Origin: Paraflavisolibacter caeni
GTDB taxonomy: Bacteria > Bacteroidota > Bacteroidia > Chitinophagales > Chitinophagaceae
Reading direction: 5' to 3'
Length of the DNA stretch: 64,000 nucleotides
Assembly (NCBI RefSeq): GCF_025628885.1
Contig: NZ_JAOTIF010000019.1
Span: 62,001 to 126,000, forward strand
Below the pieces are notes generated by a model. It ran no database searches. It was given only the letters and a program-made list of their open reading frames with translations, and had not been told where the DNA came from. Each line of letters starts with the position of its first letter. Within the stretch, counting starts at the first letter, position 1. Positions 1-64,000 of the stretch are shown here, one piece after another. The translations under genes and the position numbers were made by a program.

Positions 1-1
1 A

Positions 2-145
2 GTGCAGGAGGGCTGGGTGAGCAGGGCGGGGCATCGGTTAGAGTTTGATGAGGCAGGTGAGGCTAGTTGTCCGGATTCGGGGGAGCGGTATTTGTTAAAA
101 GAGGGGAAAGTGAGGAGAATGACAAATCATTCGAATGATGAATGA
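2..145 (+). CDS. 3' end of an unidentified gene cut by the left edge
   Basis: The second forward frame is open from the window edge to a TGA at 143-145 and encodes the last 47 residues of a protein. The peptide contains the stretches GHRLEFDEAGEASCPDSG and RYLLKEGKV, which look like real coding sequence with a Cys-Pro-x-x-Gly turn, but I do not recognise the family. The last residues (MTNHSNDE) and the stop codon come from a short dispersed repeat also seen at other gene ends in this window, so the original terminus may have been shorter. The gene begins outside the window. Confidence 0.45.
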   Translation: MQEGWVSRAGHRLEFDEAGEASCPDSGERYLLKEGKVRRMTNHSNDE

Positions 146-146
146 G
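119..146. repeat. Dispersed gene-end repeat, copy 1
   Basis: AT-rich element containing the palindromic core ATCATTCGAATGAT. It shares the words ATTCGAATGA and GAATGA with elements at 1383-1402, 41066-41115 and 46304-46352. It supplies the stop codon of the left-edge gene. Confidence 0.5.
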
Positions 147-191
147 AGGTGGAGGAAAATTATTATGAGGCCGTGGAATATCAACTTTTGA

Positions 192-243
192 GGAATTGAT
201 TCCGAAAAAGTGTATACTTTTAGGGAATTGATTCCGAAAAAGT
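192..243 (+). repeat. Two direct repeats with a palindromic core
   Basis: The 20-base word GGAATTGATTCCGAAAAAGT occurs at 192-211 and again at 224-243, with a 32-base period. Each copy begins with the inverted repeat GGAAT-TG-ATTCC. They lie 9 to 60 bases before the chosen ATG of the ATPase, so they could be paired operator sites or a small duplication. Confidence 0.6.
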
Positions 244-251
244 ATATTTCG

Positions 252-1388
252 ATGATCCCAAGAACTATTGGAAAAAAGATACAGGAAAGGTTATTTAAGG
301 GGAAAGTTATTATCATAATGGGTGCCCGGCAAACGGGGAAGACCACGTTACTTAGATCGCTTATGCTCCCTTCAGAGGATACACTCTGGCTTAACGGAGA
401 TGAGCCGGATGTGCAGGCTGTTTTTGAAAATGCAAGTTCTGATCGTCTAAAGGCCTTTTTAGGAAATCATAGAGTGGTAGTTATTGATGAAGCGCAAAGA
501 ATCAGCAATATTGGTGTGGGTATCAAGTTGATAAAGGATCATTATCCCAATGTTCAAGTTGTAGCAACCGGCTCTTCGTCATTTGAACTGGCTAACAAAG
601 TAAACGAACCACTTACCGGCAGAAAATGGGAGTTCCAGTTGCATCCTTTATCGTTCCAGGAAATGGTGCAATACCACGGTCTCATTAAAGAAAAAAGGTT
701 ATTGGAGCACCGGCTGGTATATGGTTATTATCCAGAGGTTGTAACATCTGAAGGCGATGAAAAGGCAATATTAAAAGAGCTATCTGACAGCTATCTTTAT
801 AAAGATATTCTATTGTGGGAAGGTATTAAAAAGCCAGAAAAGCTGGTGAAGCTACTACAAGCGTTAGCCTTCCAGGTTGGCAACCAGGTATCCAATAATG
901 AACTCTCACGCTTGACAGGATTGGACGGCAAAACGGTGGAATCTTATATCTATTTGCTGGAACAAACTTATGTAGTGTTCCGTTTATCGTCGTTTAGCCG
1001 CAACCTTCGCAACGAATTGAAAGCTTCAAAGAAAATCTACTTTTATGACAATGGGATACGCAATGCCATCATTGCCAATTTTCAGCCAGTTGGTCTTAGG
1101 GCTGATACGGGAGCTTTATGGGAGAACTTTTTAATGGCTGAGCGTTTGAAGCGTAATCATTATCATGATCATTTTGTGAACAGCTATTTCTGGCGTACCA
1201 AGGAGCAGCAAGAGATAGATTATATCGAAGAAGAAAACGGGCAATTGCTGGCAGCGGAGTTTAAATGGAGGGCTGAGACGAAAGCTAAGATTCCTGCAAC
1301 CTTTCTTAAGCATTACCCTGAAAGCCAGCAGAGCATCGTTACACCGGAAAATTTCGAGTCTTTTGTAATGGGCGAATGGGAGGAATGA
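252..1388 (+). CDS. ATP-binding protein, AAA_14/DUF4143 type
   Basis: Predicted P-loop ATPase of 378 residues. The Walker A motif GARQTGKTT is at about residues 24-32 and the Walker B motif VVVIDEAQ at 75-82. The stretch TGSSSFELANK after these is typical of the AAA_14 domain, and the C-terminal half fits DUF4143, which resembles a nuclease-like or DNA-binding module. I chose the ATG at 252, giving the family's usual MIPR start, over an upstream in-frame GTG at 210 that lies within the direct repeats. Cellular role is unknown; members are common, often horizontally spread. It is convergent with rtcB, and its TGA lies inside a dispersed repeat. Confidence 0.85.
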   Translation: MIPRTIGKKIQERLFKGKVIIIMGARQTGKTTLLRSLMLPSEDTLWLNGDEPDVQAVFENASSDRLKAFLGNHRVVVIDEAQRISNIGVGIKLIKDHYPNVQVVATGSSSFELANKVNEPLTGRKWEFQLHPLSFQEMVQYHGLIKEKRLLEHRLVYGYYPEVVTSEGDEKAILKELSDSYLYKDILLWEGIKKPEKLVKLLQALAFQVGNQVSNNELSRLTGLDGKTVESYIYLLEQTYVVFRLSSFSRNLRNELKASKKIYFYDNGIRNAIIANFQPVGLRADTGALWENFLMAERLKRNHYHDHFVNSYFWRTKEQQEIDYIEEENGQLLAAEFKWRAETKAKIPATFLKHYPESQQSIVTPENFESFVMGEWEE

Positions 1389-1402
1389 TTCGAATGACGA
1401 AT
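1383..1402. repeat. Dispersed gene-end repeat, copy 2
   Basis: GAATGATTCGAATGACGAAT fills the gap between the convergent ends of the ATPase and rtcB. It includes the ATPase stop codon at 1386-1388. The same word is part of the longer copy at 41066-41115. Confidence 0.55.
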
Positions 1403-2866
1403 TTATTCCCCCAAAATCTCCCCTTTTTTCTTTTGCCAGTTTTTGGGTTGGGCGCCGTCCATCTTTACTATTTTGGGATAGAAGAGGCCGACGGTTTCGA
1501 CCAAATGCTTCTGGGCGTTCATGACGGTGTAGATGTCCTTATAGGCTATAGGAGCCTCGTCGAGGCCACCGCCGATGAGGGTGACGCCGTGGTGGCGGAG
1601 CATTTCGTTGAGGGTGGTATGGGTAATGGTATTGAGGGCGGCGGTCCGGCTCATTTTACGGCCGGCACCATGAGAGGCTGATGACAGGGAAGCCGGTTCG
1701 CCTTTGCCGCGCACGATAAAGCCGGGTGCGGTCATAGAGCCGGGGATGATGCCCAGCATATTCTTACCGGCAGGAGTAGCACCTTTACGGTGCACGATCA
1801 CTTCGCGGCCTTCCCAGGTTTCCTTCCAGGCAAAGTTGTGGTGGTTCTCAACCATTTTCAGGGGCTTAGTGCCCAACTGGCGGGCTATCTTATCGTGGAT
1901 GATGTGGTGACAAGCTGAAGCATAATCCCCAGCCAGGTTCATCGCCATCCAGTATTCGGCACCCTCCTGTTCGGATAGGTCCAACCACGCCAGGTTAGCG
2001 GCCTCTCCAGGTAGTTTTCTTTTCTCCTTGGCTATTTTGGTGTAATGATTGGCAATGCTAGCTCCCAGTGCCCTTGAGCCAGAGTGAGACAACAAGCCTA
2101 AATAGCGTCCCTTCTTTAACCCAAAGCCTGATTCTTCAGAGGATACATTTTCATCCGAGATATCAATGGTCCCAAACTCAACAAAATGGTTACCCGAACC
2201 TGATGAGCCTAATTGCTTCCAGGCTCTTGCCTGCAAGCCCTGCAATAATCCCAGTTGGTTCCACTCGTCCCTTTCCATTACTTCGTGGTCGCTCTCCTTT
2301 TCAAAAGTGGCACCCGCGCCAAATAGCGTAGCTTCATTCAGTTCCCGCTTAAAGTAGGGCTCTCTTTTTGACAACTCTATAGGGTCTATATCGAAAATAG
2401 AAAGGCACATACGGCAGCCAATGTCCACGCCTACACCATAGGGGATCACTACGTTTTCTGTTGCCAGTACACCGCCAATGGGCAGTCCATAACCCGCATG
2501 GGCATCCGGCATCAGTGCTCCGGCCACTGCCACGGGCAGTTTTGCCGCCGTATACATTTGCTGGAGGGCGCCAGACTCTATAAACTCCCCGCCAAAGACA
2601 TTGAAGTCAATGCCCGTCTTGTTGAGCGGGATCTCTTCGCCGCCAATCTTTGGCTTGGGGATCAAAGCTTCTGCAATTTTATCCAGGGGACCCTCATGTG
2701 CATACTGGTTCGGGCTCTGCAGTATCGCCCTTAATATTTCCAAGGCATCTTCCAGGGAGAGGTGCTTGAAGTTTTTTTCCATGATGTTCATGGCGATGCT
2801 GATCACCGGTCCTTCGGGGTAGCCAATATTGCGTAGGTCCTTTCCTCTGAGCTTCAATTTTGACAT
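1403..2866 (-). CDS. rtcB: RtcB-family RNA ligase
   Basis: RtcB joins RNA 2',3'-cyclic phosphate (or 3'-phosphate) and 5'-OH ends in a GTP- and Mn-dependent reaction, used in tRNA and RNA repair. The 487-residue product carries the family signatures: DAHAGYGLPIGG (about 121-132), GVDIGCRM with the metal-binding Asp and Cys (146-153), GSGNHFVE (223-230), LSHSGSR (259-265), HRKGAT (359-364) and SHGAGRKMSR (398-407), whose His is the residue guanylylated in characterised RtcB enzymes. The frame extends 46 codons upstream, but the ATG at 2866 gives the conserved MSKLKLRGKDLRNIG start. No archease or RtcA gene is adjacent, so its substrate cannot be told from context. Confidence 0.93.
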   Translation of the reverse strand: MSKLKLRGKDLRNIGYPEGPVISIAMNIMEKNFKHLSLEDALEILRAILQSPNQYAHEGPLDKIAEALIPKPKIGGEEIPLNKTGIDFNVFGGEFIESGALQQMYTAAKLPVAVAGALMPDAHAGYGLPIGGVLATENVVIPYGVGVDIGCRMCLSIFDIDPIELSKREPYFKRELNEATLFGAGATFEKESDHEVMERDEWNQLGLLQGLQARAWKQLGSSGSGNHFVEFGTIDISDENVSSEESGFGLKKGRYLGLLSHSGSRALGASIANHYTKIAKEKRKLPGEAANLAWLDLSEQEGAEYWMAMNLAGDYASACHHIIHDKIARQLGTKPLKMVENHHNFAWKETWEGREVIVHRKGATPAGKNMLGIIPGSMTAPGFIVRGKGEPASLSSASHGAGRKMSRTAALNTITHTTLNEMLRHHGVTLIGGGLDEAPIAYKDIYTVMNAQKHLVETVGLFYPKIVKMDGAQPKNWQKKKGEILGE

Positions 2867-2947
2867 GACGGGCTGTTTATTATAAATGCCGAACAATTTA
2901 CCAAATTTTATAAAAGCAAAATTTGCCATTTTCAACTTTATCCTAGG

Positions 2948-2980
2948 CTTTGGTATGCCTTTGATATGCCTTTGGTAGGG
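2948..2980. repeat. Three 11-base tandem repeats
   Basis: Three consecutive copies of CTTTGGTATGC, the second with one change and the third diverging at its end, lie upstream of rtcB. No function is evident. Confidence 0.5.
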
Positions 2981-3222
2981 AGTATCTATGGGAATGAGGG
3001 GCAATTTGAATGAGAATTGTGAGATTGTGAGCGAAAAATGGGGATCCGGGAATTTTGAGAATTCAGAAAAAAATAATGACGAAAATCAGGTTCAAAAATA
3101 TGTCAGTAATGGGTTGAATATCAAAAACTTATTAGGTGACTACGGGGTGGATTAAACGATGGTTTCCACCTAACTTGTTCAAAATCTGTATTTTTTATTC
3201 ACTACTCACTCCCATTCCTCAT

Positions 3223-3230
3223 TATATTTG
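3223..3230 (+). promoter_or_regulatory. Bacteroidetes-type -7 box of the polysaccharide locus
   Basis: TATATTTG matches the Bacteroidetes -7 consensus TAnnTTTG. No good -33 TTTG is present at the right distance. Transcription would begin near 3237, before the leader RNA and terminator preceding the antiterminator gene. Confidence 0.5.
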
Positions 3231-3236
3231 CGGTCG

Positions 3237-3370
3237 CGAACAAGAATAGTGCTTTCAAAAGCACATGGAACCCAAGGACCGGAAATCATACATGGAAAAT
3301 ACCCTATCTGAACGGAACGTAGAAAGGCACGAGGAAGCACTGAAAACTAGTGATACTTCGTGCCTTTTTA
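3237..3370 (+). ncRNA. Leader RNA with attenuator upstream of the upxY-like gene
   Basis: A promoter-like box at 3223-3230 is followed by a small hairpin (GTGCTT-tcaa-AAGCAC near 3250-3265). A strong terminator ends the stretch at about 3369. The polysaccharide genes begin some 200 bases further on, so the operon could only be transcribed by reading through. UpxY-type proteins are known to act on such 5' leaders in Bacteroides capsule loci. The rest of the 2867-3573 gap holds only low-complexity GA-rich sequence. Confidence 0.5.
3323..3369 (+). terminator. Intrinsic terminator in the leader
   Basis: A perfect 10-base stem, AAAGGCACGA (3323-3332) with TCGTGCCTTT (3358-3367), is followed by more T residues. 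An inner CACT/AGTG stem lies within the loop. Confidence 0.75.
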
Positions 3371-3573
3371 TTATCTGAACATGGATTTGGGGATTGAAAG
3401 GATTAGGAGGAAATGAGATATAGGGATTATGAGAGATTAAGACATTGCTGATTTGGGGAGAGTGAGAGATTTGATTTGAGAGATTGTATTATTCATTTGA
3501 AAACAGACCTGACCAGTTGCGGTAAAAAAGAGACCTGTGACTGAGATGGCGAAGCCGTACCAAAAAGACTGCC

Positions 3574-4074
3574 ATGAGTTATAAATGGTTTGCTGTTTAT
3601 ACCAAGCCCCGCTGGGAGAAAAAAGTGGTCAAGCTGCTTGTTGAGAAGGGTATTGAGAACTACTGCCCGTTGAACAAGGTTAGACGCCAATGGAGCGACC
3701 GGGTGAAGCTGGTAGAAGAGCCGCTTTTCAAATCTTATGTATTTGTGCGGGTGACCGATGACGAGCGTACAGCAGTGCGCATGACCAGCGGTGTGATCAA
3801 CTTCATATACTGGGATGGAAAGCCTGCCATGATCAGGGACAAGGAGATCGTAGCCATCAGGCAGTTCCTGGACGAGTATGAGAATGTAGAACTGATCAAG
3901 CTGGAGATCAAGACCGATGACCGGGTGAAGATCGTTGCCGGGCCATTTATGGACCAGGAGGGAAAAGTGATCGAAGTAAGGAATAAGACAGCAAGGATTG
4001 TGATCGATAGTTTAGGGTATATGCTGGTGGCGGATATTGATAAGGGGAAGCTGGTGCATAATAATCATAAATAA
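3574..4074 (+). CDS. UpxY-type transcription antiterminator (NusG-like)
   Basis: Predicted specialised NusG paralogue of 166 residues. It should ride with RNA polymerase and allow transcription past the leader terminator into the long polysaccharide operon. The N-terminal NusG domain is recognisable from WFAVYTKPRWEKKV (about 5-18) and LFKSYVFVRV (about 50-59). A KOW-like segment with GPFMDQEGKVIEV lies near 129-141. Its place as first gene of a capsule or exopolysaccharide locus is the standard position for UpxY proteins in Bacteroides. The gap to the Wza-like gene is 50 bases. The housekeeping nusG, normally beside rplK and secE, is not in this window. Confidence 0.9.
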   Translation: MSYKWFAVYTKPRWEKKVVKLLVEKGIENYCPLNKVRRQWSDRVKLVEEPLFKSYVFVRVTDDERTAVRMTSGVINFIYWDGKPAMIRDKEIVAIRQFLDEYENVELIKLEIKTDDRVKIVAGPFMDQEGKVIEVRNKTARIVIDSLGYMLVADIDKGKLVHNNHK

Positions 4075-4124
4075 TTCATCATTGCTCTATTACTTTGCTC
4101 AACTTTTGTAAATAAAATTATCGA

Positions 4125-4886
4125 ATGCGGTTTTTTAGCATATTGGCTGTAATCTGTTCCCTGGTTTTTGCATCCTGCAAAACGCAGAAGGCTGTATATA
4201 ATTACCTGGAGGATATGAAGGATACGGCTGTTGGCAAGCAGTTTTACATTGCTGAGCCAGTGATCCAAAAAAATGACCAGTTGTCCATTCAAGTTTATAG
4301 TGCCAGTCTTGATCCGCAGGTAGACCAATTGTATAATATGAACCCGGGAGGTGGAGGACAACAATTAGGATATGGCTATTTGGTTGATCAAAAGGGGAAC
4401 CTTGAGCTCCCCAGGCTGGGAAAAATACATGCAGAAGGCTTAACAAAGACTCAGCTAGGCGATACCATAAAGGGAAGGTTAACTGGACAACTGAATGATC
4501 CTTCCGTGATCATCCGCTTTACTAATTTCCGTATTATCGTGATTGGCGAAGTGGGCAGCCCGGGTGTAAAGACCATACCAGTAGAGAACCTGACTATTTT
4601 AGAAGCATTAGCAATGGCGGGGGATATCAGGGAATCAGGTAAGAAAAAGGAAGTAAAGATCTTGCGGGAAAATAATGGCAAACGGCAGTTGGGTATTGTA
4701 GATGTGACCAATTCGAAGTTGTTTGAATCGCCTTATTACCAGCTACAGCAGAATGACGTAGTGATGGTAGAGAAGACGAGGTATTCTGTACAGAGGGCGG
4801 AGCAGGGAAGAATTATGACCCAGATTGGGTTTGGACTGACGATTATTTCAACCATTGCTCTTTTGGTAAGCTTAGTTAATAAATAG
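4125..4886 (+). CDS. Wza-like polysaccharide export lipoprotein
   Basis: Outer-membrane polysaccharide export protein of 253 residues. A lipoprotein signal peptide ends in a lipobox with Cys at residue 18 (VFASC). A polysaccharide export domain follows at about 45-130 and an SLBB-like domain with VIGEVGSPGVKTIP at about 140-150. A hydrophobic C-terminal segment (about 234-252) fits the membrane-crossing helix of Wza-type channels. It would form the exit pore and work with the Wzc-like kinase encoded 58 bases downstream. Confidence 0.92.
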   Translation: MRFFSILAVICSLVFASCKTQKAVYNYLEDMKDTAVGKQFYIAEPVIQKNDQLSIQVYSASLDPQVDQLYNMNPGGGGQQLGYGYLVDQKGNLELPRLGKIHAEGLTKTQLGDTIKGRLTGQLNDPSVIIRFTNFRIIVIGEVGSPGVKTIPVENLTILEALAMAGDIRESGKKKEVKILRENNGKRQLGIVDVTNSKLFESPYYQLQQNDVVMVEKTRYSVQRAEQGRIMTQIGFGLTIISTIALLVSLVNK

Positions 4887-4944
4887 AAGTAGCAGCGTCT
4901 ACAGAAACAATATTTCATTCACCTTTATTTTTCAATCCACCTCA

Positions 4945-7356
4945 ATGGAGGGACAATTTCAATCGAAAACTACCGAAGCGGCGAACCTGACCGTTAAAGA
5001 TATTTTCTTTAAGTATATCCGTTTCCTTCCGCTGGTTTTTCTTTCCGTGGCATTAGCCTTTATGGGTGCATATGTTTATTTGCGTTATGCAACGCCGGTA
5101 TACTCTTCTTCCGGTGCCCTAATCATTAAAGGTGATAATGGTTCTGCGGGTGGTTCTGGTGATAAATTTTCCCAGCTTTTTGTGTTGGATAATTCACTTA
5201 ATCTTCAGAATGAGATAGAGCTTCTAAGGTCGCGCCAATTGATGGAAGAGGTGGTAAAAGGTTTGAACCTTAATTTTACCTATCATGCTATTGGTAAAAT
5301 CAGTCAATTGCACCTATACAATAATGAACCTTTTAAACTAGTAGCTTACAAAATCAATGATTCTTCTTCGGCTTTCCATTTACAGGTTGAGGTATTGAAT
5401 GATCAGCAATTGCGCGTTAACGGCGAAAAAACGGTTGCCTTTGGACAATTATTCACTAATAACTATGGCTCTTTTCGTTTTGTAAAAAATAATGATAGAT
5501 TGATTGACCGCTATACCATTGACTGGCAGCCAACTCGTTCTGTAGCAGGTGATCTAGCTTCCAGAGTGGAAGTTTATCCAAAAGGGCCAACCGGTATTAT
5601 GAATATTTCATTGGAGTCCACTCACCCTAGGCTTGCTGCGGATGTTATCAATCGGCTGATGCTAGAATATAAAATCGCCACTCTTAACGATAAAAATGAA
5701 ACCAAGCGCCAAACCATAGATTTTATTGATGGCAGGCTAAAAGTGATTTCAAAAGAGTTAGATAGTGTTAATTATAGTTTGCTACGCTACCAAGAGGCGA
5801 ATAATCTAATTAACTCGGAATCATTATCAGCTAGTCTTTTTTCTCGTATTGAAGGTAATGATCAGCAAATTATGGATCAAAGGGTGCAAATCAATGTAGC
5901 TGAAATGATCGATACCTACCTACGGGACCAGAATCATGCTTACGAACTGGTGCCGTCTTCATTAGGCCTATCTGATGCTACTTTAGGTACCATGATCTCA
6001 GCTTATAATGTAGCACAGTTGGATCGCAAAGCCTTAATAGATGCTAACATTCCCGTTACCAATTCCCGGGTGAAACAGAAAGAAGACCAAATTGAGCGCT
6101 TGAGGATTAACATACTGGAAAGCCTGGATAATATAAAGAAATTCCATACGGCTGCTATTACCAGGCTGGAGCGAAATACAACCGAAACGCGTTCAAAAAT
6201 GGAGAGCTTGCCTTTGAAGGAGCAAAACCTGCTTGAAATCAAAAAGCAGCAACAGATGAAGCAGGGCATTTACAACTTTTTATTGGAAAAAAGGGAAGAT
6301 ATTGCCATGTCATTAGCTGCTACTATTTCTAATATCAAGGTTGTTGAAGAAGCTTTTCCAAACAAAACTCCGGTTAGTCCTAACCGGAAAAACATTTACC
6401 TGATTGCAATTATTATTGGTCTGGCTATTCCTGCTTTAATCATTTTTGTATCGGAAATTTTAAATGACAAAGTGAGCTCTCGTTATGATGTTGAAAAAGT
6501 AACATCTGTTCCTATTATAGCTGAGATTGGTCATTCACTGGGAGGAGATACATTAGCCGTTAAGGCCAACAACCGAAGCATGGTGGCTGAACAGTTTCGT
6601 ATTATGCGATCTAACCTCCAGTATGTTCTGGCAAATATGCCTAAGCCTGTTTTGCTGGTCACTTCTTCCTACAGCGGTGAGGGTAAATCCTTTATCAGTA
6701 CCAATTTGGGAGCTGTTATATCGCTGGCTAATAAAAAAACAATCATTCTTGAATTTGATATTCGGAAACCTAAGATTTTATCTGGCCTAGGCATGCCCAA
6801 AAAGCCTGGTCTGACCAATTACCTCCTGGGGAAAGTTTCATTGGATGAATTGCCGATAGAAGTGTCTGGGCACGACAATCTGTATGTATTGCCCTGTGGG
6901 CCAGTTCCTCCCAACCCTTCTGAATTGTTGCTGGATACAAGGATTAAAGAACTGTTCCTTTACCTGAAACAAAACTTTGACGTGATTGTGATCGATACAG
7001 CACCAGTAGGAATGGTAAGTGACGCGCTCACTTTGAGCGAATTTGCGGATGCCACCCTTTACCTGGTGCGTCAACGTTATACACAGAAAAACCAGTTAGG
7101 TCTAATTGATGAGCTGGCCCGGGAAAGAAAGTTACCCAAGGTTTCTATTGTATTGAATGATGTAAAAGTGAGAACGGGTTATGGATATTCTGGTTATGGA
7201 CGGTATGGTTATGGCTATGGCAGTGTTTATGGTAATGGAAATGGTAATGGTTATTTCGACGATGAGGCTCCGGCATCCACCTTTATGAAGCGCTGGTTTG
7301 GATGGGCAGATACCAAAAGGTGGAAACATAAAAACAATAAAAAGGTTAAAGTATAA
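4945..7356 (+). CDS. Wzc-like polysaccharide co-polymerase and tyrosine autokinase
   Basis: Inner-membrane protein of 803 residues controlling polysaccharide chain length and export. A Wzz-type region is flanked by membrane segments at about 28-48 and 483-503, with a long coiled-coil periplasmic part between them. The cytoplasmic BY-kinase domain has Walker A SYSGEGKS (about 574-581), Walker A' LEFDIRKPK (about 599-607) and Walker B VIVIDTAP (about 679-686). The C-terminus has a tyrosine/glycine-rich tail (about 746-770), the usual autophosphorylation cluster. The stop overlaps the next start by one base (TAATG). The probable cognate phosphatase is the PHP protein at 38217-38948. Confidence 0.94.
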   Translation: MEGQFQSKTTEAANLTVKDIFFKYIRFLPLVFLSVALAFMGAYVYLRYATPVYSSSGALIIKGDNGSAGGSGDKFSQLFVLDNSLNLQNEIELLRSRQLMEEVVKGLNLNFTYHAIGKISQLHLYNNEPFKLVAYKINDSSSAFHLQVEVLNDQQLRVNGEKTVAFGQLFTNNYGSFRFVKNNDRLIDRYTIDWQPTRSVAGDLASRVEVYPKGPTGIMNISLESTHPRLAADVINRLMLEYKIATLNDKNETKRQTIDFIDGRLKVISKELDSVNYSLLRYQEANNLINSESLSASLFSRIEGNDQQIMDQRVQINVAEMIDTYLRDQNHAYELVPSSLGLSDATLGTMISAYNVAQLDRKALIDANIPVTNSRVKQKEDQIERLRINILESLDNIKKFHTAAITRLERNTTETRSKMESLPLKEQNLLEIKKQQQMKQGIYNFLLEKREDIAMSLAATISNIKVVEEAFPNKTPVSPNRKNIYLIAIIIGLAIPALIIFVSEILNDKVSSRYDVEKVTSVPIIAEIGHSLGGDTLAVKANNRSMVAEQFRIMRSNLQYVLANMPKPVLLVTSSYSGEGKSFISTNLGAVISLANKKTIILEFDIRKPKILSGLGMPKKPGLTNYLLGKVSLDELPIEVSGHDNLYVLPCGPVPPNPSELLLDTRIKELFLYLKQNFDVIVIDTAPVGMVSDALTLSEFADATLYLVRQRYTQKNQLGLIDELARERKLPKVSIVLNDVKVRTGYGYSGYGRYGYGYGSVYGNGNGNGYFDDEAPASTFMKRWFGWADTKRWKHKNNKKVKV

Positions 7357-8321
7357 TGCGCATATTAGTAACAGGTGGAGCAGGGTTTATTGGCTCCAAT
7401 TTGGTAGAATATCTATTAGGATTGGAAGAAGTTTCCTTTGTAAGGGTATTGGATAATTTGGCCACTGGTTCTTTAAAGAATTTGCAGGAATTTGAAGGCA
7501 ATCCCAAATTTGAATTCATGCAGGGAGATATCAGGGATTATGAGACCTGCCTGGCAGCTTGCGAAGATATTGATGCCATTTCCCACCAGGCGGCCCTAGG
7601 TTCAGTGCCCCGATCCATTAATGATCCATTGACCTCAAACGAGGTGAATGTAACAGGTACGTTGAATATTTTCACTGCTGCTAAGGAGAAGGGTGTCAAA
7701 AGGGTAGTATATGCTGCCAGTTCTTCCACTTACGGTGATCATCCTGGGCTGCCTAAAGTTGAAGATGTGATTGGAAAACCGCTTTCACCTTATGCCGTGA
7801 CAAAGTATGTAAATGAATTGTATGCGCAGGTTTATGCACGAGTATATGGACTCCAACTGATCGGGCTTAGGTATTTCAACGTATTTGGACCCAGGCAAAA
7901 TCCTGCAGGTCCTTATGCTGCGGTCATTCCACTTTTTGTGAAGGCCGTATTGAATAATACGCCACCAACCATTAATGGAGATGGCGATCACAGCCGGGAT
8001 TTTACCTTTGTGGCCAATGCGGTACAGGCAAATGTAAAGGCATTATTTAGCAATAACCCAGAGGCCTTGAACCAGGTGTATAATATTGCATTTGGAGAAA
8101 GAACTTCATTAAATGAATTATTCGAAGGCATCAAAGAAATCGCGGGCAGTGACCTGGTGCCTGTATATGGACCAGAGCGGAAGGGCGATGTGAAGCACAG
8201 CCTGGCAGATATATCAAAAGCGAAGACATTGTTAGGGTATGATCCAGCAATCAGTGTAAAAGAAGGACTGAAACAAACGTTTGAGTGGTATAGAATGCAG
8301 CATCATTTTGCTTATTCATAA
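7356..8321 (+). CDS. UDP-GlcNAc/UDP-GlcNAcA 4-epimerase-like SDR (WbpP/TviC type)
   Basis: Extended short-chain dehydrogenase of 321 residues. The NAD-binding motif TGGAGFIG is at 6-13 and the catalytic residues are Ser122-124, Tyr146 and Lys150. The stretch LGSVPRSINDP (81-91) is characteristic of WbpP/Gne-like 4-epimerases, which interconvert UDP-GlcNAc and UDP-GalNAc or their uronic acids. I infer it supplies UDP-GalNAc or a derivative to the glycosyltransferases downstream. UDP-glucose/galactose epimerisation cannot be excluded from sequence alone. It is coupled to the kinase gene by a one-base overlap. Confidence 0.85.
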   Translation: MRILVTGGAGFIGSNLVEYLLGLEEVSFVRVLDNLATGSLKNLQEFEGNPKFEFMQGDIRDYETCLAACEDIDAISHQAALGSVPRSINDPLTSNEVNVTGTLNIFTAAKEKGVKRVVYAASSSTYGDHPGLPKVEDVIGKPLSPYAVTKYVNELYAQVYARVYGLQLIGLRYFNVFGPRQNPAGPYAAVIPLFVKAVLNNTPPTINGDGDHSRDFTFVANAVQANVKALFSNNPEALNQVYNIAFGERTSLNELFEGIKEIAGSDLVPVYGPERKGDVKHSLADISKAKTLLGYDPAISVKEGLKQTFEWYRMQHHFAYS

Positions 8322-8341
8322 ATTAATTATTTTAAATAAAG

Positions 8342-9391
8342 ATGAAAACGATCATCATAACAGGCGGAGCTGGGTTTATAGGCTCGCATGTAGTTCGGTT
8401 GTTTGTGAATAAATATTCCGACTACAAGATCATCAATCTTGATACATTGACTTATGCAGGTAATTTAGAAAACCTCAAGGATATTGAGGATCATTCTAAT
8501 TACATCTTTGAGAAAGTAAACATCCTGGATGTGGAAGAGCTGGATCGCGTATTCACAACTTATCAACCTGATGGCGTGATCCACCTGGCAGCAGAATCAC
8601 ACGTAGACCGCTCTATTTTATCTCCACTTGATTTTGTATTTACGAATGTTGTTGGTACGGTAAACTTGCTGAATGCCGCAAAGAAACACTGGGCCGGCGC
8701 TTACGAAGGCAAACGGTTCTATCATGTATCCACAGACGAAGTTTATGGAGCATTAGGGGATACTGGATTCTTTACGGAGGAAACACCCTATGATCCGAAT
8801 TCTCCTTATTCTGCCTCCAAGGCTTCTTCTGATCATTTTGTAAGAGCTTATGGTGAAACCTACCATTTACCCATAGTTGTGACGAATTGTTCCAATAATT
8901 ACGGTCCCAATCATTTCCCAGAAAAGTTGATTCCCCTCTTCATCAATAATATTATCAATAAAAAGCCTCTGCCGGTTTATGGAGATGGCTTATACACCCG
9001 CGACTGGCTGTTTGTAAAAGATCATGCGGTGGCTATTGATCTTGTGTTTCACAAAGGAGTGGAGGGTGAAACCTATAACATCGGTGGATTTAACGAATGG
9101 AAGAATATTGACTTGGTGAAGCTTCTTTGCAAATTGATGGATGAAAAGTTAGGCAATGCTCCTGGCACCAGCGAGCAGTTGATCACTTATGTGAAGGACC
9201 GTCCTGGTCATGACAGAAGGTATGCTATCGATGCCACAAAGATCAACAAAGAACTAGGCTGGAAGCCAAGTGTAACTTTTGAAGAAGGACTCAGTCAAAC
9301 CATAGACTGGTATTTTGAAAACACTGAGTGGTTGAAGAACGTGACCAGTGGTGAATACCAGCAGTACTACCAAAAGCAATACGCAGAATAA
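8342..9391 (+). CDS. rfbB: dTDP-glucose 4,6-dehydratase
   Basis: Converts dTDP-glucose to dTDP-4-keto-6-deoxyglucose. The 349-residue length is normal. The NAD-binding motif [10 protein letters not shown] is near the N-terminus, the region [11 protein letters not shown] carries the dehydratase active-site Asp-Glu, and YSASK is the catalytic Tyr-Lys pair. It precedes rfbA by 25 bases. No rfbC or rfbD follows, so the window contains only the first two steps of the dTDP-rhamnose route; the keto sugar may feed another pathway or be completed elsewhere. Confidence 0.95.
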
Positions 9392-9416
9392 CAGTTCACA
9401 AACCAAAATACTTCTT

Positions 9417-10307
9417 ATGAAAGGAATTATTCTCGCCGGTGGATCAGGCACACGCCTGTATCCCATTACCAAGGCCATCTCCAAGCAATTGATGCCTATC
9501 TACGACAAGCCGATGATCTATTATCCTTTGTCTATTCTCATGATGGCAGGCATCAAAGAGATCCTTATCATTACTACACCCGAAGACAATCCTCAATTCA
9601 AGCGCTTGTTAGGTGATGGTAGCCAGGTAGGATGCCGGTTTGAATATGCCATACAGGAAGTACCTAATGGCCTGGCGCAGGCATTTGTAATAGGAGCGGA
9701 CTTCATAGGTGATGATAAAGTAGCATTGGTATTAGGTGATAATATCTTTTATGGGACTGGTTTAGGCCGTCAATTACAATCTCTGAATGACATTGAGGGT
9801 GGTTATGTATTTGCCTATGAAGTGTCAGATCCTGAGCGTTATGGAGTAGTGGAGTTTGATGAAAACAATAAAGTAATCTCTATAGAAGAAAAGCCAGCCA
9901 AACCAAAATCACACTATGCAGTACCTGGTTTATATTTCTATGACAATGATGTGGTAGAGATCGCGAAAAACCTGCAACCTTCAGCCCGCGGTGAATACGA
10001 GATCACGGATGTCAACAAGGAATACCTGAAGCGTAGTCAATTGAAAGTAGCGATCCTGGACAGGGGCACTGCCTGGCTGGACACAGGTACATTCGATTCC
10101 CTGAGTGATGCCACTGAATTTGTAAGAGTGATTGAAAAACGTCAGGGTACCAAGATCGGTTGTATTGAAGAAATCGCATATCGAATGGGCTTCATCAATA
10201 AGGAACAATTATTGCAACAAGCCGATGCCCTGATTAAAAGTGGTTATGGAAAATACCTGAAAGAAGTAGCAAGACAATATAAAACCCTTAAACCAACAAT
10301 TAATTAA
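9417..10307 (+). CDS. rfbA: Glucose-1-phosphate thymidylyltransferase
   Basis: Makes dTDP-glucose from dTTP and glucose-1-phosphate. The product has 296 residues with the signature GGSGTRLYP (8-16), the sugar-phosphate region [12 protein letters not shown], and [10 protein letters not shown] chose the ATG at 9417, which places MKGIILAGG at the N-terminus as in the family; a GTG at 9348 would overlap rfbB and add an unrelated 23-residue leader. Gene order rfbB-rfbA is common, but rfbC and rfbD are absent. Confidence 0.95.
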
Positions 10308-10323
10308 AATCTCAATTCATTAA

Positions 10324-11436
10324 ATGTCTAAAGTAGCATTGATTACCGGTGTGACCGGCCAGGATGGAGCCTACTTATCTGAACTCCTGTTAGAAAAAGG
10401 ATATGAGGTTCATGGCATCAAAAGAAGATCCTCTCTTTTTAATACTGATCGTATTGACCATTTGTATCAAGATCCCCATGAGCGTAACGTGCGCTTTAAA
10501 CTCCATTATGGTGATCTGACCGACTCTACCAACCTGATCCGCATCATCCAGGAAGTACAACCAGATGAGATCTATAACCTAGGAGCCATGTCTCATGTAA
10601 AGGTGAGCTTCGATACTCCAGAGTACACCGCCAATGCAGATGGCATCGGCACCTTAAGGCTACTGGAAGCTATCCGTATTCTTGGATTGGAGCAAAAGAC
10701 CAGGATCTACCAGGCCTCTACCTCTGAGCTCTATGGACTTGTTCAGGAAATCCCTCAAAAAGAGACCACTCCTTTTTATCCTCGCTCTCCATACGCAGTA
10801 GCCAAGATGTATGCCTACTGGATCACTGTAAACTACCGGGAAGCTTACAACATGTTTGCCTGCAATGGGATTCTCTTTAACCATGAAAGTCCCTTAAGAG
10901 GTGAAACCTTTGTGACCCGAAAGATCACTCGCGGTGTAGCCCAAATCGCACTGGGGCTTACTGATAAGCTTTACATGGGAAATATAGATGCCAAAAGAGA
11001 CTGGGGGCATGCCAAAGATTATGTAGAAGCCATGTGGCTGATCCTGCAACAGGACAAACCAGAAGACTACGTCATTGCTACCGGCATTACTACTCCTGTA
11101 AGAGAGTTTATCAAAATGGCTTTTGAGGAAGTAGGTGTACAAGTGGCGTTCAGTGGTGAAGGGGTTAACGAAGTAGGAATTGTGGCCTCCTGCACGGATG
11201 AATACCACTTTGCTGTAGGACAAGAGGTGGTGAAAATAGATCCCCGGTATTTCCGTCCAACAGAAGTAGACCTGCTCATTGGAGATCCCTCTAAGGCACA
11301 ACAGAAGCTGGGCTGGAAACCTAAGTATACCCTAAAGGAAATGATCACTGAAATGGTGGCTGCAGACCTCAGTGCTTTCAAAAGAGAGCAGTTGCTGATC
11401 AATAATGGTTTCCAGGTAGCCAGGCAATATGAATAA
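10324..11436 (+). CDS. gmd: GDP-mannose 4,6-dehydratase
   Basis: First step of GDP-L-fucose synthesis: GDP-D-mannose to GDP-4-keto-6-deoxymannose. The 370-residue length is typical. Visible signatures are [12 protein letters not shown] at the NADP-binding N-terminus, the active-site region [10 protein letters not shown], the YAVAK catalytic Tyr-Lys pair, and [17 protein letters not shown]. It is followed after 45 bases by fcl, so the pair can make GDP-L-fucose for the GT11 fucosyltransferase downstream. Confidence 0.97.
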
Positions 11437-11481
11437 GATCGCGAATATGTAGGATTCATAGGATTGTTTTAAAAGTATTCA

Positions 11482-12423
11482 ATGGACAAGAATAGTAAAA
11501 TCTATATAGCAGGACACAGAGGTATGGTGGGCAGTGCCCTCTTGAGAAAATTGGAAGCAGAAGGCTTTAACAATTTTGTACTGCGTACTTCCAAAGAGTT
11601 AGACCTCAGGAACCAGGAAGCAGTAGCCCAATTTTTTGCAGAAGAGAAGCCGGAATACGTATACCTGGCGGCCGCCAAGGTGGGTGGTATTGTGGCTAAC
11701 AATACCTACCGGGCTGAGTTCTTGTATGATAACCTGATGATTGAGAGCAACATCATTCACCAGGCATATGTACATGAAGTCAAGAAATTAATGTTCCTGG
11801 GTTCTTCCTGTATTTACCCTAAGCTGGCACCCCAGCCACTCAAGGAAGAGTACCTGCTCACAGGACCTTTGGAGAACACGAATGAGCCCTATGCCATAGC
11901 CAAGATAGCAGGAATTAAAATGTGTGATGCTTACCGGGATCAGTATGGCTGCAATTTTATTTCAGTAATGCCTACCAACCTGTATGGTCCTAATGATAAT
12001 TATGACCTTAACAATTCTCATGTACTACCGGCACTTCTAAGAAAGTTTCATGATGCCAAAGAAAGAGGAGATGGGGAAGTGGTTGTTTGGGGTAGTGGTA
12101 CACCCAAAAGAGAATTTTTGCATGCAGATGATTTGGCAGATGCATGTATATACTTGATGCAAACTTATAATGAGTCGGGTCTTGTGAACATAGGAGTAGG
12201 TGAGGATATTAGCATCAAAGAACTCGCTTACCTTATTAAAGGCATCGTGGGCTTTGAAGGCGATGTGATATTTGACGCTACTAAACCTGATGGCACTCCC
12301 AGAAAACTCATGGATGTTTCCAAACTTAAAAGTCTTGGTTGGTCAGCTTCCATCACACTCAAAGAAGGAATTGAAAGTGTGTATCAAGAAAAATTTGATA
12401 AACACGATATTGTAAATAGTTAA
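11482..12423 (+). CDS. fcl: GDP-L-fucose synthase
   Basis: Bifunctional 3,5-epimerase/4-reductase completing GDP-L-fucose. The 313-residue product starts with the NADP-binding motif [11 protein letters not shown], has [18 protein letters not shown] with the conserved Ser and Cys, and the YAIAK catalytic pair. The length agrees with E. coli Fcl. Being directly after gmd and in the same operon as a GT11 gene, its product is most likely consumed in this glycan. Confidence 0.97.
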
Positions 12424-12518
12424 TTATTGGCGTTATTGAGCCATTGCGAGTTTATTGAAAGATAAAATAAGAAATTCCTAAACAAAACCTAATCTAAAAA
12501 TTAACCTTTTATACGTTG

Positions 12519-13412
12519 ATGAATACCGCTGAACTAGTAGAAGCGCCATATGTATTAGAAGAAAAACAAAAGGAAGAACATTGGACAGAGACGATTGAGC
12601 CACGTACCCGTTTACTGGATTTACGATTGAAAGAAGTATGGCGATACCGCGATCTTATAGCGATGTTTGTACGCCGAGACTTTATTGCTACTTATAAGCA
12701 AACTATACTTGGCCCACTTTGGTTTTTCATTCAGCCGCTCCTTACTTCAATTACTTTTGTGATCATCTTTGGGCGAGTAGCGAAAATATCTACAGATGGA
12801 ATGCCGATGATGGTTTTTTACTTGTCGGGTATAACTATTTGGAATTATTTTTCACAGACACTAACGGCTACGTCTACCATTTTTACGGCTAATGCAAATA
12901 TTTTTGGTAAGGTGTATTTTCCAAGGCTGACTTTACCACTTTCTTTGATCATTTCTAATTTAGTTCGATTTTCTATACAATTCGTACTCTTCCTTTGCGT
13001 TTGGCTATATTATATTATTAAAGGTTCTGCAATTCAGCCCAACTGGGCAATTGTACTAACTCCTGTTTTGCTGGTACTTATGGGGCTGCTATCACTTGGC
13101 GTAGGTATGATCTTCAGTTCCATGACAACAAAGTATCGAGATTTGACAATGTTGTTACAGTTTGGTATACAACTGTTAATGTATGCAACTCCCGTTATTT
13201 ATCCTCTTTCTGCGCTACCTCAAAAATATAAATTGTTCATTCTGGCTAATCCTGTAAGTCCTATTGTGGAAACATTCCGTTATGCATTTTTAGGCTCTGG
13301 TAACTTAAGCTGGGGGCTTCTTTGTTATAGCATAGGTATTACAAGCTTAATTCTCTTCTTTGGGATTATTACTTTTAATAAAGTAGAGAAAAGCTTTATG
13401 GATACGGTATAA
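12519..13412 (+). CDS. wzm: Wzm-like ABC polysaccharide exporter, permease
   Basis: ABC-2-type membrane component of 297 residues with about six hydrophobic segments and the motifs RRDFIATYKQTILGPLWFF (near residues 50-68) and NPVSPIVETFRYAFLG near the C-terminus, as in O-antigen and teichoic acid exporters. It moves lipid-linked glycan across the inner membrane together with the ATPase encoded next. The ATG at 12519 is preferred over an adjacent upstream TTG. An A+T-rich gap of about 95 bases separates it from fcl. Confidence 0.92.
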   Translation: MNTAELVEAPYVLEEKQKEEHWTETIEPRTRLLDLRLKEVWRYRDLIAMFVRRDFIATYKQTILGPLWFFIQPLLTSITFVIIFGRVAKISTDGMPMMVFYLSGITIWNYFSQTLTATSTIFTANANIFGKVYFPRLTLPLSLIISNLVRFSIQFVLFLCVWLYYIIKGSAIQPNWAIVLTPVLLVLMGLLSLGVGMIFSSMTTKYRDLTMLLQFGIQLLMYATPVIYPLSALPQKYKLFILANPVSPIVETFRYAFLGSGNLSWGLLCYSIGITSLILFFGIITFNKVEKSFMDTV

Positions 13413-13516
13413 AAGTTGAGCCTTATAGTGTTTAATCGTTTAGATTAAATGCTTGCTTCTCAATTAACCATCACAACAAATAAATTTAAACAAAGCGCTA
13501 AACATTTCACCTCAAC

Positions 13517-14803
13517 ATGAGTGATATTGCTATAAAAGTAGAAAACTTAGGTAAGCTGTACCGTTTAGGAGAAGTCGGAACCGGAACTTTAAGCCAGGAT
13601 TTAAAACGTTGGTGGGCCATAAATAGAGGCAAAGAGGATCCATTTGCTAAAATTGGAGAGGCTAATGACCGTACCACAAAAGGTGCAAGTGATTTTGTTT
13701 GGGCTTTAAAAGATGTAAGCTTTGAAGTAAAGCAAGGCGAGGTCTTGGGTATAATTGGTCGTAATGGAGCTGGAAAAAGTACGCTATTAAAACTTTTATC
13801 GAAAGTTACAGCGCCTAGCACTGGGAACATAAAAGTGAAAGGTCGAATCGCCTCATTATTGGAAGTAGGTACGGGTTTTCATCCTGATCTTACCGGTAGG
13901 GAAAACGTATTCCTGAATGGAGCCATTCTTGGCATGTCAAGGAAAGAAATCAATAGCAAGTTTGATGAAATAGTAGATTTTGCTGGTGTAGAACGATATA
14001 TTGATACACCTGTAAAAAGATATTCTTCGGGTATGTATGTACGTTTGGCATTTGCAGTAGCAGCTTTCTTAGAACCGGAGATTTTGATTGTAGATGAAGT
14101 TTTGGCAGTAGGTGATGCAGAGTTTCAAAGGAAATGCCTTGGCAGAATGAGAGATGTTAGCAAAAATGACGGAAGAACAGTTTTGTTTGTGAGTCATAAT
14201 ATGGCAGCAGTTCAAAAATTATGTAATAGGGGGATATTTTTTAGAAATGGACAAATACATTTAACAGGTGAGATAGACCATGTGATATCTAAATATTTAG
14301 AGAGTAGTGATGCAATTCGTTCAATATATGAAATTCCAAAACCAGACTTTACTCCTGAAAACTTGGGATTCGCTTATTGCTTAAAAGTAGAAGATATTAA
14401 TGGTAATTTAATTAATGAAATACCTGTTGGAAAGGCTTGGCAGATTAGAGTGCAATTCAAACTTAATAAAAAAGTAGAACACTTTATTATCGCTTTAGGT
14501 ATTGTTAATACAATGGATGTAAACTTAAGAACAACTTGGAGTAAAGAAATGGATTTGGATGCAGGTGAATATGAAGCTTTGTTTAAAGAAGACCAATTAT
14601 TATTAGCTGCCGGAACATATCAACTAGCATTAGGATTATCTTCTTATGAAAGAGCTTTTCAGTATATAGAAAATGTAGCAGCTATAACAATTTCAGATGT
14701 TCCTGATTCAACTCTTGATAAAAGTATAGTAAGAACAACTGGTGTAGGGTTAATATTAAATCCAATGGACATTGAAATTTTGAACTTGACAAAATCAATA
14801 TGA
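13517..14803 (+). CDS. wzt: Wzt-like ABC polysaccharide exporter, ATPase with C-terminal glycan-binding domain
   Basis: ATP-binding partner of the permease, 428 residues. Walker A GRNGAGKST is at 81-89, the signature YSSGMYVRLAFA at about 173-184 and Walker B ILIVDEVLAVGD at about 192-203. The extra region from about 270 to the end matches the layout of Wzt proteins with a C-terminal beta-sandwich that recognises a modified chain end. This agrees with methyltransferase-like genes downstream that could cap the chain. Its stop overlaps the next start (ATGA), and the sequence becomes noticeably A+T-richer from its 3' third onward. Confidence 0.92.
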   Translation: MSDIAIKVENLGKLYRLGEVGTGTLSQDLKRWWAINRGKEDPFAKIGEANDRTTKGASDFVWALKDVSFEVKQGEVLGIIGRNGAGKSTLLKLLSKVTAPSTGNIKVKGRIASLLEVGTGFHPDLTGRENVFLNGAILGMSRKEINSKFDEIVDFAGVERYIDTPVKRYSSGMYVRLAFAVAAFLEPEILIVDEVLAVGDAEFQRKCLGRMRDVSKNDGRTVLFVSHNMAAVQKLCNRGIFFRNGQIHLTGEIDHVISKYLESSDAIRSIYEIPKPDFTPENLGFAYCLKVEDINGNLINEIPVGKAWQIRVQFKLNKKVEHFIIALGIVNTMDVNLRTTWSKEMDLDAGEYEALFKEDQLLLAAGTYQLALGLSSYERAFQYIENVAAITISDVPDSTLDKSIVRTTGVGLILNPMDIEILNLTKSI

Positions 14804-15372
14804 TTTTTTTTAGAATAGTAGAACGAATAAGATCAATACTCAGGGGCTTATTGTTAAAATCGGTAACAATTAGGCATGAAGAAGTTGTAGATGATAGTAA
14901 TTATAAAGGTGTAAAAATCATTGGGGATCAAAGTTTAATTTCAATTGGTGATAGTGTCAGTTTTGGGGGTAACGTTATTTTATTTGCAAATGCTCAAATA
15001 TCTATTGGAGACCATTCAATGATATCAATAAACGTTGTAATTCATACTTCTACCCATGATTATAATAATCATCCAATGTGGATTGAAAGAATAGATAAGC
15101 CAATTAAAATCGGAAAGCATGTGTGGATTGGAGTAGGCGCTATAATATCTCCAGGTGTAACTATTGGAGATTTTTCAGTTATTGGTGCAGGAAGTGTTGT
15201 TGTTTCAAATGTTCCAGAAAGAGCAATAGTTGCAGGAAATCCAGCTAGAATTATAAAATACAGAAATATTGAAAAAGAAAAATTTCAATTGCCAGTTGAA
15301 AAGTATCCAATTGGATCTTTTATAAGCAAACAGACTTTCATAGATGAAACAAATATTTGTAAAACAAAATAG
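14800..15372 (+). CDS. Hexapeptide-repeat acyltransferase
   Basis: Left-handed beta-helix acyltransferase of 190 residues, probably O- or N-acetylating a sugar. Hexapeptide-like repeats run through residues 45-150 (for example ISIGDHSMISINVVI, IKIGKHVWIGVGAIISPGVT, VTIGDFSVIGAGSVV). The loop HTSTHDYNNHP holds the probable catalytic His. The closing NVPERAIVAGNPARIIK is typical of the maltose/galactoside acetyltransferase branch. It is translationally coupled to wzt by a 4-base overlap. The acceptor is unknown. Confidence 0.88.
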   Translation: MIFFRIVERIRSILRGLLLKSVTIRHEEVVDDSNYKGVKIIGDQSLISIGDSVSFGGNVILFANAQISIGDHSMISINVVIHTSTHDYNNHPMWIERIDKPIKIGKHVWIGVGAIISPGVTIGDFSVIGAGSVVVSNVPERAIVAGNPARIIKYRNIEKEKFQLPVEKYPIGSFISKQTFIDETNICKTK

Positions 15373-15395
15373 CATCAAATATAAAAATCTAATTC

Positions 15396-16040
15396 ATGAT
15401 TAAAGAAGTAGTTAAGCAATCAATTATTTATAGAAAGTGGAGTAATTATGTAACAAAAGCAAAACAGTTTAAAGAAGACAAAATAGCTATTGAAACATGG
15501 GAAAAAAATGGAAGACCAGCGCCACCACCTCAAATATTTAAGAGATTAGAAATTAAAGAGTATGCAAAGGAGCATCAAATAAAAATACTGGTGGAAACAG
15601 GCACATATTTAGGTGAAACAGTAGATTATTTCAAGGATTTTTTCAAAAAGATTATTTCCATAGAATTGGATCATAAGCTTTATGCAAGAGCCAAGGAAAA
15701 GTTTTCAAAGGAGAAGCACATTCAAATTTATCAAGGTGATAGCGGAGATGCTATACAGAATATAATTGAAAATATTTCTGAACCATGTTTATTTTGGCTT
15801 GATGGACATTATTCTGAAGGGATAACTGCAAAAGGGGAATTAAATACGCCAATAATCAAAGAACTCGACCATATATTCAATCATAAAGTTGATAACCATA
15901 TCATTTTAATTGATGATGCCCGATGCTTTACTGGAAATGATGATTATCCTACAATAGAATTTTTAAGGAATTATATTAAGCAAAAAGATTCATCACTTAA
16001 GTTTAGTGTTAAAGACGACATCATTAGAGTTCATAAATAG
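15396..16040 (+). CDS. Class I SAM-dependent methyltransferase-like protein
   Basis: Protein of 214 residues. LVETGTYLGETVDYF (about 67-81) resembles motif I of a Rossmann methyltransferase, IISIELDH (about 90-97) motif II, and CLFWLDGHYSEG (about 132-143) the later acidic motif, as found in small methyltransferases of glycan clusters. A basic, Lys-rich N-terminus of about 45 residues precedes the fold. I infer that it modifies a sugar of the repeat or the chain end. Acceptor and exact family are uncertain. Confidence 0.7.
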   Translation: MIKEVVKQSIIYRKWSNYVTKAKQFKEDKIAIETWEKNGRPAPPPQIFKRLEIKEYAKEHQIKILVETGTYLGETVDYFKDFFKKIISIELDHKLYARAKEKFSKEKHIQIYQGDSGDAIQNIIENISEPCLFWLDGHYSEGITAKGELNTPIIKELDHIFNHKVDNHIILIDDARCFTGNDDYPTIEFLRNYIKQKDSSLKFSVKDDIIRVHK

Positions 16041-16047
16041 ATAACTT

Positions 16048-16755
16048 ATGTTAAAGTTAATAAGCAAAGTCCTGATAAAGATTGCAAGGATCCTTTATGA
16101 TGATAGTAATCATTTATCAAATTCAATAATTTCTTCGGTACCAGAACGTTCTATTCAAGAAATCAGGGCTGAAAAATGGTTTAAAGATAAAGGGGATAAA
16201 ACTCATAGATTGAATTATGAATTAAACGAAAATTCAATAGTTTTTGATGTTGGAGGGTATGAAGGGCAATGGGCCAGTGATATTTTTTCAAAGTTTCTGT
16301 GTAATATCCACATTTTTGAACCTTATCAAGAATATGCAAAGAATATCCAGGATCGGTTTAAAAGAAATAAAAAAATATACGTTCACTCATTTGGGCTATC
16401 CAATATCACGAATACTTCAAAATTGTCATTATTAAATGATTCTTCTTCTTTATTCAAATCAGAAGCTAACGCTACAGATGTTGAAATTATTGAAGCAGCA
16501 GGCTTTATAGACGAGAATCAAATAGATAAAATAGATTTAATGAAGATCAATATAGAAGGAGGCGAGTATGATTTACTAGACCATTTAATAGATAAAGGAT
16601 TAATTAAAAAAATTGAAAATATTCAGATTCAATTTCACGATTTTGTTACCGATGCTGAAATGAGGATGCGATCAATACAATCAAAACTAAGCAAGACGCA
16701 TTATGTTACCTATCAGTATGAATTTGTTTGGGAAAACTGGGCACTTAAAAAATAG
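16048..16755 (+). CDS. FkbM-family methyltransferase
   Basis: SAM-dependent O-methyltransferase of 235 residues. VFDVGGYEGQWASDIF (about 67-82) is motif I, IHIFEPYQEY (about 90-99) the adjacent acidic strand, and DKIDLMKINIEGGEYDLL (about 163-180) the family's characteristic IDxEGxE region. FkbM proteins are common in polysaccharide loci. Here it could methylate a sugar hydroxyl, possibly at the non-reducing end recognised by the Wzt C-terminal domain. It ends directly before the GT11 start, with no gap. Confidence 0.87.
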   Translation: MLKLISKVLIKIARILYDDSNHLSNSIISSVPERSIQEIRAEKWFKDKGDKTHRLNYELNENSIVFDVGGYEGQWASDIFSKFLCNIHIFEPYQEYAKNIQDRFKRNKKIYVHSFGLSNITNTSKLSLLNDSSSLFKSEANATDVEIIEAAGFIDENQIDKIDLMKINIEGGEYDLLDHLIDKGLIKKIENIQIQFHDFVTDAEMRMRSIQSKLSKTHYVTYQYEFVWENWALKK

Positions 16756-17646
16756 ATGGTTATTGTTAAATTACAAGGTGGCTTAGGCAACCAGATGTTT
16801 CAATATGCTACAGCAAGAAGTATCTGTAAGGGATTTGAAAAGGTAATTTTAGATCCGTCATTTTTGTTAGAGAATCATACTTCTACAGAATTCTTTACAG
16901 CAAGAAGATACGAGCTAGAAATTTTCAAAAATTTGAATGCTAGACTTGCAAATACTTTTTGGCAGCAGATTATTCACAACAAAAGAGTTTATTTTAGAGC
17001 TGCAAAAAAAATAATCTGCAACAATTTTAGGTATGTTAAACAGGTAGGAAATGAAATTCTAGAATTTGACCTAAATAAAGGTTCAACCCTTTATTTAGAT
17101 GGATATTTTCAGAGTGAAAAGTATTTCCATTATAATCGGAATCAATTACTACAAGAATTTGCATTTTCTTCATTAGATATTGAAAACATTACACAATTAA
17201 ATCAAATTCAGTCTTATTCGAATCCTGTGAGCATCCACATAAGACGTGGAGATTATTTAAAACCTCATGTATTGAATTACCATGGTATATTGCCTATTAA
17301 CTACTACAAAAAAGCAATTGAAGCATTAGAAACAACTGTAAGTAATCCTCATTATTTTATCTTTTCTGATGATATTGGATGGTGCAGAGAGAATCTTTCA
17401 TTTATCTCAGGTCGATATACAATAATGGAAGTAGATAACTCAAGGGAATCTTGGAAAGATATGTGCTTAATGACACATTGCAAACACCATATAGTAGCAA
17501 ATAGCAGCTTTAGCTGGTGGGGCGCCTGGCTTTCTCAAAAAAAGGGCATCAATATGGCCCCTTATAAATGGTTTAATCCAGCAGTAGTAAGTTTTAATAT
17601 ACATGATTTTGTTCCATCGTCCTGGTCGATAGTTAATTATGAGTAG
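16756..17646 (+). CDS. GT11 alpha-1,2-fucosyltransferase
   Basis: Predicted to transfer L-fucose from GDP-fucose to the 2-OH of galactose. The 296-residue product has the GT11 hallmarks: VKLQGGLGNQMFQYATARS at the N-terminus, the donor-binding motif HIRRGDYL (about 161-168), and ANSSFSWWGAWLS near residue 255. The donor is supplied by gmd and fcl in the same locus. A GT6-family gene lies two genes downstream, and GT6 enzymes use fucosylated galactose (H antigen) as acceptor, so the two probably act in sequence. The stop overlaps the following GT2 start by 8 bases. Confidence 0.95.
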   Translation: MVIVKLQGGLGNQMFQYATARSICKGFEKVILDPSFLLENHTSTEFFTARRYELEIFKNLNARLANTFWQQIIHNKRVYFRAAKKIICNNFRYVKQVGNEILEFDLNKGSTLYLDGYFQSEKYFHYNRNQLLQEFAFSSLDIENITQLNQIQSYSNPVSIHIRRGDYLKPHVLNYHGILPINYYKKAIEALETTVSNPHYFIFSDDIGWCRENLSFISGRYTIMEVDNSRESWKDMCLMTHCKHHIVANSSFSWWGAWLSQKKGINMAPYKWFNPAVVSFNIHDFVPSSWSIVNYE

Positions 17647-18577
17647 TGTATCCGTAATTATGCCTGCATATAATGCAGCAAAATATATATCAGCAAGTAT
17701 AGAAAGTGTTCTTCAGCAAACATATTCTAATTGGGAGTTAATTGTAGTTGATGATGGTTCAAAAGATGATACTAAAGCTATTGTGCTAGCGTATGTCCAA
17801 AAAGATAACCGTATAAAATACCATTGGCAACCAAATGGTAAGTTAGGAAATGCAAGAAATTCAGGAATAAGAAATGCAACAGGCAAATGGATAACATTTT
17901 TAGATTCAGATGATCTATGGGCTTGTAACAAATTAGAAAAGCAAATTGAAGCAGCTCATAAGAATAAAGATGTGGATGTAATTTTTACAGGGGGGTATTT
18001 TTTTAATGATGATGATTTGACAAAATTAACACCTTACCCAACACTCTTAGGCAAATTTGGGCCAAAGGAAATGTACAAATTGGAATATCAAAGTAACTAT
18101 ATAGCCAATCTTTCTGTAATGGTGAAGAGAGAATATATAGATAAGATTGGATTTCAGGATGAGCATCGATTCATTTATGGATGTGAGGATTGGGATTATT
18201 GGATCAGATTGGCTAAAGGTGGAGCTACTTTTCTCGGGATTGAAGATCAGTTATTCTATTATCGGCGGCATTCTTCAAACATGTCAAATGATCATCTTAC
18301 AATGCGCATAGCCGAGGCTTTTGTTTATATAAAAAACTTTGTACCTGATCTTCTTCCAGAAGACTTTAAAGAAATAAAGTACAATAACTTTTTTGTTCCC
18401 TTGATAGAGGAGCTGTTGTCAAAAAACAAAATTGAAGAAGTAAAATATATAGCAAGCAAATATGCAACTATAGAACCTTCGTTTTATAAAAAAATGTACA
18501 AATTTATCATTACTATATTAGGAAGAAAGGCTTACTATCCCTGTAAAGTTATAAATAAAGTGAGATCAACAATTTGA
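17639..18577 (+). CDS. GT2-family glycosyltransferase
   Basis: Inverting GT-A glycosyltransferase of 312 residues, cytoplasmic or membrane-associated. The nucleotide-binding N-terminus has VSVIMPAYNAAKYISASI and ELIVVDDGSKDDT. LDSDDLW (about 92-98) is the DxD metal and sugar-nucleotide site, and EDWDYWIRLAKGG (about 183-195) is the usual downstream acidic motif. Donor and acceptor cannot be inferred. It sits between the GT11 and GT6 genes, so it may build part of the same side chain. Confidence 0.9.
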   Translation: MSSVSVIMPAYNAAKYISASIESVLQQTYSNWELIVVDDGSKDDTKAIVLAYVQKDNRIKYHWQPNGKLGNARNSGIRNATGKWITFLDSDDLWACNKLEKQIEAAHKNKDVDVIFTGGYFFNDDDLTKLTPYPTLLGKFGPKEMYKLEYQSNYIANLSVMVKREYIDKIGFQDEHRFIYGCEDWDYWIRLAKGGATFLGIEDQLFYYRRHSSNMSNDHLTMRIAEAFVYIKNFVPDLLPEDFKEIKYNNFFVPLIEELLSKNKIEEVKYIASKYATIEPSFYKKMYKFIITILGRKAYYPCKVINKVRSTI

Positions 18578-18666
18578 ATAAATAGAATAGAATCCCTTCA
18601 AGTAATAAAGGTAAATTAATCCTCTCTAGAATATCTAAAAGTAAAATTATATACACATAAATTGAT

Positions 18667-19440
18667 ATGAAGAAAGTTGCAATCTTATATATATGTACAG
18701 GGAGATATACTATATTTTGGAAAGAGTTTTATGAAAGGTGTGAAAAGTTTTTCCTTGAAGGATACAGAAAAGAATATTTTGTTTTTACAGATGGAGAAAT
18801 CAGAGAAAGGAATGATAGAATACATATCATAGAACAAAAGCAACTGGGTTGGCCTTTTGATACATTGATGCGCTTCAAAATGTTTATGAGAGTTGAGACC
18901 AAATTGCCTGAGTTTGATTACATTTTCTTTTTAAATGCTAATATGTATTTTCAAAAGCCAGTAGGTGTAGAGGTATTGCCTGAAGTCGAAGATGGAGGAT
19001 TAATGGCTGTAAAACATCCAGGATTTTATAATAAAAGTAATGAGGAATATACCTATGAAAGGAATCCATCCTCTAACGCTTATATTCCTGAAGGTAAAGG
19101 CGAGTATTATTTTATGGGAGGATTTAACGGTGGTCGATCAAAAGAATATTTACAGCTAATAGAAAGTCTAGATCATCAGATTAAAGCGGATTTAGATAGA
19201 GATATTATTGCCATCTGGCATGATGAATCACATTTGAATAAGTACTTACTTGACCGAAAATGTAAGGTGCTAGACCCGTCTTACGGATACCCAGAAGGCT
19301 GGAATATACCCTTTGAACCCAAAATTATAATATGTGATAAATCAAAGTTGGGAGGGCATGATTTATTACGTAGTCCTAAGAAGTTGCCTGTTCTACAAAA
19401 AATAAGAAACTGGGTGCAGGCCAGGGTGAATTGTTTTTAA
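18667..19440 (+). CDS. GT6-family (ABO-like) glycosyltransferase with NxN motif
   Basis: Predicted retaining alpha-1,3-GalNAc or Gal transferase of 257 residues, the catalytic-domain length of bacterial GT6 enzymes. FFLNANMYF places Asn-Ala-Asn at 90-92 where mammalian ABO enzymes have DxD; NxN is the known variant of bacterial GT6 proteins. GEYYFMGGFNGG (145-156) aligns with the donor-selecting segment of human GTA/GTB, and HDESHLNKY (185-193) is the conserved catalytic-side motif. In the human numbering the residues equivalent to 266 and 268 would be Met and Gly, a mix of the B and A types. The nearby GT11, gmd and fcl genes support an H-type acceptor. Confidence 0.88.
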   Translation: MKKVAILYICTGRYTIFWKEFYERCEKFFLEGYRKEYFVFTDGEIRERNDRIHIIEQKQLGWPFDTLMRFKMFMRVETKLPEFDYIFFLNANMYFQKPVGVEVLPEVEDGGLMAVKHPGFYNKSNEEYTYERNPSSNAYIPEGKGEYYFMGGFNGGRSKEYLQLIESLDHQIKADLDRDIIAIWHDESHLNKYLLDRKCKVLDPSYGYPEGWNIPFEPKIIICDKSKLGGHDLLRSPKKLPVLQKIRNWVQARVNCF

Positions 19441-19474
19441 ATAAATATGCTACTGAAGTTATAAAGCTAATTGA

Positions 19475-20509
19475 ATGGAAAAAGAGGAAAAAAAATATCC
19501 TCGTGTTACTATTGTTATGCCTGTATATAATGCTGAAAAGCATTTAAAAGAGGCTATTGAAAGTATATTGAATCAAACATTTACAGATTTTGAATTTGTA
19601 ATCATAAATGATGGCTCGACAGATCAGTCCAAGGAGATAATAATTTCATACAGCTCTGATCCCCGTATAAAGTATTATGAAAATGATCAAAACATCGGCT
19701 TGATCAAAACTTTGAATAAGGGAATTGAAATAGCGAATGGTGAGTACATAGCAAGAATGGATGCTGATGATATTTCTTTCCCAGAACGATTGAAAAAGCA
19801 GGTAGCATACTTGGATAAATATGCTGAAGTTTCAATAGTGGGAACGTGGTTTTTATTCTCAGATTCAAAAGAAGAAGTTAAGTATCCCAATGACCATGAA
19901 TCTATAAAGGTCAAGCTATTAACGGGGAATGCGTTAGGCCATCCTACTGTACTTATGAGGAAAAGTGATATTCAACGATTAGAATTAAGATATTGTGTTG
20001 ATTATCCCGAAGCTGAAGATTACCATTTGTGGACAAATGCTGTGATGAAAGGTCTTAAAATGGCTAATTTACCAGAAGTACTTTTAAATTATAGAATTCA
20101 TAATCATCAAGTATCTAATGTAAGGGCTTCAAAGCAAAATGAAATAACCAAACGAGTAATTCTTGAATATTGGGAATATTTTTTTGCTAAATACCAATTG
20201 CAGTTTTCAGCGCAATTAAGGCATCTTTTATTTGGAAGTGTTTTTAAAAAAACTGAATATATAAATCTTATAAGGCTATGTTCAGTATTAATTGAGAAGA
20301 ATAGCGAGTTAGCAGTGTTTGATCATTCAAAGTTTGTTGATTTAATATATTCTTATCAAAAAAGGGTTACAGCCGTATTTTACACTTCTCAAAATAAATA
20401 TAAGGTTCATTACTTGCTTTTGGCACTCTATGATAAATATTTTCACAAGTTCTTATCTCCAAAGGCAAAATTTTTATTTTTTATGCGTTGCTTAAACTTG
20501 TATGGGTAG
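19475..20509 (+). CDS. GT2-family glycosyltransferase
   Basis: GT-A fold enzyme of 344 residues. VTIVMPVYNAEKHLKEAI and EFVIINDGSTDQS define the N-terminal nucleotide site, YIARMDADDIS (about 89-99) carries DxD, and PEAEDYHLWTNAV (about 173-185) the C-terminal acidic motif. The last 120 residues are basic and hydrophobic, suggesting membrane contact. The stop overlaps the next gene's start. Specificity is not recognisable. Confidence 0.9.
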   Translation: MEKEEKKYPRVTIVMPVYNAEKHLKEAIESILNQTFTDFEFVIINDGSTDQSKEIIISYSSDPRIKYYENDQNIGLIKTLNKGIEIANGEYIARMDADDISFPERLKKQVAYLDKYAEVSIVGTWFLFSDSKEEVKYPNDHESIKVKLLTGNALGHPTVLMRKSDIQRLELRYCVDYPEAEDYHLWTNAVMKGLKMANLPEVLLNYRIHNHQVSNVRASKQNEITKRVILEYWEYFFAKYQLQFSAQLRHLLFGSVFKKTEYINLIRLCSVLIEKNSELAVFDHSKFVDLIYSYQKRVTAVFYTSQNKYKVHYLLLALYDKYFHKFLSPKAKFLFFMRCLNLYG

Positions 20510-21407
20510 TATGATTGGCATAAGTGTTATTGTACCTTGTTATAATCAATCGAAGTATTTAGCTGAATGCATTCAAAGTTTACAAGCTCAAGCTTATTTA
20601 AACTGGGAATGCATTATTGTTAATGATGGGTCAACAGACGAAACAGAATCAATTGCTTCAAACCTTGTCAAAGGAGATGAACGGGTAAAATATATAAAGA
20701 AAGGTAATGGCGGGCTAAGTTCTGCAAGAAATGCAGGTTTGAAAGTTAGCGAAGGAGAGTATATTCAATTTCTGGATGCAGATGATGTAATAGGTGAAAA
20801 TAAATTTGATGAAGCTATTACAGCCTTTGATCAAAACAGTTGTGATTTGGTTATTAGCAATTTTCAATGTACAACAAAAAACTTAGAAGAAATATTACCC
20901 TCGTACTGTGACTTAAAAGGTGTAAACTTTTCCTATGAAAGTATCCTTCTAGAATGGGATAAAAGGTATACAATACCTATCCATTGTGGGATATTTAAAA
21001 GGAGCCTATTGCATGATTTTCATTTTAACGAAAATCTCAAAGCAAAAGAAGATTGGATCATGTGGCTACATATCTTCAAACTTACCAATCGTTTTGTTTT
21101 TATTGATAAACCGCATGCAAAATACAGGTTACATGGCAATGGATTAACAAATGATGCTTTGCATATGTATACCAATACTGTCAAGGCATTCAGATACATC
21201 AATAACCAGTTAGAAGAAAAATATAAGTTTGACTTTCTGAAGAAAACTAATGAGTATTGGGAAGAAAAGATAATCGAACTTGATCAGTTTAAAAAAGATT
21301 TGATGGCATCCAGAAGTTATAAATTGTCATCTGGTATTGTGCGCATATATGCATTGATTTATAAAAAGTTTTTTAATGTGAGGCATGCTAACAGTAATCA
21401 TTCCTAA
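20502..21407 (+). CDS. GT2-family glycosyltransferase
   Basis: GT-A enzyme of 301 residues. ISVIVPCYNQSKYLAECI, ECIIVNDGSTDET and the DxD-bearing QFLDADDV (about 90-97) are clear. KAKEDWIMWLHIF is the acidic motif near residue 184. The ATG at 20502 overlaps the previous stop by 8 bases; a second in-frame ATG at 20511 would start one base after that stop and also gives a complete domain. Its own 3' end overlaps the next GT2 gene by 23 bases. Sugar specificity is unknown. Confidence 0.9.
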   Translation: MGSMIGISVIVPCYNQSKYLAECIQSLQAQAYLNWECIIVNDGSTDETESIASNLVKGDERVKYIKKGNGGLSSARNAGLKVSEGEYIQFLDADDVIGENKFDEAITAFDQNSCDLVISNFQCTTKNLEEILPSYCDLKGVNFSYESILLEWDKRYTIPIHCGIFKRSLLHDFHFNENLKAKEDWIMWLHIFKLTNRFVFIDKPHAKYRLHGNGLTNDALHMYTNTVKAFRYINNQLEEKYKFDFLKKTNEYWEEKIIELDQFKKDLMASRSYKLSSGIVRIYALIYKKFFNVRHANSNHS

Positions 21408-22320
21408 TTTCAATCATGCAAGATATTTAGAACAAAGGATTCAAACTGTTCTTTATCAAACCTATCAAGATTTCGAAATCATTATTTTGGATGACTGTTC
21501 CACTGATGAAAGCAGGAACGTCATTGAGAAATACCGGAATCATCCCAAAGTATCTAATATTATATTCAATGAGCAAAATAGCGGTTCCACTTTCAAACAA
21601 TGGAACAAAGGTATTGATTTAGCGAAAGGAGAAGTCATATGGATAGCAGAAAGTGACGATAAAGCTGATCCAAATTTTATAGCTACTCTCATTGGTATTT
21701 TGGATGAAGAGCCAAGAGTAGGTATTGTCTACTCCAACTCTTACTTTATTGATGAAGAGAATAATATTTTAAACACTTATAATGATACCTATGCTTCCTG
21801 GTCTAACCGTTGGGAGCAAGATTATATAAATAAAGGGAGTGATGAAGTAGTAAATTACATGCGATTTTCACCAGTTATACTTAATGTAAGTTCATGTATA
21901 TTTAGAAAGAGCATTTATGAAAGTGTAGGCAGAAGTGGTGAAAGATATAAGTTAGCAGGCGATTGGTTTACGTATGTAAAAATGCTTCAATGTGCTGATA
22001 TAGCTTATTGCGCAGATCCACTTAATTATTTCCGTTGCCATACACAAACTGTAAGAAGCAGTTCAAATCAGTTTGTTCATTTTTTTGAATCACTGAAAGT
22101 AATTTGCTATATATACCAGAACTTTCATGTTCCCTACTCAGAGAAAAAAGCACAAGTTTATAATATACTAGCACAGCTGCGTCAATTAGATTCACAATTT
22201 ACCTCTCAACAAAAGTCAGAAGTTATGTCTTATCTCCGCAAGAATCTAATGCGGAATGTTGATATATTATGGTGGAAGTATAATGCTTCCATGCAAATAA
22301 AGAAAATATTTCACGCTTAA
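21385..22320 (+). CDS. GT2-family glycosyltransferase
   Basis: GT-A enzyme of 311 residues. LTVIIPNFNHARYLEQRI and EIIILDDCSTDES form the nucleotide site. The metal motif reads AESDDKAD (about 91-98), an ExDD variant of DxD seen in part of GT2. GDWFTYVKML near residue 192 is the acidic motif region. The start lies inside the upstream GT2 gene, indicating translational coupling. Donor and acceptor are unknown. Confidence 0.88.
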   Translation: MLTVIIPNFNHARYLEQRIQTVLYQTYQDFEIIILDDCSTDESRNVIEKYRNHPKVSNIIFNEQNSGSTFKQWNKGIDLAKGEVIWIAESDDKADPNFIATLIGILDEEPRVGIVYSNSYFIDEENNILNTYNDTYASWSNRWEQDYINKGSDEVVNYMRFSPVILNVSSCIFRKSIYESVGRSGERYKLAGDWFTYVKMLQCADIAYCADPLNYFRCHTQTVRSSSNQFVHFFESLKVICYIYQNFHVPYSEKKAQVYNILAQLRQLDSQFTSQQKSEVMSYLRKNLMRNVDILWWKYNASMQIKKIFHA

Positions 22321-22330
22321 TCATTAATAC

Positions 22331-23173
22331 ATGGAGAAACCAATAAATATAGCCTTAGCGTCAGATGCGGAATACCTGATCCATGCGCGCGTAACTTTAT
22401 GTTCTTTGTTTGATTCCAACAAAAGCCGTCAATTTGCTATATACCTATTTACTGAAAGCGTTAGTCATACAGAGATTGATAAAATCAGAGAGCTTTCAGA
22501 TAAATACAATAACTCTTTTCATGTAGTGCAGATCAATAAGAAGTTATTTGAAGAGTTTTTTATCAGCGGTCATATTAGTGTTGCAACCTATTACCGGCTT
22601 CTAATACCTGAAATGTTGCCTACTGAGGTTCAGAAAGTATTATATCTTGATACTGATATTATAATAAAGAAAGACATAGAGGAGCTTTGGAAAACAGATA
22701 TTCAGAAGTATTGTTTAGCTGCAGTGGACGAGAAGAATGTTGATCATGTACAGCGATTACAACTTCCGACGGTTAATTCCTATTTCAATGCTGGTGTATT
22801 ATTAATTAACGTTCCGGTTTGGCGTCAACTCGAAGTGACAAAGAGAGGCTTACATCTTGCTAATAAATATAAAAACCAGTTATTAGCACATGATCAAGAT
22901 ATCCTAAATATGTTATTGCTTGATAATTGGATTCCATTATCACCGAAGTGGAATCAAACAGAAGGACATCGCTTAGGGAAGTTAATTGATGACCCAACAA
23001 TCATTCATTTTGTTGGTTTTAAGCCATGGACAATTCATTGTATACATCCGTATAAAAATGAATATTACCACTACTATTATAAAATGGAAGGTTTTACAAA
23101 AAAAATCAAGGATAAATACACTCATTATCTAAATGCTTTTAAAAGGAGAATTCCTTTTTTAAAGCAGAAATAA
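22331..23173 (+). CDS. GT8-family glycosyltransferase (LgtC-like)
   Basis: Retaining glycosyltransferase of 280 residues related to LPS galactosyl- and glucosyltransferases. INIALASDAEYLIHARVTLCSL at the N-terminus, YLDTDIIIKKD (about 107-117) with the DxD motif, FNAGVLLINVPVWR (about 154-167) and the late HFVGFKPW (about 221-228) match GT8 conserved blocks. The C-terminus is Lys/Arg-rich, as in LgtC-like enzymes that attach to the membrane. It likely transfers Gal or Glc; a galactose added here could be part of the acceptor chain for the GT11 enzyme, but that is inference. Confidence 0.9.
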   Translation: MEKPINIALASDAEYLIHARVTLCSLFDSNKSRQFAIYLFTESVSHTEIDKIRELSDKYNNSFHVVQINKKLFEEFFISGHISVATYYRLLIPEMLPTEVQKVLYLDTDIIIKKDIEELWKTDIQKYCLAAVDEKNVDHVQRLQLPTVNSYFNAGVLLINVPVWRQLEVTKRGLHLANKYKNQLLAHDQDILNMLLLDNWIPLSPKWNQTEGHRLGKLIDDPTIIHFVGFKPWTIHCIHPYKNEYYHYYYKMEGFTKKIKDKYTHYLNAFKRRIPFLKQK

Positions 23174-23216
23174 CTTAAATATCTATTGTTGCTTCAAATT
23201 ATTAATCCGCATCATC

Positions 23217-24143
23217 ATGTTGAAAACTCCCGTCCTATTGTTAGTGTTTAACAGGGCAGAAACAACACAGAAAGTCTTTCATACTATCAAAAAGATCCAG
23301 CCAAAACAATTGTTTATAGCAGCAGATGGACCAAGAAAAAATCATCCAGAAGATATTGAGAAGTGCGCTAACGTTCGAAAGTTAGTATTGGAACAAATCA
23401 ATTGGGATTGTGAAGTAAAAACACTTTTTAGAGATGAGAATTTAGGTTGTGGAATTGGGCCTTCGGATGCCATTACCTGGTTTTTTGAACATGTTGAATA
23501 TGGTATTATTTTAGAAGATGATTGTTTACCTTCTCAAAGTTTTTTTACTTTTTGCGAAGAACTTTTAAAAAAGTATTTCAGGGATGAAAAGGTAATGCAT
23601 ATTAGCGGTAATAATTTTCAATTCGGGAAGAAACAAGGAGATGGAAGTTATTATTTTTCTAATTACATCAATGCATGGGGGTGGGCAACCTGGCGTAGAG
23701 CATGGTCATTATATGACTTCAACATCAAAAATTATACAGACCAAACAGCAAATGCTGTGTTAGATAGAGTCCTTTCTTCCAAGGTTGAAAAGAAATTCTG
23801 GAAAGGCCATTTTGATACTGTCAAGGACGGCAAACGCAAGGATATATGGGATTACCAATGGGTTTATACTGTCTGGAATCACAATGGTATTTCCATCATT
23901 CCAAATGTAAACCTAGTGAGCAATATCGGGTTTGGTAGCGATGCAACCCATACGTTTGATTCAAAAAATATTGTAGCCAATCATCCGAGCTTTGAAATAA
24001 ATAAAATTGTTCATCCTGGAAAAATGATTATCTCAAAATCTGCAGATAAAAGGTTATTCCGAATTTGCCACCAACCAAAACTTACCTTAAGAGATCGCGC
24101 CTACCTGGTTAAAAAAGAAATATTGAAACTGATAAAAATTTAG
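23217..24143 (+). CDS. GNT-I-like nucleotide-diphospho-sugar transferase
   Basis: Protein of 308 residues with PVLLLVFNRAETTQKVF at the N-terminus and YGIILEDDCLPSQSFF (about 98-113), whose EDD is the metal and sugar-nucleotide motif of GNT-I-like GT-A proteins common in Bacteroidetes surface-glycan loci. WGWATWRRAW (about 156-165) is another shared motif. Homologues are often named hemolytic protein HlpA-like, which says little about function. It probably adds one sugar of this glycan. Confidence 0.8.
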   Translation: MLKTPVLLLVFNRAETTQKVFHTIKKIQPKQLFIAADGPRKNHPEDIEKCANVRKLVLEQINWDCEVKTLFRDENLGCGIGPSDAITWFFEHVEYGIILEDDCLPSQSFFTFCEELLKKYFRDEKVMHISGNNFQFGKKQGDGSYYFSNYINAWGWATWRRAWSLYDFNIKNYTDQTANAVLDRVLSSKVEKKFWKGHFDTVKDGKRKDIWDYQWVYTVWNHNGISIIPNVNLVSNIGFGSDATHTFDSKNIVANHPSFEINKIVHPGKMIISKSADKRLFRICHQPKLTLRDRAYLVKKEILKLIKI

Positions 24144-24170
24144 ATTTTGTAGTCCTCCTATAAATAAAGA

Positions 24171-25304
24171 ATGATGAGAATACTATTGGATCCTCAAATC
24201 TTCATCAATCAGAAGGTAGGTGGAGTATCACGTCAATTTGTTGAAGTTTGGCATCGTTTAAAGAAATATAACGATATAGAAGTTTATTCTCCACTAGTAT
24301 TTTCAGAGAATTACCATTTAGAATCTTCTCCTGTAAAATTGCGCAATCCTTTAAATCTTTTGCACCATAAGCAATTCAAGGGGATGGGGAAGATAAAAGA
24401 AACACTAAACCATGTGTCACTATTCAGCACTAAGAAATTATTAAATAGTAATTTCTTCCAGGTCTTCCTGCCTACTTATTACGATCCATATTTCGAAAGC
24501 TCCCTGAAAGACACTCCTCTAGTGCTTTCTGTTTTCGATATGATTCATGAATTATATCCCCAATATTTTCCAGGTGATCATAAAACCATAAATAATAAAA
24601 AAAGCTTACTATATAGAGCCGACAGGATCATTGTACATTCCAATCAGACTAAAAAAGATATTATAAAATTCTATCCAGACCTGGATACATCAAAAATTGA
24701 TCTTGTTCCACTAGCGAGTTCTGTTATACTAAATGATTCCACGCAAATAACAGCGCCGGAATTAATTAATCGTCCTTATCTTTTATTTGTTGGTACGAGG
24801 GATAAGTATAAAAACTTTTCTTTTTTGCTACGTTCAATTGAAAGACTCTTGCATAGAAATGACCTATACCTGATCTGTGCTGGGGGAGGTGTTTTTACTT
24901 CTGAAGAAAAATCTCTCATAGATAAACTGGGGCTCTCAGAAATGGTTGCCCAAATTACAATTCAAGACCAACTGCTTCCTTTATTTTACCGGAATGCCCG
25001 CGCTTTTATTTTTCCTTCAGAGTATGAAGGATTTGGAATGCCTGTATTAGAAGCAATGGCCTGCGGTTGTCCGGTTATTTTATCAGATAATGGAGTTTTC
25101 CGTGAAATTGGAGAAGAAGCGGCTCTTTATTTTAACCTGAATGATGAGCAAATGCTAAACCATTGTGTGGAAAGGGTTCTTGAAGATCAGTCACTACGGG
25201 ATTATCTGATTAAAGAAGGCTTTAAGAGGGAAAAATTATTTTCCTGGGATAAAACAGCAAGGGGTTATTATGAAACAATCATGAAACTAATGAGCCATAA
25301 ATGA
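24171..25304 (+). CDS. GT4-family glycosyltransferase
   Basis: GT-B enzyme of 377 residues. The N-terminal half includes GGVSRQFVE near residue 17 for acceptor binding. The C-terminal donor domain has YLLFVGTRDKYKNF (about 203-216) and the E-x7-E motif FPSEYEGFGMPVLEAM (about 280-295). The ending resembles mannosyltransferases of group 1, but donor prediction is not safe. A start at 24171 (ATGATG) is used; starting at the second ATG removes only one residue. Confidence 0.9.
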   Translation: MMRILLDPQIFINQKVGGVSRQFVEVWHRLKKYNDIEVYSPLVFSENYHLESSPVKLRNPLNLLHHKQFKGMGKIKETLNHVSLFSTKKLLNSNFFQVFLPTYYDPYFESSLKDTPLVLSVFDMIHELYPQYFPGDHKTINNKKSLLYRADRIIVHSNQTKKDIIKFYPDLDTSKIDLVPLASSVILNDSTQITAPELINRPYLLFVGTRDKYKNFSFLLRSIERLLHRNDLYLICAGGGVFTSEEKSLIDKLGLSEMVAQITIQDQLLPLFYRNARAFIFPSEYEGFGMPVLEAMACGCPVILSDNGVFREIGEEAALYFNLNDEQMLNHCVERVLEDQSLRDYLIKEGFKREKLFSWDKTARGYYETIMKLMSHK

Positions 25305-25367
25305 TGATGTTTTAGCAGGCTTACGAACAATATAGCCTACTAAATTTATTTATTAGTCGAATCAACA

Positions 25368-26357
25368 ATGATGGAATTACCCAAGATTTCTATAATAACG
25401 CCTTCATTTAACCAAGGCCAATATATAGAGCAAACCATACTTTCTGTTTTGGAACAGAACTATTCTAACCTCGAATATATAATTATTGATGGGGGCAGTA
25501 CAGACAATACCATTGAAGTAATCAAAAAGTATAATAAGTATATCAGTTTCTGGAAGAGTGAAAAAGACAGGGGACAAAGTGATGCGATCAATAAAGGTCT
25601 TAAACTTGCATCTGGTGAAATTATCAACTGGCTGAATAGCGATGATTATTATATGCCGGGCGCTCTTCAGCATGTTGCTTCAGTTTTTGCAGATCCAGGA
25701 GTTACAGTTTATTGTGGCCGTAGCCGTGTATTTTCTTCTGGATTCGAGTATTTATCTCAAGGAACCGATTTATATAAGGGAAATTTAGCCAAAACAATTG
25801 GTTGGGCACGAATTGATCAACCAGAAACATTTTTTCGTAAAAAGGTATGGGATATAATAGAGAATGTGAATGAAAACTTTCATTATGTAATGGATAAAGA
25901 GTTGTGGATAAGGTATCTTTTGCATTTTGGTTTGGATGGAATAGCAAAAGATGAGAAGGTGCTGGTGAATTTTAGAATACATGGTCAATCAAAAACGGGG
26001 TCCCAACAGGAAAAGTTCAGACAGGAAACTTTTAACCTCTTTTATTCGCTTGCGACTCAGTTTGGATTGCCTAATGCAGAGAAGTTAAGTTCACTATATG
26101 AAGTTCAACAAAAAAAGATTTTCGGTTTAGAAAATATAAATAGTGCTTTCAGTGAGCATGTAATTGAATATTTTTTATTGCGCGTCTTTTTAGAAGCATA
26201 TGCAGAAAACAATTATACTATAGCAAAAGAAGCAGAGAAACTTATCAATAGAAAGCAATTGATGGATGAAGACAATACAGTGTTAAGAAAAGTATCTTTT
26301 CGAATGAAACTTTTACCTGTCGGTGCAAGGAAGCTTTTGAAAAAGATGATGAAATAA
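25368..26357 (+). CDS. GT2-family glycosyltransferase
   Basis: GT-A enzyme of 329 residues. ISIITPSFNQGQYIEQTIL and YIIIDGGSTDNT mark the nucleotide site. NWLNSDDYYMPGAL (about 88-101) has an NSDD variant of the metal motif, typical of this WcaA-like branch. YVMDKELWIRYLL (about 172-184) follows as the acidic motif. The C-terminal 100 residues are helical and lack a known domain. A gap of 227 bases follows. Confidence 0.9.
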   Translation: MMELPKISIITPSFNQGQYIEQTILSVLEQNYSNLEYIIIDGGSTDNTIEVIKKYNKYISFWKSEKDRGQSDAINKGLKLASGEIINWLNSDDYYMPGALQHVASVFADPGVTVYCGRSRVFSSGFEYLSQGTDLYKGNLAKTIGWARIDQPETFFRKKVWDIIENVNENFHYVMDKELWIRYLLHFGLDGIAKDEKVLVNFRIHGQSKTGSQQEKFRQETFNLFYSLATQFGLPNAEKLSSLYEVQQKKIFGLENINSAFSEHVIEYFLLRVFLEAYAENNYTIAKEAEKLINRKQLMDEDNTVLRKVSFRMKLLPVGARKLLKKMMK

Positions 26358-26584
26358 TTAAAAGCTATTTTCATAATTGTATTTAATTGATAAACAGGAT
26401 TGTAAATAAGATTACGAAAATAGTACTTAGGGATTATTTAAGTTTTAAAGAACATCAGTAGGATTGTCATAAGGCATTACTTTGGCGCTTCAATAAATAC
26501 GCCTTCTGGGAAGGCGAAAAATCTTACCAAGCGGTGTACCTTGATTGCTATAGGTAGAACGGTTGATTAATAAGTGCATAAATA

Positions 26585-27502
26585 ATGAAGGTTTCAGTTA
26601 TTATACCGACATATAATGGAAAACATCGTATAGGTAATCTCCTGTCAACATTAGCCAACCAAACATTTCAAGTTTCTGAGGTGATTGTAGTTATTGACGG
26701 AAGCACAGATGGAACAAAGGAATATTTAGAGCAAGGAGATTTTGGGTTTACATTTTCAATATTTGTACAGAATAATAAAGGTCGGGCTGTTGTAAGGAAT
26801 AAAGGGGCAGAACTTGCAACTGGAGACCTTTTGATTTTTTTTGACGACGATATGCGCTTGGAGCCCAATTGCATTGAACAGCATATCTGCCATCATCAAA
26901 AACATCCAAACAGCATATTGACTGGTGCGCAAATTGATGATTATAAGAAAGCAAGTTCAGACTTTTTGAAATACAAGTGCTGGTTAAGCCGTAAATGGTC
27001 AGATCCATTAAATGCATATAAAGGGCAGCCACTGCCATTAAATAACCTGCATCTTACAGCTGCAAACTTTTCTATCGCAAAAGAGTTGTTTGTAAAATTA
27101 GGTGGCTTCGACTCAAGGTTAAGGGATGCAGAAGATTTTGATTTAGCGATAAGAGCTTATAAAGCTAATGTGTCGATTTACTATAAACATGAGGCATTTG
27201 CATGGCATGACGATATAGTAACAGCAACTTCCTACATCAAAAGGTTGCGACAGTATCAATTTGCGCATAGAACTCTGAGGCGTATAAAGCCAGAAATATA
27301 TCATAATATTGAGCTTAGAGAACCTGTCCAGCCTCATGGTTTAAAAAAAGTTTTATTTTCTCTTTTTTCAAATAAACTTTTTCTGGACATCATTGATCGA
27401 CGTTCTAACAGATTAGTGTTTCTTCCCAGAATATTCAGGTATAAGCTCTATGACCTGGTTACGACATCTTATGGTGTTTTTTTTACTGATCGACCAATAT
27501 AA
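26585..27502 (+). CDS. GT2-family glycosyltransferase
   Basis: GT-A enzyme of 305 residues. VSVIIPTYNGKHRIGNLL and VIVVIDGSTDGT form the nucleotide site, with LIFFDDDMRLEP (about 83-94) carrying DxD. GGFDSRLRDAEDFDLAIRAY (about 174-193) matches the galactosyltransferase-like C-terminal block of GT2, including the ED pair. It starts after the largest gap inside the operon and may have its own promoter (weak box near 26484). It ends 7 bases before the next gene. Confidence 0.9.
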   Translation: MKVSVIIPTYNGKHRIGNLLSTLANQTFQVSEVIVVIDGSTDGTKEYLEQGDFGFTFSIFVQNNKGRAVVRNKGAELATGDLLIFFDDDMRLEPNCIEQHICHHQKHPNSILTGAQIDDYKKASSDFLKYKCWLSRKWSDPLNAYKGQPLPLNNLHLTAANFSIAKELFVKLGGFDSRLRDAEDFDLAIRAYKANVSIYYKHEAFAWHDDIVTATSYIKRLRQYQFAHRTLRRIKPEIYHNIELREPVQPHGLKKVLFSLFSNKLFLDIIDRRSNRLVFLPRIFRYKLYDLVTTSYGVFFTDRPI

Positions 27503-27509
27503 TTGATAT

Positions 27510-28586
27510 ATGGAAAGGTATAGGGTTGCACATATCATCAATAATCTTTCAAGGGGTGGGGCAGAAGTACTTTTAAAGAGTACTATTAACTTGTTTCCTG
27601 AATATGAGCATCTAATCATTTATTTACATCCTCCTGCCGAATTAAGGGAGGAACTGGAAGGAAAGGCTTGTTTCATTTGTTTACACCACACTTCTTGGAA
27701 GCAGCTATTTAGTACTCGAAAAAGGATTAAAAATATTATTAGAGACTGGCAGCCGCATATTATTCATGCTCACCTTTTTGATAGTACACTTCTTGCAAGG
27801 TTATCCAAAGTTTCAAGAATACCTATAGTTTCCACTATTCATAGTACTTATAGTATTGATGCCTTTAGAAAAAGTAAAAAGGCCTTAATACTTGAAAGAC
27901 TGACTGTAAATAAGCAGCAGGGGCTAATTGGCGTATCCGGATTTGCGTTAAATGACTATCTTGAACAGGTGTCATTTAAGGGGAAGACATATGTCTTGCA
28001 TAATTTTTTACCCGAAAGAAATTTTGCGGCAAAACCTGAATGCTATCATAAAAGTGAAGAATTGAAGTGCGTGGCTGTAGGCAATTTAAAGGAAGCAAAG
28101 AATTATTTTTACCTTTTAGAAGCTTTTACTCTTTTAAAAGATTATAGGATCACATTGGATATTTATGGAGAAGGGCCCTTAAGAGAGCTTTTAACAAATT
28201 ACATAAATGAAAAGGAGCTAAGGGTTCGATTGTGTGGACAAGCAGGATATGTATTGAATGTGTTACCAAACTATAATCTCTTTTTACAGGCTTCATCACA
28301 TGAGGGCTTTGGAATTTCTGTTGCCGAAGCCATGGCGTTGAAACTGCCAGTTTTAATTTCTGATATTCCTGTATTTCGGGAAATTACTGATGGGCAAGCT
28401 CACTTTTTCCCATTAAATAACGTAAATGAACTCGCTACCATACTGAAAAGCTTATCTCAAGACGAAACAAAAAGAACCCAATTTGTTCATAATGCTTATG
28501 AGCAAATCTGCAAGATCAGTTCGGAAGAAAATTATAAAAAAAATCTTCACGAGATATATTCATTTTTTATTCAACCTAAAAGCTAA
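27510..28586 (+). CDS. GT4-family glycosyltransferase
   Basis: GT-B enzyme of 358 residues. The acceptor domain begins VAHIINNLSRGGAEVLL, the glycine-rich GGAE being typical of GT4. The donor domain shows CVAVGNLKEAKNYFYLLEAF (about 190-209) and the E-x7-E motif SSHEGFGISVAEAMALKLPV (about 262-281). It ends 4 bases before the asnB-like gene, so the two are probably translated from one message. Sugar specificity is unknown. Confidence 0.9.
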   Translation: MERYRVAHIINNLSRGGAEVLLKSTINLFPEYEHLIIYLHPPAELREELEGKACFICLHHTSWKQLFSTRKRIKNIIRDWQPHIIHAHLFDSTLLARLSKVSRIPIVSTIHSTYSIDAFRKSKKALILERLTVNKQQGLIGVSGFALNDYLEQVSFKGKTYVLHNFLPERNFAAKPECYHKSEELKCVAVGNLKEAKNYFYLLEAFTLLKDYRITLDIYGEGPLRELLTNYINEKELRVRLCGQAGYVLNVLPNYNLFLQASSHEGFGISVAEAMALKLPVLISDIPVFREITDGQAHFFPLNNVNELATILKSLSQDETKRTQFVHNAYEQICKISSEENYKKNLHEIYSFFIQPKS

Positions 28587-28590
28587 ATGA

Positions 28591-30495
28591 ATGTGTGGCA
28601 TAGCCGGTTTCATAGATTTTAGAAAGTCTTCTTCTGAAGAACTGCTTCAAAAAATGACAACTACTCTCTACCATAGAGGTCCAGATGGAGAGGGTATTTA
28701 TTTTATAGAAGCATCACAGGCGCAAATAGGTTTAGGGCACCGCCGGTTGTCCATTATAGATTTGAGTGAATGCGGTAGTCAGCCCATGCATTTCAATGGG
28801 CTACATATTGCTTTCAATGGTGAGGTGTACAATTTTGAGGAGATCAGGAAAGAACTCGAAAAAAAAGGACATCAGTTTCATGGCCATTCAGATACAGAAG
28901 TGATCATCCATGCCTACCATGAGTGGGGAGTAGATGCCATTCAACAATGGAAGGGAATGTTTGCAGTAGTGATCTATGATGAGGCAAAAGATGAGATAAT
29001 TGCCATCAGAGACAGAGCTGGCGTAAAGCCGTTTTATTATTACTGGCAAGATGGTTTGTTCTTATTTGCTTCGGAGCTAAAGGCTATAGTCGCTCATCCT
29101 GGTTTTAAAAGGGAGCTAGATCCCGCAGCGGTAGCTTCTTATCTTCAATATGGTTATGTATCATTTCCTCACTGTATTTATAAACATACGAATAAGCTTT
29201 CCGCAGCTCACGTATTGCAGCTGGATCTCAAGAAACAGGTTATTTCTACCGTGAAGTACTGGAATGTATATGATTATTATAATCGGCCTAAGGTGGACAT
29301 GAGCTTTGGTGAAGCTATACTGGAAACTGAAAAGGTGTTGCAAAAAGCCTTTAATTACAGGATGGTGGCTGATGTACCAGTGGGTGTGTTCTTAAGTGGT
29401 GGCTTTGACTCTTCTTGTGTTACTGCTTTATTGCAAAAAGATAGTACGGAGAAGATTAAAACCTTTACTATTGGTACAACTGATAAAGAATTGGATGAGG
29501 CCCCTTTTGCGAAACAAATTGCGGAACGTTTAGGTACGGATCATACAGAATATTATTGTACATATAAAGAAGCGCTGGATATTATACCAGAATTGCCATT
29601 CTATTATGACGAGCCGTTTGCCGATAGTAGTGCAATTCCCACCATCTTAGTAAGCCGGATGGCAAGGAGGAAAGTAACAGTAGCGTTATCTGCTGATGCG
29701 GGTGATGAGATATTTGCGGGTTACAACCGCTATGATTACCTAATAAAATATGGCAAACAGTTACAATCAATTCCTAAAGTGGTGAGGAGGGCGATGGCAG
29801 GAGTAATGGAGAATGTGTCATCTGAAAGCATACCTTATTTTAAGAATCAGAATAATTTCCATAGTCGATATCAAAAGATCCGTAATCTATTAAATGATCC
29901 TTCTCCTTCAGAGATGTTAAAGAACTTAAGCCAGGTGTTTACAAATGAAGAGATCAGTTTGTTGTTCCTTCAACCGGTTAAAGAATTACCAACCGCACTG
30001 GTGAGTAAGGAATTGAATCCTGAGTTTTATGATCCGCTGTCTTATATGATGGCTGTGGATTACCAGACATATATGGCAGATGACATTCTACAAAAGGTGG
30101 ACAGGGCAACAATGTCAGCTAGCCTGGAAGGGCGTGAACCATTTCTTGATCAATCAGTTATAGAGTGGGCTGCACAGTTGCCTAATGAATTTAAATACCA
30201 TGGAGGAGATAAAAAGTACATCATAAAGCAAATTGTTTACCAGTATATACCGAAAGATATTATGGACCGGAAGAAAATGGGGTTTGCGATACCGGTTCAA
30301 AAGTGGCTAAACGAAGAATTAAAGGACTTAGTGCAAGAGTATTTATCGGAGCGGGCATTAAGTAAACATGGAATGTTTAGCAATGCATATGTGCAAAAGA
30401 TGGTGAGCTCATTTTTCGAGGGTAGAACAGATTTATATTTGAAAATATGGTATTTATTAATGTTTCAAATGTGGTTTGAGCGATGGATGAAGTAA
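28591..30495 (+). CDS. asnB: Glutamine-hydrolysing asparagine synthase-like amidotransferase
   Basis: Class II glutamine amidotransferase joined to an ATP-pyrophosphatase synthetase domain, 634 residues. Cys2 of MCGIAGF is the glutaminase nucleophile; YHRGPDGEG and FNGEVYNFEE complete that domain. The synthetase P-loop is FLSGGFDSSCV (about 267-277), with Phe where AsnB usually has Leu. ADDILQKVDRATM (about 497-509) and LEGREPFLD follow. Copies inside polysaccharide loci, such as WbpS-like proteins, are thought to amidate uronic acids or amino-acid substituents rather than make free asparagine. I infer that role here. Confidence 0.9.
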   Translation: MCGIAGFIDFRKSSSEELLQKMTTTLYHRGPDGEGIYFIEASQAQIGLGHRRLSIIDLSECGSQPMHFNGLHIAFNGEVYNFEEIRKELEKKGHQFHGHSDTEVIIHAYHEWGVDAIQQWKGMFAVVIYDEAKDEIIAIRDRAGVKPFYYYWQDGLFLFASELKAIVAHPGFKRELDPAAVASYLQYGYVSFPHCIYKHTNKLSAAHVLQLDLKKQVISTVKYWNVYDYYNRPKVDMSFGEAILETEKVLQKAFNYRMVADVPVGVFLSGGFDSSCVTALLQKDSTEKIKTFTIGTTDKELDEAPFAKQIAERLGTDHTEYYCTYKEALDIIPELPFYYDEPFADSSAIPTILVSRMARRKVTVALSADAGDEIFAGYNRYDYLIKYGKQLQSIPKVVRRAMAGVMENVSSESIPYFKNQNNFHSRYQKIRNLLNDPSPSEMLKNLSQVFTNEEISLLFLQPVKELPTALVSKELNPEFYDPLSYMMAVDYQTYMADDILQKVDRATMSASLEGREPFLDQSVIEWAAQLPNEFKYHGGDKKYIIKQIVYQYIPKDIMDRKKMGFAIPVQKWLNEELKDLVQEYLSERALSKHGMFSNAYVQKMVSSFFEGRTDLYLKIWYLLMFQMWFERWMK

Positions 30496-30602
30496 ATATA
30501 ACAATTGCCATTATTTTCTTTTATGATGCGCAATCACTACCTAATTTTGTTTTATAAGAAAGTCAAATCTTGTTTTAAATAAATCATTCCAAGAAAGTCA
30601 AG

Positions 30603-31418
30603 GTGAAAATTTTTAATGTTAGGTATTTCCTTGTCGGGTTAGGTTTTCTTTTTTTATTGCCCAATTTCTTACCAAGACCGAAGGTTCTATTGGTAAATAT
30701 GGGTCATCGATGGGAACGCTTTGATCCGCAGCTCGCCTTACGGCTTCAATCTGTTGATGATTTACTTCAATACACAGATTCTGCAGCCAAAGCAAACAGG
30801 TCAGATAGTTCTCCACTAGGGTATGCTAATGAATTAGCTAATGTGGTTAGGAACAGGTTTTACCACGGCTACAGTAATTATTCTTTAAGGGAAAATTGGA
30901 TTGCTGTAATTGCCGGATCTCTGATATGGTCAGATTTATCAGCAATTGTTCTTCCTAATGATATTCTTAAATACCCAAATGCAGCCTGCAGTCAGCAAAG
31001 TATCGTCATGATGGAATGTTTTAAAAGGAAAGGTATTCCATTTCGCAAAATAGGCTATGATCATCATTTTGCATTAGAGGGATTAGTTCAAGGTAAATGG
31101 TATTATTTCGATCCTGACTTAGAGCCAGAGTTCTATGATGTGAAAAGAAATAGTATCGACTCAATTTTTGCCAAACAGGAAGAATTTACGATTTATAAAA
31201 ATCGTTTGGATTCTGCAGGTATAGAATCTGGTCTTGCAAATAAGACGATTGGTGAAGTAAATACTCCTCCAGCTCCCAGAGCTTCCTTATTTCATCTAGT
31301 AACAAAGGTTCTATCTAAAACCTTATGGCTCTTACCTCTTGGGTTGCTGTTCTATTTTAATAGAAGAAAAAAATTGACAAAGGGGAGGCTTTACGAAGAG
31401 AATGAATTAGCGGCATAA
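30603..31418 (+). CDS. Membrane-anchored transglutaminase-like protein
   Basis: Protein of 271 residues with a GTG start. A hydrophobic N-terminal segment (about 8-24) and another near the C-terminus (about 241-255) suggest that residues 25-240 face the periplasm. AACSQQSIVMMECFKRKGI (127-145) with Cys129, GYDHHFALEG (151-160) with His154/155, and WYYFDPDLEP (167-176) with Asp170/172 resemble the Cys-His-Asp order of transglutaminase or papain-like folds. No close family is recognised. Lying between an amidotransferase and further glycosyltransferases, it may act on amide groups of the glycan, but this is speculative. Confidence 0.6.
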   Translation: MKIFNVRYFLVGLGFLFLLPNFLPRPKVLLVNMGHRWERFDPQLALRLQSVDDLLQYTDSAAKANRSDSSPLGYANELANVVRNRFYHGYSNYSLRENWIAVIAGSLIWSDLSAIVLPNDILKYPNAACSQQSIVMMECFKRKGIPFRKIGYDHHFALEGLVQGKWYYFDPDLEPEFYDVKRNSIDSIFAKQEEFTIYKNRLDSAGIESGLANKTIGEVNTPPAPRASLFHLVTKVLSKTLWLLPLGLLFYFNRRKKLTKGRLYEENELAA

Positions 31419-31505
31419 TAAATTTTAATAACCATAGGGATTATATAGCATCATGGTTATATCTCTAATGAGTTGATCATAATCTTAATTTAATAAATTC
31501 TTTCC

Positions 31506-32774
31506 TTGCAGAAAAAAATTCTTTATATCACCTATGATGGCTTAACAGATCCATTAGGACAATCACAGATCTTGCCATACTTAATGCACTTGGCTAGGCG
31601 TGGGTACCTGTTTACCATATTGAGTTTTGAAAAGAGGAACAGGTTTGATAAGGAGGGCCAGTTGATACAGGAGATCGTAAATAAGGCTGGCATAGAATGG
31701 ATACCACTCACCTTTACAGCAAAGCCTCCTGTCTTGTCGAAAGTGTATGACCGGTACCGAATGTCGCGAACCGCGTTGTCTCTTCACCGGCAGAAAAACT
31801 TTGATCTCGTTCATTGCCGTAGTTATATAGCTGCAGAAGTTGGGCTATTACTGAAAAGGAGGTTTGGTGTAAAGATGTTATTTGATATGAGGGGCTTCTG
31901 GGCGGATGAAAAGGTTGATAACGGTCAGTGGAATTTGAAGCATCCTCTCTTCAATCGTATTTACAGGCATTACAAGCAGAAGGAAAAGGATTTTTTATTA
32001 AATGCTGACGGCATTATTTCCTTAACACAAGCCGCTAAGGCCTATTTGAAACAACAACAAGAATATAGAAATTTATCTATTGAGGTCATTCCCTGTTGTG
32101 CCGATTTACATCATTTTGACTATACAAAAGTCGATCCTTTATCTGTAGATTCTTTAAGAGTTGAATTAGGCATTCCGGCTAATACAAAAGTTATAACTTA
32201 CTTGGGTTCGGTAGGCGGCTGGTATATGACAAAGGAAATGTTTCAATTTTTCAACATTTTACAGCAGCGGCAGCCTGAATATAAGATGTTGATATTAACC
32301 AAGGACGATCCAGAGGTAGTGAAACAGGAAGCAGCGGCACAAGGAATACCAACAGAAAAGCTCATTGTGACTTATTCGGACCGGAAGCGATTGCCCGTTT
32401 TCTTGGCACTTTGCGATTGGAGTATATTTTTTATCCGTAACACATTTTCCAAGACAGCTTCATCGCCAACTAAGCATGCAGAGTTGATGGGGATGGGGAT
32501 ACCTGTGGTGTGTAATACGATTGGAGATACAGGAAATATCATTAAAACAACGGCAACAGGCTTGCTGGTGGATGATTTTAGCCGGGTAACATTCGAAAAG
32601 GCTTGTGGGGAGATGGCTCATTTTGACAAAATGGATAAGAAGGTTATACGTCATTTTGCTAAAGAATATTTTGATTTGGAAATGGGGGCAGAAAATTATT
32701 TGCGGTTATACAGGCGAATATTGGAAAATGAACTTACGGGTTCTCGCGTTCACGAGTTTACAAACCAGGTTTAG
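31506..32774 (+). CDS. GT4-family glycosyltransferase
   Basis: GT-B protein of 422 residues with a probable TTG start (no nearby in-frame ATG gives the complete N-terminus ILYITYDGLTDPLGQSQI). MLFDMRGFWADEKVDNG (about 121-137) is shared with a branch of GT4 proteins from exopolysaccharide loci. VITYLGSVGGWYMTKEMF (about 234-251) begins the donor domain. The usual E-x7-E site is replaced by SPTKHAELMGMGIPVV (about 321-336). Donor unknown. Confidence 0.85.
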   Translation: MQKKILYITYDGLTDPLGQSQILPYLMHLARRGYLFTILSFEKRNRFDKEGQLIQEIVNKAGIEWIPLTFTAKPPVLSKVYDRYRMSRTALSLHRQKNFDLVHCRSYIAAEVGLLLKRRFGVKMLFDMRGFWADEKVDNGQWNLKHPLFNRIYRHYKQKEKDFLLNADGIISLTQAAKAYLKQQQEYRNLSIEVIPCCADLHHFDYTKVDPLSVDSLRVELGIPANTKVITYLGSVGGWYMTKEMFQFFNILQQRQPEYKMLILTKDDPEVVKQEAAAQGIPTEKLIVTYSDRKRLPVFLALCDWSIFFIRNTFSKTASSPTKHAELMGMGIPVVCNTIGDTGNIIKTTATGLLVDDFSRVTFEKACGEMAHFDKMDKKVIRHFAKEYFDLEMGAENYLRLYRRILENELTGSRVHEFTNQV

Positions 32775-32819
32775 GAATTTTTATTCATCCTTTCCCTTTC
32801 CTGACAATCTGCAGTTATC

Positions 32820-33893
32820 ATGAAAACAAAAGTTTTATTTCTTTTGCCTTACCCTTTATTCAAAGCGCCTTCACAACGGTTCCGGGTAGAGGCTTTCTTT
32901 CCTCTTTTAGAGTCACATAAAATTGAATTCAGGACAGACGAGTTTCTAGATGAAAAGGCATGGAAGTTATTATACCAACAAGGTTCGACTGTACAAAAAG
33001 GTTGGGCTGTAATCAGAGGATTTTTAAAACGACTTTTCACTGTGTTATTTGTGGCGCCCCAATATGACTATGTTTTTATTCATAGGGAAGCTTCGCCGTT
33101 AGGACCTCCGATTTTTGAATGGATACTGGCTATGATGTTTCGAAAAAAAATCATTTTTGATTTTGATGATGCTATTTGGATACCTGCAGTTAGTAAAGGC
33201 AACAAAATCGCACTTTATATAAAGTGGTTTTCTAAAATTAGTACTATTTGTAAGTGGGCTTATAAGATTTCTGCGGGTAATGAATATTTAGCTAATTGGT
33301 CTAAACAATTTAATCAGCATGTTGTTATCACACCTACCTCCGTGGATACGGTGAATAGGTTTAACCGATTAAAGCAGGTGAATCGTAATAAGATGGTGAT
33401 TGGCTGGACAGGTTCTCATTCGACATTGAAATACCTGGATGTTATTTATCCTGTATTACAAAGATTAGAAGAAGAATTTGCGTTTGAGTTCCTGGTAATT
33501 TGCAACCAGCCACCTTCTTTCCAGTTGAAGTCTATGAAGTTTATTCCTTGGCAGGAAACTTCGGAGATTGAAGATTTATTGAAAATTGATATTGGAGTGA
33601 TGCCGTTGTTAGCGGATGCTTGGAGTGAGGGAAAGTGTGGTTTTAAAATCATTCAATACCTGGCATTGGGCATCCCAGCTGTGGCAAGCCCAGTGGGGGT
33701 AAATAAGGATATTGTTGAAGACGGGCGTAATGGATATTTGTGCAGTACAGAGAAAGAGTGGTATGTTGCTTTGAAAAGATTACTGGGGGATAGTCTCTTA
33801 AGGGGGGAAATGGGTATGAAGGGAAGAGAAAAGATTGTAAAGGAGTATAGCGTGCAGGCGAATGCAGATAATTTATTATCGTTTTTTAAGTAA
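32820..33893 (+). CDS. GT4-like glycosyltransferase
   Basis: GT-B protein of 357 residues. VLFLLPYPLFKAPSQRFRVE at the N-terminus and YVFIHREASPLGPP (about 84-97) are recurrent in group 1 transferases of Bacteroidetes. IIFDFDDAIW (about 114-123) follows. The donor domain has IGWTGSHSTLKYL (about 198-210) and GKCGFKIIQYLALGIPAVA (about 269-287), the E-x7-E glutamates being partly replaced. It is the last + strand gene of the main locus; two minus-strand genes follow convergently. Confidence 0.85.
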   Translation: MKTKVLFLLPYPLFKAPSQRFRVEAFFPLLESHKIEFRTDEFLDEKAWKLLYQQGSTVQKGWAVIRGFLKRLFTVLFVAPQYDYVFIHREASPLGPPIFEWILAMMFRKKIIFDFDDAIWIPAVSKGNKIALYIKWFSKISTICKWAYKISAGNEYLANWSKQFNQHVVITPTSVDTVNRFNRLKQVNRNKMVIGWTGSHSTLKYLDVIYPVLQRLEEEFAFEFLVICNQPPSFQLKSMKFIPWQETSEIEDLLKIDIGVMPLLADAWSEGKCGFKIIQYLALGIPAVASPVGVNKDIVEDGRNGYLCSTEKEWYVALKRLLGDSLLRGEMGMKGREKIVKEYSVQANADNLLSFFK

Positions 33894-33922
33894 AAGGCGT
33901 AAATAGCAAATATTTAATAGTC

Positions 33923-35311
33923 TTATATTAATTCAGGCGATCTCTCATTCTTACTATCAGGGACAAGATTTCCTTTTTTGGAATCTTTAGATGAGATTCT
34001 GTCATAATTCATCACTATCATTAAAAAGGCTGCATAGAAAGGTAAACATGGAATTTTGTATCTGGATAAAGACCCAAAATTGTAGGAGGAAATTCCCACA
34101 GCGAAAGCAAAGATGACAGAAAAAACCAAACAGAACAGTATGTTGGGATCTTTCATGATTAATTGAAGTGTTTTTCCCATTCCTCTTTTTTGGAATGCCT
34201 TAAAAGTAAAGTAAACAAAAACTAAAGCCTCCAAAGCTGACAGCATCATGATCACTTTTCGTGCTTCCCAAGGAAAGGGACGGAATAAAGTAACTACTAC
34301 CGCCTGTGGAAATTTTTTTAACATGCCCACTATACTGGGATCAAATTCACCCAGATCATATGCTGATCCTTCCTGTCTTTCAGACACATAAGCTATCCAG
34401 CCTCTTGTAGTAGCTGCAGTTTGTGCAATGTTTTCTAAAGAGTATTTTTCCAGCTCATTGGCAAAGATTTGGGTGAAGTATAAAAAAGCAATAGCTGCAA
34501 TACCTATAAAAGCAATTTTTACAACAAAGCGTAGGCCTCCTGATGATATCCGAGATGAATAAGTTGTCAACAGCCAAATGGATAAGGCTGGTAAAAAGGC
34601 TAACAAAATGTATACTTTTATAACGGAAATCAAATGAAAACTTAATACCAACAAGACGCTATTTTTGACAGAAAAATCCCTGTTAATAAACAGTCTAAAA
34701 GTCGAATAAGTCATCCAGCCTAAACCAAACATACATATAGTATCCTTAAAGATCGCAGATCCCCAGACAAAGGTGCTTGGAATGAATAAAAAGGCTATAG
34801 CCATTTCCTTATACAACCCAGGATAAAGCGTTGTGAACGTACGATACATAGCCCATATGCCAGTATAAGAAAAAAAGGCGAAGAGCAGTGCAATCGGCAT
34901 ATAAGAGGTTCCATTGAGTAACCCAAAAATCGCAGCTATGGATGCAACTGTGTAAGACGCCGGATCATAATACCATTGCATTTGTGATACATATGGATAA
35001 AGCTCGGGGTTTGACTCCACAGATTGTCTAGTAATCAGTTTAAACCAAGTTGAAAAGGAATCACTGAGCGCAGAGTTTATAATCCTTGAATGGGTAAAAT
35101 AATTGTATGTATCTCCTCCGCCATAATAGTATTGGTATAACAACCCTATGAAAATAGCGCCGAAAAATTTAAGGTATAAACCTTTAAGGTAATATTCACG
35201 CAAAGGATGACCAATGGGATACCTTTTATCTCTTTGCCTTTTGGCAATGGCTGATAAGACGATCAGGTAAATTGGTGTCAGAAATAAATCCCATATGGTT
35301 AAGTACTGCAT
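33923..35311 (-). CDS. Polytopic membrane protein, candidate O-antigen/EPS polymerase
   Basis: Protein of 462 residues with about ten hydrophobic segments, a large loop containing YYGGGDTYNYFTHSRIIN (about 63-80), and a second loop near 290-330. The loop-rich layout and location suggest a Wzy- or EpsG-like polymerase, but no diagnostic motif is visible. The ATG at 35311 is preferred to a TTG 15 bases upstream. It is transcribed opposite to the main locus, together with the beta-helix gene 62 bases away. If it is the polymerase, the locus holds both ABC-exporter and polymerase parts. Confidence 0.6.
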   Translation of the reverse strand: MQYLTIWDLFLTPIYLIVLSAIAKRQRDKRYPIGHPLREYYLKGLYLKFFGAIFIGLLYQYYYGGGDTYNYFTHSRIINSALSDSFSTWFKLITRQSVESNPELYPYVSQMQWYYDPASYTVASIAAIFGLLNGTSYMPIALLFAFFSYTGIWAMYRTFTTLYPGLYKEMAIAFLFIPSTFVWGSAIFKDTICMFGLGWMTYSTFRLFINRDFSVKNSVLLVLSFHLISVIKVYILLAFLPALSIWLLTTYSSRISSGGLRFVVKIAFIGIAAIAFLYFTQIFANELEKYSLENIAQTAATTRGWIAYVSERQEGSAYDLGEFDPSIVGMLKKFPQAVVVTLFRPFPWEARKVIMMLSALEALVFVYFTFKAFQKRGMGKTLQLIMKDPNILFCLVFSVIFAFAVGISSYNFGSLSRYKIPCLPFYAAFLMIVMNYDRISSKDSKKGNLVPDSKNERSPELI

Positions 35312-35373
35312 AGAATTATCGCGCAATGTTACGGATAATTTGAATATAATAGCCCTTCCGTTTCTTCAATCAA

Positions 35374-36717
35374 TTAATAAAAAGCCTTCCATTTTGCTTT
35401 ATCTAATATACCGCCCTGTATACATACCCATTTTTCAGGAGCACCATCCTTATATTCAGAATTATATATCCGGTCGCCATTAATGAAATTAAAATTGTTA
35501 AAATGGCCCCATTTCTTTAAATCATCTACAGATCTTGCATATAAAACAATCCTATTTCCAACAAAATACTGCCTGACAGCAATACTAGCAAAGGGAACTT
35601 TTCTTTCTGCGTTATCCCAATCCTTTAAAACAGCTGGGGGAGTCAGGAACTGAAAGAAGTTTGCATTTTTACCATCGTTTCTAAAGTTGAAGCTATAGTT
35701 GCCATCCTGGTTGCCTCTTAGATTCACCTGTCCGAAAGTAAGTTGATTCTCATTGATAGAATAAGAATTACTAATCACTTTCTGCTGCATCCATCCTATA
35801 AATGAGTTGGCATGTTCACTCACCTTAATGCCATTTTCGTGTATTCCACCCCAAAGATTAGAAACACCCCTTATTTCACTTTCTGGACTACCGCCTTCCC
35901 CATAACAAAAAGCCACATTGCCTCTTGCATTGGCATTCATGACTTTATAATGGCCTCCCGCATTATTATGAGCCATGCAGGAAATAAACTGGTTTCCTAA
36001 AAATGATTCATCCATAAACCCTACACCACCATTGTCTCGAGCGCCACAATGGAAAACAGTAATTTGATTCGCATCTCCTCCCTGAAAATAAAAGCCATGC
36101 CTGCCGCACTGGATCACTTCTACATCCTCGATTTTAGAATGGCTTACGTCAGTTTTATTGGTTGCCATATCAGCTGTGAAACGCACACCATCTCCAGCAA
36201 AGTTTTTTATCTTCAGCCCCTCTAAATACGTTATGGAATGAGCAATTATTCCATGTGCTTCCGGATTTGTCTTTGCGCCTCTCGTTTCAAAATTGATATC
36301 TTTAATTACACATTTGGGAGTAGAGCTATTCCTGTTAATTTCTATTGCACTTACTCCGTTTTTAAAAATAAGGGTGACATTATTTACCCCTTCTAGTCTG
36401 ATTGATTTGTTGAAAATTTTTATCGTCTTTGAAAATTGATATTCTCCTTCAGGTATAAATATTAGGGATGTGTTTTTACCCGCAGGTAAAGAGTTTATCA
36501 ATTTTTCAATAGCCAAACTGTTTTGTTCACCTGTATTTGAAGGAAGAACGCCTTGGTCCTGTATATTGATTCCAAATGAAGTTTTTGTTGCAGCCATTTT
36601 TTCAAGCGCAATAATCCTTTTTTCCAATTTTTCGTAAGCAGTTTCTGTTTGCGCATTCTTTTGCGCATAAGACAACAGGATCATCATCGTAAGCAGGAAA
36701 GTGAATAAAGTTTTCAT
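35374..36717 (-). CDS. Secreted right-handed beta-helix protein (pectate-lyase-like)
   Basis: Protein of 447 residues. A signal peptide (KTLFTFLLTMMILLSYAQ) is followed by a short coiled-coil stretch (about 25-45) and then the segment LPAGKNTSLIFIPEGEYQF (about 76-94), typical of the start of pectate-lyase-3-type beta-helices. Repeating strands with Asn-rich turns continue to about 330. A distinct C-terminal part (about 335-447) is Trp- and Asn-rich. It may bind or cleave the glycan made by this locus; enzymes of this fold are often encoded beside their substrate's synthesis genes. No catalytic residues can be assigned by eye. Confidence 0.75.
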   Translation of the reverse strand: MKTLFTFLLTMMILLSYAQKNAQTETAYEKLEKRIIALEKMAATKTSFGINIQDQGVLPSNTGEQNSLAIEKLINSLPAGKNTSLIFIPEGEYQFSKTIKIFNKSIRLEGVNNVTLIFKNGVSAIEINRNSSTPKCVIKDINFETRGAKTNPEAHGIIAHSITYLEGLKIKNFAGDGVRFTADMATNKTDVSHSKIEDVEVIQCGRHGFYFQGGDANQITVFHCGARDNGGVGFMDESFLGNQFISCMAHNNAGGHYKVMNANARGNVAFCYGEGGSPESEIRGVSNLWGGIHENGIKVSEHANSFIGWMQQKVISNSYSINENQLTFGQVNLRGNQDGNYSFNFRNDGKNANFFQFLTPPAVLKDWDNAERKVPFASIAVRQYFVGNRIVLYARSVDDLKKWGHFNNFNFINGDRIYNSEYKDGAPEKWVCIQGGILDKAKWKAFY

Positions 36718-36956
36718 TTGTTGTAAATATTTTTATTTAATAGAATAATAATTGTAGATCATTGGATTCCGGATTATTAAATATGTCAATTGCCGGCCAC
36801 ATTCAGAATGAGTAAAACTCTTTATGAAAAATCCATTCTTCTCGCAAAGGTCAATATCTTTTATGAGAGCAGTAATATGCATCTTTCAGTATTGTGAAAG
36901 ACTTTTATCTTTCTCATTCATTTACTTCGAAATTGCATAAAAGCCTGCTATTTATC

Positions 36957-36964
36957 TATCTTTG
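36957..36964 (+). promoter_or_regulatory. Bacteroidetes-type promoter for the GT4-phosphatase operon
   Basis: TATCTTTG matches TAnnTTTG. A TTG lies 21 bases upstream (36933-36935), the expected -33 spacing. The start codon at 37019 follows about 50 bases later. The rest of the 36718-37018 gap is A+T-rich and shows no other feature; no convincing minus-strand box was seen for the divergent beta-helix gene. Confidence 0.6.
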
Positions 36965-37018
36965 GCGCCTTTATTACTGAGTATAAACCTTGACCTAAAT
37001 TCGCCAAAGTACTATACC

Positions 37019-38245
37019 ATGCCACGTGTACTACGCATAATGAACCGATTAGCCGTTGGAGGACCTGTGCTGAATGCTACCTATTTAACCAGGTACCTGG
37101 CACCAGATTTCGAAACTTTACTGGTGGTAGGTGAACGGGAAAGCCACGAAAAGAGCGCCGATCACTTGGTGGAACAACTGGGTATCGACTATACGGTCAT
37201 TCCGCAGATGGGACGATCCATCAGTCCTGCTGACGATTTCAAGGCTTACCATACCTTAAAAAAGCTCATTAAGGACTTCCAACCTGATATCGTCCACACC
37301 CATGCGGCTAAGCCGGGAGCTTTGGGCAGACTGGCAGCGGCAGCGATGAAGGTGCCTGTGGTGGTGCATACTTTTCATGGACATGTGTTCCATTCCTATT
37401 TCAACTCATTCAAGACGAATTTCTATATCCAAACGGAGCGTTACCTGGCCCGGAAGTCGGATGCTATTGTGACCATCAGCGACCAACAGAAAAGGGAATT
37501 GGTGTATGACTTTAAAATAGCTCCGGAGGATAAGTTTCACGTCATCCGCCTGGGACTGGACCTGGATCGCTTCCAGGAGAAGCAGGAAGTGAAGCGGAGA
37601 AAGTTCCGGCAGGAGTATGGCTTAGAAAAGGATGATATTGCTATTGGTATCATTGGCCGGCTGGTGCCGATCAAAAATCACGGGGTGTTCCTGCGGGCTT
37701 TGGCGCATGTGCTGGCAAATAGGTCCAAAAAGGTGAAGGCATTTATTATTGGGGATGGCGAGACCAGGGATGAACTGGAGGCACAGGCCAGGAGCCTGGG
37801 GATTTCCTTTACGACACAGTCGGACTTCTACCACCCGCACCCGCTGGTGTTTACTTCCTGGCGGACAGATGTGGATGTGATCAATGCGGGACTGGATATC
37901 ATGGCCCTTACTTCGCTCAATGAAGGCACCCCTGTCAGCCTGATCGAGGCACAGGCGGCGGACAAGCCGGTAGTTTCGACGAGGGTGGGCGGCATCCAGG
38001 ATATCGTGATCGAAGGGGAGACGGCTTTACTGGCTGATATCGATGATGAAGCCAGTTTTCACCAGCACTTGTTAGCTTTGGTGAATGATGATGCTCTTCG
38101 TCATCGCCTGGGGCATAACAGCAGCCAGTATGTACTGGAGCGTTTCGGTTACCGGAGGTTGATGAACGAGATGTCGGCGCTCTATTACCAGCTTTTACAT
38201 CAAAAACGGAACCCTGATGTTCTTCTTCAAAAAGAAGTCGCCTAA
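37019..38245 (+). CDS. GT4-family glycosyltransferase
   Basis: GT-B enzyme of 408 residues. LRIMNRLAVGGPVLNATYL at the N-terminus and VHTFHGHVFHSYF (about 116-128) belong to a group 1 branch that often builds the repeat unit on the lipid carrier. IGIIGRLVPIKNHGVFLRAL (about 215-234) starts the donor domain, and TSLNEGTPVSLIEAQAADKP (about 299-318) contains E-x7-E. I chose the ATG at 37019, after the predicted promoter, over an upstream frame extension. The base composition is clearly more G+C-rich than the central GT block. It overlaps the phosphatase gene by 29 bases. Confidence 0.92.
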   Translation: MPRVLRIMNRLAVGGPVLNATYLTRYLAPDFETLLVVGERESHEKSADHLVEQLGIDYTVIPQMGRSISPADDFKAYHTLKKLIKDFQPDIVHTHAAKPGALGRLAAAAMKVPVVVHTFHGHVFHSYFNSFKTNFYIQTERYLARKSDAIVTISDQQKRELVYDFKIAPEDKFHVIRLGLDLDRFQEKQEVKRRKFRQEYGLEKDDIAIGIIGRLVPIKNHGVFLRALAHVLANRSKKVKAFIIGDGETRDELEAQARSLGISFTTQSDFYHPHPLVFTSWRTDVDVINAGLDIMALTSLNEGTPVSLIEAQAADKPVVSTRVGGIQDIVIEGETALLADIDDEASFHQHLLALVNDDALRHRLGHNSSQYVLERFGYRRLMNEMSALYYQLLHQKRNPDVLLQKEVA

Positions 38246-38948
38246 GCTAACTGACCTTAGCTGGCTGAAGACTGATATACACTCACACTTAATTCCGGGC
38301 ATTGACGACGGATCGCCGGATATGGCTACTTCTTTGGCGCTGATCAAAGACCTGGCGGCCCTGGGGTATAAAAAGATCATTACCACGCCGCATATTAACT
38401 GGGAAGTGTATCCCAATACTCCGGAGATCATTACGGCCGGACTGGGTGAACTGCAGGAGGCTGTGGCTGCCGAAGGTATCGATGTGGAAATAGGAGCTGC
38501 AGCGGAATACTATATCGATGAACATTTTGGTGAGTTACTCAGGCAAAAGGCACCCCTGTTAACGTTGAAGGATAACCTGTTGCTGGTGGAGTTTTCTTTT
38601 ATGTCAGCACCTTTGGATCTGCAGGATGTTTTATTCGACCTGCAGATGCTCAACTACCAGCCAGTGATCGCCCACCCGGAGCGATACCTGTACCTGGAAC
38701 GGAGGAGGGACTTTTACGAAATGTTGAAACATGCAGGTTGTTATTTCCAATTGAATCTTCTATCATTGACAGGCTATTATGGCCGCGGTGTGCAGGAGCT
38801 GGCGGCTTACCTCCTAAAGCAGGGTTATTACAACTTTGCGGGGACGGATCTGCACCATGACCGCCATATAGCTGCCTTGAAAAAGTTGGAGGCATCACCG
38901 TTGTACGGGGAGTTAAAGGAGGCCGGGTTGATGAATCCAGGTCTCTAA
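38217..38948 (+). CDS. PHP-domain tyrosine-protein phosphatase (CpsB/YwqE type)
   Basis: Predicted Mn-dependent phosphotyrosine phosphatase of 243 residues, the counterpart of Wzc-type kinases. Metal-binding motifs are DIHSHLIPGIDDGS (about 20-33), TTPHI (about 58-62), VIAHPERY (about 151-158) and GTDLHHDRH near 206-214. Dephosphorylation of the Wzc tyrosine tail is the usual role in such loci. It is encoded 31 kb from the kinase, coupled to a GT4 gene. Gene end is convergent with the Trp-rich protein, 6 bases away. Confidence 0.92.
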   Translation: MFFFKKKSPKLTDLSWLKTDIHSHLIPGIDDGSPDMATSLALIKDLAALGYKKIITTPHINWEVYPNTPEIITAGLGELQEAVAAEGIDVEIGAAAEYYIDEHFGELLRQKAPLLTLKDNLLLVEFSFMSAPLDLQDVLFDLQMLNYQPVIAHPERYLYLERRRDFYEMLKHAGCYFQLNLLSLTGYYGRGVQELAAYLLKQGYYNFAGTDLHHDRHIAALKKLEASPLYGELKEAGLMNPGL

Positions 38949-38954
38949 CATCCC

Positions 38955-39812
38955 CTAATTCCACGCCCCTTGCACTCCACCGTCCAGTTGCACCATTTTC
39001 CTTTCCACACCCCTGTTATCATCCCCTTCCTTTTTCTGCCAGAGGATCTCCCATTCAGTCTCCTGCACCCCTCTACTATGTTGCACTTCCCCCATCAGCA
39101 CCGGCCTTCCTCTCACTTCCGCTACATCCATCTTCAGCCATTCTTCTGGACTCATCACTAGCTCCCCACTTTTGATCGGTGCTCCATGCACACTGAGCAG
39201 CTTACCTCCGACCCAACCCCGCTTCCTGTCCCGGATCAACCCATAGAGCACCGCACGCCGGTCTCCTCCCTTTTCCTGTCCCCACCGGCCTACCCGCCTT
39301 CGCTCCAATATCTCTCCACCTTCCCCAATGGCCCACTGCTTTCCATCCCCCGTCCACTGTCCCGCCTTCCAGCAGCCATCCCGCTCCCCTTCATAAGAGA
39401 ACCACTTGCCATTGATCCATTCTCCCTTCATGCCCCTTCCTTTGCCTAAAGTTCCCTCCACCTCCGCACTCACCAGGGCTTGTGCCGCCAGCTGCTTCCT
39501 CAGCCACTGCTTATCCCCTTGCATTCTTAGATACAATTGGATAGCGGCCTGGTACACCTGCTTTTGCTTCTTTCGGGGCAGGGTCTTTTTGAAGGCTTTC
39601 TTTCTTTTGGGATCCTCCACCACCCACTTCGCATAGGCTACCGCTTCTTTAAACAAATTCCTTCTTTCCTTCTGCTTGTCAGAGGGAATAATGCGGCTCA
39701 TGTCCGGGTAGCGGGTCACCACGATCTTTCTACCCTTGTAGCGTTTGATCACAAACCTTTTGCCCACCGCTCCCCTCATGTTCGAATACAACGTCCGGCT
39801 CACCTGTTTCAT
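38955..39812 (-). CDS. Unrecognised basic, Trp/Gly-rich protein
   Basis: Protein of 285 residues from the ATG at 39812; an upstream ATG at 39896 would add 28 residues. Residues 1-97 form a compact basic block (GAVGKRFVIKRYKGRKI, YPDMSRIIPSDKQKERR, YAKWVVEDPKRKKAFK) of a type I recall from conserved hypothetical proteins in Bacteroidetes, function unknown. Residues about 110-285 are rich in Trp, Gly, Lys and Glu, with repeated short W-G-K/E motifs, and the coding strand is extremely purine-rich. No known domain is seen there. It could be a real fusion or a degraded extension. Confidence 0.6.
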   Translation of the reverse strand: MKQVSRTLYSNMRGAVGKRFVIKRYKGRKIVVTRYPDMSRIIPSDKQKERRNLFKEAVAYAKWVVEDPKRKKAFKKTLPRKKQKQVYQAAIQLYLRMQGDKQWLRKQLAAQALVSAEVEGTLGKGRGMKGEWINGKWFSYEGERDGCWKAGQWTGDGKQWAIGEGGEILERRRVGRWGQEKGGDRRAVLYGLIRDRKRGWVGGKLLSVHGAPIKSGELVMSPEEWLKMDVAEVRGRPVLMGEVQHSRGVQETEWEILWQKKEGDDNRGVERKMVQLDGGVQGAWN

Positions 39813-39888
39813 AACTTTTTGCTTTAAGAACTCGAAACTACCACCCTCCACCCACCCCTCAAAACCCCCTGGCCGCTTTTGGCCGATT

Positions 39889-39908
39889 TGGCACAAAATG
39901 GCACAAAA
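39889..39908. repeat. Two tandem 10-base repeats
   Basis: GGCACAAAAT is present twice in a row upstream of the Trp/Gly-rich gene. The rest of the 39813-40123 gap holds the promoter at 40072 and C-rich sequence without other recognisable features. Confidence 0.5.
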
Positions 39909-40071
39909 TGACCGCCTCCATTCCTCCCCTCACCCTACCATCCTTCGTACCTGAGCCGTACTTACGCCATAGCTGCGATATACTTGATATACGGTAGGGT
40001 GCCCTATCCTCCGTTACTTTCAGATATTGTTACAGGAAATTTTCTTTATCCCGATCTTACGGTCCAATGTA

Positions 40072-40079
40072 TATATTTG
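40072..40079 (+). promoter_or_regulatory. Bacteroidetes-type -7 box before the uridylyltransferase gene
   Basis: TATATTTG matches TAnnTTTG and lies 45 bases before the ATG at 40124. The -33 element is weak. Confidence 0.5.
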
Positions 40080-40123
40080 GGCAAACGAATCAAGGAAGTA
40101 TAATAAACTAACTGGTTATAAAG

Positions 40124-41065
40124 ATGAAAGTAAAAAAAGCGGTGATCACTGCGGCTGCCCGCGGTGAGCGTTTGTACCCTGTGGCTGATACTGTGCAAAA
40201 GGCTATGTTGCCTGTGGTGGACATAGATGGATTGGAAAAGCCTGTATTGCAAATTATTATTGAAGAAGCATTTGCTTCGGGCATCGAGGAGATCTGCGTG
40301 GTGTGCGCTCCGGGTGATGGCGCCCGTTATATCGATGCATTCACCACTTTGCGCAATAACCTTATGGAATCATTCAAGCGCGTAGACTGGGCGCAAAAGG
40401 GAGCGGGGCAAATCGACCATCTCCTGAGTCGAACACAGTTTGTAGAACAGAAAGAACCAAAGGGTTATGGGCATGCCGTTTATTGCGCCCGCGAGTTTGT
40501 GAATGGCGAACCTTTCCTGCTCTTGTTGGGAGATTACCTTTATGTCTCACACCTGGTACAAAAGCGCTGTGCTGCCCAATTGATCGACCTGGCAATACAG
40601 GAAAACTGCTCTGTATCGGCAGTGCATGCGACCATCGAGCACCAGGTAACCCGTTATGGTACTCTTACCGGTAAGCAACTACCTAATAAGCCTGGTGTAT
40701 ACCATATTGAAAAAATCATCGAAAAGCCTTCGCTGAGCGAGGCTGAACTGGAATTGCAAACTTCGGGACTGAGGGCTGGCTATTACCTGTGCTTCTTTGG
40801 GATGCATGTATTCACGCCTTCTGTTTTCTCTATTTTAGAACAGCATCTCGGGCAGAATGGGGGCAAGTCGTTACTGACACCTGCCCTGCAGGAGCTGGCG
40901 GAGCGTGAGCAATATCTTGCGCTGGAAGTGAGGGGAAGCCGGTATGACCTGAGCCGGAAGCATGGCCTGCTGAGGGCGCAGATTGCGCTTGGACTGGCGG
41001 GAGAAGCGAAGAGCGAGACATTGACGACATTGGTGGAAGCGTTAGCCGAAGCGCAAGGTCGATAG
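40124..41065 (+). CDS. UTP-glucose-1-phosphate uridylyltransferase-like nucleotidyltransferase
   Basis: Nucleotidyltransferase of 313 residues. The signature AAARGERLYPVADTVQKAML (about 10-29) is a GalU-like variant of the G-G-x-G-T-R motif, with Ala-Arg-Gly-Glu-Arg. PKGYGHAVYCAREF (about 111-124) and FLLLLGDYLYV (about 130-140) match the sugar-nucleotide site, and IEKIIEKPSLSEAE is the expected glycan-pyrophosphorylase block. Likely product is UDP-glucose, but another UDP-sugar is possible. The next gene, which has a UDPGP-like domain, starts 64 bases later with a dispersed repeat between them. Confidence 0.87.
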   Translation: MKVKKAVITAAARGERLYPVADTVQKAMLPVVDIDGLEKPVLQIIIEEAFASGIEEICVVCAPGDGARYIDAFTTLRNNLMESFKRVDWAQKGAGQIDHLLSRTQFVEQKEPKGYGHAVYCAREFVNGEPFLLLLGDYLYVSHLVQKRCAAQLIDLAIQENCSVSAVHATIEHQVTRYGTLTGKQLPNKPGVYHIEKIIEKPSLSEAELELQTSGLRAGYYLCFFGMHVFTPSVFSILEQHLGQNGGKSLLTPALQELAEREQYLALEVRGSRYDLSRKHGLLRAQIALGLAGEAKSETLTTLVEALAEAQGR

Positions 41066-41115
41066 TGACGAATGATTCGAATCCGCCAAAGGCGGACAAG
41101 TTGCGAATGACGAAT
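41066..41115. repeat. Dispersed gene-end repeat with CCGCC/GGCGG palindrome, copy 3
   Basis: The element follows the uridylyltransferase stop directly. It contains TGACGAATGATTCGAATCCG, the palindrome TCCGCC-AAA-GGCGGA (41082-41096), and then a second GAATGACGAAT word. Confidence 0.7.
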
Positions 41116-41129
41116 AAGAGAGAAAAATC

Positions 41130-44100
41130 ATGAATTTATTTATACTAACCATTACTGCTGCGGAGCCGGGCGTAAGGAACCGGTCGTTTTTTGAGATGGC
41201 GAGGGAATTGAGTGCCAAAGAGTTAATGAAGGCTTTGAGGGAGTTGGACCAGTTTCGTAAGTCAACGCCCAACCTGTATGAAAAGGTGCGGGCGATTCTT
41301 TTTTTACATGCCGGCTACCGGTTTTTCCTGGAGGGATCAGCGGAAATACCTGCCGTGGGCAAGATCTCTTACCGCGGTTTTGAGGATCTGCTGAACAGGC
41401 GCTTTGAGCATGCCATTTCTACTTTTTTGGGTGAGCTGGACAAGCACGGGCCAACTGCCACTTTGTTTTCAGCACTGGCGGAAAGCTATCACCACCTCTC
41501 GTTCCAAATACTGGCAGGCCAGGTGCGTAAGAGTGTGCGTTCCAGCAAGGGCAACCAATGGATGTTCCGTGTAGGGCACCAGGAAGAGCATCCCATCCGC
41601 ATTCATCCGCGCCTGCTGCAGCGGCAGGATGATTCACTATTTTATCCCATCCTGCACGAGCAGACTTCTGTGCGCATGGACCTCACACATAGTGGCTGGT
41701 CCGATATCTTTTTCTTGGGTATGGACTATCCCGAAGGTGCCAGGGTGATCAACGTATCTATTGACCTGGGGGTGTTTGGCAGGGATAAGGACATCCGTCC
41801 ACCCCTGCACTGTTATGTAAGGGTGATTCCCGAGCCTGTATTGCGCCTGACCTCTATTGACCTGAATACTACTAAAGACATACATGATCTGGACGACCTG
41901 TTCAACTTCGGTAACGACTACCTTAGCCTGGTGAAGGCCGGTGTGATCGCTTCCGGCTTAATCCCGCCATCTTTTGAAGGTACCAACCAGTCGCTGGCCC
42001 AGGTGCTGTCGCGAATTGTAGCACCGGGAATGGGTATCGAACTGGTGACGAAGGTGAACGATATTCCCAAAGGCTCCCGTTTTGCCGTTTCTACCAACCT
42101 GTTAGGATCTATTATCAGCCTGCTGATGCGGGCTACAGGCCAGACCAAGAGCCTGGAAGGCGGTCTGCAGGAAAGTGAAAGGAGGTTGGTGGCTTCAAGG
42201 GCTATCCTTGGTGAATGGATCGGTGGTTCCGGTGGCGGCTGGCAGGATTCCGGAGGTATCTGGCCTGGCATTAAAGCCATACAGGGCACCTTTGCCGATG
42301 AAGGCGACCCGGAAGCCGGTATCAGCAGGGGCACCTTGTTACCCCGTCACCGCGTGTTGCAGGGAGATGCCTTGCATCCAAAGTTTGAAGAGCAGCTCAC
42401 AAATTCGCTGGTGCTGATGCATGGAGGTATGGCTTCGAATGTGGGGCCCATCCTGGAGATGGTGACAGAAAAGTATTTGCTGCGTGGTGAAAAGGAATGG
42501 AAAGCAAGGCAACAAACCAACCAGATCTTTGACAACATACTGGCGGCCATCAGGGAAGGGGATATTAAAAAGCTGGCAGCCAATACCGCCGCCAACTGGG
42601 AAGGCCCGATCAAGACTATTATTCCCTGGGCGTCTACTTATTTTACCGAGCAGATCATTGCAAAGGCCAAAAAGCAGTTTGGCGACAACTATTATGGTTT
42701 CTTGATGCTTGGTGGTATGTCGGGCGGCGGCATGGGGATGTTTGTGAACCCGGAGCGTTACGAGGAATCCAAGCTAAAGGTATTGGAACTGTTGCGGCAA
42801 ACGAAGTCAGAACTGTCTGACTCACTGCCTTTTGCCATGGAGCCGGTGGTGTACAACTGGAGCATCAACCCGAAGGGTTCCTGGGCAACATTGCATGAAG
42901 GTGCCGAGGCCCTGATGCCGGAGGCTTATTATGGTATCCATGTATCTGAACTGGTGCGGAAAGATCCTGCTTCCATTGCCTATATCCGCAGGGCGGAGAT
43001 CGATTTCTTTACTACTTACTGTGAGCAAAATAACCTGGCATACCCCCTGCTGCGTACCATTGTCAGCAATTTATTTAAAGTTTCTGATCCTACTTCACAT
43101 GGCAACAGGAGTGCGGAAAATGAGAAAACGGAGCGTGTGAAGAAAGAAAATGGGTTCGATTATATCCAACACGAACAGATCAGGGAGGAGTTGAAGAAGG
43201 GCCGCATCGGCTTGTCACGCAACCGCCTGCCAGCTGAAACTTCTATCGAAGACATCTTGCCTGCAGATATCTATGCTCCCTTCCCCATTGCCGATAGCTA
43301 TTTGCCTGTGATTGAAAAGGGCGAAGATGCCATCAGGGGCGGACAGATCGCCGTCATGAGCCTTGCCGCCGGTGTGGGTAGCCGTTGGACCAAGGGAGCG
43401 GGCGTCATTAAAGCGATCAATCCTTTTGTGGAGATGGGAGGTGCGCATCGCAGCTTTTTGGAGATCCATCTGGCCAAGACGAAAAATGTAGCCAGTAAGT
43501 ATAGCGCCACGATACCGCATATTGTTGCCACTTCTTACCTGACACATGGACCTATTGAAAAAAAGCTGGCCGAGACCGGCAACTTTGGTTATGACGGTCC
43601 TGTGTACTTGTCGGCAGGCCGTTCTGTTGGCCAGCGTTTTGTGCCCATGGAGCGTGACCTCCGGTTTTTATGGGAGGAAATGCCTCAGGAGGCGCTGGAC
43701 GAAAACAAGCAGAAAGTGCGGGAGGCTGTGCGCCAAAGCATGATCGGATGGGCCAGGTCGAAGGGTGAGGGATCGGATTATGTAGATAATATCGCAGCAC
43801 AGCGGTTCTCTCCTTTAGGACACTGGTACGAAGTTTCCAACTTATTGCGTAATGGCAGTCTCGCCCGTTTACTGGCAGAACAGCCGCAGGTAGAGACCAT
43901 TATGCTGCACAATATTGATACGCTGGGGGCTGATGTGGACCCTGTGGCTTTGGGGTATCACCTGCAATCCGGAAATGTATTGACCTTTGAAGTGATCGCC
44001 CGTCGCATTGAAGACAGGGGCGGTGGCCTGGCTCGTGTGAATGGACAGGTACGCCTGCTGGAAGGGTTGGCACAGCCGAGGGAAGAAGATGAATTGAAAT

Positions 44101-44474
44101 TGAGTTATTATAATTCCATGACTACATGGATACAGGTGGATGCCTTGCTTCAACTCTTTGGACTTACCCGCGAAGACCTGCAAAAAGGAGATGAGGCCAG
44201 GCTGGCGAAGGCTGTAAGGAGCGTGGCGCAGCGTATTCCTACTTATGTGACCATCAAGGATGTGAAGTACCGCTGGGGACATGGACAGGAAGATATTTAC
44301 CCGGTGGCACAGATCGAGAAACTGTGGAGCGATATGTCAGCCCTGCCGGATGTATCTTGCGGGTATATTGTTGTTCCGCGTTTGCGTGGGCAGCAGATGA
44401 AGGACCCGGCACAGTTGGATTCCTGGGTGGGCGATGGAAGCCAGGACTATGTAGGAGGGCTTTGTAAGTTTTAG
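41130..44474 (+). CDS. Fused fucokinase-like GHMP kinase and UDP-sugar pyrophosphorylase-like protein
   Basis: Protein of 1114 residues with two catalytic modules. After an unassigned N-terminal region (1-180), residues about 181-545 look like a GHMP kinase of the L-fucokinase type: GWSDIFF (189-195), VINVSIDL (206-213), LVKAGVIASGLI (267-278), GSRFAVSTN (315-323, where the usual G-S-S is altered), GGGWQDSGG (368-376) and GGMSGGGMGMF (528-538). Residues about 735-1100 resemble UDPGP-type pyrophosphorylases: LAAGVGSRWTKGAGVIK (745-761) and HNIDTLGADVDP (927-938). The domain order is opposite to Bacteroides Fkp. Whether it salvages fucose, or another sugar, is unknown. Homologues of similar length may exist in related bacteria. 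Confidence 0.72.
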   Translation: MNLFILTITAAEPGVRNRSFFEMARELSAKELMKALRELDQFRKSTPNLYEKVRAILFLHAGYRFFLEGSAEIPAVGKISYRGFEDLLNRRFEHAISTFLGELDKHGPTATLFSALAESYHHLSFQILAGQVRKSVRSSKGNQWMFRVGHQEEHPIRIHPRLLQRQDDSLFYPILHEQTSVRMDLTHSGWSDIFFLGMDYPEGARVINVSIDLGVFGRDKDIRPPLHCYVRVIPEPVLRLTSIDLNTTKDIHDLDDLFNFGNDYLSLVKAGVIASGLIPPSFEGTNQSLAQVLSRIVAPGMGIELVTKVNDIPKGSRFAVSTNLLGSIISLLMRATGQTKSLEGGLQESERRLVASRAILGEWIGGSGGGWQDSGGIWPGIKAIQGTFADEGDPEAGISRGTLLPRHRVLQGDALHPKFEEQLTNSLVLMHGGMASNVGPILEMVTEKYLLRGEKEWKARQQTNQIFDNILAAIREGDIKKLAANTAANWEGPIKTIIPWASTYFTEQIIAKAKKQFGDNYYGFLMLGGMSGGGMGMFVNPERYEESKLKVLELLRQTKSELSDSLPFAMEPVVYNWSINPKGSWATLHEGAEALMPEAYYGIHVSELVRKDPASIAYIRRAEIDFFTTYCEQNNLAYPLLRTIVSNLFKVSDPTSHGNRSAENEKTERVKKENGFDYIQHEQIREELKKGRIGLSRNRLPAETSIEDILPADIYAPFPIADSYLPVIEKGEDAIRGGQIAVMSLAAGVGSRWTKGAGVIKAINPFVEMGGAHRSFLEIHLAKTKNVASKYSATIPHIVATSYLTHGPIEKKLAETGNFGYDGPVYLSAGRSVGQRFVPMERDLRFLWEEMPQEALDENKQKVREAVRQSMIGWARSKGEGSDYVDNIAAQRFSPLGHWYEVSNLLRNGSLARLLAEQPQVETIMLHNIDTLGADVDPVALGYHLQSGNVLTFEVIARRIEDRGGGLARVNGQVRLLEGLAQPREEDELKLSYYNSMTTWIQVDALLQLFGLTREDLQKGDEARLAKAVRSVAQRIPTYVTIKDVKYRWGHGQEDIYPVAQIEKLWSDMSALPDVSCGYIVVPRLRGQQMKDPAQLDSWVGDGSQDYVGGLCKF

Positions 44475-44510
44475 CGTCAACTATTTCCCTTTTCGTTTGT
44501 AACTTATCCG

Positions 44511-45380
44511 ATGGCTTTTTCTATCAAAGAATTAGAGCAACTGTCCGGCATTAAGGCCCATACCATACGGATATGGGAGCACCGCTATCATTTCCTGAAA
44601 CCTTCACGGACGGATACCAACATCCGCAGTTATTCGGTCGAGGAGTTGAAGACCCTGCTGACAGTTGCCCTTCTGAACAAGTATGGTATTAAGATCTCGC
44701 GCATTGATGAAATGCAGCCTGAACAGTGGCACCACGCTTTGCTTCAACAGGTTGAGGCACAGGATGAATACCTGGTAAACCAACTGGTCGGCCATATGGT
44801 GGATATGGATCATGTGGCGTTTGAAGAAGTGCTCAACCTGTACATTCACCAGAAAGGCCTTGAAGAAACCGTCGTCTCTCTTATTTTCGGCTTTCTTCAA
44901 AAAGTAGGCATCCTGTGGCAAACGAACCATATCAATGCAGCCCAGGAACATATAGCCGCTCATATCATCCGGCAAAAGATCATCAGTGCCATAGACAACC
45001 TTCCTGCTGTTTTCCGTATACAACCGCTTTTCCTTCTTTTTCTGCCTGAAGACGAGCATCATGAGCTGGGGCTCCTGTATGTTTATTACCTTTTGAAAAA
45101 ACGCGGGCTTCCCGTTCTTTACCTGGGCGCCAGTGCACCTTTGGATGATGTGGCTTACGTGATGCGTATCAAACAACCCTCTTACCTTTACCTGCACCTG
45201 GCTTCTTTTCCTCCTGGTGGCCAGTTTGAGAAATATATCCACAGGCTGTCGACCATTGAACCACATATACAAATATTGATCTCCGGATCTGTTGTATCAG
45301 GATATAAAAAGGTGGTTCCCCACAACGTGACATTACTTCATTCGCTGGAGGAAGCTATTGACCTCATTAAAAGTGTTTAA
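44511..45380 (+). CDS. MerR-family regulator with cobalamin-binding domain (CarH/LitR type)
   Basis: Light- and adenosylcobalamin-responsive repressor candidate of 289 residues. An N-terminal MerR helix-turn-helix (about 3-70) is followed by a helical B12 cap and a Rossmann B12-binding domain (about 170-289). The cap has W136-x9-E146-H147, the CarH Wx9EH motif. The binding domain has E182-x-H184-x-x-G187, whose His is the lower axial cobalt ligand in CarH. Such proteins repress carotenoid genes in the dark. Here the next elements are a perfect inverted repeat, an ECF sigma remnant and idi, so target genes may have been lost. The B12 receptor gene lies 10 kb away. Confidence 0.88.
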   Translation: MAFSIKELEQLSGIKAHTIRIWEHRYHFLKPSRTDTNIRSYSVEELKTLLTVALLNKYGIKISRIDEMQPEQWHHALLQQVEAQDEYLVNQLVGHMVDMDHVAFEEVLNLYIHQKGLEETVVSLIFGFLQKVGILWQTNHINAAQEHIAAHIIRQKIISAIDNLPAVFRIQPLFLLFLPEDEHHELGLLYVYYLLKKRGLPVLYLGASAPLDDVAYVMRIKQPSYLYLHLASFPPGGQFEKYIHRLSTIEPHIQILISGSVVSGYKKVVPHNVTLLHSLEEAIDLIKSV

Positions 45381-45438
45381 TCAATTTCTTTAGTTTCTTC
45401 AACAAAATTGCTGGATTATTTGGTTTGAATGCTTGGTA

Positions 45439-45471
45439 TTGTCTAATTTTAATATGTGTAAAATTAGACAA
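45439..45471. promoter_or_regulatory. Perfect 13-base inverted repeat, candidate CarH-type operator
   Basis: TTGTCTAATTTTA (45439-45451) and its exact reverse complement TAAAATTAGACAA (45459-45471) are separated by 7 bases. It lies 58 bases after the MerR gene and just before the sigma-factor remnant, where a regulator-controlled promoter would be expected. Confidence 0.65.
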
Positions 45472-45481
45472 AACTTCCTTT

Positions 45482-45604
45482 CTCTTATACCTGCAGGGTT
45501 ATCATTATCAGGAAATTGCTGATCTTCTTAACCAGCCTCTTGGCACCATCAAGAGCCGTATTCACTTTGCAAAAAAGCAATTACAGAAAAAGTTAGACCG
45601 TTGA
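45482..45604 (+). pseudogene. C-terminal remnant of an ECF sigma factor (region 4)
   Basis: The frame ending at TGA 45602-45604 reads YLQGYHYQEIADLLNQ and then PLGTIKSRIHFAKKQLQKKL, an unmistakable sigma-70 region 4 of the ECF type. Everything upstream of the helix-turn-helix, including region 2, is missing, and the frame runs into the inverted repeat with no plausible start. In related bacteria a MerR/LitR gene is commonly followed by an ECF sigma factor and crt genes; here only the tail remains. I regard it as non-functional. The remaining intergenic sequence up to idi (45605-45773) has no other recognisable feature. Confidence 0.8.
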
Positions 45605-45773
45605 AACCTTCCGTTGTCAACATAAGGGCAGGTAGCCGAATATTATTCTTAGCTCAATAATATAAAGTCAACCAGTCCGAAGTTAATTTTACAGAAGCAC
45701 CGGCTTATCATAAGGCGTATATATTTTGATGGCACGGATGACGAAATTCAGAATATAAAATATAAAATTTAAA

Positions 45774-46349
45774 ATGGGAGCGGAACAGGACATTGTACTG
45801 GTTAATGAAAAGGATGAACAGGTTGGATTGATGGAGAAAATGCAGGTGCACAGGGAGGGGCTGCTGCACCGGGCGTTTAGTGTATTTGTATTTGACAGGA
45901 AGGGTAGGATGTTGTTGCAGAAACGTGCTCCCACTAAATACCATGGCGGTAATTTGTGGAGTAATGCATGCTGCAGTCACCCTTACCCTGGAGAGCTGAT
46001 AGAAAATGCTGCACTGCGCAGGCTTCAGGAGGAGTTAGGCTTTGTTGCACCCCTGCATAAGATATTCGAGTTTGTGTATAAGGCCAATGTGGAGAACGGC
46101 TTGGTAGAGCATGAATACGATCATGTATTTGTTGGTGAGTATGAAGGACCCATACTGATGAATGAAAAAGAAGTAGCTGAATATTGTTATGAGAGCATGA
46201 ATGATATAAAATGGATGATGAAGGAGCAACCTGAGAAATTCACTACGTGGTTCAAGCTGGCTTTTCCTTCGATTGAGACGTGGTGGGCTGGAAAAGGATG
46301 GAGCATGACGAATGACTTGAATCCGCCAGAGGCGGACAAGTTTAAATGA
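45774..46349 (+). CDS. idi: Isopentenyl-diphosphate delta-isomerase (type I)
   Basis: Interconverts IPP and DMAPP for isoprenoid synthesis. The product has 191 residues in a Nudix-like fold: KYHGGNLWSNACCSHPYPGE (about 56-75) carries the active-site Cys and metal-binding His, RRLQEELGF (about 82-90) the Nudix-like Glu segment, and EYDHVFVGEY (about 115-124) the second active-site Glu. The last residues, from about MTNDLNPPEADKFK, are encoded by a dispersed repeat and so are not part of the native enzyme fold. It follows the CarH-like regulator and the sigma remnant, as in carotenoid clusters. Confidence 0.93.
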   Translation: MGAEQDIVLVNEKDEQVGLMEKMQVHREGLLHRAFSVFVFDRKGRMLLQKRAPTKYHGGNLWSNACCSHPYPGELIENAALRRLQEELGFVAPLHKIFEFVYKANVENGLVEHEYDHVFVGEYEGPILMNEKEVAEYCYESMNDIKWMMKEQPEKFTTWFKLAFPSIETWWAGKGWSMTNDLNPPEADKFK

Positions 46350-46352
46350 CGA
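46304..46352. repeat. Dispersed gene-end repeat with CCGCC/GGCGG palindrome, copy 4
   Basis: ATGACGAATGACTTGAATCC, the palindrome TCCGCC-AGA-GGCGGA (46322-46336) and ACAAGTT correspond to copy 3. It overlaps the 3' end of idi and supplies its stop codon at 46347-46349. Confidence 0.7.
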
Positions 46353-46406
46353 TGGGATAGAGGGTTAACGTGATTGGGAATGATTTTTTAGCTTATCTTG
46401 TTATAT

Positions 46407-47516
46407 ATGTCAGGATTTTCCTTAACCAGATTGATCAAGATACTTCTATTCTTATTTCTCTTAATTGCAGGGCTGGTTTATGCCAGGCCATTTCTGGTTC
46501 CCTTGACTTTCGCAGCTATTATGGCCATGCTTTTCCTGCCGCTTTGCAGCTGGCTGGAAGCAAGGGGCGTTCATAAAGTCATAGCGATACTTTTGTGCAT
46601 CATTATCATGTTGTGCTCTATTGCTGGTGTGCTGTGGTTGTTGTACTGGCAGGTAACTGATCTTGCTGAAAATGCCGGAAAGATCCAGGAAAACTTCATG
46701 AAGCGATTGGATCAGGTGCGCCGCTTTATATCCAGTTCGATAGGTATTTCAAAACAAAAGCAGGAGGAGCTGATACAAAATGGCCAGTCATCCGAAACGA
46801 TCGGGCATACCGTAAGCGGTATCTTATCGGGCCTGGGTGAATTGCTTACGGATTTTATACTCTTTGTCGTTTACCTTTTCATGTTGCTTTACTACCGTTT
46901 ATTTTTAAAAAGGTTTGTACTCATGTGGGTACCCCAAAAGGACAGGGAGAAAACGTCTGCTATTATTGAAAATTGCAGGCATGTGGCGCAGCAATATTTA
47001 GGGGGGCTCATCATCATGATCGGTTGCCTTTGGGTGATGTACAGTATTGGATTTGCACTGGTGGGTGTAAAGAGTCCTATATTCTTCGCCATTCTGTGCG
47101 GCCTTTTGGAAATTGTTCCTTTTGTAGGCAACCTGACAGGCAATGCCATTACGATGCTTATGGTGATTGCCCAAGGTGGCAATTTTTCCATGATCCTTGG
47201 CATTCTGCTTACCTATGGGGCTATTCAGTTCATTCAGACTTATTTGCTTGAGCCTTTGGTGGTCGGGGCCGAGGTGAATATCAATCCTCTTATTACCATT
47301 ATCAGCCTGGTGTTGGGTGAACTGATTTGGGGCATACCGGGCATGGTGCTGGCCATTCCTGTTATGGGCATTATCAAGATCGTTTGCGATAATATTGAAG
47401 AGTTGAGGCCTTTCGGGTTCCTGTTAGGCCGGGAAAGGACAGAGCGCAAAACTCACTTTGCTGATAGATTAAGGAAATGGCGGATGAGGAGGGAGGTGAT
47501 GTTAGATGATAGATGA
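46407..47516 (+). CDS. AI-2E-family (PerM-like) membrane transporter
   Basis: Inner-membrane protein of 369 residues with about seven or eight hydrophobic segments. Two form an N-terminal pair, and a cytoplasmic helical part (about 65-140) precedes the rest. FAILCGLLEIVPFVGNLTGN (about 229-248) is the conserved pore motif of the AI-2E/UPF0118 family, and YLLEPLVVG (about 281-289) follows. Members export or import small molecules or ions, but substrates are poorly defined. The ATG at 46407 is preferred to an in-frame TTG 9 bases upstream. The tail is Arg- and Lys-rich. Confidence 0.87.
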   Translation: MSGFSLTRLIKILLFLFLLIAGLVYARPFLVPLTFAAIMAMLFLPLCSWLEARGVHKVIAILLCIIIMLCSIAGVLWLLYWQVTDLAENAGKIQENFMKRLDQVRRFISSSIGISKQKQEELIQNGQSSETIGHTVSGILSGLGELLTDFILFVVYLFMLLYYRLFLKRFVLMWVPQKDREKTSAIIENCRHVAQQYLGGLIIMIGCLWVMYSIGFALVGVKSPIFFAILCGLLEIVPFVGNLTGNAITMLMVIAQGGNFSMILGILLTYGAIQFIQTYLLEPLVVGAEVNINPLITIISLVLGELIWGIPGMVLAIPVMGIIKIVCDNIEELRPFGFLLGRERTERKTHFADRLRKWRMRREVMLDDR

Positions 47517-47655
47517 TAGAGGGAGAGGAGATGAGTGATGAATGATCGGTGATGAGGGGGGAGGGGATGAAAGGAGGAAAATATGGATGAGTGGTAAATT
47601 AGGATCGGAAATCTGAAAATCGTCAGTTGAACGTTTAATAATTTGTTAATATTTT

Positions 47656-47686
47656 TTTGCCAGTAATCATATTTCTACTATTTTAG
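47656..47686 (+). promoter_or_regulatory. Bacteroidetes-type promoter before a candidate small RNA
   Basis: TTTG at 47656-47659, a 19-base spacer, then TATTTTAG at 47679-47686, one mismatch from TAnnTTTG. Confidence 0.45.
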
Positions 47687-47692
47687 GCACCC

Positions 47693-47787
47693 CGAAATCT
47701 CAAAAGAGAAAAGGGTTTCTAACGTTTGTTTGTCACCTTGCTTTAAAAGCGTAAAGCGCAGGTTTATCCTTTTGCTTTACGCTTTTT
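47693..47787 (+). ncRNA. Candidate small RNA of about 95 nt
   Basis: A promoter-like pair at 47656-47686 and a very strong terminator (stem arms 47745-47757 and 47774-47786) delimit a short transcript in the gap between the AI-2E protein and the response regulator. No start codon with a usable frame was seen. Upstream of it (47517-47650) lies low-complexity GATGA/GAGGGG-rich sequence. The region 47790-48156 is A+T-rich with no clear feature. It could be a free sRNA or a leader for the regulator operon. Confidence 0.4.
47745..47787 (+). terminator. Strong intrinsic terminator
   Basis: AAAAGCGTAAAGC (47745-47757) pairs perfectly with GCTTTACGCTTTT (47774-47786), followed by T and an AT-rich run. 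Confidence 0.8.
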
Positions 47788-48156
47788 ATTTTATTCATTG
47801 GTATATGGTAATTTTTGCTCATCCAAGAAATGGATAACTTTGAATATTATTTAGCTCAGCAGCTCATTTTTCCCTAATGTGGAGCATTCCCCAATGCCTG
47901 TTTTTTAGAAAAAATATATTTCTGTTCAGGACCACTATAAAAGCCAGGAATTTTTTGTATAGAAAGAACGGGCATTCATTATTTCTTTTTAATCACCACA
48001 CACCAGTCGTTTCTTTTCATTTTTGATGCAGGATCAGGACCGTTAAACTTTACCATCATTCGTCTTTTACATTCTTTCGTGTTGTCCATTTCAATAAGTT
48101 TATTCGTATTTTTAATTTTCACCTTTAATCATCCAGATTCTTTTAATTCATTAGTC

Positions 48157-48588
48157 ATGCAAACCAGAACATCAATAACAAGAATTGTTTTGACCGACGA
48201 TGACGTTGATGACCAGTTCTTTTTTCAAATGGCTCTTCGTCAGTCAGGTGAGAAGGCGGAATTACATGTCTTTGATAATGGCATATTGTTATTAGAGGCG
48301 TTGATTAAAGGCGATACTGCTTTGCCCGATGTGATTTTTATGGATTACAATATGCCTTGTAAGAATGCGGTTCAATGCATGGAAGAATTGCGCCAGCACC
48401 AACATTTACAACATATACCTGTTATTATACTGACTACGGGCATGAGTCCGGCAGAAATGGAAAAAGTTTACCAGAAAGGCGCAACTGCTTGCATTAGGAA
48501 GCCTCACGATTTATCGAGCCTTGTGCAATTAATTAAAGACGTTTTGGCCAATAAATTAACTGCCCGGGAGCCCATTTTTTGTTTATAA
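48157..48588 (+). CDS. Single-domain response regulator
   Basis: Receiver-only protein of 143 residues. The acidic pocket TDDDVDD is at about 13-19, the phosphoacceptor is Asp63 in VIFMDYNMP, and the conserved Lys lies in IRKPHD near residue 117. No output domain is present. The ATG at 48157 starts the receiver cleanly; an upstream frame opening with GTG would add a hydrophobic leader. The large histidine kinase starts 48 bases downstream and probably pairs with it. The receiver at the right edge of the window (63725) is a related paralogue. Confidence 0.9.
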   Translation: MQTRTSITRIVLTDDDVDDQFFFQMALRQSGEKAELHVFDNGILLLEALIKGDTALPDVIFMDYNMPCKNAVQCMEELRQHQHLQHIPVIILTTGMSPAEMEKVYQKGATACIRKPHDLSSLVQLIKDVLANKLTAREPIFCL

Positions 48589-48636
48589 TGACGGGGCCAT
48601 TTTATAACGATTGCTTTCATTCTTTATTCTGCTTTC

Positions 48637-51303
48637 ATGAGAACTTTTAAATCCATTCCTTTCAGGATTACTTTTTTATTCTGTGTATTCCTGCTGGCTG
48701 TCCTGGCCATACTTCTTTTTAAAAGGATAGACAACCTGTCAAAGTCTGCAGATGACCTCAATAAGTTCAGCGCCGTGCACCTGAAGCTGGAAGAAACAAT
48801 TTCGTGGCTGCGGGAGGTGGAATCGAGCCAGCGTGGCTATTTATTAAGCAAGGATACGGTTTATCTGAAGACCAGGGAAGAAGCTTTGCAGAAGATGCGG
48901 TCCAGCCTGCAAAAAGTTCATGAGGGGCTTGGTAATAACCTGGAGCACCAATGGCATGCAAATAACCTGGGGATGTTGATCAATGAAAGGACGATGCTCC
49001 TGGACAGGATATTGTGGCAGTACGATCATAATCCCGGCCAGGAAGAACAAATCAAAAAGGATATCATGACGGGCCAGGTTGCCATGAAAGCAGTACAGGC
49101 CTATGCGGACCGAATGATGGCTCACATGGACCAGATGCAGCGCCGTCTTCAGTACACATACAGGGAGTATACGCTGATTGCCCCTGTGTATGCTTTTTTC
49201 CTTGTTTTGTTTATGCTGGTTTTCATCCTGATTGCTTATATCAGTTTGAAGCGGCAATTAAAGATATCCAGGCAGCTTGCCCGTAAAACTGAGGATACGA
49301 ACAGGCAGCTTAAAGAAGCCAACACCATTTTTGAAATGGCAGAGGAATCTGGTGGTGTGGGTTCCTGGGTGTTCAACCTCGATAGAAAGGAAATCCACTG
49401 GTCGAAGAATCTTTGTCAGTTGTATGGATTTCAATGGGGTAGTTTAAAGCCTTCGCTGGAAAATCATATAGAAATGGTGCACCCGGAGGACCGGCACAAA
49501 TTATTGCAGGCAAGAGAAGAAGCCTATAGTCATTCGCTGCCTATCATTTTGGAATACAGGATCATACGTATAGATGGCGAAGTAAGGCATGTCAGAAGCT
49601 TCAGCAAGCTTAGTAATAATGAATTGGGCGAGCGTGTGTTGATGGGAACTACACAGGATGTTACAGGCATTACCCACATCACCCAGCACTTAAAGGAAAC
49701 CAATGTTTTATACGAAAATGCTGAAGAGATTGCCGGTATTGGCTCCTGGAAACTGGATCTGAAGACCAACAATTTTGCCTGTTCCAGGAACCTGTTTCAA
49801 ATTTATGCCTGCGAGCCTAGGGACAGGGAAATTCCTTACGACACCTTTGCTCTTTTCATTCACCCGGCCGACCAGGAGAAGGTGAGAAAACATGCGGAAT
49901 TAGCAGCACAATCCGGCAAGCTGGAAAAGATCAATTTCAGGATTTTCCGTAAAGATGGTGTGATGCGCTATATGCAGGCGGTCGGTAAAATCAAAGAAGA
50001 TGGTGAGGAAAGATACTTGCTGGGCACAACGCAGGACGTTACCGAATTTACTTTAGCAGAGGAAGGCCTGCGGCAGACCAATGCTTTGTTTGAAAATGCC
50101 GAAATGGCTGCCGGAATTGGCTCATGGTCGTGGAACCTGGACTCCAATGAGTTCAGTGCCTCCAAAAACCTGTACCGGGTGTTTGGCTTTGAACCTTACG
50201 AATTCGAGCCCTCGCTCCAGGCATTTCTGGATCGCGTGTACCATGAAGACAAAGAAAAAGTGGCCTTTCGTTTTCCGATAGATGCATTTAGTGAACATAA
50301 AATGATCACACTCAACTTCAGGATCGTTGATAAGAATGGACGGTTGATCCATGTTCAGGGCAAAAGAAAATACTACCGGAATGCAAAAGGTGAGCGGGTT
50401 GTCTTAGGCACCACCCAGGACATATCTGTACTGGTGAGGGTGATCAACCGTTTAAGCCGTGTCATCAACCAATTGAAGAAAAGCGAAGCTTTCAATCGCA
50501 ATACAGCGGAAAAACTGGACCAGTTGAACCGCGACCTTACTTCCAGGAACCTTGAACTGCAGCATGCCAATGAAGAACTGGCCTCTTTCAATTATGTGGC
50601 CAGCCATGACCTGCAGGAGCCGTTGCGAAAAATACAAACCTTCATTTCATTCCTGGCCGAAAAAGAATCCCATTTGTCAGACATGGGCCAGGCTTACCTG
50701 GAGAGAATGCAGGTGGCTGCAGGAAGAATGCGCAACCTGATCAAAGACCTACTTTCTTATTCGCGCACTACTATGATTGAAACAGGGCCGATGCCGGTTG
50801 ACCTGAATGAAGTCCTGCTCAGTACACAGAGTATATTGAAAGCTTCCATTGATGAAAAAGGCGCAGTGATTCACGCCGATCCATTGCCGGTAGTGCAGGG
50901 TATTGATTTTCAAATGCAGCAGTTGTTTGAAAACCTGATCGGCAACGCCATTAAATATTGCAGGCCTGGTGTCGTTCCTGTTGTAAACATTACTGCTGAA
51001 AAAGTGCGCCAGGCGCAAAGTGCCGAAAGCCTGGAAGACGCACAATGGTATTACAAAATTTGCTTTATTGATAATGGAATTGGTTTTGAACAGGAATATG
51101 CCAGCAAGATCTTCGATCTTTTTCAGCGTCTGCACGGCAAAGGCGAGTATGAGGGCACTGGTATAGGTTTAGCCATCTGCAAAAAAATTGTGCAGGGACA
51201 TGGAGGCTGTATTGATGCATTGGGTATACCCGGTGTTGGCGCCACCTTCACTGTTTACCTGCCTGTTGCTACAGTGCCGGAGCAGGCTCCTGCCCAACAC
51301 TAG
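48637..51303 (+). CDS. Membrane histidine kinase: CHASE3, three PAS domains, HisKA, HATPase
   Basis: Sensor kinase of 888 residues. A CHASE3-like periplasmic domain (about 33-180, with SSQRGYLLSKD) lies between membrane segments at about 11-28 and 182-205. Three consecutive PAS domains follow (about 228-345, 350-470 and 475-600), each beginning with an ENAE/EMAEE-x-GIGSW-like block and ending LGTTQDV. The HisKA box SHDLQEPLRK has His near 657. The ATPase has N-box NLIGNAIKY (about 767), DNGIGFEQEY (about 811) and GTGIGLAICKK (about 841). The repeated PAS units look duplicated from one ancestor. Confidence 0.93.
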   Translation: MRTFKSIPFRITFLFCVFLLAVLAILLFKRIDNLSKSADDLNKFSAVHLKLEETISWLREVESSQRGYLLSKDTVYLKTREEALQKMRSSLQKVHEGLGNNLEHQWHANNLGMLINERTMLLDRILWQYDHNPGQEEQIKKDIMTGQVAMKAVQAYADRMMAHMDQMQRRLQYTYREYTLIAPVYAFFLVLFMLVFILIAYISLKRQLKISRQLARKTEDTNRQLKEANTIFEMAEESGGVGSWVFNLDRKEIHWSKNLCQLYGFQWGSLKPSLENHIEMVHPEDRHKLLQAREEAYSHSLPIILEYRIIRIDGEVRHVRSFSKLSNNELGERVLMGTTQDVTGITHITQHLKETNVLYENAEEIAGIGSWKLDLKTNNFACSRNLFQIYACEPRDREIPYDTFALFIHPADQEKVRKHAELAAQSGKLEKINFRIFRKDGVMRYMQAVGKIKEDGEERYLLGTTQDVTEFTLAEEGLRQTNALFENAEMAAGIGSWSWNLDSNEFSASKNLYRVFGFEPYEFEPSLQAFLDRVYHEDKEKVAFRFPIDAFSEHKMITLNFRIVDKNGRLIHVQGKRKYYRNAKGERVVLGTTQDISVLVRVINRLSRVINQLKKSEAFNRNTAEKLDQLNRDLTSRNLELQHANEELASFNYVASHDLQEPLRKIQTFISFLAEKESHLSDMGQAYLERMQVAAGRMRNLIKDLLSYSRTTMIETGPMPVDLNEVLLSTQSILKASIDEKGAVIHADPLPVVQGIDFQMQQLFENLIGNAIKYCRPGVVPVVNITAEKVRQAQSAESLEDAQWYYKICFIDNGIGFEQEYASKIFDLFQRLHGKGEYEGTGIGLAICKKIVQGHGGCIDALGIPGVGATFTVYLPVATVPEQAPAQH

Positions 51304-51403
51304 ATGTTAGTAGTGAATAGATGCAGAAGGGTCAATCGGGGCGCACTTTTTGAGGCACAACTGTTAGCCTAAGGTGTGTAGCACTTATAGTTCCACCTGC
51401 CTC

Positions 51404-53224
51404 ATGATGTCTCGAATAAAGTTTTCACAAGTCGCTTTAGTAAGGGGCATTTTTTCCCTTGCTGTCATCTTGCTTGTCATGATGTCCATCCTCTTGTTTA
51501 CAAGAATGGGCAGGCAGGTATCCTCTACGGAGGAGGCAAACCGCACGAACCTGATAAGGCTTTACCTGGAGCAAATGTTGTCTCAAGTGCAAGGCGTAGA
51601 AGCCGGCCATCGTGGCTTTCTGCTCACAGGAGACTCCTCTTTCCTGCAGTCGTTCAGGGAAAGTAAAGATGAAATCAATACCGACCTGGCTGCATTGCAT
51701 ACCCTTGCTGTAGGACATGATTCCCATCAACAGGTGGATACTTTGCGATCATTGATTGACAGGAGAATGTTCCTGATCGATTCTGTGATACGTGTTTACA
51801 GCAGCAATGCTCCTGGCGTTAACAGGGGTAGTGTGCAAGCGGCTTTGATGCCCGGCCGGATCGTGATGGATCAGATAAAGGAGCATACTAACCGGTTGGT
51901 ACAAACTGAAATGCAATTATATAACAGTGAGCAGAGGCTTAAAGAAAGGAACCGGAATGCTGCATCTCTTTTTGCATTACTGTTGATCATCTTTGTCTTT
52001 ATTGTATTTACGCTTGCCTATGTCAGTTTGAACCGGCAGCTGCGTATTTCAAAAGATTACCTGCAACAAAAACAATTGGCATTGGAAGACCTGGAAGAAA
52101 TGGATGAAATCTACCGCAATGCTGAAGAATTGGCCACTTTGGGCTCCTGGCAGTGGAATCTCCAAACGAACTTATTTAAGTGTTCTGAAAATCTCTTCCG
52201 GATATATGGAAGCGAACCCAGGCAGGAGGATATTTCTTTCAACCGGTTCATGTCCTTTGTTGTTCCGGAAGATCGTGAAACGCTTGTAAAAAATATTTTA
52301 AGTGCTATCAATAAAAGGGAAGCCGTTGTGGTTGCGTACAGAATTGTGCGGGCCGACAAGGAGATACGGCACATGCGTGCCTATGGAAAATTGAAAGCTG
52401 GCAGTTGCGACATTATGTTGGGCGCAACGCAGGATGTTACGGATTTGAAAATGGCTTATGAGCAACTTTCAGCGGTCAATAAGGAACTGGCTGCAAAGAA
52501 CAGGGAACTGGAACAAACCAATGCTGATTTGGCTTCATTCAACTTTATTGCCAGTCATGATTTGCAGGAGCCGTTACGCAAAATTCAAACTTTTGTCAGC
52601 TTCCTGGAAGAAAGTGAATCCAACCTTTCAGAAACGGGTAAGTTCTACCTGCAACGCATGGAGCGCGCAGCTGCGCGTATAAGGGCTTTGATACAGGATT
52701 TGATAACTTATGCTCATGCCACCAGTCAGGGAAAAGAGTGGAGCGATGTAGACCTGAATGTTGTACTCAATAATGTGCTGCAGTCTCTTCACCACATTAT
52801 CTCAGAGAAGAATGCTAATATACAGGTTGACAAGTTGCCAGTTGTGCAAGGCAGCATTTTCCAGTTGCAGAAATTATTTGAACACCTTTTGAATAACTCA
52901 ATGAAATACCACAAACCTGATAATCCACCGGTGATTTCCATTAAATCGGAGACGATCACCAATGATGATGGAGTGTTGGCTGAATTGGAAGCCGGCCGCG
53001 TTTATCATAAAATAAGCATTGCCGATGAAGGTATTGGTTTTGAGCAGGAGTTCGCAGGTAAGATATTTGGTGTTTTCCAGCGGCTGAATGTCCAGGGCGA
53101 CGATGTTGGCTCGGGAATAGGACTTGCCATTTGCAAAAAAATAGTGCAGCAACACGGAGGTGTCATCAAGGCGAGGAGCGTGCCCAATGAAGGATCTGTT
53201 TTTGATGTATACCTTCCTGCGTGA
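51404..53224 (+). CDS. Membrane histidine kinase: CHASE3, PAS, HisKA, HATPase
   Basis: Sensor kinase of 606 residues, a shorter relative of the preceding gene. A CHASE3-like domain (about 30-180, with VEAGHRGFLLTGD) lies between two membrane segments, followed by one PAS domain (about 230-350; ATLGSWQWNL and LGATQDV). The HisKA box ASHDLQEPLRKIQTFVSFL has His near 384. DEGIGFEQEFAGKIFGVF and GSGIGLAICKK close the ATPase domain. The ATG at 51404 is preferred to a GTG at 51374. It starts 100 bases after the first kinase; the pair probably arose by duplication with loss or gain of PAS repeats. Confidence 0.92.
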   Translation: MMSRIKFSQVALVRGIFSLAVILLVMMSILLFTRMGRQVSSTEEANRTNLIRLYLEQMLSQVQGVEAGHRGFLLTGDSSFLQSFRESKDEINTDLAALHTLAVGHDSHQQVDTLRSLIDRRMFLIDSVIRVYSSNAPGVNRGSVQAALMPGRIVMDQIKEHTNRLVQTEMQLYNSEQRLKERNRNAASLFALLLIIFVFIVFTLAYVSLNRQLRISKDYLQQKQLALEDLEEMDEIYRNAEELATLGSWQWNLQTNLFKCSENLFRIYGSEPRQEDISFNRFMSFVVPEDRETLVKNILSAINKREAVVVAYRIVRADKEIRHMRAYGKLKAGSCDIMLGATQDVTDLKMAYEQLSAVNKELAAKNRELEQTNADLASFNFIASHDLQEPLRKIQTFVSFLEESESNLSETGKFYLQRMERAAARIRALIQDLITYAHATSQGKEWSDVDLNVVLNNVLQSLHHIISEKNANIQVDKLPVVQGSIFQLQKLFEHLLNNSMKYHKPDNPPVISIKSETITNDDGVLAELEAGRVYHKISIADEGIGFEQEFAGKIFGVFQRLNVQGDDVGSGIGLAICKKIVQQHGGVIKARSVPNEGSVFDVYLPA

Positions 53225-53291
53225 TAGGAATTTCAGGATGACCGTGGCTTATTTTTTGATGTTGATATATTCTTTACCCTAACCATTTGCC

Positions 53292-53753
53292 ATGAAGCTC
53301 CTCCTCTTATTTGTCCTGTTTTTGCCTGTAAGCATGGTAGCACAAAAGATTGCTCTTATAGACCGGGGGTTCAAAAGGCCAATTCTGTTTACTGACAGTG
53401 CTACAACAGAGGATATAATAAATGATTATTTTCCTGTTCATATTGAGGATTTAAAAAGTGTATTGAAAACTACGGATTGGTTTATTTCAGCTATTGATGC
53501 AGGAGGAACGCAAATCAAAGATGTGAGCAATGTCCCTGCAGGGAAATCCACCTTCTATTATTCTGAATCTGTAGCGCGGAAGTATGCCTTTCACAATATT
53601 GTTTTAAGTACGTCCACCAGTGGTTTCAGCACATCGCTAAAACTGGTGAGATTTGATGACTCAAGAAAGAGAGCCATTCAAAAGCTGCTCATCTTCACTG
53701 ATTACATTAAGAATAACCTGGCAGTGGCTGATGAAGTCAGTAAGCTTTATTAA
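53292..53753 (+). CDS. Small secreted protein of unknown function
   Basis: Protein of 153 residues. A signal peptide of about 18 residues (KLLLLFVLFLPVSMVAQ) is followed by an acidic/hydrophobic mature domain with no recognised motif (FTDSATTEDIINDYFPVHIED, then FYYSESVARKYAFHN). It follows the kinase gene by 67 bases on the same strand and precedes a strong bidirectional terminator, so it may be the last gene of the sensor operon. Periplasmic or exported location is the only property I can infer. Confidence 0.6.
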   Translation: MKLLLLFVLFLPVSMVAQKIALIDRGFKRPILFTDSATTEDIINDYFPVHIEDLKSVLKTTDWFISAIDAGGTQIKDVSNVPAGKSTFYYSESVARKYAFHNIVLSTSTSGFSTSLKLVRFDDSRKRAIQKLLIFTDYIKNNLAVADEVSKLY

Positions 53754-53881
53754 CCTTGATTAACATAGCTGGTTTTTTTATTAACAGTATTTAACAGGCT
53801 CTGCATTAAAGAAAATGATCTATAAAATAGATTTGATTATTCATACAGTTTCCAAGACTAATTTCTTAAAGACAGCACATT

Positions 53882-53910
53882 AAAGCCCCCCTCTTAAACG
53901 GGGGCTTTTT
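53882..53910. terminator. Bidirectional terminator
   Basis: AAAGCCCCC (53882-53890) and GGGGGCTTT (53900-53908) form a 9-base G+C-rich stem, with T runs in both directions. It overlaps the 3' end of the GlxA-type regulator gene on the minus strand. Confidence 0.8.
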
Positions 53911-54895
53911 GTTTGATTCCATTGTAAACGGCTCTGTTATACTTTGCCTTGTATTGTATTGGCGATAAGCCTGTGATGCGCTTAAAAGTGATCCTGAAAG
54001 CTTTGGGATCAGTATAGCCTACCTTGTACATAACTTCGGCTACATTATCCCTTGATGACTCCAGGCTCATTTTGGCCGCCTCCACTTTTACGCGCTGTAT
54101 GTATTCGACTACAGTATTTGAAGTGGCTTTCTTGAACCTTCTTTCGAGCGCTCTCCGGCCTACAGCCAGCATAGATGCCAGCTCATCAACCGTTATTTTC
54201 TCTTCTATATTTTGCTCTATAAACTCCTGCGCTTTTTTCACGGCTTCATCTTCATGCGCCTTCTGGCCATGGAACATAATGAAGGGAGACTGGCTGTGCC
54301 TGTCAATGTCTATCTGGAATGCTTTGGACATAAACACCGCAACATCACGGCCGGCATATTTTTCTATGAGGTATAAAACCAGGTTGAGATAAGAAAATGC
54401 GCCGCCACTTGAGTAAATGCCTTGTTCATCAGTGATGATCTTGTCTTCTACCAGGTGTACATCCGGGAACATCTTCCTGAAGTCGTTGGCTGCCATCCAG
54501 TGTGTAGCACATTGGCGCCCATTGATCAGGCCTGTGGCCGCCAGTAAAAAAGCTCCTACACATAGACTGGCCACTTCAGCCCCGCCTTTGTATTGTTTGA
54601 TGATCCATGGAATAAAATCCTGGTTGTATTCGATCAGCTTTTGCATGTCTCCATCCAGTGCTGGTATAATGATGAGGTCTGTTTGATCTATATCTTTTAT
54701 CGTTGCATCAGCATAGACGGTATATCTGCCCCCAGCTACCGGCATTTCTTTCGAAAGTCCAACCAGTTGCAGTTTACAAAAGGCTGGCTTTCCAATGTTT
54801 TTCAGGAATTTGTTGACTTCAGTAAACACTTGGCGGGGACCTTCAATACTGCCTAAAATAGCTCCTGCAGGAACCAGGATGGATATGTGTTTCAT
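53894..54895 (-). CDS. GlxA-family transcription regulator (DJ-1/PfpI plus AraC)
   Basis: Regulator of 333 residues. The N-terminal half (about 1-185) is DJ-1/PfpI-like, with VASLCVGAFLLAATGLING (about 108-126) containing the nucleophile-elbow Cys, and QCATHWMA nearby. The C-terminal AraC helix-turn-helix (about 225-320) has GRRALERRFKKAT and FRITFKRITGLSPIQYK. The ATG at 54895 starts the conserved ISILVPAGAILGSIEGP; upstream in-frame codons add an unlikely leader. GlxA-type proteins often sense small metabolites. It is divergent from the cobalamin riboswitch and receptor gene. Confidence 0.9.
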   Translation of the reverse strand: MKHISILVPAGAILGSIEGPRQVFTEVNKFLKNIGKPAFCKLQLVGLSKEMPVAGGRYTVYADATIKDIDQTDLIIIPALDGDMQKLIEYNQDFIPWIIKQYKGGAEVASLCVGAFLLAATGLINGRQCATHWMAANDFRKMFPDVHLVEDKIITDEQGIYSSGGAFSYLNLVLYLIEKYAGRDVAVFMSKAFQIDIDRHSQSPFIMFHGQKAHEDEAVKKAQEFIEQNIEEKITVDELASMLAVGRRALERRFKKATSNTVVEYIQRVKVEAAKMSLESSRDNVAEVMYKVGYTDPKAFRITFKRITGLSPIQYKAKYNRAVYNGIKQKAPV

Positions 54896-54998
54896 GGTCG
54901 TTGGTTTAATGATTGGGCCATCATGATGCTGATAGCGAGGTGTAAATTTAGGCAGTTGTTTTGTCGCGAACAACCCTCCAAACTCCAAACTAATCCCC

Positions 54999-55006
54999 TA
55001 CATTTG
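54999..55006 (+). promoter_or_regulatory. Bacteroidetes-type -7 box before the cobalamin riboswitch
   Basis: TACATTTG matches TAnnTTTG and is about 10 bases upstream of the first conserved riboswitch bases. Confidence 0.5.
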
Positions 55007-55016
55007 CGCCTATAAT

Positions 55017-55185
55017 TGGTTCCTGCCCAAAAAACAGGATTAAAATGGGAAGTCCGGTGAAAGTCCGGCGCTATCCCCGTAGCTGTAAGTTCCTTTATTA
55101 GTTGTTGATCCTCTTTGGTCACTATCCGCCTGAGGCGGATGGGAAGACTTTCAACAATGGAACAAGCCAGAAGACCTGCCAGTTA
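55017..55185 (+). promoter_or_regulatory. Cobalamin riboswitch
   Basis: Conserved blocks appear in order: GGTTCCTGCC, ATGGGAAGTCCGGTGAAAGT near 55045-55064, CTATCCCCGTAGCTGTAAG near 55071-55089, and the B12 box AGCCAGAAGACCTGCC near 55165-55180. A small hairpin, ATGCTTTC/GAAAGGCAT at 55199-55219, follows and may be part of the expression platform. The downstream gene is a BtuB-like receptor, the normal target. A variable arm carries the same CCGCC/GGCGG palindrome found at gene ends in this window. Confidence 0.92.
55124..55140. repeat. CCGCC/GGCGG palindrome inside the riboswitch
   Basis: ATCCGCC-TGA-GGCGGAT is the palindromic core shared with the gene-end repeats at 41082-41096 and 46322-46336, here forming a peripheral arm of the aptamer. 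Confidence 0.65.
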
Positions 55186-55300
55186 TGAATGATCATGAAT
55201 GCTTTCGGGTGAAAGGCATGAAATGTAACAGCTTCGTACGGGCTTTATATTTCTATCTCCTCTTTTTCCGAAGGCAGTCGCAAAAACCTATTAAGACATT

Positions 55301-57259
55301 ATGAGAAAGAAGAACGCGATCATTGTGGCTGCAATCATTGGGAGCAACATCGCACAGGCACAAACAGAATCCCAGGCAGGTTTGCAAGACACTGCAAAAT
55401 CACTGAACGAAATAGTGGTAACCGCCAACAAATTCCCGCAGAAGCAAAGCACTACGGGTAAGGTTATTACTGTTATTAACAAAGAGCAAATTGAAAAGAG
55501 CAGTGGCCGTACTGTGGCACAATTGCTGAACGAACAGGCAGGCCTTACCATTAATGGAGCTTTGAATAACCTGGGCAGCGCCCAGACTGTTTTTATGCGC
55601 GGTGCTTCCGCCGGCCGTACATTGATCCTTATTGACGGCATGCCGGTTTACGACCCATCCCTGATCAATAGCGAATTCGACCTGAACCTGCTTTCACTGA
55701 ATACTGTAGAACGCATAGAGATCTGCCGCGGTGCACAGTCTACTTTATACGGTTCTGATGCTGTAGCAGGTGTGATCAACATTATTACTGTCAAGCAGGA
55801 TATCAGCAAGCCTCTTGGTGTGAAAGCTACTGCAGTTGGTGGTAATTTAGGATTGTTCAGGGGCAATGTGCAAGCTTATGGAAAGACAGGCCGCTTTATT
55901 TACAATGCCCGCTATGCTCGTCTTTCATCGAATGGCTTTTCTTCGGCTTACGACAGCACGGGCAAAGGCAATTTTGAAAACGATGGCTATAAAGGAAATG
56001 TAGCGCAGGCTAGTGTGCAGTTTGCAGCAAGCGAAGCGCTTACCTTCCGCACCTTTGCGCAGTTAAGTCAAAACAAAACAGACCTGGATGCCAGTAGTTT
56101 TACCGATGAGAGGGATTTCACCGTTAAGAACAATAATAAAATGGCTGGAGCAGGCTTTCGTTTCAACAAAAACAATATAACACTGGTTGGAAATTACCAG
56201 TACAGCCAGATAGACAGGAACTTTCTGAATGATAGCCTCTATCAGGATTCATATGAAAAATATGCTACGAATGATTATTTTGGAAAGTCACAGTTCGTTG
56301 AATTATATGCTACGATACCATTGAGCGGCCGCTTTCGCTTGTTGCAGGGAGCAGATTACCGTCTGAGCAGCATGAATTCCTCTTATCTGTCAATGAGTAG
56401 TTTTGGATCTTATAGTGGCACTGCAAACGACAGCTCTCACAGCCAGGCATCATTATATGCTTCGCTCTTTTACGGCTCTATCAATGAGCGGCTGAACGTG
56501 GAATTGGGAGGACGCCTGAATGTTCACTCCCGTTATGGCAGCAATCAGACCTTCACGTTCAATCCATCTTACCAGGTTTGCGAACACTTCCGTATGTTTG
56601 GTAGCATTGCGTCTGCCTTTAAAGCGCCTACACTCTTCCAGTTGAATTATAATAGTTCTATCGGCAAAGAGGTCCTGAGGCCTGAAGAATCCACCACCTA
56701 TGAAGTCGGCGTGCAGCAGTTGCATTCCAAAGTACAGAGCAGGCTGGTGTTCTTTCACCGCAACGTTAACAATGGTATAGATTTTAACAACAATGATTAC
56801 TACTATTTCAACTTCCTGAAACAGAAGGTAAATGGCATTGAGTTGGAAACCAGGGTACAGCCAGTACAGAACCTGAATATCACCGCCAATTACACATTCC
56901 TGGATGGCGAAGAAACCACCCAAAGCAGGGAAACGTTCAATGATTCAACTTACCAATACCTGCTGCGCAGACCGAAGCACAACATCAATCTCACTGCTGG
57001 CTACAGCTTTGAGAATAGCTTATACGTAAGCCTGTCTGGTAAGTACGTAAGCAAGCGCTTTGATGTAGGCGGTTATAAGACCAATGATGTATCGCTAGAT
57101 AGCTACTTTTTGTTGAATGCGTATGCGGAATTCAAGCCCAAAAGCTGGCTGAAGGTTTTTGCTGATGCACAAAACATTACAGACAAAAAGTTTTTTGATG
57201 TATGGGGATACAATTCAATTCCTTTTACAGTGCAGGCCGGATTGACAGTGGAATTTTAA
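55301..57259 (+). CDS. TonB-dependent outer-membrane receptor, BtuB-like
   Basis: Outer-membrane active-transport protein of 652 residues, probably for cobalamin. A signal peptide (about 1-20) precedes a possible TonB-box region, LNEIVVTANKF (about 35-45). The plug domain (about 48-155) has QLLNEQAGLTINGALNNLGS and VFMRGASAGRTLILIDGMPV. The beta-barrel runs to the terminal aromatic VQAGLTVEF, and RFDVGG/YFLLNAYAEFK are late strands. The riboswitch 116 bases upstream strongly supports B12 or a corrinoid as ligand. No BtuCDF-like genes follow in the window. Confidence 0.92.
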   Translation: MRKKNAIIVAAIIGSNIAQAQTESQAGLQDTAKSLNEIVVTANKFPQKQSTTGKVITVINKEQIEKSSGRTVAQLLNEQAGLTINGALNNLGSAQTVFMRGASAGRTLILIDGMPVYDPSLINSEFDLNLLSLNTVERIEICRGAQSTLYGSDAVAGVINIITVKQDISKPLGVKATAVGGNLGLFRGNVQAYGKTGRFIYNARYARLSSNGFSSAYDSTGKGNFENDGYKGNVAQASVQFAASEALTFRTFAQLSQNKTDLDASSFTDERDFTVKNNNKMAGAGFRFNKNNITLVGNYQYSQIDRNFLNDSLYQDSYEKYATNDYFGKSQFVELYATIPLSGRFRLLQGADYRLSSMNSSYLSMSSFGSYSGTANDSSHSQASLYASLFYGSINERLNVELGGRLNVHSRYGSNQTFTFNPSYQVCEHFRMFGSIASAFKAPTLFQLNYNSSIGKEVLRPEESTTYEVGVQQLHSKVQSRLVFFHRNVNNGIDFNNNDYYYFNFLKQKVNGIELETRVQPVQNLNITANYTFLDGEETTQSRETFNDSTYQYLLRRPKHNINLTAGYSFENSLYVSLSGKYVSKRFDVGGYKTNDVSLDSYFLLNAYAEFKPKSWLKVFADAQNITDKKFFDVWGYNSIPFTVQAGLTVEF

Positions 57260-57385
57260 ATGATTAATAGTGAATGGAGCATAAATGCCGGTTACCAGTT
57301 AATGGTAGCCGGCATTTTATTTTTGCTGATTGCTCATTGCCTGTTGCTTATTCTTCTTTCCCGACCTTTGCGCAAAACCAGCTGA

Positions 57386-57964
57386 ATGAAGATCAATTTA
57401 AAGGAATTACTAACGGTTACTTTTACCCTATTTGCAATCATAGACATCATTGGATCCATACCTGTATTGATTTCCCTCAAGAGCAAGCTGGGGGCTATAA
57501 GGGAAGGCCGTGCCACACTGATTTCCGGCTCGTTGATGGTGCTCTTTCTCCTGATTGGTGAACCTTTTTTAAACATACTTGGATTAGACGTCCGTTCTTT
57601 TGCCGTAGGTGGTTCGATCGTGATCTTTATCCTGGGACTGGAGATGGTGCTGGGCCTGGAATTCTTCAAAAGTGATAAAGACGTAAAGGCCTCCACCGTA
57701 GTGCCCATTGCTTTCCCACTCATTGCGGGTTCCGGTACGCTCACTACCATCATTTCTTTAAAAGCCAATTACACACAAACAACAGTCTTTATCGCTATTT
57801 TGCTCAACCTGGTCATCGTGTATGTTGTATTAAAATCATTAAGCCTGATTGAACATATATTGGGACCTGCAGGATTAATTGCTGTAAGAAAATTTTTTGG
57901 CGTAATTTTGCTCGCCATTGCGGTAAAGATCTTTGCGGCGAACGCGCATGGATTGTTGAAGTGA
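57386..57964 (+). CDS. MarC-family integral membrane protein
   Basis: Protein of 192 residues with about six membrane segments. The N-terminus LLTVTFTLFAIIDIIGSIPV and the later segment PIAFPLIAGSGTLTTIISL (about 111-129) are the conserved MarC/UPF0056 motifs. Its function is not firmly known; the family was once linked to multiple antibiotic resistance, and this has been questioned. It follows the receptor gene by 126 bases on the same strand and may be independent of it. Gene ends 32 bases before tRNA-Arg. Confidence 0.9.
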   Translation: MKINLKELLTVTFTLFAIIDIIGSIPVLISLKSKLGAIREGRATLISGSLMVLFLLIGEPFLNILGLDVRSFAVGGSIVIFILGLEMVLGLEFFKSDKDVKASTVVPIAFPLIAGSGTLTTIISLKANYTQTTVFIAILLNLVIVYVVLKSLSLIEHILGPAGLIAVRKFFGVILLAIAVKIFAANAHGLLK

Positions 57965-57996
57965 TGTAAGAATTAGCGTTTCAGCTGATTACCCAT

Positions 57997-58068
57997 GGCC
58001 TCGTAGTACAATGGATAGTATAAGAGTTTCCGAAGCTCCAGATACAGGTTCGATTCCTGTCGAGGCTA
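57997..58068 (+). tRNA. tRNA-Arg (anticodon CCG)
   Basis: A cloverleaf folds from the sequence: acceptor GGCCTCG with CGAGGCT, D-arm GTAC/GTAT, anticodon arm with loop TTCCGAA, and T-arm ACAGG-TTCGATT-CCTGT. Anticodon CCG reads CGG. One mismatch lies at the top of the anticodon stem and one G-U at the acceptor end. The 3' CCA is not encoded. Confidence 0.9.
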
Positions 58069-58079
58069 CGAATAATGAA

Positions 58080-58120
58080 AAAACCGCCTTGTAAGAAATT
58101 GCTTATAAGGCGGTTTTGTT
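58080..58120 (+). terminator. Terminator after tRNA-Arg
   Basis: AAAACCGCCTTGTAAG (58080-58095) pairs with CTTATAAGGCGGTTTT (58102-58117) with one G-U, followed by GTTT. The remaining sequence to 58200 has no recognised feature. Confidence 0.8.
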
Positions 58121-58200
58121 TCTTCGATACAGTTGGAATTTACATGTCTGAAAGAATAAAACTTTGATTCTTAATCCTGTTTGGAATATGGCCTAAATAA

Positions 58201-58268
58201 ATTTCAATTTTTGAAATAAAGTTTCTAAAATTGAAATATTTGCATCAATTTTGATTCACAATTTCAAA
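58201..58268. promoter_or_regulatory. Candidate operator repeats upstream of higBA
   Basis: The palindrome ATTTCAA-TTT-TTGAAAT (58201-58217) is followed by two looser copies of the same TTTC-A/TTGAAA pattern (near 58222-58237 and 58257-58268). They are well placed for autorepression by the antitoxin, whose helix-turn-helix would bind such sites. Confidence 0.5.
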
Positions 58269-58270
58269 AT

Positions 58271-58564
58271 TTGGTAGTTATCAGTTATAGAACAATTCGG
58301 GAATTTACACTTAAACATAAAGACGCTGAAGACGCACTCAACAACTGGTATACCATTGCCGAAAAGTCAGACTGGGCAAACTTTAATGAGTTAAGGAAAA
58401 TATTCAGTTCTGCTGATTCAGTCGGTGGAGACCTATATGTTTTCAATATAAAAGGTAACAAGTACCGATTGATTGTTCGTATTATTTTTAAGGTGAGAAC
58501 TGTATATATAAAATTCATTGGAACGCATGCTCAGTACGACAAGGTTAACCTGGGTGACCTTTAA
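58271..58564 (+). CDS. higB: HigB-family mRNA interferase toxin
   Basis: Toxin of 97 residues with a TTG start. It matches the RelE-superfamily HigB fold: DAEDALNNWYTIAEKSDWANF (about 18-38), a VFNIKGNKYRLIVRI segment (about 57-71) and the closing VYIKFIGTHAQYDKV (about 78-92). HigB cleaves mRNA on the ribosome. The antitoxin gene follows after 48 bases, the toxin-first order normal for higBA. A small hairpin, GACTAC-tgattg-GTAGTC (58581-58598), lies between them. Confidence 0.88.
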   Translation: MVVISYRTIREFTLKHKDAEDALNNWYTIAEKSDWANFNELRKIFSSADSVGGDLYVFNIKGNKYRLIVRIIFKVRTVYIKFIGTHAQYDKVNLGDL

Positions 58565-58612
58565 ACTATCCTGGCCAAGTGACTACTGATTGGTAGTCTA
58601 AAAATTGTAGTT

Positions 58613-58990
58613 ATGCCAAGTCGAAAACCTAAAATCGAAACCGAGAAGGAGTACAATGCATTAATGAAAAAAATTGATGCATTAATGAAGAAGGGGGAAA
58701 TTAATTTAACTGATAAAGAAGCAGAAGAGCTCAGAACTTTCGCATTAGCTGCCCAGGCTTATGAAAAAAACATGTATAGCATTCCTGCCCCTAAAACACT
58801 TGAGGGGCTAATTGAATTGAAAATGTATGAGCAAAAATTGAAACAAAAAGAGCTCGCTAAACTACTCGGTGTTACTGAACCTAAGTTATCACAGATATTA
58901 AGCAGAAAGCGCCGGCCTGATGTAGATTTTCTTAAAGCAGCTCACGATCGATTAGGCATTGATGGGAATATATTGCTTGAGTACGCCTAA
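58613..58990 (+). CDS. higA: HigA-family antitoxin
   Basis: Antitoxin of 125 residues. An N-terminal acidic/helical part (about 10-60) should bind the toxin. The C-terminal Xre-type helix-turn-helix (about 68-122) includes QKELAKLLGVTEPKLSQILS and the recognition-helix-like KAAHDRLGIDG. It would neutralise HigB and repress the operon through the upstream repeats. The layout matches the HigBA pairs of Bacteroidetes. A strong terminator follows 35 bases later. Confidence 0.88.
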   Translation: MPSRKPKIETEKEYNALMKKIDALMKKGEINLTDKEAEELRTFALAAQAYEKNMYSIPAPKTLEGLIELKMYEQKLKQKELAKLLGVTEPKLSQILSRKRRPDVDFLKAAHDRLGIDGNILLEYA

Positions 58991-59024
58991 TGATTAGTTA
59001 ACTGAACTCTTTATATTTCTCCTG

Positions 59025-59060
59025 ACAATATCCCACTATTGAAGTAGTGGGATATTGTTT
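59025..59060 (+). terminator. Terminator after higA
   Basis: ACAATATCCCACTA (59025-59038) and TAGTGGGATATTGT (59045-59058) form a perfect 14-base stem with loop TTGAAG, followed by T residues. Confidence 0.8.
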
Positions 59061-59063
59061 AAT

Positions 59064-59182
59064 ATTCATATGCCCTCACTGCCGCCCCAAACGTCATCAA
59101 CTACGGCCTGTGGTTGAATCCCGAGGTGGAAGGGCTGATTACCACTGCCCGCGCGTACCGCTTTTTTTACTCTTTTCTTTAA
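59064..59182 (+). pseudogene. G+C-rich coding-like fragment of unknown origin
   Basis: Between higA and the AraC gene one frame reads YALTAAPNVINYGLWLNP and then EVEGLITTARAYRFFYSFL before a TAA. The composition is far more G+C-rich than the flanking sequence. No start is available because a stop lies just upstream, so it looks like the tail of a lost gene. The family was not recognised. The rest of the gap up to 59518 is A+T-rich apart from a weak hairpin near 59210. Confidence 0.35.
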
Positions 59183-59518
59183 TTATCCTTTCTCAAAGAA
59201 AGGCATAAAAAAGCCCTCGTAGAAACGAAGGCCGCAACCAAAACTAACTGCTTATGATAAGCATCTTAAAAAGATATATTGATCAAAAACAAACAACTGA
59301 AAAAGTTGCTCAAAGGTAGACACCATATCAGGGCTATGCAGATTAGAAGTTCATTAGAATTGTTTTAGCAGGCACTGCTTATGTATTTAAGAATTTTTCT
59401 TATGTATCTTGGCTCGCTATTCCACTATGTATTTCCGTCCTGGTTAAACCGAATATTTTTTGTTTTTAACTTTTAAAATTTTTGAAGAGCCGTGGTAAGG
59501 AGGAAAAAGCATATACAA

Positions 59519-60451
59519 ATGTCTAAAAACATTTCATCTGATATAAAAAAATGCCCACTTGACACAACAACTCACAGGTTGCACAAAGAAAACAGTAGAA
59601 AAAGTCATTTCGGTATGGATAACACTTGTGAGCTGATTGAAGGAAGCTTTGGACTTTATTCCTCTGTCAATACAAAAAAGCAGGTAGGTCCGGTTAAAAC
59701 AGAATACTACAGACTTGGACTTGTTAGGTCGGGAAGTTCAATCTGTACCAATGGCCTTGAGACATTTCAATTGAACCGTAATTTTATTGTGTTTGGTTTG
59801 CCAGGTCAGGTGCTCTCGCTTCAAATACTTAGCGATGATTACCTGGCTTATTACATGTATTTTTCTGAAAGTTTTATTGCCGAAATGTTATTGTTAACAA
59901 ACTACAGAGGCCAGTTCCCATTTTTAAGTCATGCCGGTGTTCAGTGCTTCCCTTTAAGCGAAGAAGAAGGGAATGAAGTGGAATCTATTATCTTAAAAAT
60001 AAATGATGAAGTAAAAGCCAGGAAATCGTATTTCAGCCAGGCCATTCGTCTTTATATTCAGCACATTTACATTATTGCCAGCCGGAGTTACAATCATAAA
60101 GTACAATTGAAACAAAGCTCGGGAGATGTTGGATTTTCATTGTTCACTAGATATATAAGATTAGTAAGTGAACATTTTTTAACCACTCGAAAGGTATCTG
60201 ATTATGCCAGGATGCTCCATGTTTCAGCGGATCATTTGAACAGGTCAATAAAAGTTCATTCGGATAAAACGGCGCATGAATTGATTGATGAAATGATTTT
60301 TATAGAAGCAAAAGCCTATTTAATGCACTCGATGCTGTCAATAGCTGAAATCGCTTACAAACTTGGATTCTCCAATCCGTCCAACTTCAATAAATTTTTC
60401 AAAAAGCTTGCTAATTGTACACCTCTTAAATACCGTAATAAGTCGGAATAA
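59519..60451 (+). CDS. AraC-family transcription regulator
   Basis: Regulator of 310 residues from the ATG at 59519. An alternative GTG at 59492 adds 9 residues; a good AAGGAGG-like sequence at about 59497 lies rather far from the ATG and would not serve the GTG. The N-terminal domain (about 40-180) resembles cupin-type sensing domains of AraC proteins. The C-terminal helix-turn-helix (about 205-305) has YARMLHVSADHLNRSIK and SIAEIAYKLGFSNPSNFNKF. The target is unknown; it is convergent with the SNF2 helicase. Confidence 0.9.
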   Translation: MSKNISSDIKKCPLDTTTHRLHKENSRKSHFGMDNTCELIEGSFGLYSSVNTKKQVGPVKTEYYRLGLVRSGSSICTNGLETFQLNRNFIVFGLPGQVLSLQILSDDYLAYYMYFSESFIAEMLLLTNYRGQFPFLSHAGVQCFPLSEEEGNEVESIILKINDEVKARKSYFSQAIRLYIQHIYIIASRSYNHKVQLKQSSGDVGFSLFTRYIRLVSEHFLTTRKVSDYARMLHVSADHLNRSIKVHSDKTAHELIDEMIFIEAKAYLMHSMLSIAEIAYKLGFSNPSNFNKFFKKLANCTPLKYRNKSE

Positions 60452-60561
60452 TACCATAAGGAGTCGTAATTGAACCTTGTTTATTGTCTATTTCAGAACC
60501 ACTTTTGTTTTGGAAATGAACAGTTTCGAATGAAACAATCCATACTACGCAATAGTAACAG

Positions 60562-63498
60562 TTAATAATTGACGGCCCCGCTTTCCAGTGGGGCTTTTGT
60601 CGTTTCTCCTCCCAACAGCCCAATCCATTCCGATTTTGAAATCGACTTAAAAAATGTGCTTTCCGTCTTTATCAAATCATCTGATAGTCCCCTCTTTGCC
60701 TCCTGCAATTTCATAATCTTCTCTTCAACTGTATCCGGGCATATCAACCGGACCGCCACTACATTCTTTTTCTGGCCAATCCTGTAACTGCGGTCTATGG
60801 CCTGGTTTTCCACTGCAGGATTCCACCAGGGATCTACCAGGTAAACATAATCGGCTTCCGTTAAGTTCAAACCTGTACCTCCTGCTTTAAGGCTAATCAG
60901 GAACACCCGTACATTTTCATTGTTTTGAAAGTTGCTGACAATAGCCTCCCTGTCTTTTGTACGCCCTGTCAGGGACTCATATTTAATACCACTCTTTTCT
61001 AATGCTTCCTTGATCAGGTCGAGCATGGATACAAACTGCGAAAAGACCAGGATCTTATGCACAGATGATTTGTTTTCAATTTGCTCGATCAGCGTTTCGA
61101 TCTTGGAAGACTCATCGCCATAAAGTTTTTCATCCTGCAGCAAAAGCGGTGAATTACAGATCTGTCTTAAACGCGTCATTCCTCTCAATATATGTATGGA
61201 GTTTTTATTAAGTTCGTCTTCCAATTTGCCTTCAATAAAATCCCGGAGTTCTTTTTCATAAACCTCATATACTTTGCGCTGCGCTTCCCCCATAGGGCAA
61301 TAAAGAACCATCTCTGTTTTCTCAGGAAGCTCTTTGGCTACATCTTTTTTAGATCTCCTTAAAACAAAAGGTGCCACTTTTTGCTGCAACTCTTTTGACC
61401 GCTTACTGCTTTTAAATTGATCAATAGGGATGGAAAACAGGTACTTGAAAGATTGTTTGCTGCCCAATAGCCCTGGACAGGCGAAGGACAGTTGTGCATA
61501 TAAGTCTAATGTGTTATTCTCTACCGGGGTACCGGTAATGGCAATTTTATTCCTGGATTTCAGCAGGCGCACCGCGGCATACCGTTGTGATTCGATGTTC
61601 TTGATATTTTGTGATTCATCCAGGAAAATATAATTGAACGTATAGTTTTTCAGGTAAGTAATATCCGAAAGCAAAGTGCCATACGAAGTCAGTACGATCT
61701 CATATTGATCCAGTTCTTTGGTATGCCTTACACGGTTGGATCCATAAATGGTATGCATCATTATGGAAGGTGCATACTTTTGCACTTCCGCCTGCCAGTT
61801 AAAAATGAGCGAGGTCGGTACGACAACCAGGTTGGTATTATGTTTCGCTTTTTTGCGTTGCAGTAATACAAAGGCAATGATCTGTAATGTTTTACCCAGT
61901 CCCATATCATCTGCCAGGCAACCGCCAAAGTTATAATCGTCCAGGAAGTTGAGCCAGCTTAATCCTTGTATTTGATAGTGCCTTAGCGAGGCATTCAGCT
62001 CCTGCGGTGCCTCTGCCTCCTGGATGCTGTCAAAATGGGACAGCTTCGTTTCATATAAGTTGATTTCTCTTCTTGCTTCCTCATCCAGCTCTTCCTCCTG
62101 GTACAACTTCTTTACCGAAGAGAAGTTTATTTTGGGCGTTAGCAGTTCTTCTCCTGAAATATCTGCTGCATTGAAATAGTTTTCAAATTTTTCCAGCCAT
62201 TCCTGGGGTAAGATACCAAAGGTGCCATCATCCAGCTGCACAAACCTGTTCTTATTACGCACCGACTGGTGCAACTGTTTTAAAGAGGCTCTTTTATTTC
62301 CAAAGCGAACATTCACTTCCGTGTTGAACCAGTTAAGCCCGCTTCTTACCTGTACTGATATCTTTGCTTTATTGCTGTTGTATTTATTGCCCTTCAGCTG
62401 GTTGAACCCCAATACTGTGATACCTGCATTCTGCCATTGTTCAAAAGCGTTTAAAAACCAGTCTTCATCTAAAAAACGTTGCTTATGCATGTAGAAATAA
62501 GGCAGATCGTCATCGAGTTGTTCCTCGAAATAGGCATGTTGTTTCATAAGTAATGCCGTAAAGCGTACCTCTTCTTCAACATTTCTTTGAACATTAAAGA
62601 GTTCACCCTTGCCATCTTGTGCATAGATCTGTTTTTTAGTGAGTACAGGTATTTCTATCTCTCCATATTTCATGACAGGGTTGATCATCACATACCGGTC
62701 GAGATCCGACAGGTAGATCAATCTTTCTCCAGGCCCCCTAAAGCTGCTTTCTTCTATCTGTGCAACTGTTCCTTGTTGAATGTAATTGTATACAACAGTA
62801 ACATGGTCTTCCAGTTTGTTGATAATTTGCTGTTGAAATTCTTTGAACTTTGATTCATGCACCCTTAACCCAGCCCATTGCTGTTGGAAAAAACGGGCAA
62901 CCTTCAGAAGATGAAAATTTCCCAATAAATGCATAGTATCCTTTACCAGGATAAAATAGTCGTACTTTAATGAAATTTCATTGAAGCGATATGTTCTATG
63001 ATCAATGGTTACCTGCGGAATGATCTCGTAAAGGTCCTTTTGCTTGCTGACAGTGAGAATGACATCATGTATAGTGGCGCCGATTGAAACTTCCTGCAGC
63101 GAACCCGCCACTACATGCTCCGAGAACTCGGGATTGTGGTAAAAGACCCGGAAACCCATAGGGTTTTTGACCACAGATTTTAACGCATCAATATCAAGTG
63201 GTGATTTTGAAGCCGTAGGATTATTTTGAAAGCGGCTGATAGCTGAAAAATACCTGATCTCTTCTGATTGTTGCACTTTCAATGCGACATCAGAAGGATT
63301 GATGGGCGTCAACGGGTTTTTTATTTTACCTGACTGTGTAGTTGGCGCTTCATAAAGTTCAATGGTTAACTGCTTATGAAACCTGTAGTTTTTCAAAACG
63401 ATAATCACTGTTCCTTTTCCCGGAAATGGCTCCTTAATGAAAAACTTTTTTTCATCACTGGTCAGTAGCTGCTCTTGTAATTCTTTGATGGATGCCAT
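60562..63498 (-). CDS. SNF2-family DNA-dependent ATPase (bacterial helicase-like)
   Basis: Large ATPase of 978 residues. An N-terminal region of about 450 residues, with no clear domain, precedes the helicase core. Motif I is LADDMGLGKT (about 530-539), the DEAD-like motif II is LDESQN (about 627-632), motif III is IAITGTPVENNT, and the C-terminal lobe has VFLISLKAGGTGLNLTEADY and DPWWNPAVENQAIDRSYRIGQ. The protein remodels DNA- or RNA-polymerase-bound complexes or DNA; exact role is unknown. The ATG at 63498 is preferred; one 10 codons upstream is possible. Confidence 0.92.
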   Translation of the reverse strand: MASIKELQEQLLTSDEKKFFIKEPFPGKGTVIIVLKNYRFHKQLTIELYEAPTTQSGKIKNPLTPINPSDVALKVQQSEEIRYFSAISRFQNNPTASKSPLDIDALKSVVKNPMGFRVFYHNPEFSEHVVAGSLQEVSIGATIHDVILTVSKQKDLYEIIPQVTIDHRTYRFNEISLKYDYFILVKDTMHLLGNFHLLKVARFFQQQWAGLRVHESKFKEFQQQIINKLEDHVTVVYNYIQQGTVAQIEESSFRGPGERLIYLSDLDRYVMINPVMKYGEIEIPVLTKKQIYAQDGKGELFNVQRNVEEEVRFTALLMKQHAYFEEQLDDDLPYFYMHKQRFLDEDWFLNAFEQWQNAGITVLGFNQLKGNKYNSNKAKISVQVRSGLNWFNTEVNVRFGNKRASLKQLHQSVRNKNRFVQLDDGTFGILPQEWLEKFENYFNAADISGEELLTPKINFSSVKKLYQEEELDEEARREINLYETKLSHFDSIQEAEAPQELNASLRHYQIQGLSWLNFLDDYNFGGCLADDMGLGKTLQIIAFVLLQRKKAKHNTNLVVVPTSLIFNWQAEVQKYAPSIMMHTIYGSNRVRHTKELDQYEIVLTSYGTLLSDITYLKNYTFNYIFLDESQNIKNIESQRYAAVRLLKSRNKIAITGTPVENNTLDLYAQLSFACPGLLGSKQSFKYLFSIPIDQFKSSKRSKELQQKVAPFVLRRSKKDVAKELPEKTEMVLYCPMGEAQRKVYEVYEKELRDFIEGKLEDELNKNSIHILRGMTRLRQICNSPLLLQDEKLYGDESSKIETLIEQIENKSSVHKILVFSQFVSMLDLIKEALEKSGIKYESLTGRTKDREAIVSNFQNNENVRVFLISLKAGGTGLNLTEADYVYLVDPWWNPAVENQAIDRSYRIGQKKNVVAVRLICPDTVEEKIMKLQEAKRGLSDDLIKTESTFFKSISKSEWIGLLGGETTKAPLESGAVNY

Positions 63499-63724
63499 TA
63501 AAACTAAAAATTCTGATTGGTGCGACAAGCTACATATTTTCTAAGAACTTGACATATGTGCGGCAATTGATATTGGAATTTATTGTATATTGTCGTGTTA
63601 TCCTCATTACCTTCTGCAAAACGAAATTACAGTCCTATTCCCTTTAAAAATGGATCTGAAACAACCAGAGATTTCGGCTTATTTGGATTTTTGACTACTG
63701 ATTTTGTGTTTAAGCAGCATTTGT

Positions 63725-64000
63725 ATGGAAAAACAATACCACGCCATCCTTTTAGTAGATGATGATGAAGATGATTTGCACATACTGAGCAGCACTTTAA
63801 AACAAATGGGCTCAAGTTATGAAATTCTCCAGGCCCATGACGGTGCGGATGCCTTGACTCAGCTCAGGCAATTAAGCCAATCTGGTGAACTCCCTTCCTT
63901 GATCATTATGGATATAAACATGCCCAAAATGGATGGTAAGCAAACCCTCACAGCCATCAAGGCAGATGATTCACTTTCCGGTATTCCCATCGTAATCTTT
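63725..64000 (+). CDS. Response regulator receiver domain, cut by the right edge
   Basis: The frame starts at ATG 63725 and is open to the window end (92 residues). LLVDDDEDDLHIL (about 9-21) is the acidic pocket, and LIIMDINMPKMDG (about 59-71) holds the phosphoacceptor Asp63. It resembles the single-domain regulator at 48157 and may be of the same class, but the C-terminus is not visible. Confidence 0.88.
   Translation, partial: MEKQYHAILLVDDDEDDLHILSSTLKQMGSSYEILQAHDGADALTQLRQLSQSGELPSLIIMDINMPKMDGKQTLTAIKADDSLSGIPIVIF

Follow-up and report, generated by a model that had tools for sequence, protein, structure and literature searches.

The window, a 64,000-nucleotide stretch of the Paraflavisolibacter caeni genome (contig NZ_JAOTIF010000019.1, positions 62,001 to 126,000), contains a polysaccharide locus that is encoded on the forward strand:

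4125..7356, + strand, head of the locus, with a Wza-like polysaccharide export protein and a Wzc-like protein of the Wzz/GNVR kind (PF02563, PF02706, PF13807)
7356..8321, + strand, probable UDP-GlcNAc/GalNAc 4-epimerase of the WbpP/WbgU/TviC group (PDB matches)
10324..11436, + strand, gmd, GDP-mannose 4,6-dehydratase (TIGR01472, 611.7 bits, cut-off 415)
11482..12423, + strand, fcl, GDP-L-fucose synthase (NF047922, 512.4 bits, cut-off 500)
12516..13412, + strand, Wzm-type ABC exporter membrane subunit (PF01061, E=2.3e-17)
13517..14803, + strand, Wzt-type ABC exporter ATPase with a C-terminal Wzt_C domain (PF00005; PF14524, 38.2 bits, cut-off 30.4)
16048..16755, + strand, FkbM-family methyltransferase (PF05050, E=9.7e-11; TIGR01444, 59.9 bits, cut-off 37.7)
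16756..17646, + strand, GT11 fucosyltransferase, predicted alpha-1,2 to Gal, 296 aa (PF01531)
17639..18577, + strand, GT2 glycosyltransferase between GT11 and GT6 (PF00535, E=6.2e-41)
18667..19440, + strand, NXN-type GT6 protein, predicted to transfer GalNAc or Gal in alpha-1,3 linkage, 257 aa (PF03414, NF041524, PDB 4ayj, residue tables)
19475..33893, + strand, further glycan assembly genes (five GT2, one GT8, four GT4, an asparagine synthase-like gene and two ORFs without a family)

A single locus holds the GDP-fucose genes, a GT11 gene and a GT6 gene, which is the gene set of a blood-group A/B module. The earlier note had named gmd, fcl and a GT11 gene, and the profile searches agree: both GDP-fucose genes lie above the cut-offs of their models, and the GT11 ORF scores 129.2 bits against PF01531 (cut-off 23.9, E=2.4e-37). 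The ATG of the GT11 ORF comes directly after the end of the FkbM ORF, and the translation contains an HIRRGD stretch, a GT11 motif. The protein is at most 36% identical to the remaining GT11 rows of our tree. The alpha-1,2 linkage is not strict in GT11; PMC4202792 describes an alpha-1,3 member, an H. hepaticus enzyme that makes Lewis x.

The GT6 gene had been placed two genes on from GT11, which is correct because one GT2 gene stands between them. The GT2 ORF shares 8 bases with the GT11 ORF. None of the 25 NCBIfam models listed for it is above its cut-off (best TuaG, 142.5 bits, cut-off 400). The GT2 is a candidate for transfer of the underlying Gal.

The 4-epimerase had been suggested as a source of UDP-GalNAc, and its closeness to the solved enzymes WbpP (1sb8, E=1.6e-104) and WbgU (3ru7, E=4.3e-97) suits this role. 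Its top PDB match is 10ke (E=2.7e-106), titled 'Capsular polysaccharide biosynthesis protein'. Among curated models it scores 359.8 bits for TviC (cut-off 760) and 172.8 bits for GalE (cut-off 262.3). A galE is found elsewhere in the genome (at C9, 395.8 bits) and can supply UDP-Gal.

The GT6 protein and its solved relatives

The product of 18667..19440 falls within GT6, as the earlier note had it, by PF03414 (144.2 bits, cut-off 25, E=5.1e-42) and by the NCBIfam model for 'family 6 glucosyltransferase', NF041524 (330.7 bits, cut-off 250). Its best solved relative is BoGT6a of Bacteroides ovatus (4ayj, E=3.7e-79). The ABO transferases follow at E ~2e-37, and the proposed kinship to the human enzymes holds. 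An artefact of the GT6 profile is ruled out by the PF03414, NF041524 and 4ayj matches. At E <= 0.001 the whole genome gives a single GT6 match and a single GT11 match. A scan of genome contigs returned one relative, from Candidatus Gracilibacteria. When the 16S gene was compared with plasmid records, Rufibacter ranked first of the ten matches listed, at 82.8% identity, and the leading matches of that list place the organism in Bacteroidota; 4 of the 519 records, outside the ten listed, contain a place at 90-95% identity.

BoGT6a (PDB 4ayj, 4ayl, 4cj8, 4cjb, 4cjc) moves GalNAc to 2'-fucosyllactose and gives a blood-group-A-like product, according to PMC3961637. The two proteins have the GT6 family and the NXN motif in common and are 53.0% identical (124/234 aligned columns), from which a GT-A fold is predicted for the window GT6 on the model of 4ayj. 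N90-A91-N92 takes the place of DXD in the window protein, as in the bacterial metal-independent type, and the enzyme would work without a metal ion. The WHDE stretch is W184-H185-D186-E187, and the catalytic Glu187 corresponds to BoGT6a Glu192. Among the 18 donor-contact residues of BoGT6a in Table 2 of PMC3961637, 17 are kept; the sole mismatch is Asp65 for N69. Residue 155 of BoGT6a is Ala, and its counterpart is Met150. Gly152 aligns with BoGT6a Gly157, the backbone of which touches GalNAc (PMC3961637).

GT6 and GT11 in the surveyed genomes and in cyanophages

GT6 genes are uncommon. With the window's own genome counted, they were found in 10/294 genomes of a family draw and 3/395 genomes of a phylum draw. 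GT11 is present in 17 of the 19 GT6-positive Bacteroidota genomes (window genome included), each time within 3.4 kb of GT6, and the nearest gap between the matched stretches is 115-3337 bp in 17/17 genomes. Of the two GT6 genomes without GT11, one has a GT6 fragment interrupted by a stop, and the GT6 of the other is divergent and of the DXD type (G166; 26.7% identity to the window GT6). The pair spans 11 sampled Bacteroidota genera, although the genomes are not independent, one genus (g276) supplying 5/17. One pair is poor (G774), with a GT6 match split in two and a GT11 on the opposite strand with a stop inside. Within the family draw, GT11 occurs in 8/10 GT6-positive versus 65/284 GT6-negative genomes (Fisher p=3e-4), and in 7/9 GT6-positive genomes when the window genome is left out (p=1e-3); GT11 without GT6 is common. 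All 16 Bacteroidota GT6 rows that are NXN-readable have a GT11 neighbor, a motif count that leaves out rows vr23, G774 and G028 (misread or fragments). This suggests a rule that bacterial NXN-type GT6 genes are accompanied by a GT11 neighbor.

The GT11-GT6 pairing is unlikely to have come about by chance. As controls, GT8 and GT32 (PF04488) were taken from those genomes in the family draw that have GT11 (73 in all), and the Pfam cut-off is reached by 19/23 GT8 and 8/8 GT32 places. Within 3.4 kb of GT11 there were 0/23 GT8 and 0/8 GT32 places; within 10 kb there were 3/23 and 2/8, or 5/31 together, the places being taken regardless of locus type. Where they are on one contig with GT11 (6/23 GT8 and 5/8 GT32 places), the controls are at least 4.5 kb away. 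The other 17/23 and 3/8 places are on contigs without a GT11 match, some from fragmented assemblies, so that control neighbors may be unseen and the controls are partly weak. A shared polysaccharide-locus setting as the sole cause of the nearness is disfavored by both control families.

Cyanophages of Synechococcus and Prochlorococcus (B23, Bellamy, S-CAM9, P-SSM2 and others) also hold the two genes together, with a GT11-GT6 gap of 0-1482 bp among the 38 records compared, and in phage B23 both are confirmed by Pfam. The families are the same as in the window, but they are carried in phage genomes, and the phage GT6 of B23 and of the IMG/VR contigs L024, L025, L027 and L029 is DXD where the window GT6 is NXN. 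The GT6 and GT11 trees have 5/24 and 6/23 well-supported inner branches (vr23 and G774 kept in the GT6 tree, G028 left out; L026 and L028 left out of the GT6 alignment and tree). Neither has a supported group of at most half the rows around the window protein. The trees are poorly resolved, and we claim no transfer history.

The earlier note had called the combination unusual. This did not survive the survey, as the pair recurs in 11 sampled Bacteroidota genera and in cyanophages, and the literature already describes it in E. coli O86 and in H. mustelae. It is GT6 itself, and not the GT6-GT11 pair, that is uncommon.

Proposed product and its alternatives

We consider it probable, from the gene content and active-site residues, that GT11 and then GT6 build an A- or B-type branched trisaccharide on a cell-surface polysaccharide. 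GDP-fucose would be supplied by Gmd and Fcl, and GT11 would place L-fucose alpha-1,2 onto a beta-galactose of the growing glycan. GT6 would next add alpha-1,3 GalNAc (or Gal) onto that same galactose in a metal-free reaction, giving a blood-group-A- (or B-) type trisaccharide. The glycan would be displayed as a cell-surface polysaccharide, probably exported via Wzm/Wzt. The earlier note had put the A/B-like structure at the tip of the glycan, but it could equally well be a side branch of every repeat unit. GT11 lies within 3.4 kb in 17/19 GT6 genomes as opposed to none of the GT8 or GT32 control places, and therefore the two enzymes probably act in sequence. The earlier proposal that the GT11 product is the GT6 acceptor is strengthened by this co-localization.

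The same contrast with the controls argues against a reading in which GT11 and GT6 share the locus but modify different residues of a complex glycan, so that no A/B-type trisaccharide forms. The region from 16756 to 33893 encodes 13 recognized glycosyltransferases, and thus GT11 and GT6 need not share one galactose; a GT2 gene is placed between them; and the DXD-type GT6 of G166 is in a genome without a GT11 match, so a GT6 can perhaps use another acceptor. The window GT6, however, is of the BoGT6a type and not of the G166 type, and we regard separate targets as improbable. Still less probable, with only a slight chance in our view, is that the linkage reflects shared cargo of variable polysaccharide islands without biochemical coupling. 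The listed genes from 14800 to 28586 have a low G+C of 30.1-36.4% (versus 35.2-51.9% in the window's other listed genes), like exchanged loci, and further glycosyltransferases are grouped in the same stretch. Against this, GT8 and GT32 stay at least 4.5 kb from GT11 on a shared contig, and cyanophages hold the pair close together.

A third alternative overlaps with the main reading as a sub-case: GT6 does follow GT11, but it transfers Gal and gives a B-type product in place of the A-type, or gives both. Met150 aligns with ABO position 266, a Met in the B enzyme (PMC4202792), a galE is present in the genome, and WbnI of E. coli O86 is a bacterial GT6 that transfers Gal (same source). Gly152, in contrast, aligns with ABO 268 and is Gly as in the A enzyme, at the GalNAc backbone contact of BoGT6a (PMC4202792 and PMC3961637), and the locus is headed by a UDP-GlcNAc/GalNAc-like 4-epimerase. 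A B-type product is a serious if rather unlikely outcome. Returning to sequential action of GT11 and GT6, GalNAc is the favored sugar, with somewhat better than even chances, because Gly152 occupies the place of ABO Gly268 and the locus contains the WbpP/WbgU-like epimerase.

The pair in known systems and its wider meaning

Both enzymes belong to known kinds, as does the A/B-type route, which E. coli O86, H. mustelae and B. ovatus exemplify. E. coli O86:B7 has the same GT11 and GT6 combination as described in PMC4202792 and PMC4982269: GT11 WbwK builds an H-type structure, WbnI (GT6) takes Fuc-alpha-2-Gal as acceptor and transfers Gal, and the O-antigen has the B epitope inside the repeat unit. 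H. mustelae, from the ferret stomach, has the same GT6 and fucosyltransferase pair by description, with HMU12050 (GT6) and HMU12060 (its one predicted fucosyltransferase) as adjacent locus numbers. Blood group A is on the LPS of H. mustelae strains, and a host-associated role was proposed (PMC2846917). We found no statement of GT6-GT11 linkage as a rule in the literature searched. The survey of GT6-GT11 nearness is new evidence.

If NXN-type GT6 genes are accompanied by GT11, GT6 genes could flag A/B-type polysaccharides in genomes, and the survey points to cyanophages as further carriers of the pair. Bacterial A/B-type sugars are relevant to how anti-A and anti-B antibodies arise in humans and to the structures that viruses and lectins with blood-group specificity encounter in nature. 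Tentatively, GT11 and GT6 could be a mobile two-enzyme module for A/B-type epitopes that serves microbes generally as a surface device and has moved between Bacteroidota, a Gracilibacteria genome and cyanophages, animal hosts having no part in it. If this is true, animal mimicry would be a late application of a structure that is widespread in microbes and phages and perhaps retained as a phage-receptor switch.

The GT11 and GT6 genes and their locus

Pfam places ORF 16756-17646 in GT11 (PF01531, E=2.4e-37) and ORF 18667-19440 in GT6 (PF03414, E=5.1e-42). The GT6 ORF also scores 330.7 bits against the NCBIfam model NF041524 (cut-off 250), and its top PDB matches are BoGT6a from Bacteroides ovatus (E=3.7e-79), then the ABO transferases (E ~2e-37). 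The earlier note assigned the same two families, and the GT6 product falls inside its family in the profile searches. A single GT2 ORF separates the two genes, GT6 being two genes on from GT11 as that note had it. Searches of the whole 7.0 Mb genome returned one GT6 match and one GT11 match. One TAG was flagged inside the GT11 match. We take it to be the stop codon of the FkbM gene, which is read in the frame of GT11 and ends directly before the GT11 ORF begins; the translation of the GT11 ORF itself is open.

Layout of the locus, in order (window positions)
3574-4074, NusG-like gene, head of the locus
Wza-like gene; Wzc-like gene
7356-8321, epimerase
8342-10307, rfbB and rfbA
gmd; fcl; Wzm; Wzt
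Hexapeptide-repeat transferase; small ORF whose methyltransferase-type match is weak
16048-16755, FkbM methyltransferase
16756-17646, GT11
GT2
18667-19440, GT6
Downstream to 33893, ten more glycosyltransferases (five GT2, one GT8, four GT4), plus an asparagine-synthase-like gene and a pair of ORFs matching no family

With 13 recognised glycosyltransferases, the predicted glycan of this locus is complex. The Wzm/Wzt pair, whose Wzt carries a Wzt_C domain, suggests export of the ABC type; Wza- and Wzc-like genes are present too. The putative A/B-type unit, a tip in the earlier note, may sit at the chain end or form a branch of each repeat, and the export genes do not discriminate between the two. 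The B epitope of E. coli O86 is part of the repeat unit (PMC4982269). The listed genes in 14800-28586 have a G+C of 30.1-36.4%, against 35.2-51.9% for the other listed genes and 40.6% for the window. Such a low-G+C block of sugar genes resembles exchanged surface-polysaccharide islands.

Several other features of the window were observed. The ORFs without family (23217-24143 and 30603-31418) had no Pfam or NCBIfam match and are glycan-related by position only. The listed start of rfbA overlaps rfbB, and its family match starts only at residue 25; despite the presence of rfbB and rfbA, neither rfbC nor rfbD was seen among the window ORFs scanned. Further on, a gene for a 1114-aa protein (41130-44474) adjoins a nucleotidyltransferase-like gene; at E <= 0.01, Pfam gives nothing for this protein but a partial UDPGP match (residues 891-1010).

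Donor sugars and the predicted reactions

The GDP-fucose synthesis genes named in the earlier note, gmd and fcl, both score over their model cut-offs and would be the source of GDP-fucose. The same note proposed that the 4-epimerase at the head of the locus could supply UDP-GalNAc. Its closest named solved relatives in the PDB set are WbpP and WbgU, which favors that proposal, and it scores below the cut-offs of the curated TviC and GalE models. A galE gene elsewhere in the genome (395.8 bits, over cut-off) would provide UDP-Gal. Given this epimerase and galE, both candidate GT6 donors can probably be made.

The GT6 is 53.0% identical to BoGT6a over 234 aligned columns, and N90-A91-N92 (the NXN motif of the bacterial metal-independent type) occupies the place of the DXD of the animal enzymes. 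In the alignment, 17 of the 18 ligand-contact residues in Table 2 of PMC3961637 are identical, the exception being Asn69, which is Asp here. Of the four ABO donor-choice positions (176, 235, 266 and 268), we mapped 266 and 268 onto the GT6 by our own placement. Position 266 is Leu in A and Met in B, and position 268 is Gly in A and Ala in B (PMC4202792). The GT6 has Met150 and Gly152 at these places, the first B-like and the second A-like, and GalNAc is thus favored over Gal as the sugar moved, but not settled.

By analogy with BoGT6a, WbnI of E. coli O86 and the Helicobacter mustelae case, GT11 would make Fuc-alpha-1,2-Gal, and GT6 would then add alpha-1,3-GalNAc or Gal to the Gal of that unit. 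Helicobacter mustelae has the same sort of gene pair, and its LPS carries blood group A. Fucosyltransferase and GT6 activities are known together in both E. coli O86 (PMC4202792) and H. mustelae (PMC2846917).

GT6 and GT11 across Bacteroidota

GT6 is rare, being found in 10/294 genomes of the family draw, 12/396 of the order draw and 3/395 of the phylum draw; these overlap and each includes the window genome, leaving 19 distinct positive genomes. Within the window's own genus, only the window genome is positive among the five listed. GT11 was found in 17 of the 19 (9/11 plus 8/8), or 16 of 18 without the window genome, and in all 17 the nearest GT11 is 115-3337 bp from the GT6 match. These 17 genomes represent 11 genera, five of the genomes coming from a single genus. 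The Bacteroidota GT6 rows in which an NXN motif can be read number 16, and all of them fall among the 17. One of the 17, G774, is a weak positive: its GT6 match is in two pieces, and the neighboring GT11 runs in the opposite direction and contains a stop. As for the two genomes without GT11, one (G028) has only a short, stop-containing GT6 match, and the other (G166) has a DXD-type GT6 (L034:9277-10125) only 26.7% identical to the window's, which perhaps uses another acceptor.

GT11 occurs in 73 of the 294 genomes of the family draw, in 8/10 GT6-positive versus 65/284 GT6-negative genomes (Fisher p=3e-4; 7/9 and p=1e-3 without the window genome). GT8 and GT32 (PF04488) served as linkage controls in these 73 genomes. 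None of 23 GT8 places was seen less than 3.4 kb from GT11 (three were within 10 kb), and none of eight GT32 places was within 3.4 kb (two, in G223 and G045, within 10 kb). Both controls are limited: a GT11 match stands on the same contig for 6/23 and 5/8 places, respectively, and the remainder may be on broken contigs. Elsewhere, certain genomes have GT6 loci with 69-79% identity in Wzt, gmd and fcl but much lower similarity in GT6 and GT11.

The pair outside Bacteroidota and its significance

On a Candidatus Gracilibacteria contig, an NXN-type GT6 frame overlaps a GT11 frame. Five of seven IMG/VR loci with GT6 have GT11 within the fetched stretch, one of them (L028) with GT6 split over two overlapping frames; GT11 is absent from the fetched stretches of the other two, L025 and L026, which have identical positions and scores. 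L042 (MT838506.1), deposited as a human-faecal phage scaffold, encodes Wzm-, Wzt-, GT2- and GT6-like proteins on 7.7 kb, on which GT11 was not found, and is probably bacterial. Its GT6 is NXN, and the readable rows of phage B23, L024, L025, L027 and L029 are DXD.

A GT6 relative occurs in 71 records of the phage collection (69 among the matches listed). GT11 and GT6 are 0-1482 bp apart in all 38 that are also among the GT11 matches listed (60 of 103). These 38 do not count as independent cases, since half of them (19) are of the ACG-2014f type and several appear as GenBank/RefSeq duplicates. The remaining 22 of the 60 do not appear in the GT6 listing, meaning that phages also carry GT11 by itself. 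Pfam confirms both families in Synechococcus phage B23. In B23 (L041:5216-6723) and other cyanophage records the two genes overlap or lie next to each other; the B23 GT6 gene is annotated as hypothetical and has DXD, versus NXN in the readable Bacteroidota rows except G166.

Bacterial GT6 enzymes, as well as family members from marine metagenomes and two cyanophages, are already in print (PMC3961637), and an alpha-1,2-fucosyltransferase and GDP-fucose genes are listed for cyanophage S-SCSM1 (PMC9602691), a paper in which "blood group" does not occur. In the literature searched, which covers the likely sources in part, we found no paper stating that GT6 and GT11 are as a rule linked, whether in Bacteroidota or in cyanophages.

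The finding of the earlier note is real and was mostly well read, with enzymes, donors and linkage shown at sequence level. It called the combination unusual; with GT11 by GT6 in 17 of 19 GT6-positive genomes the case is less so, which lowers its value. The survey also raises that value a little, in turning a single guess into a regularity.
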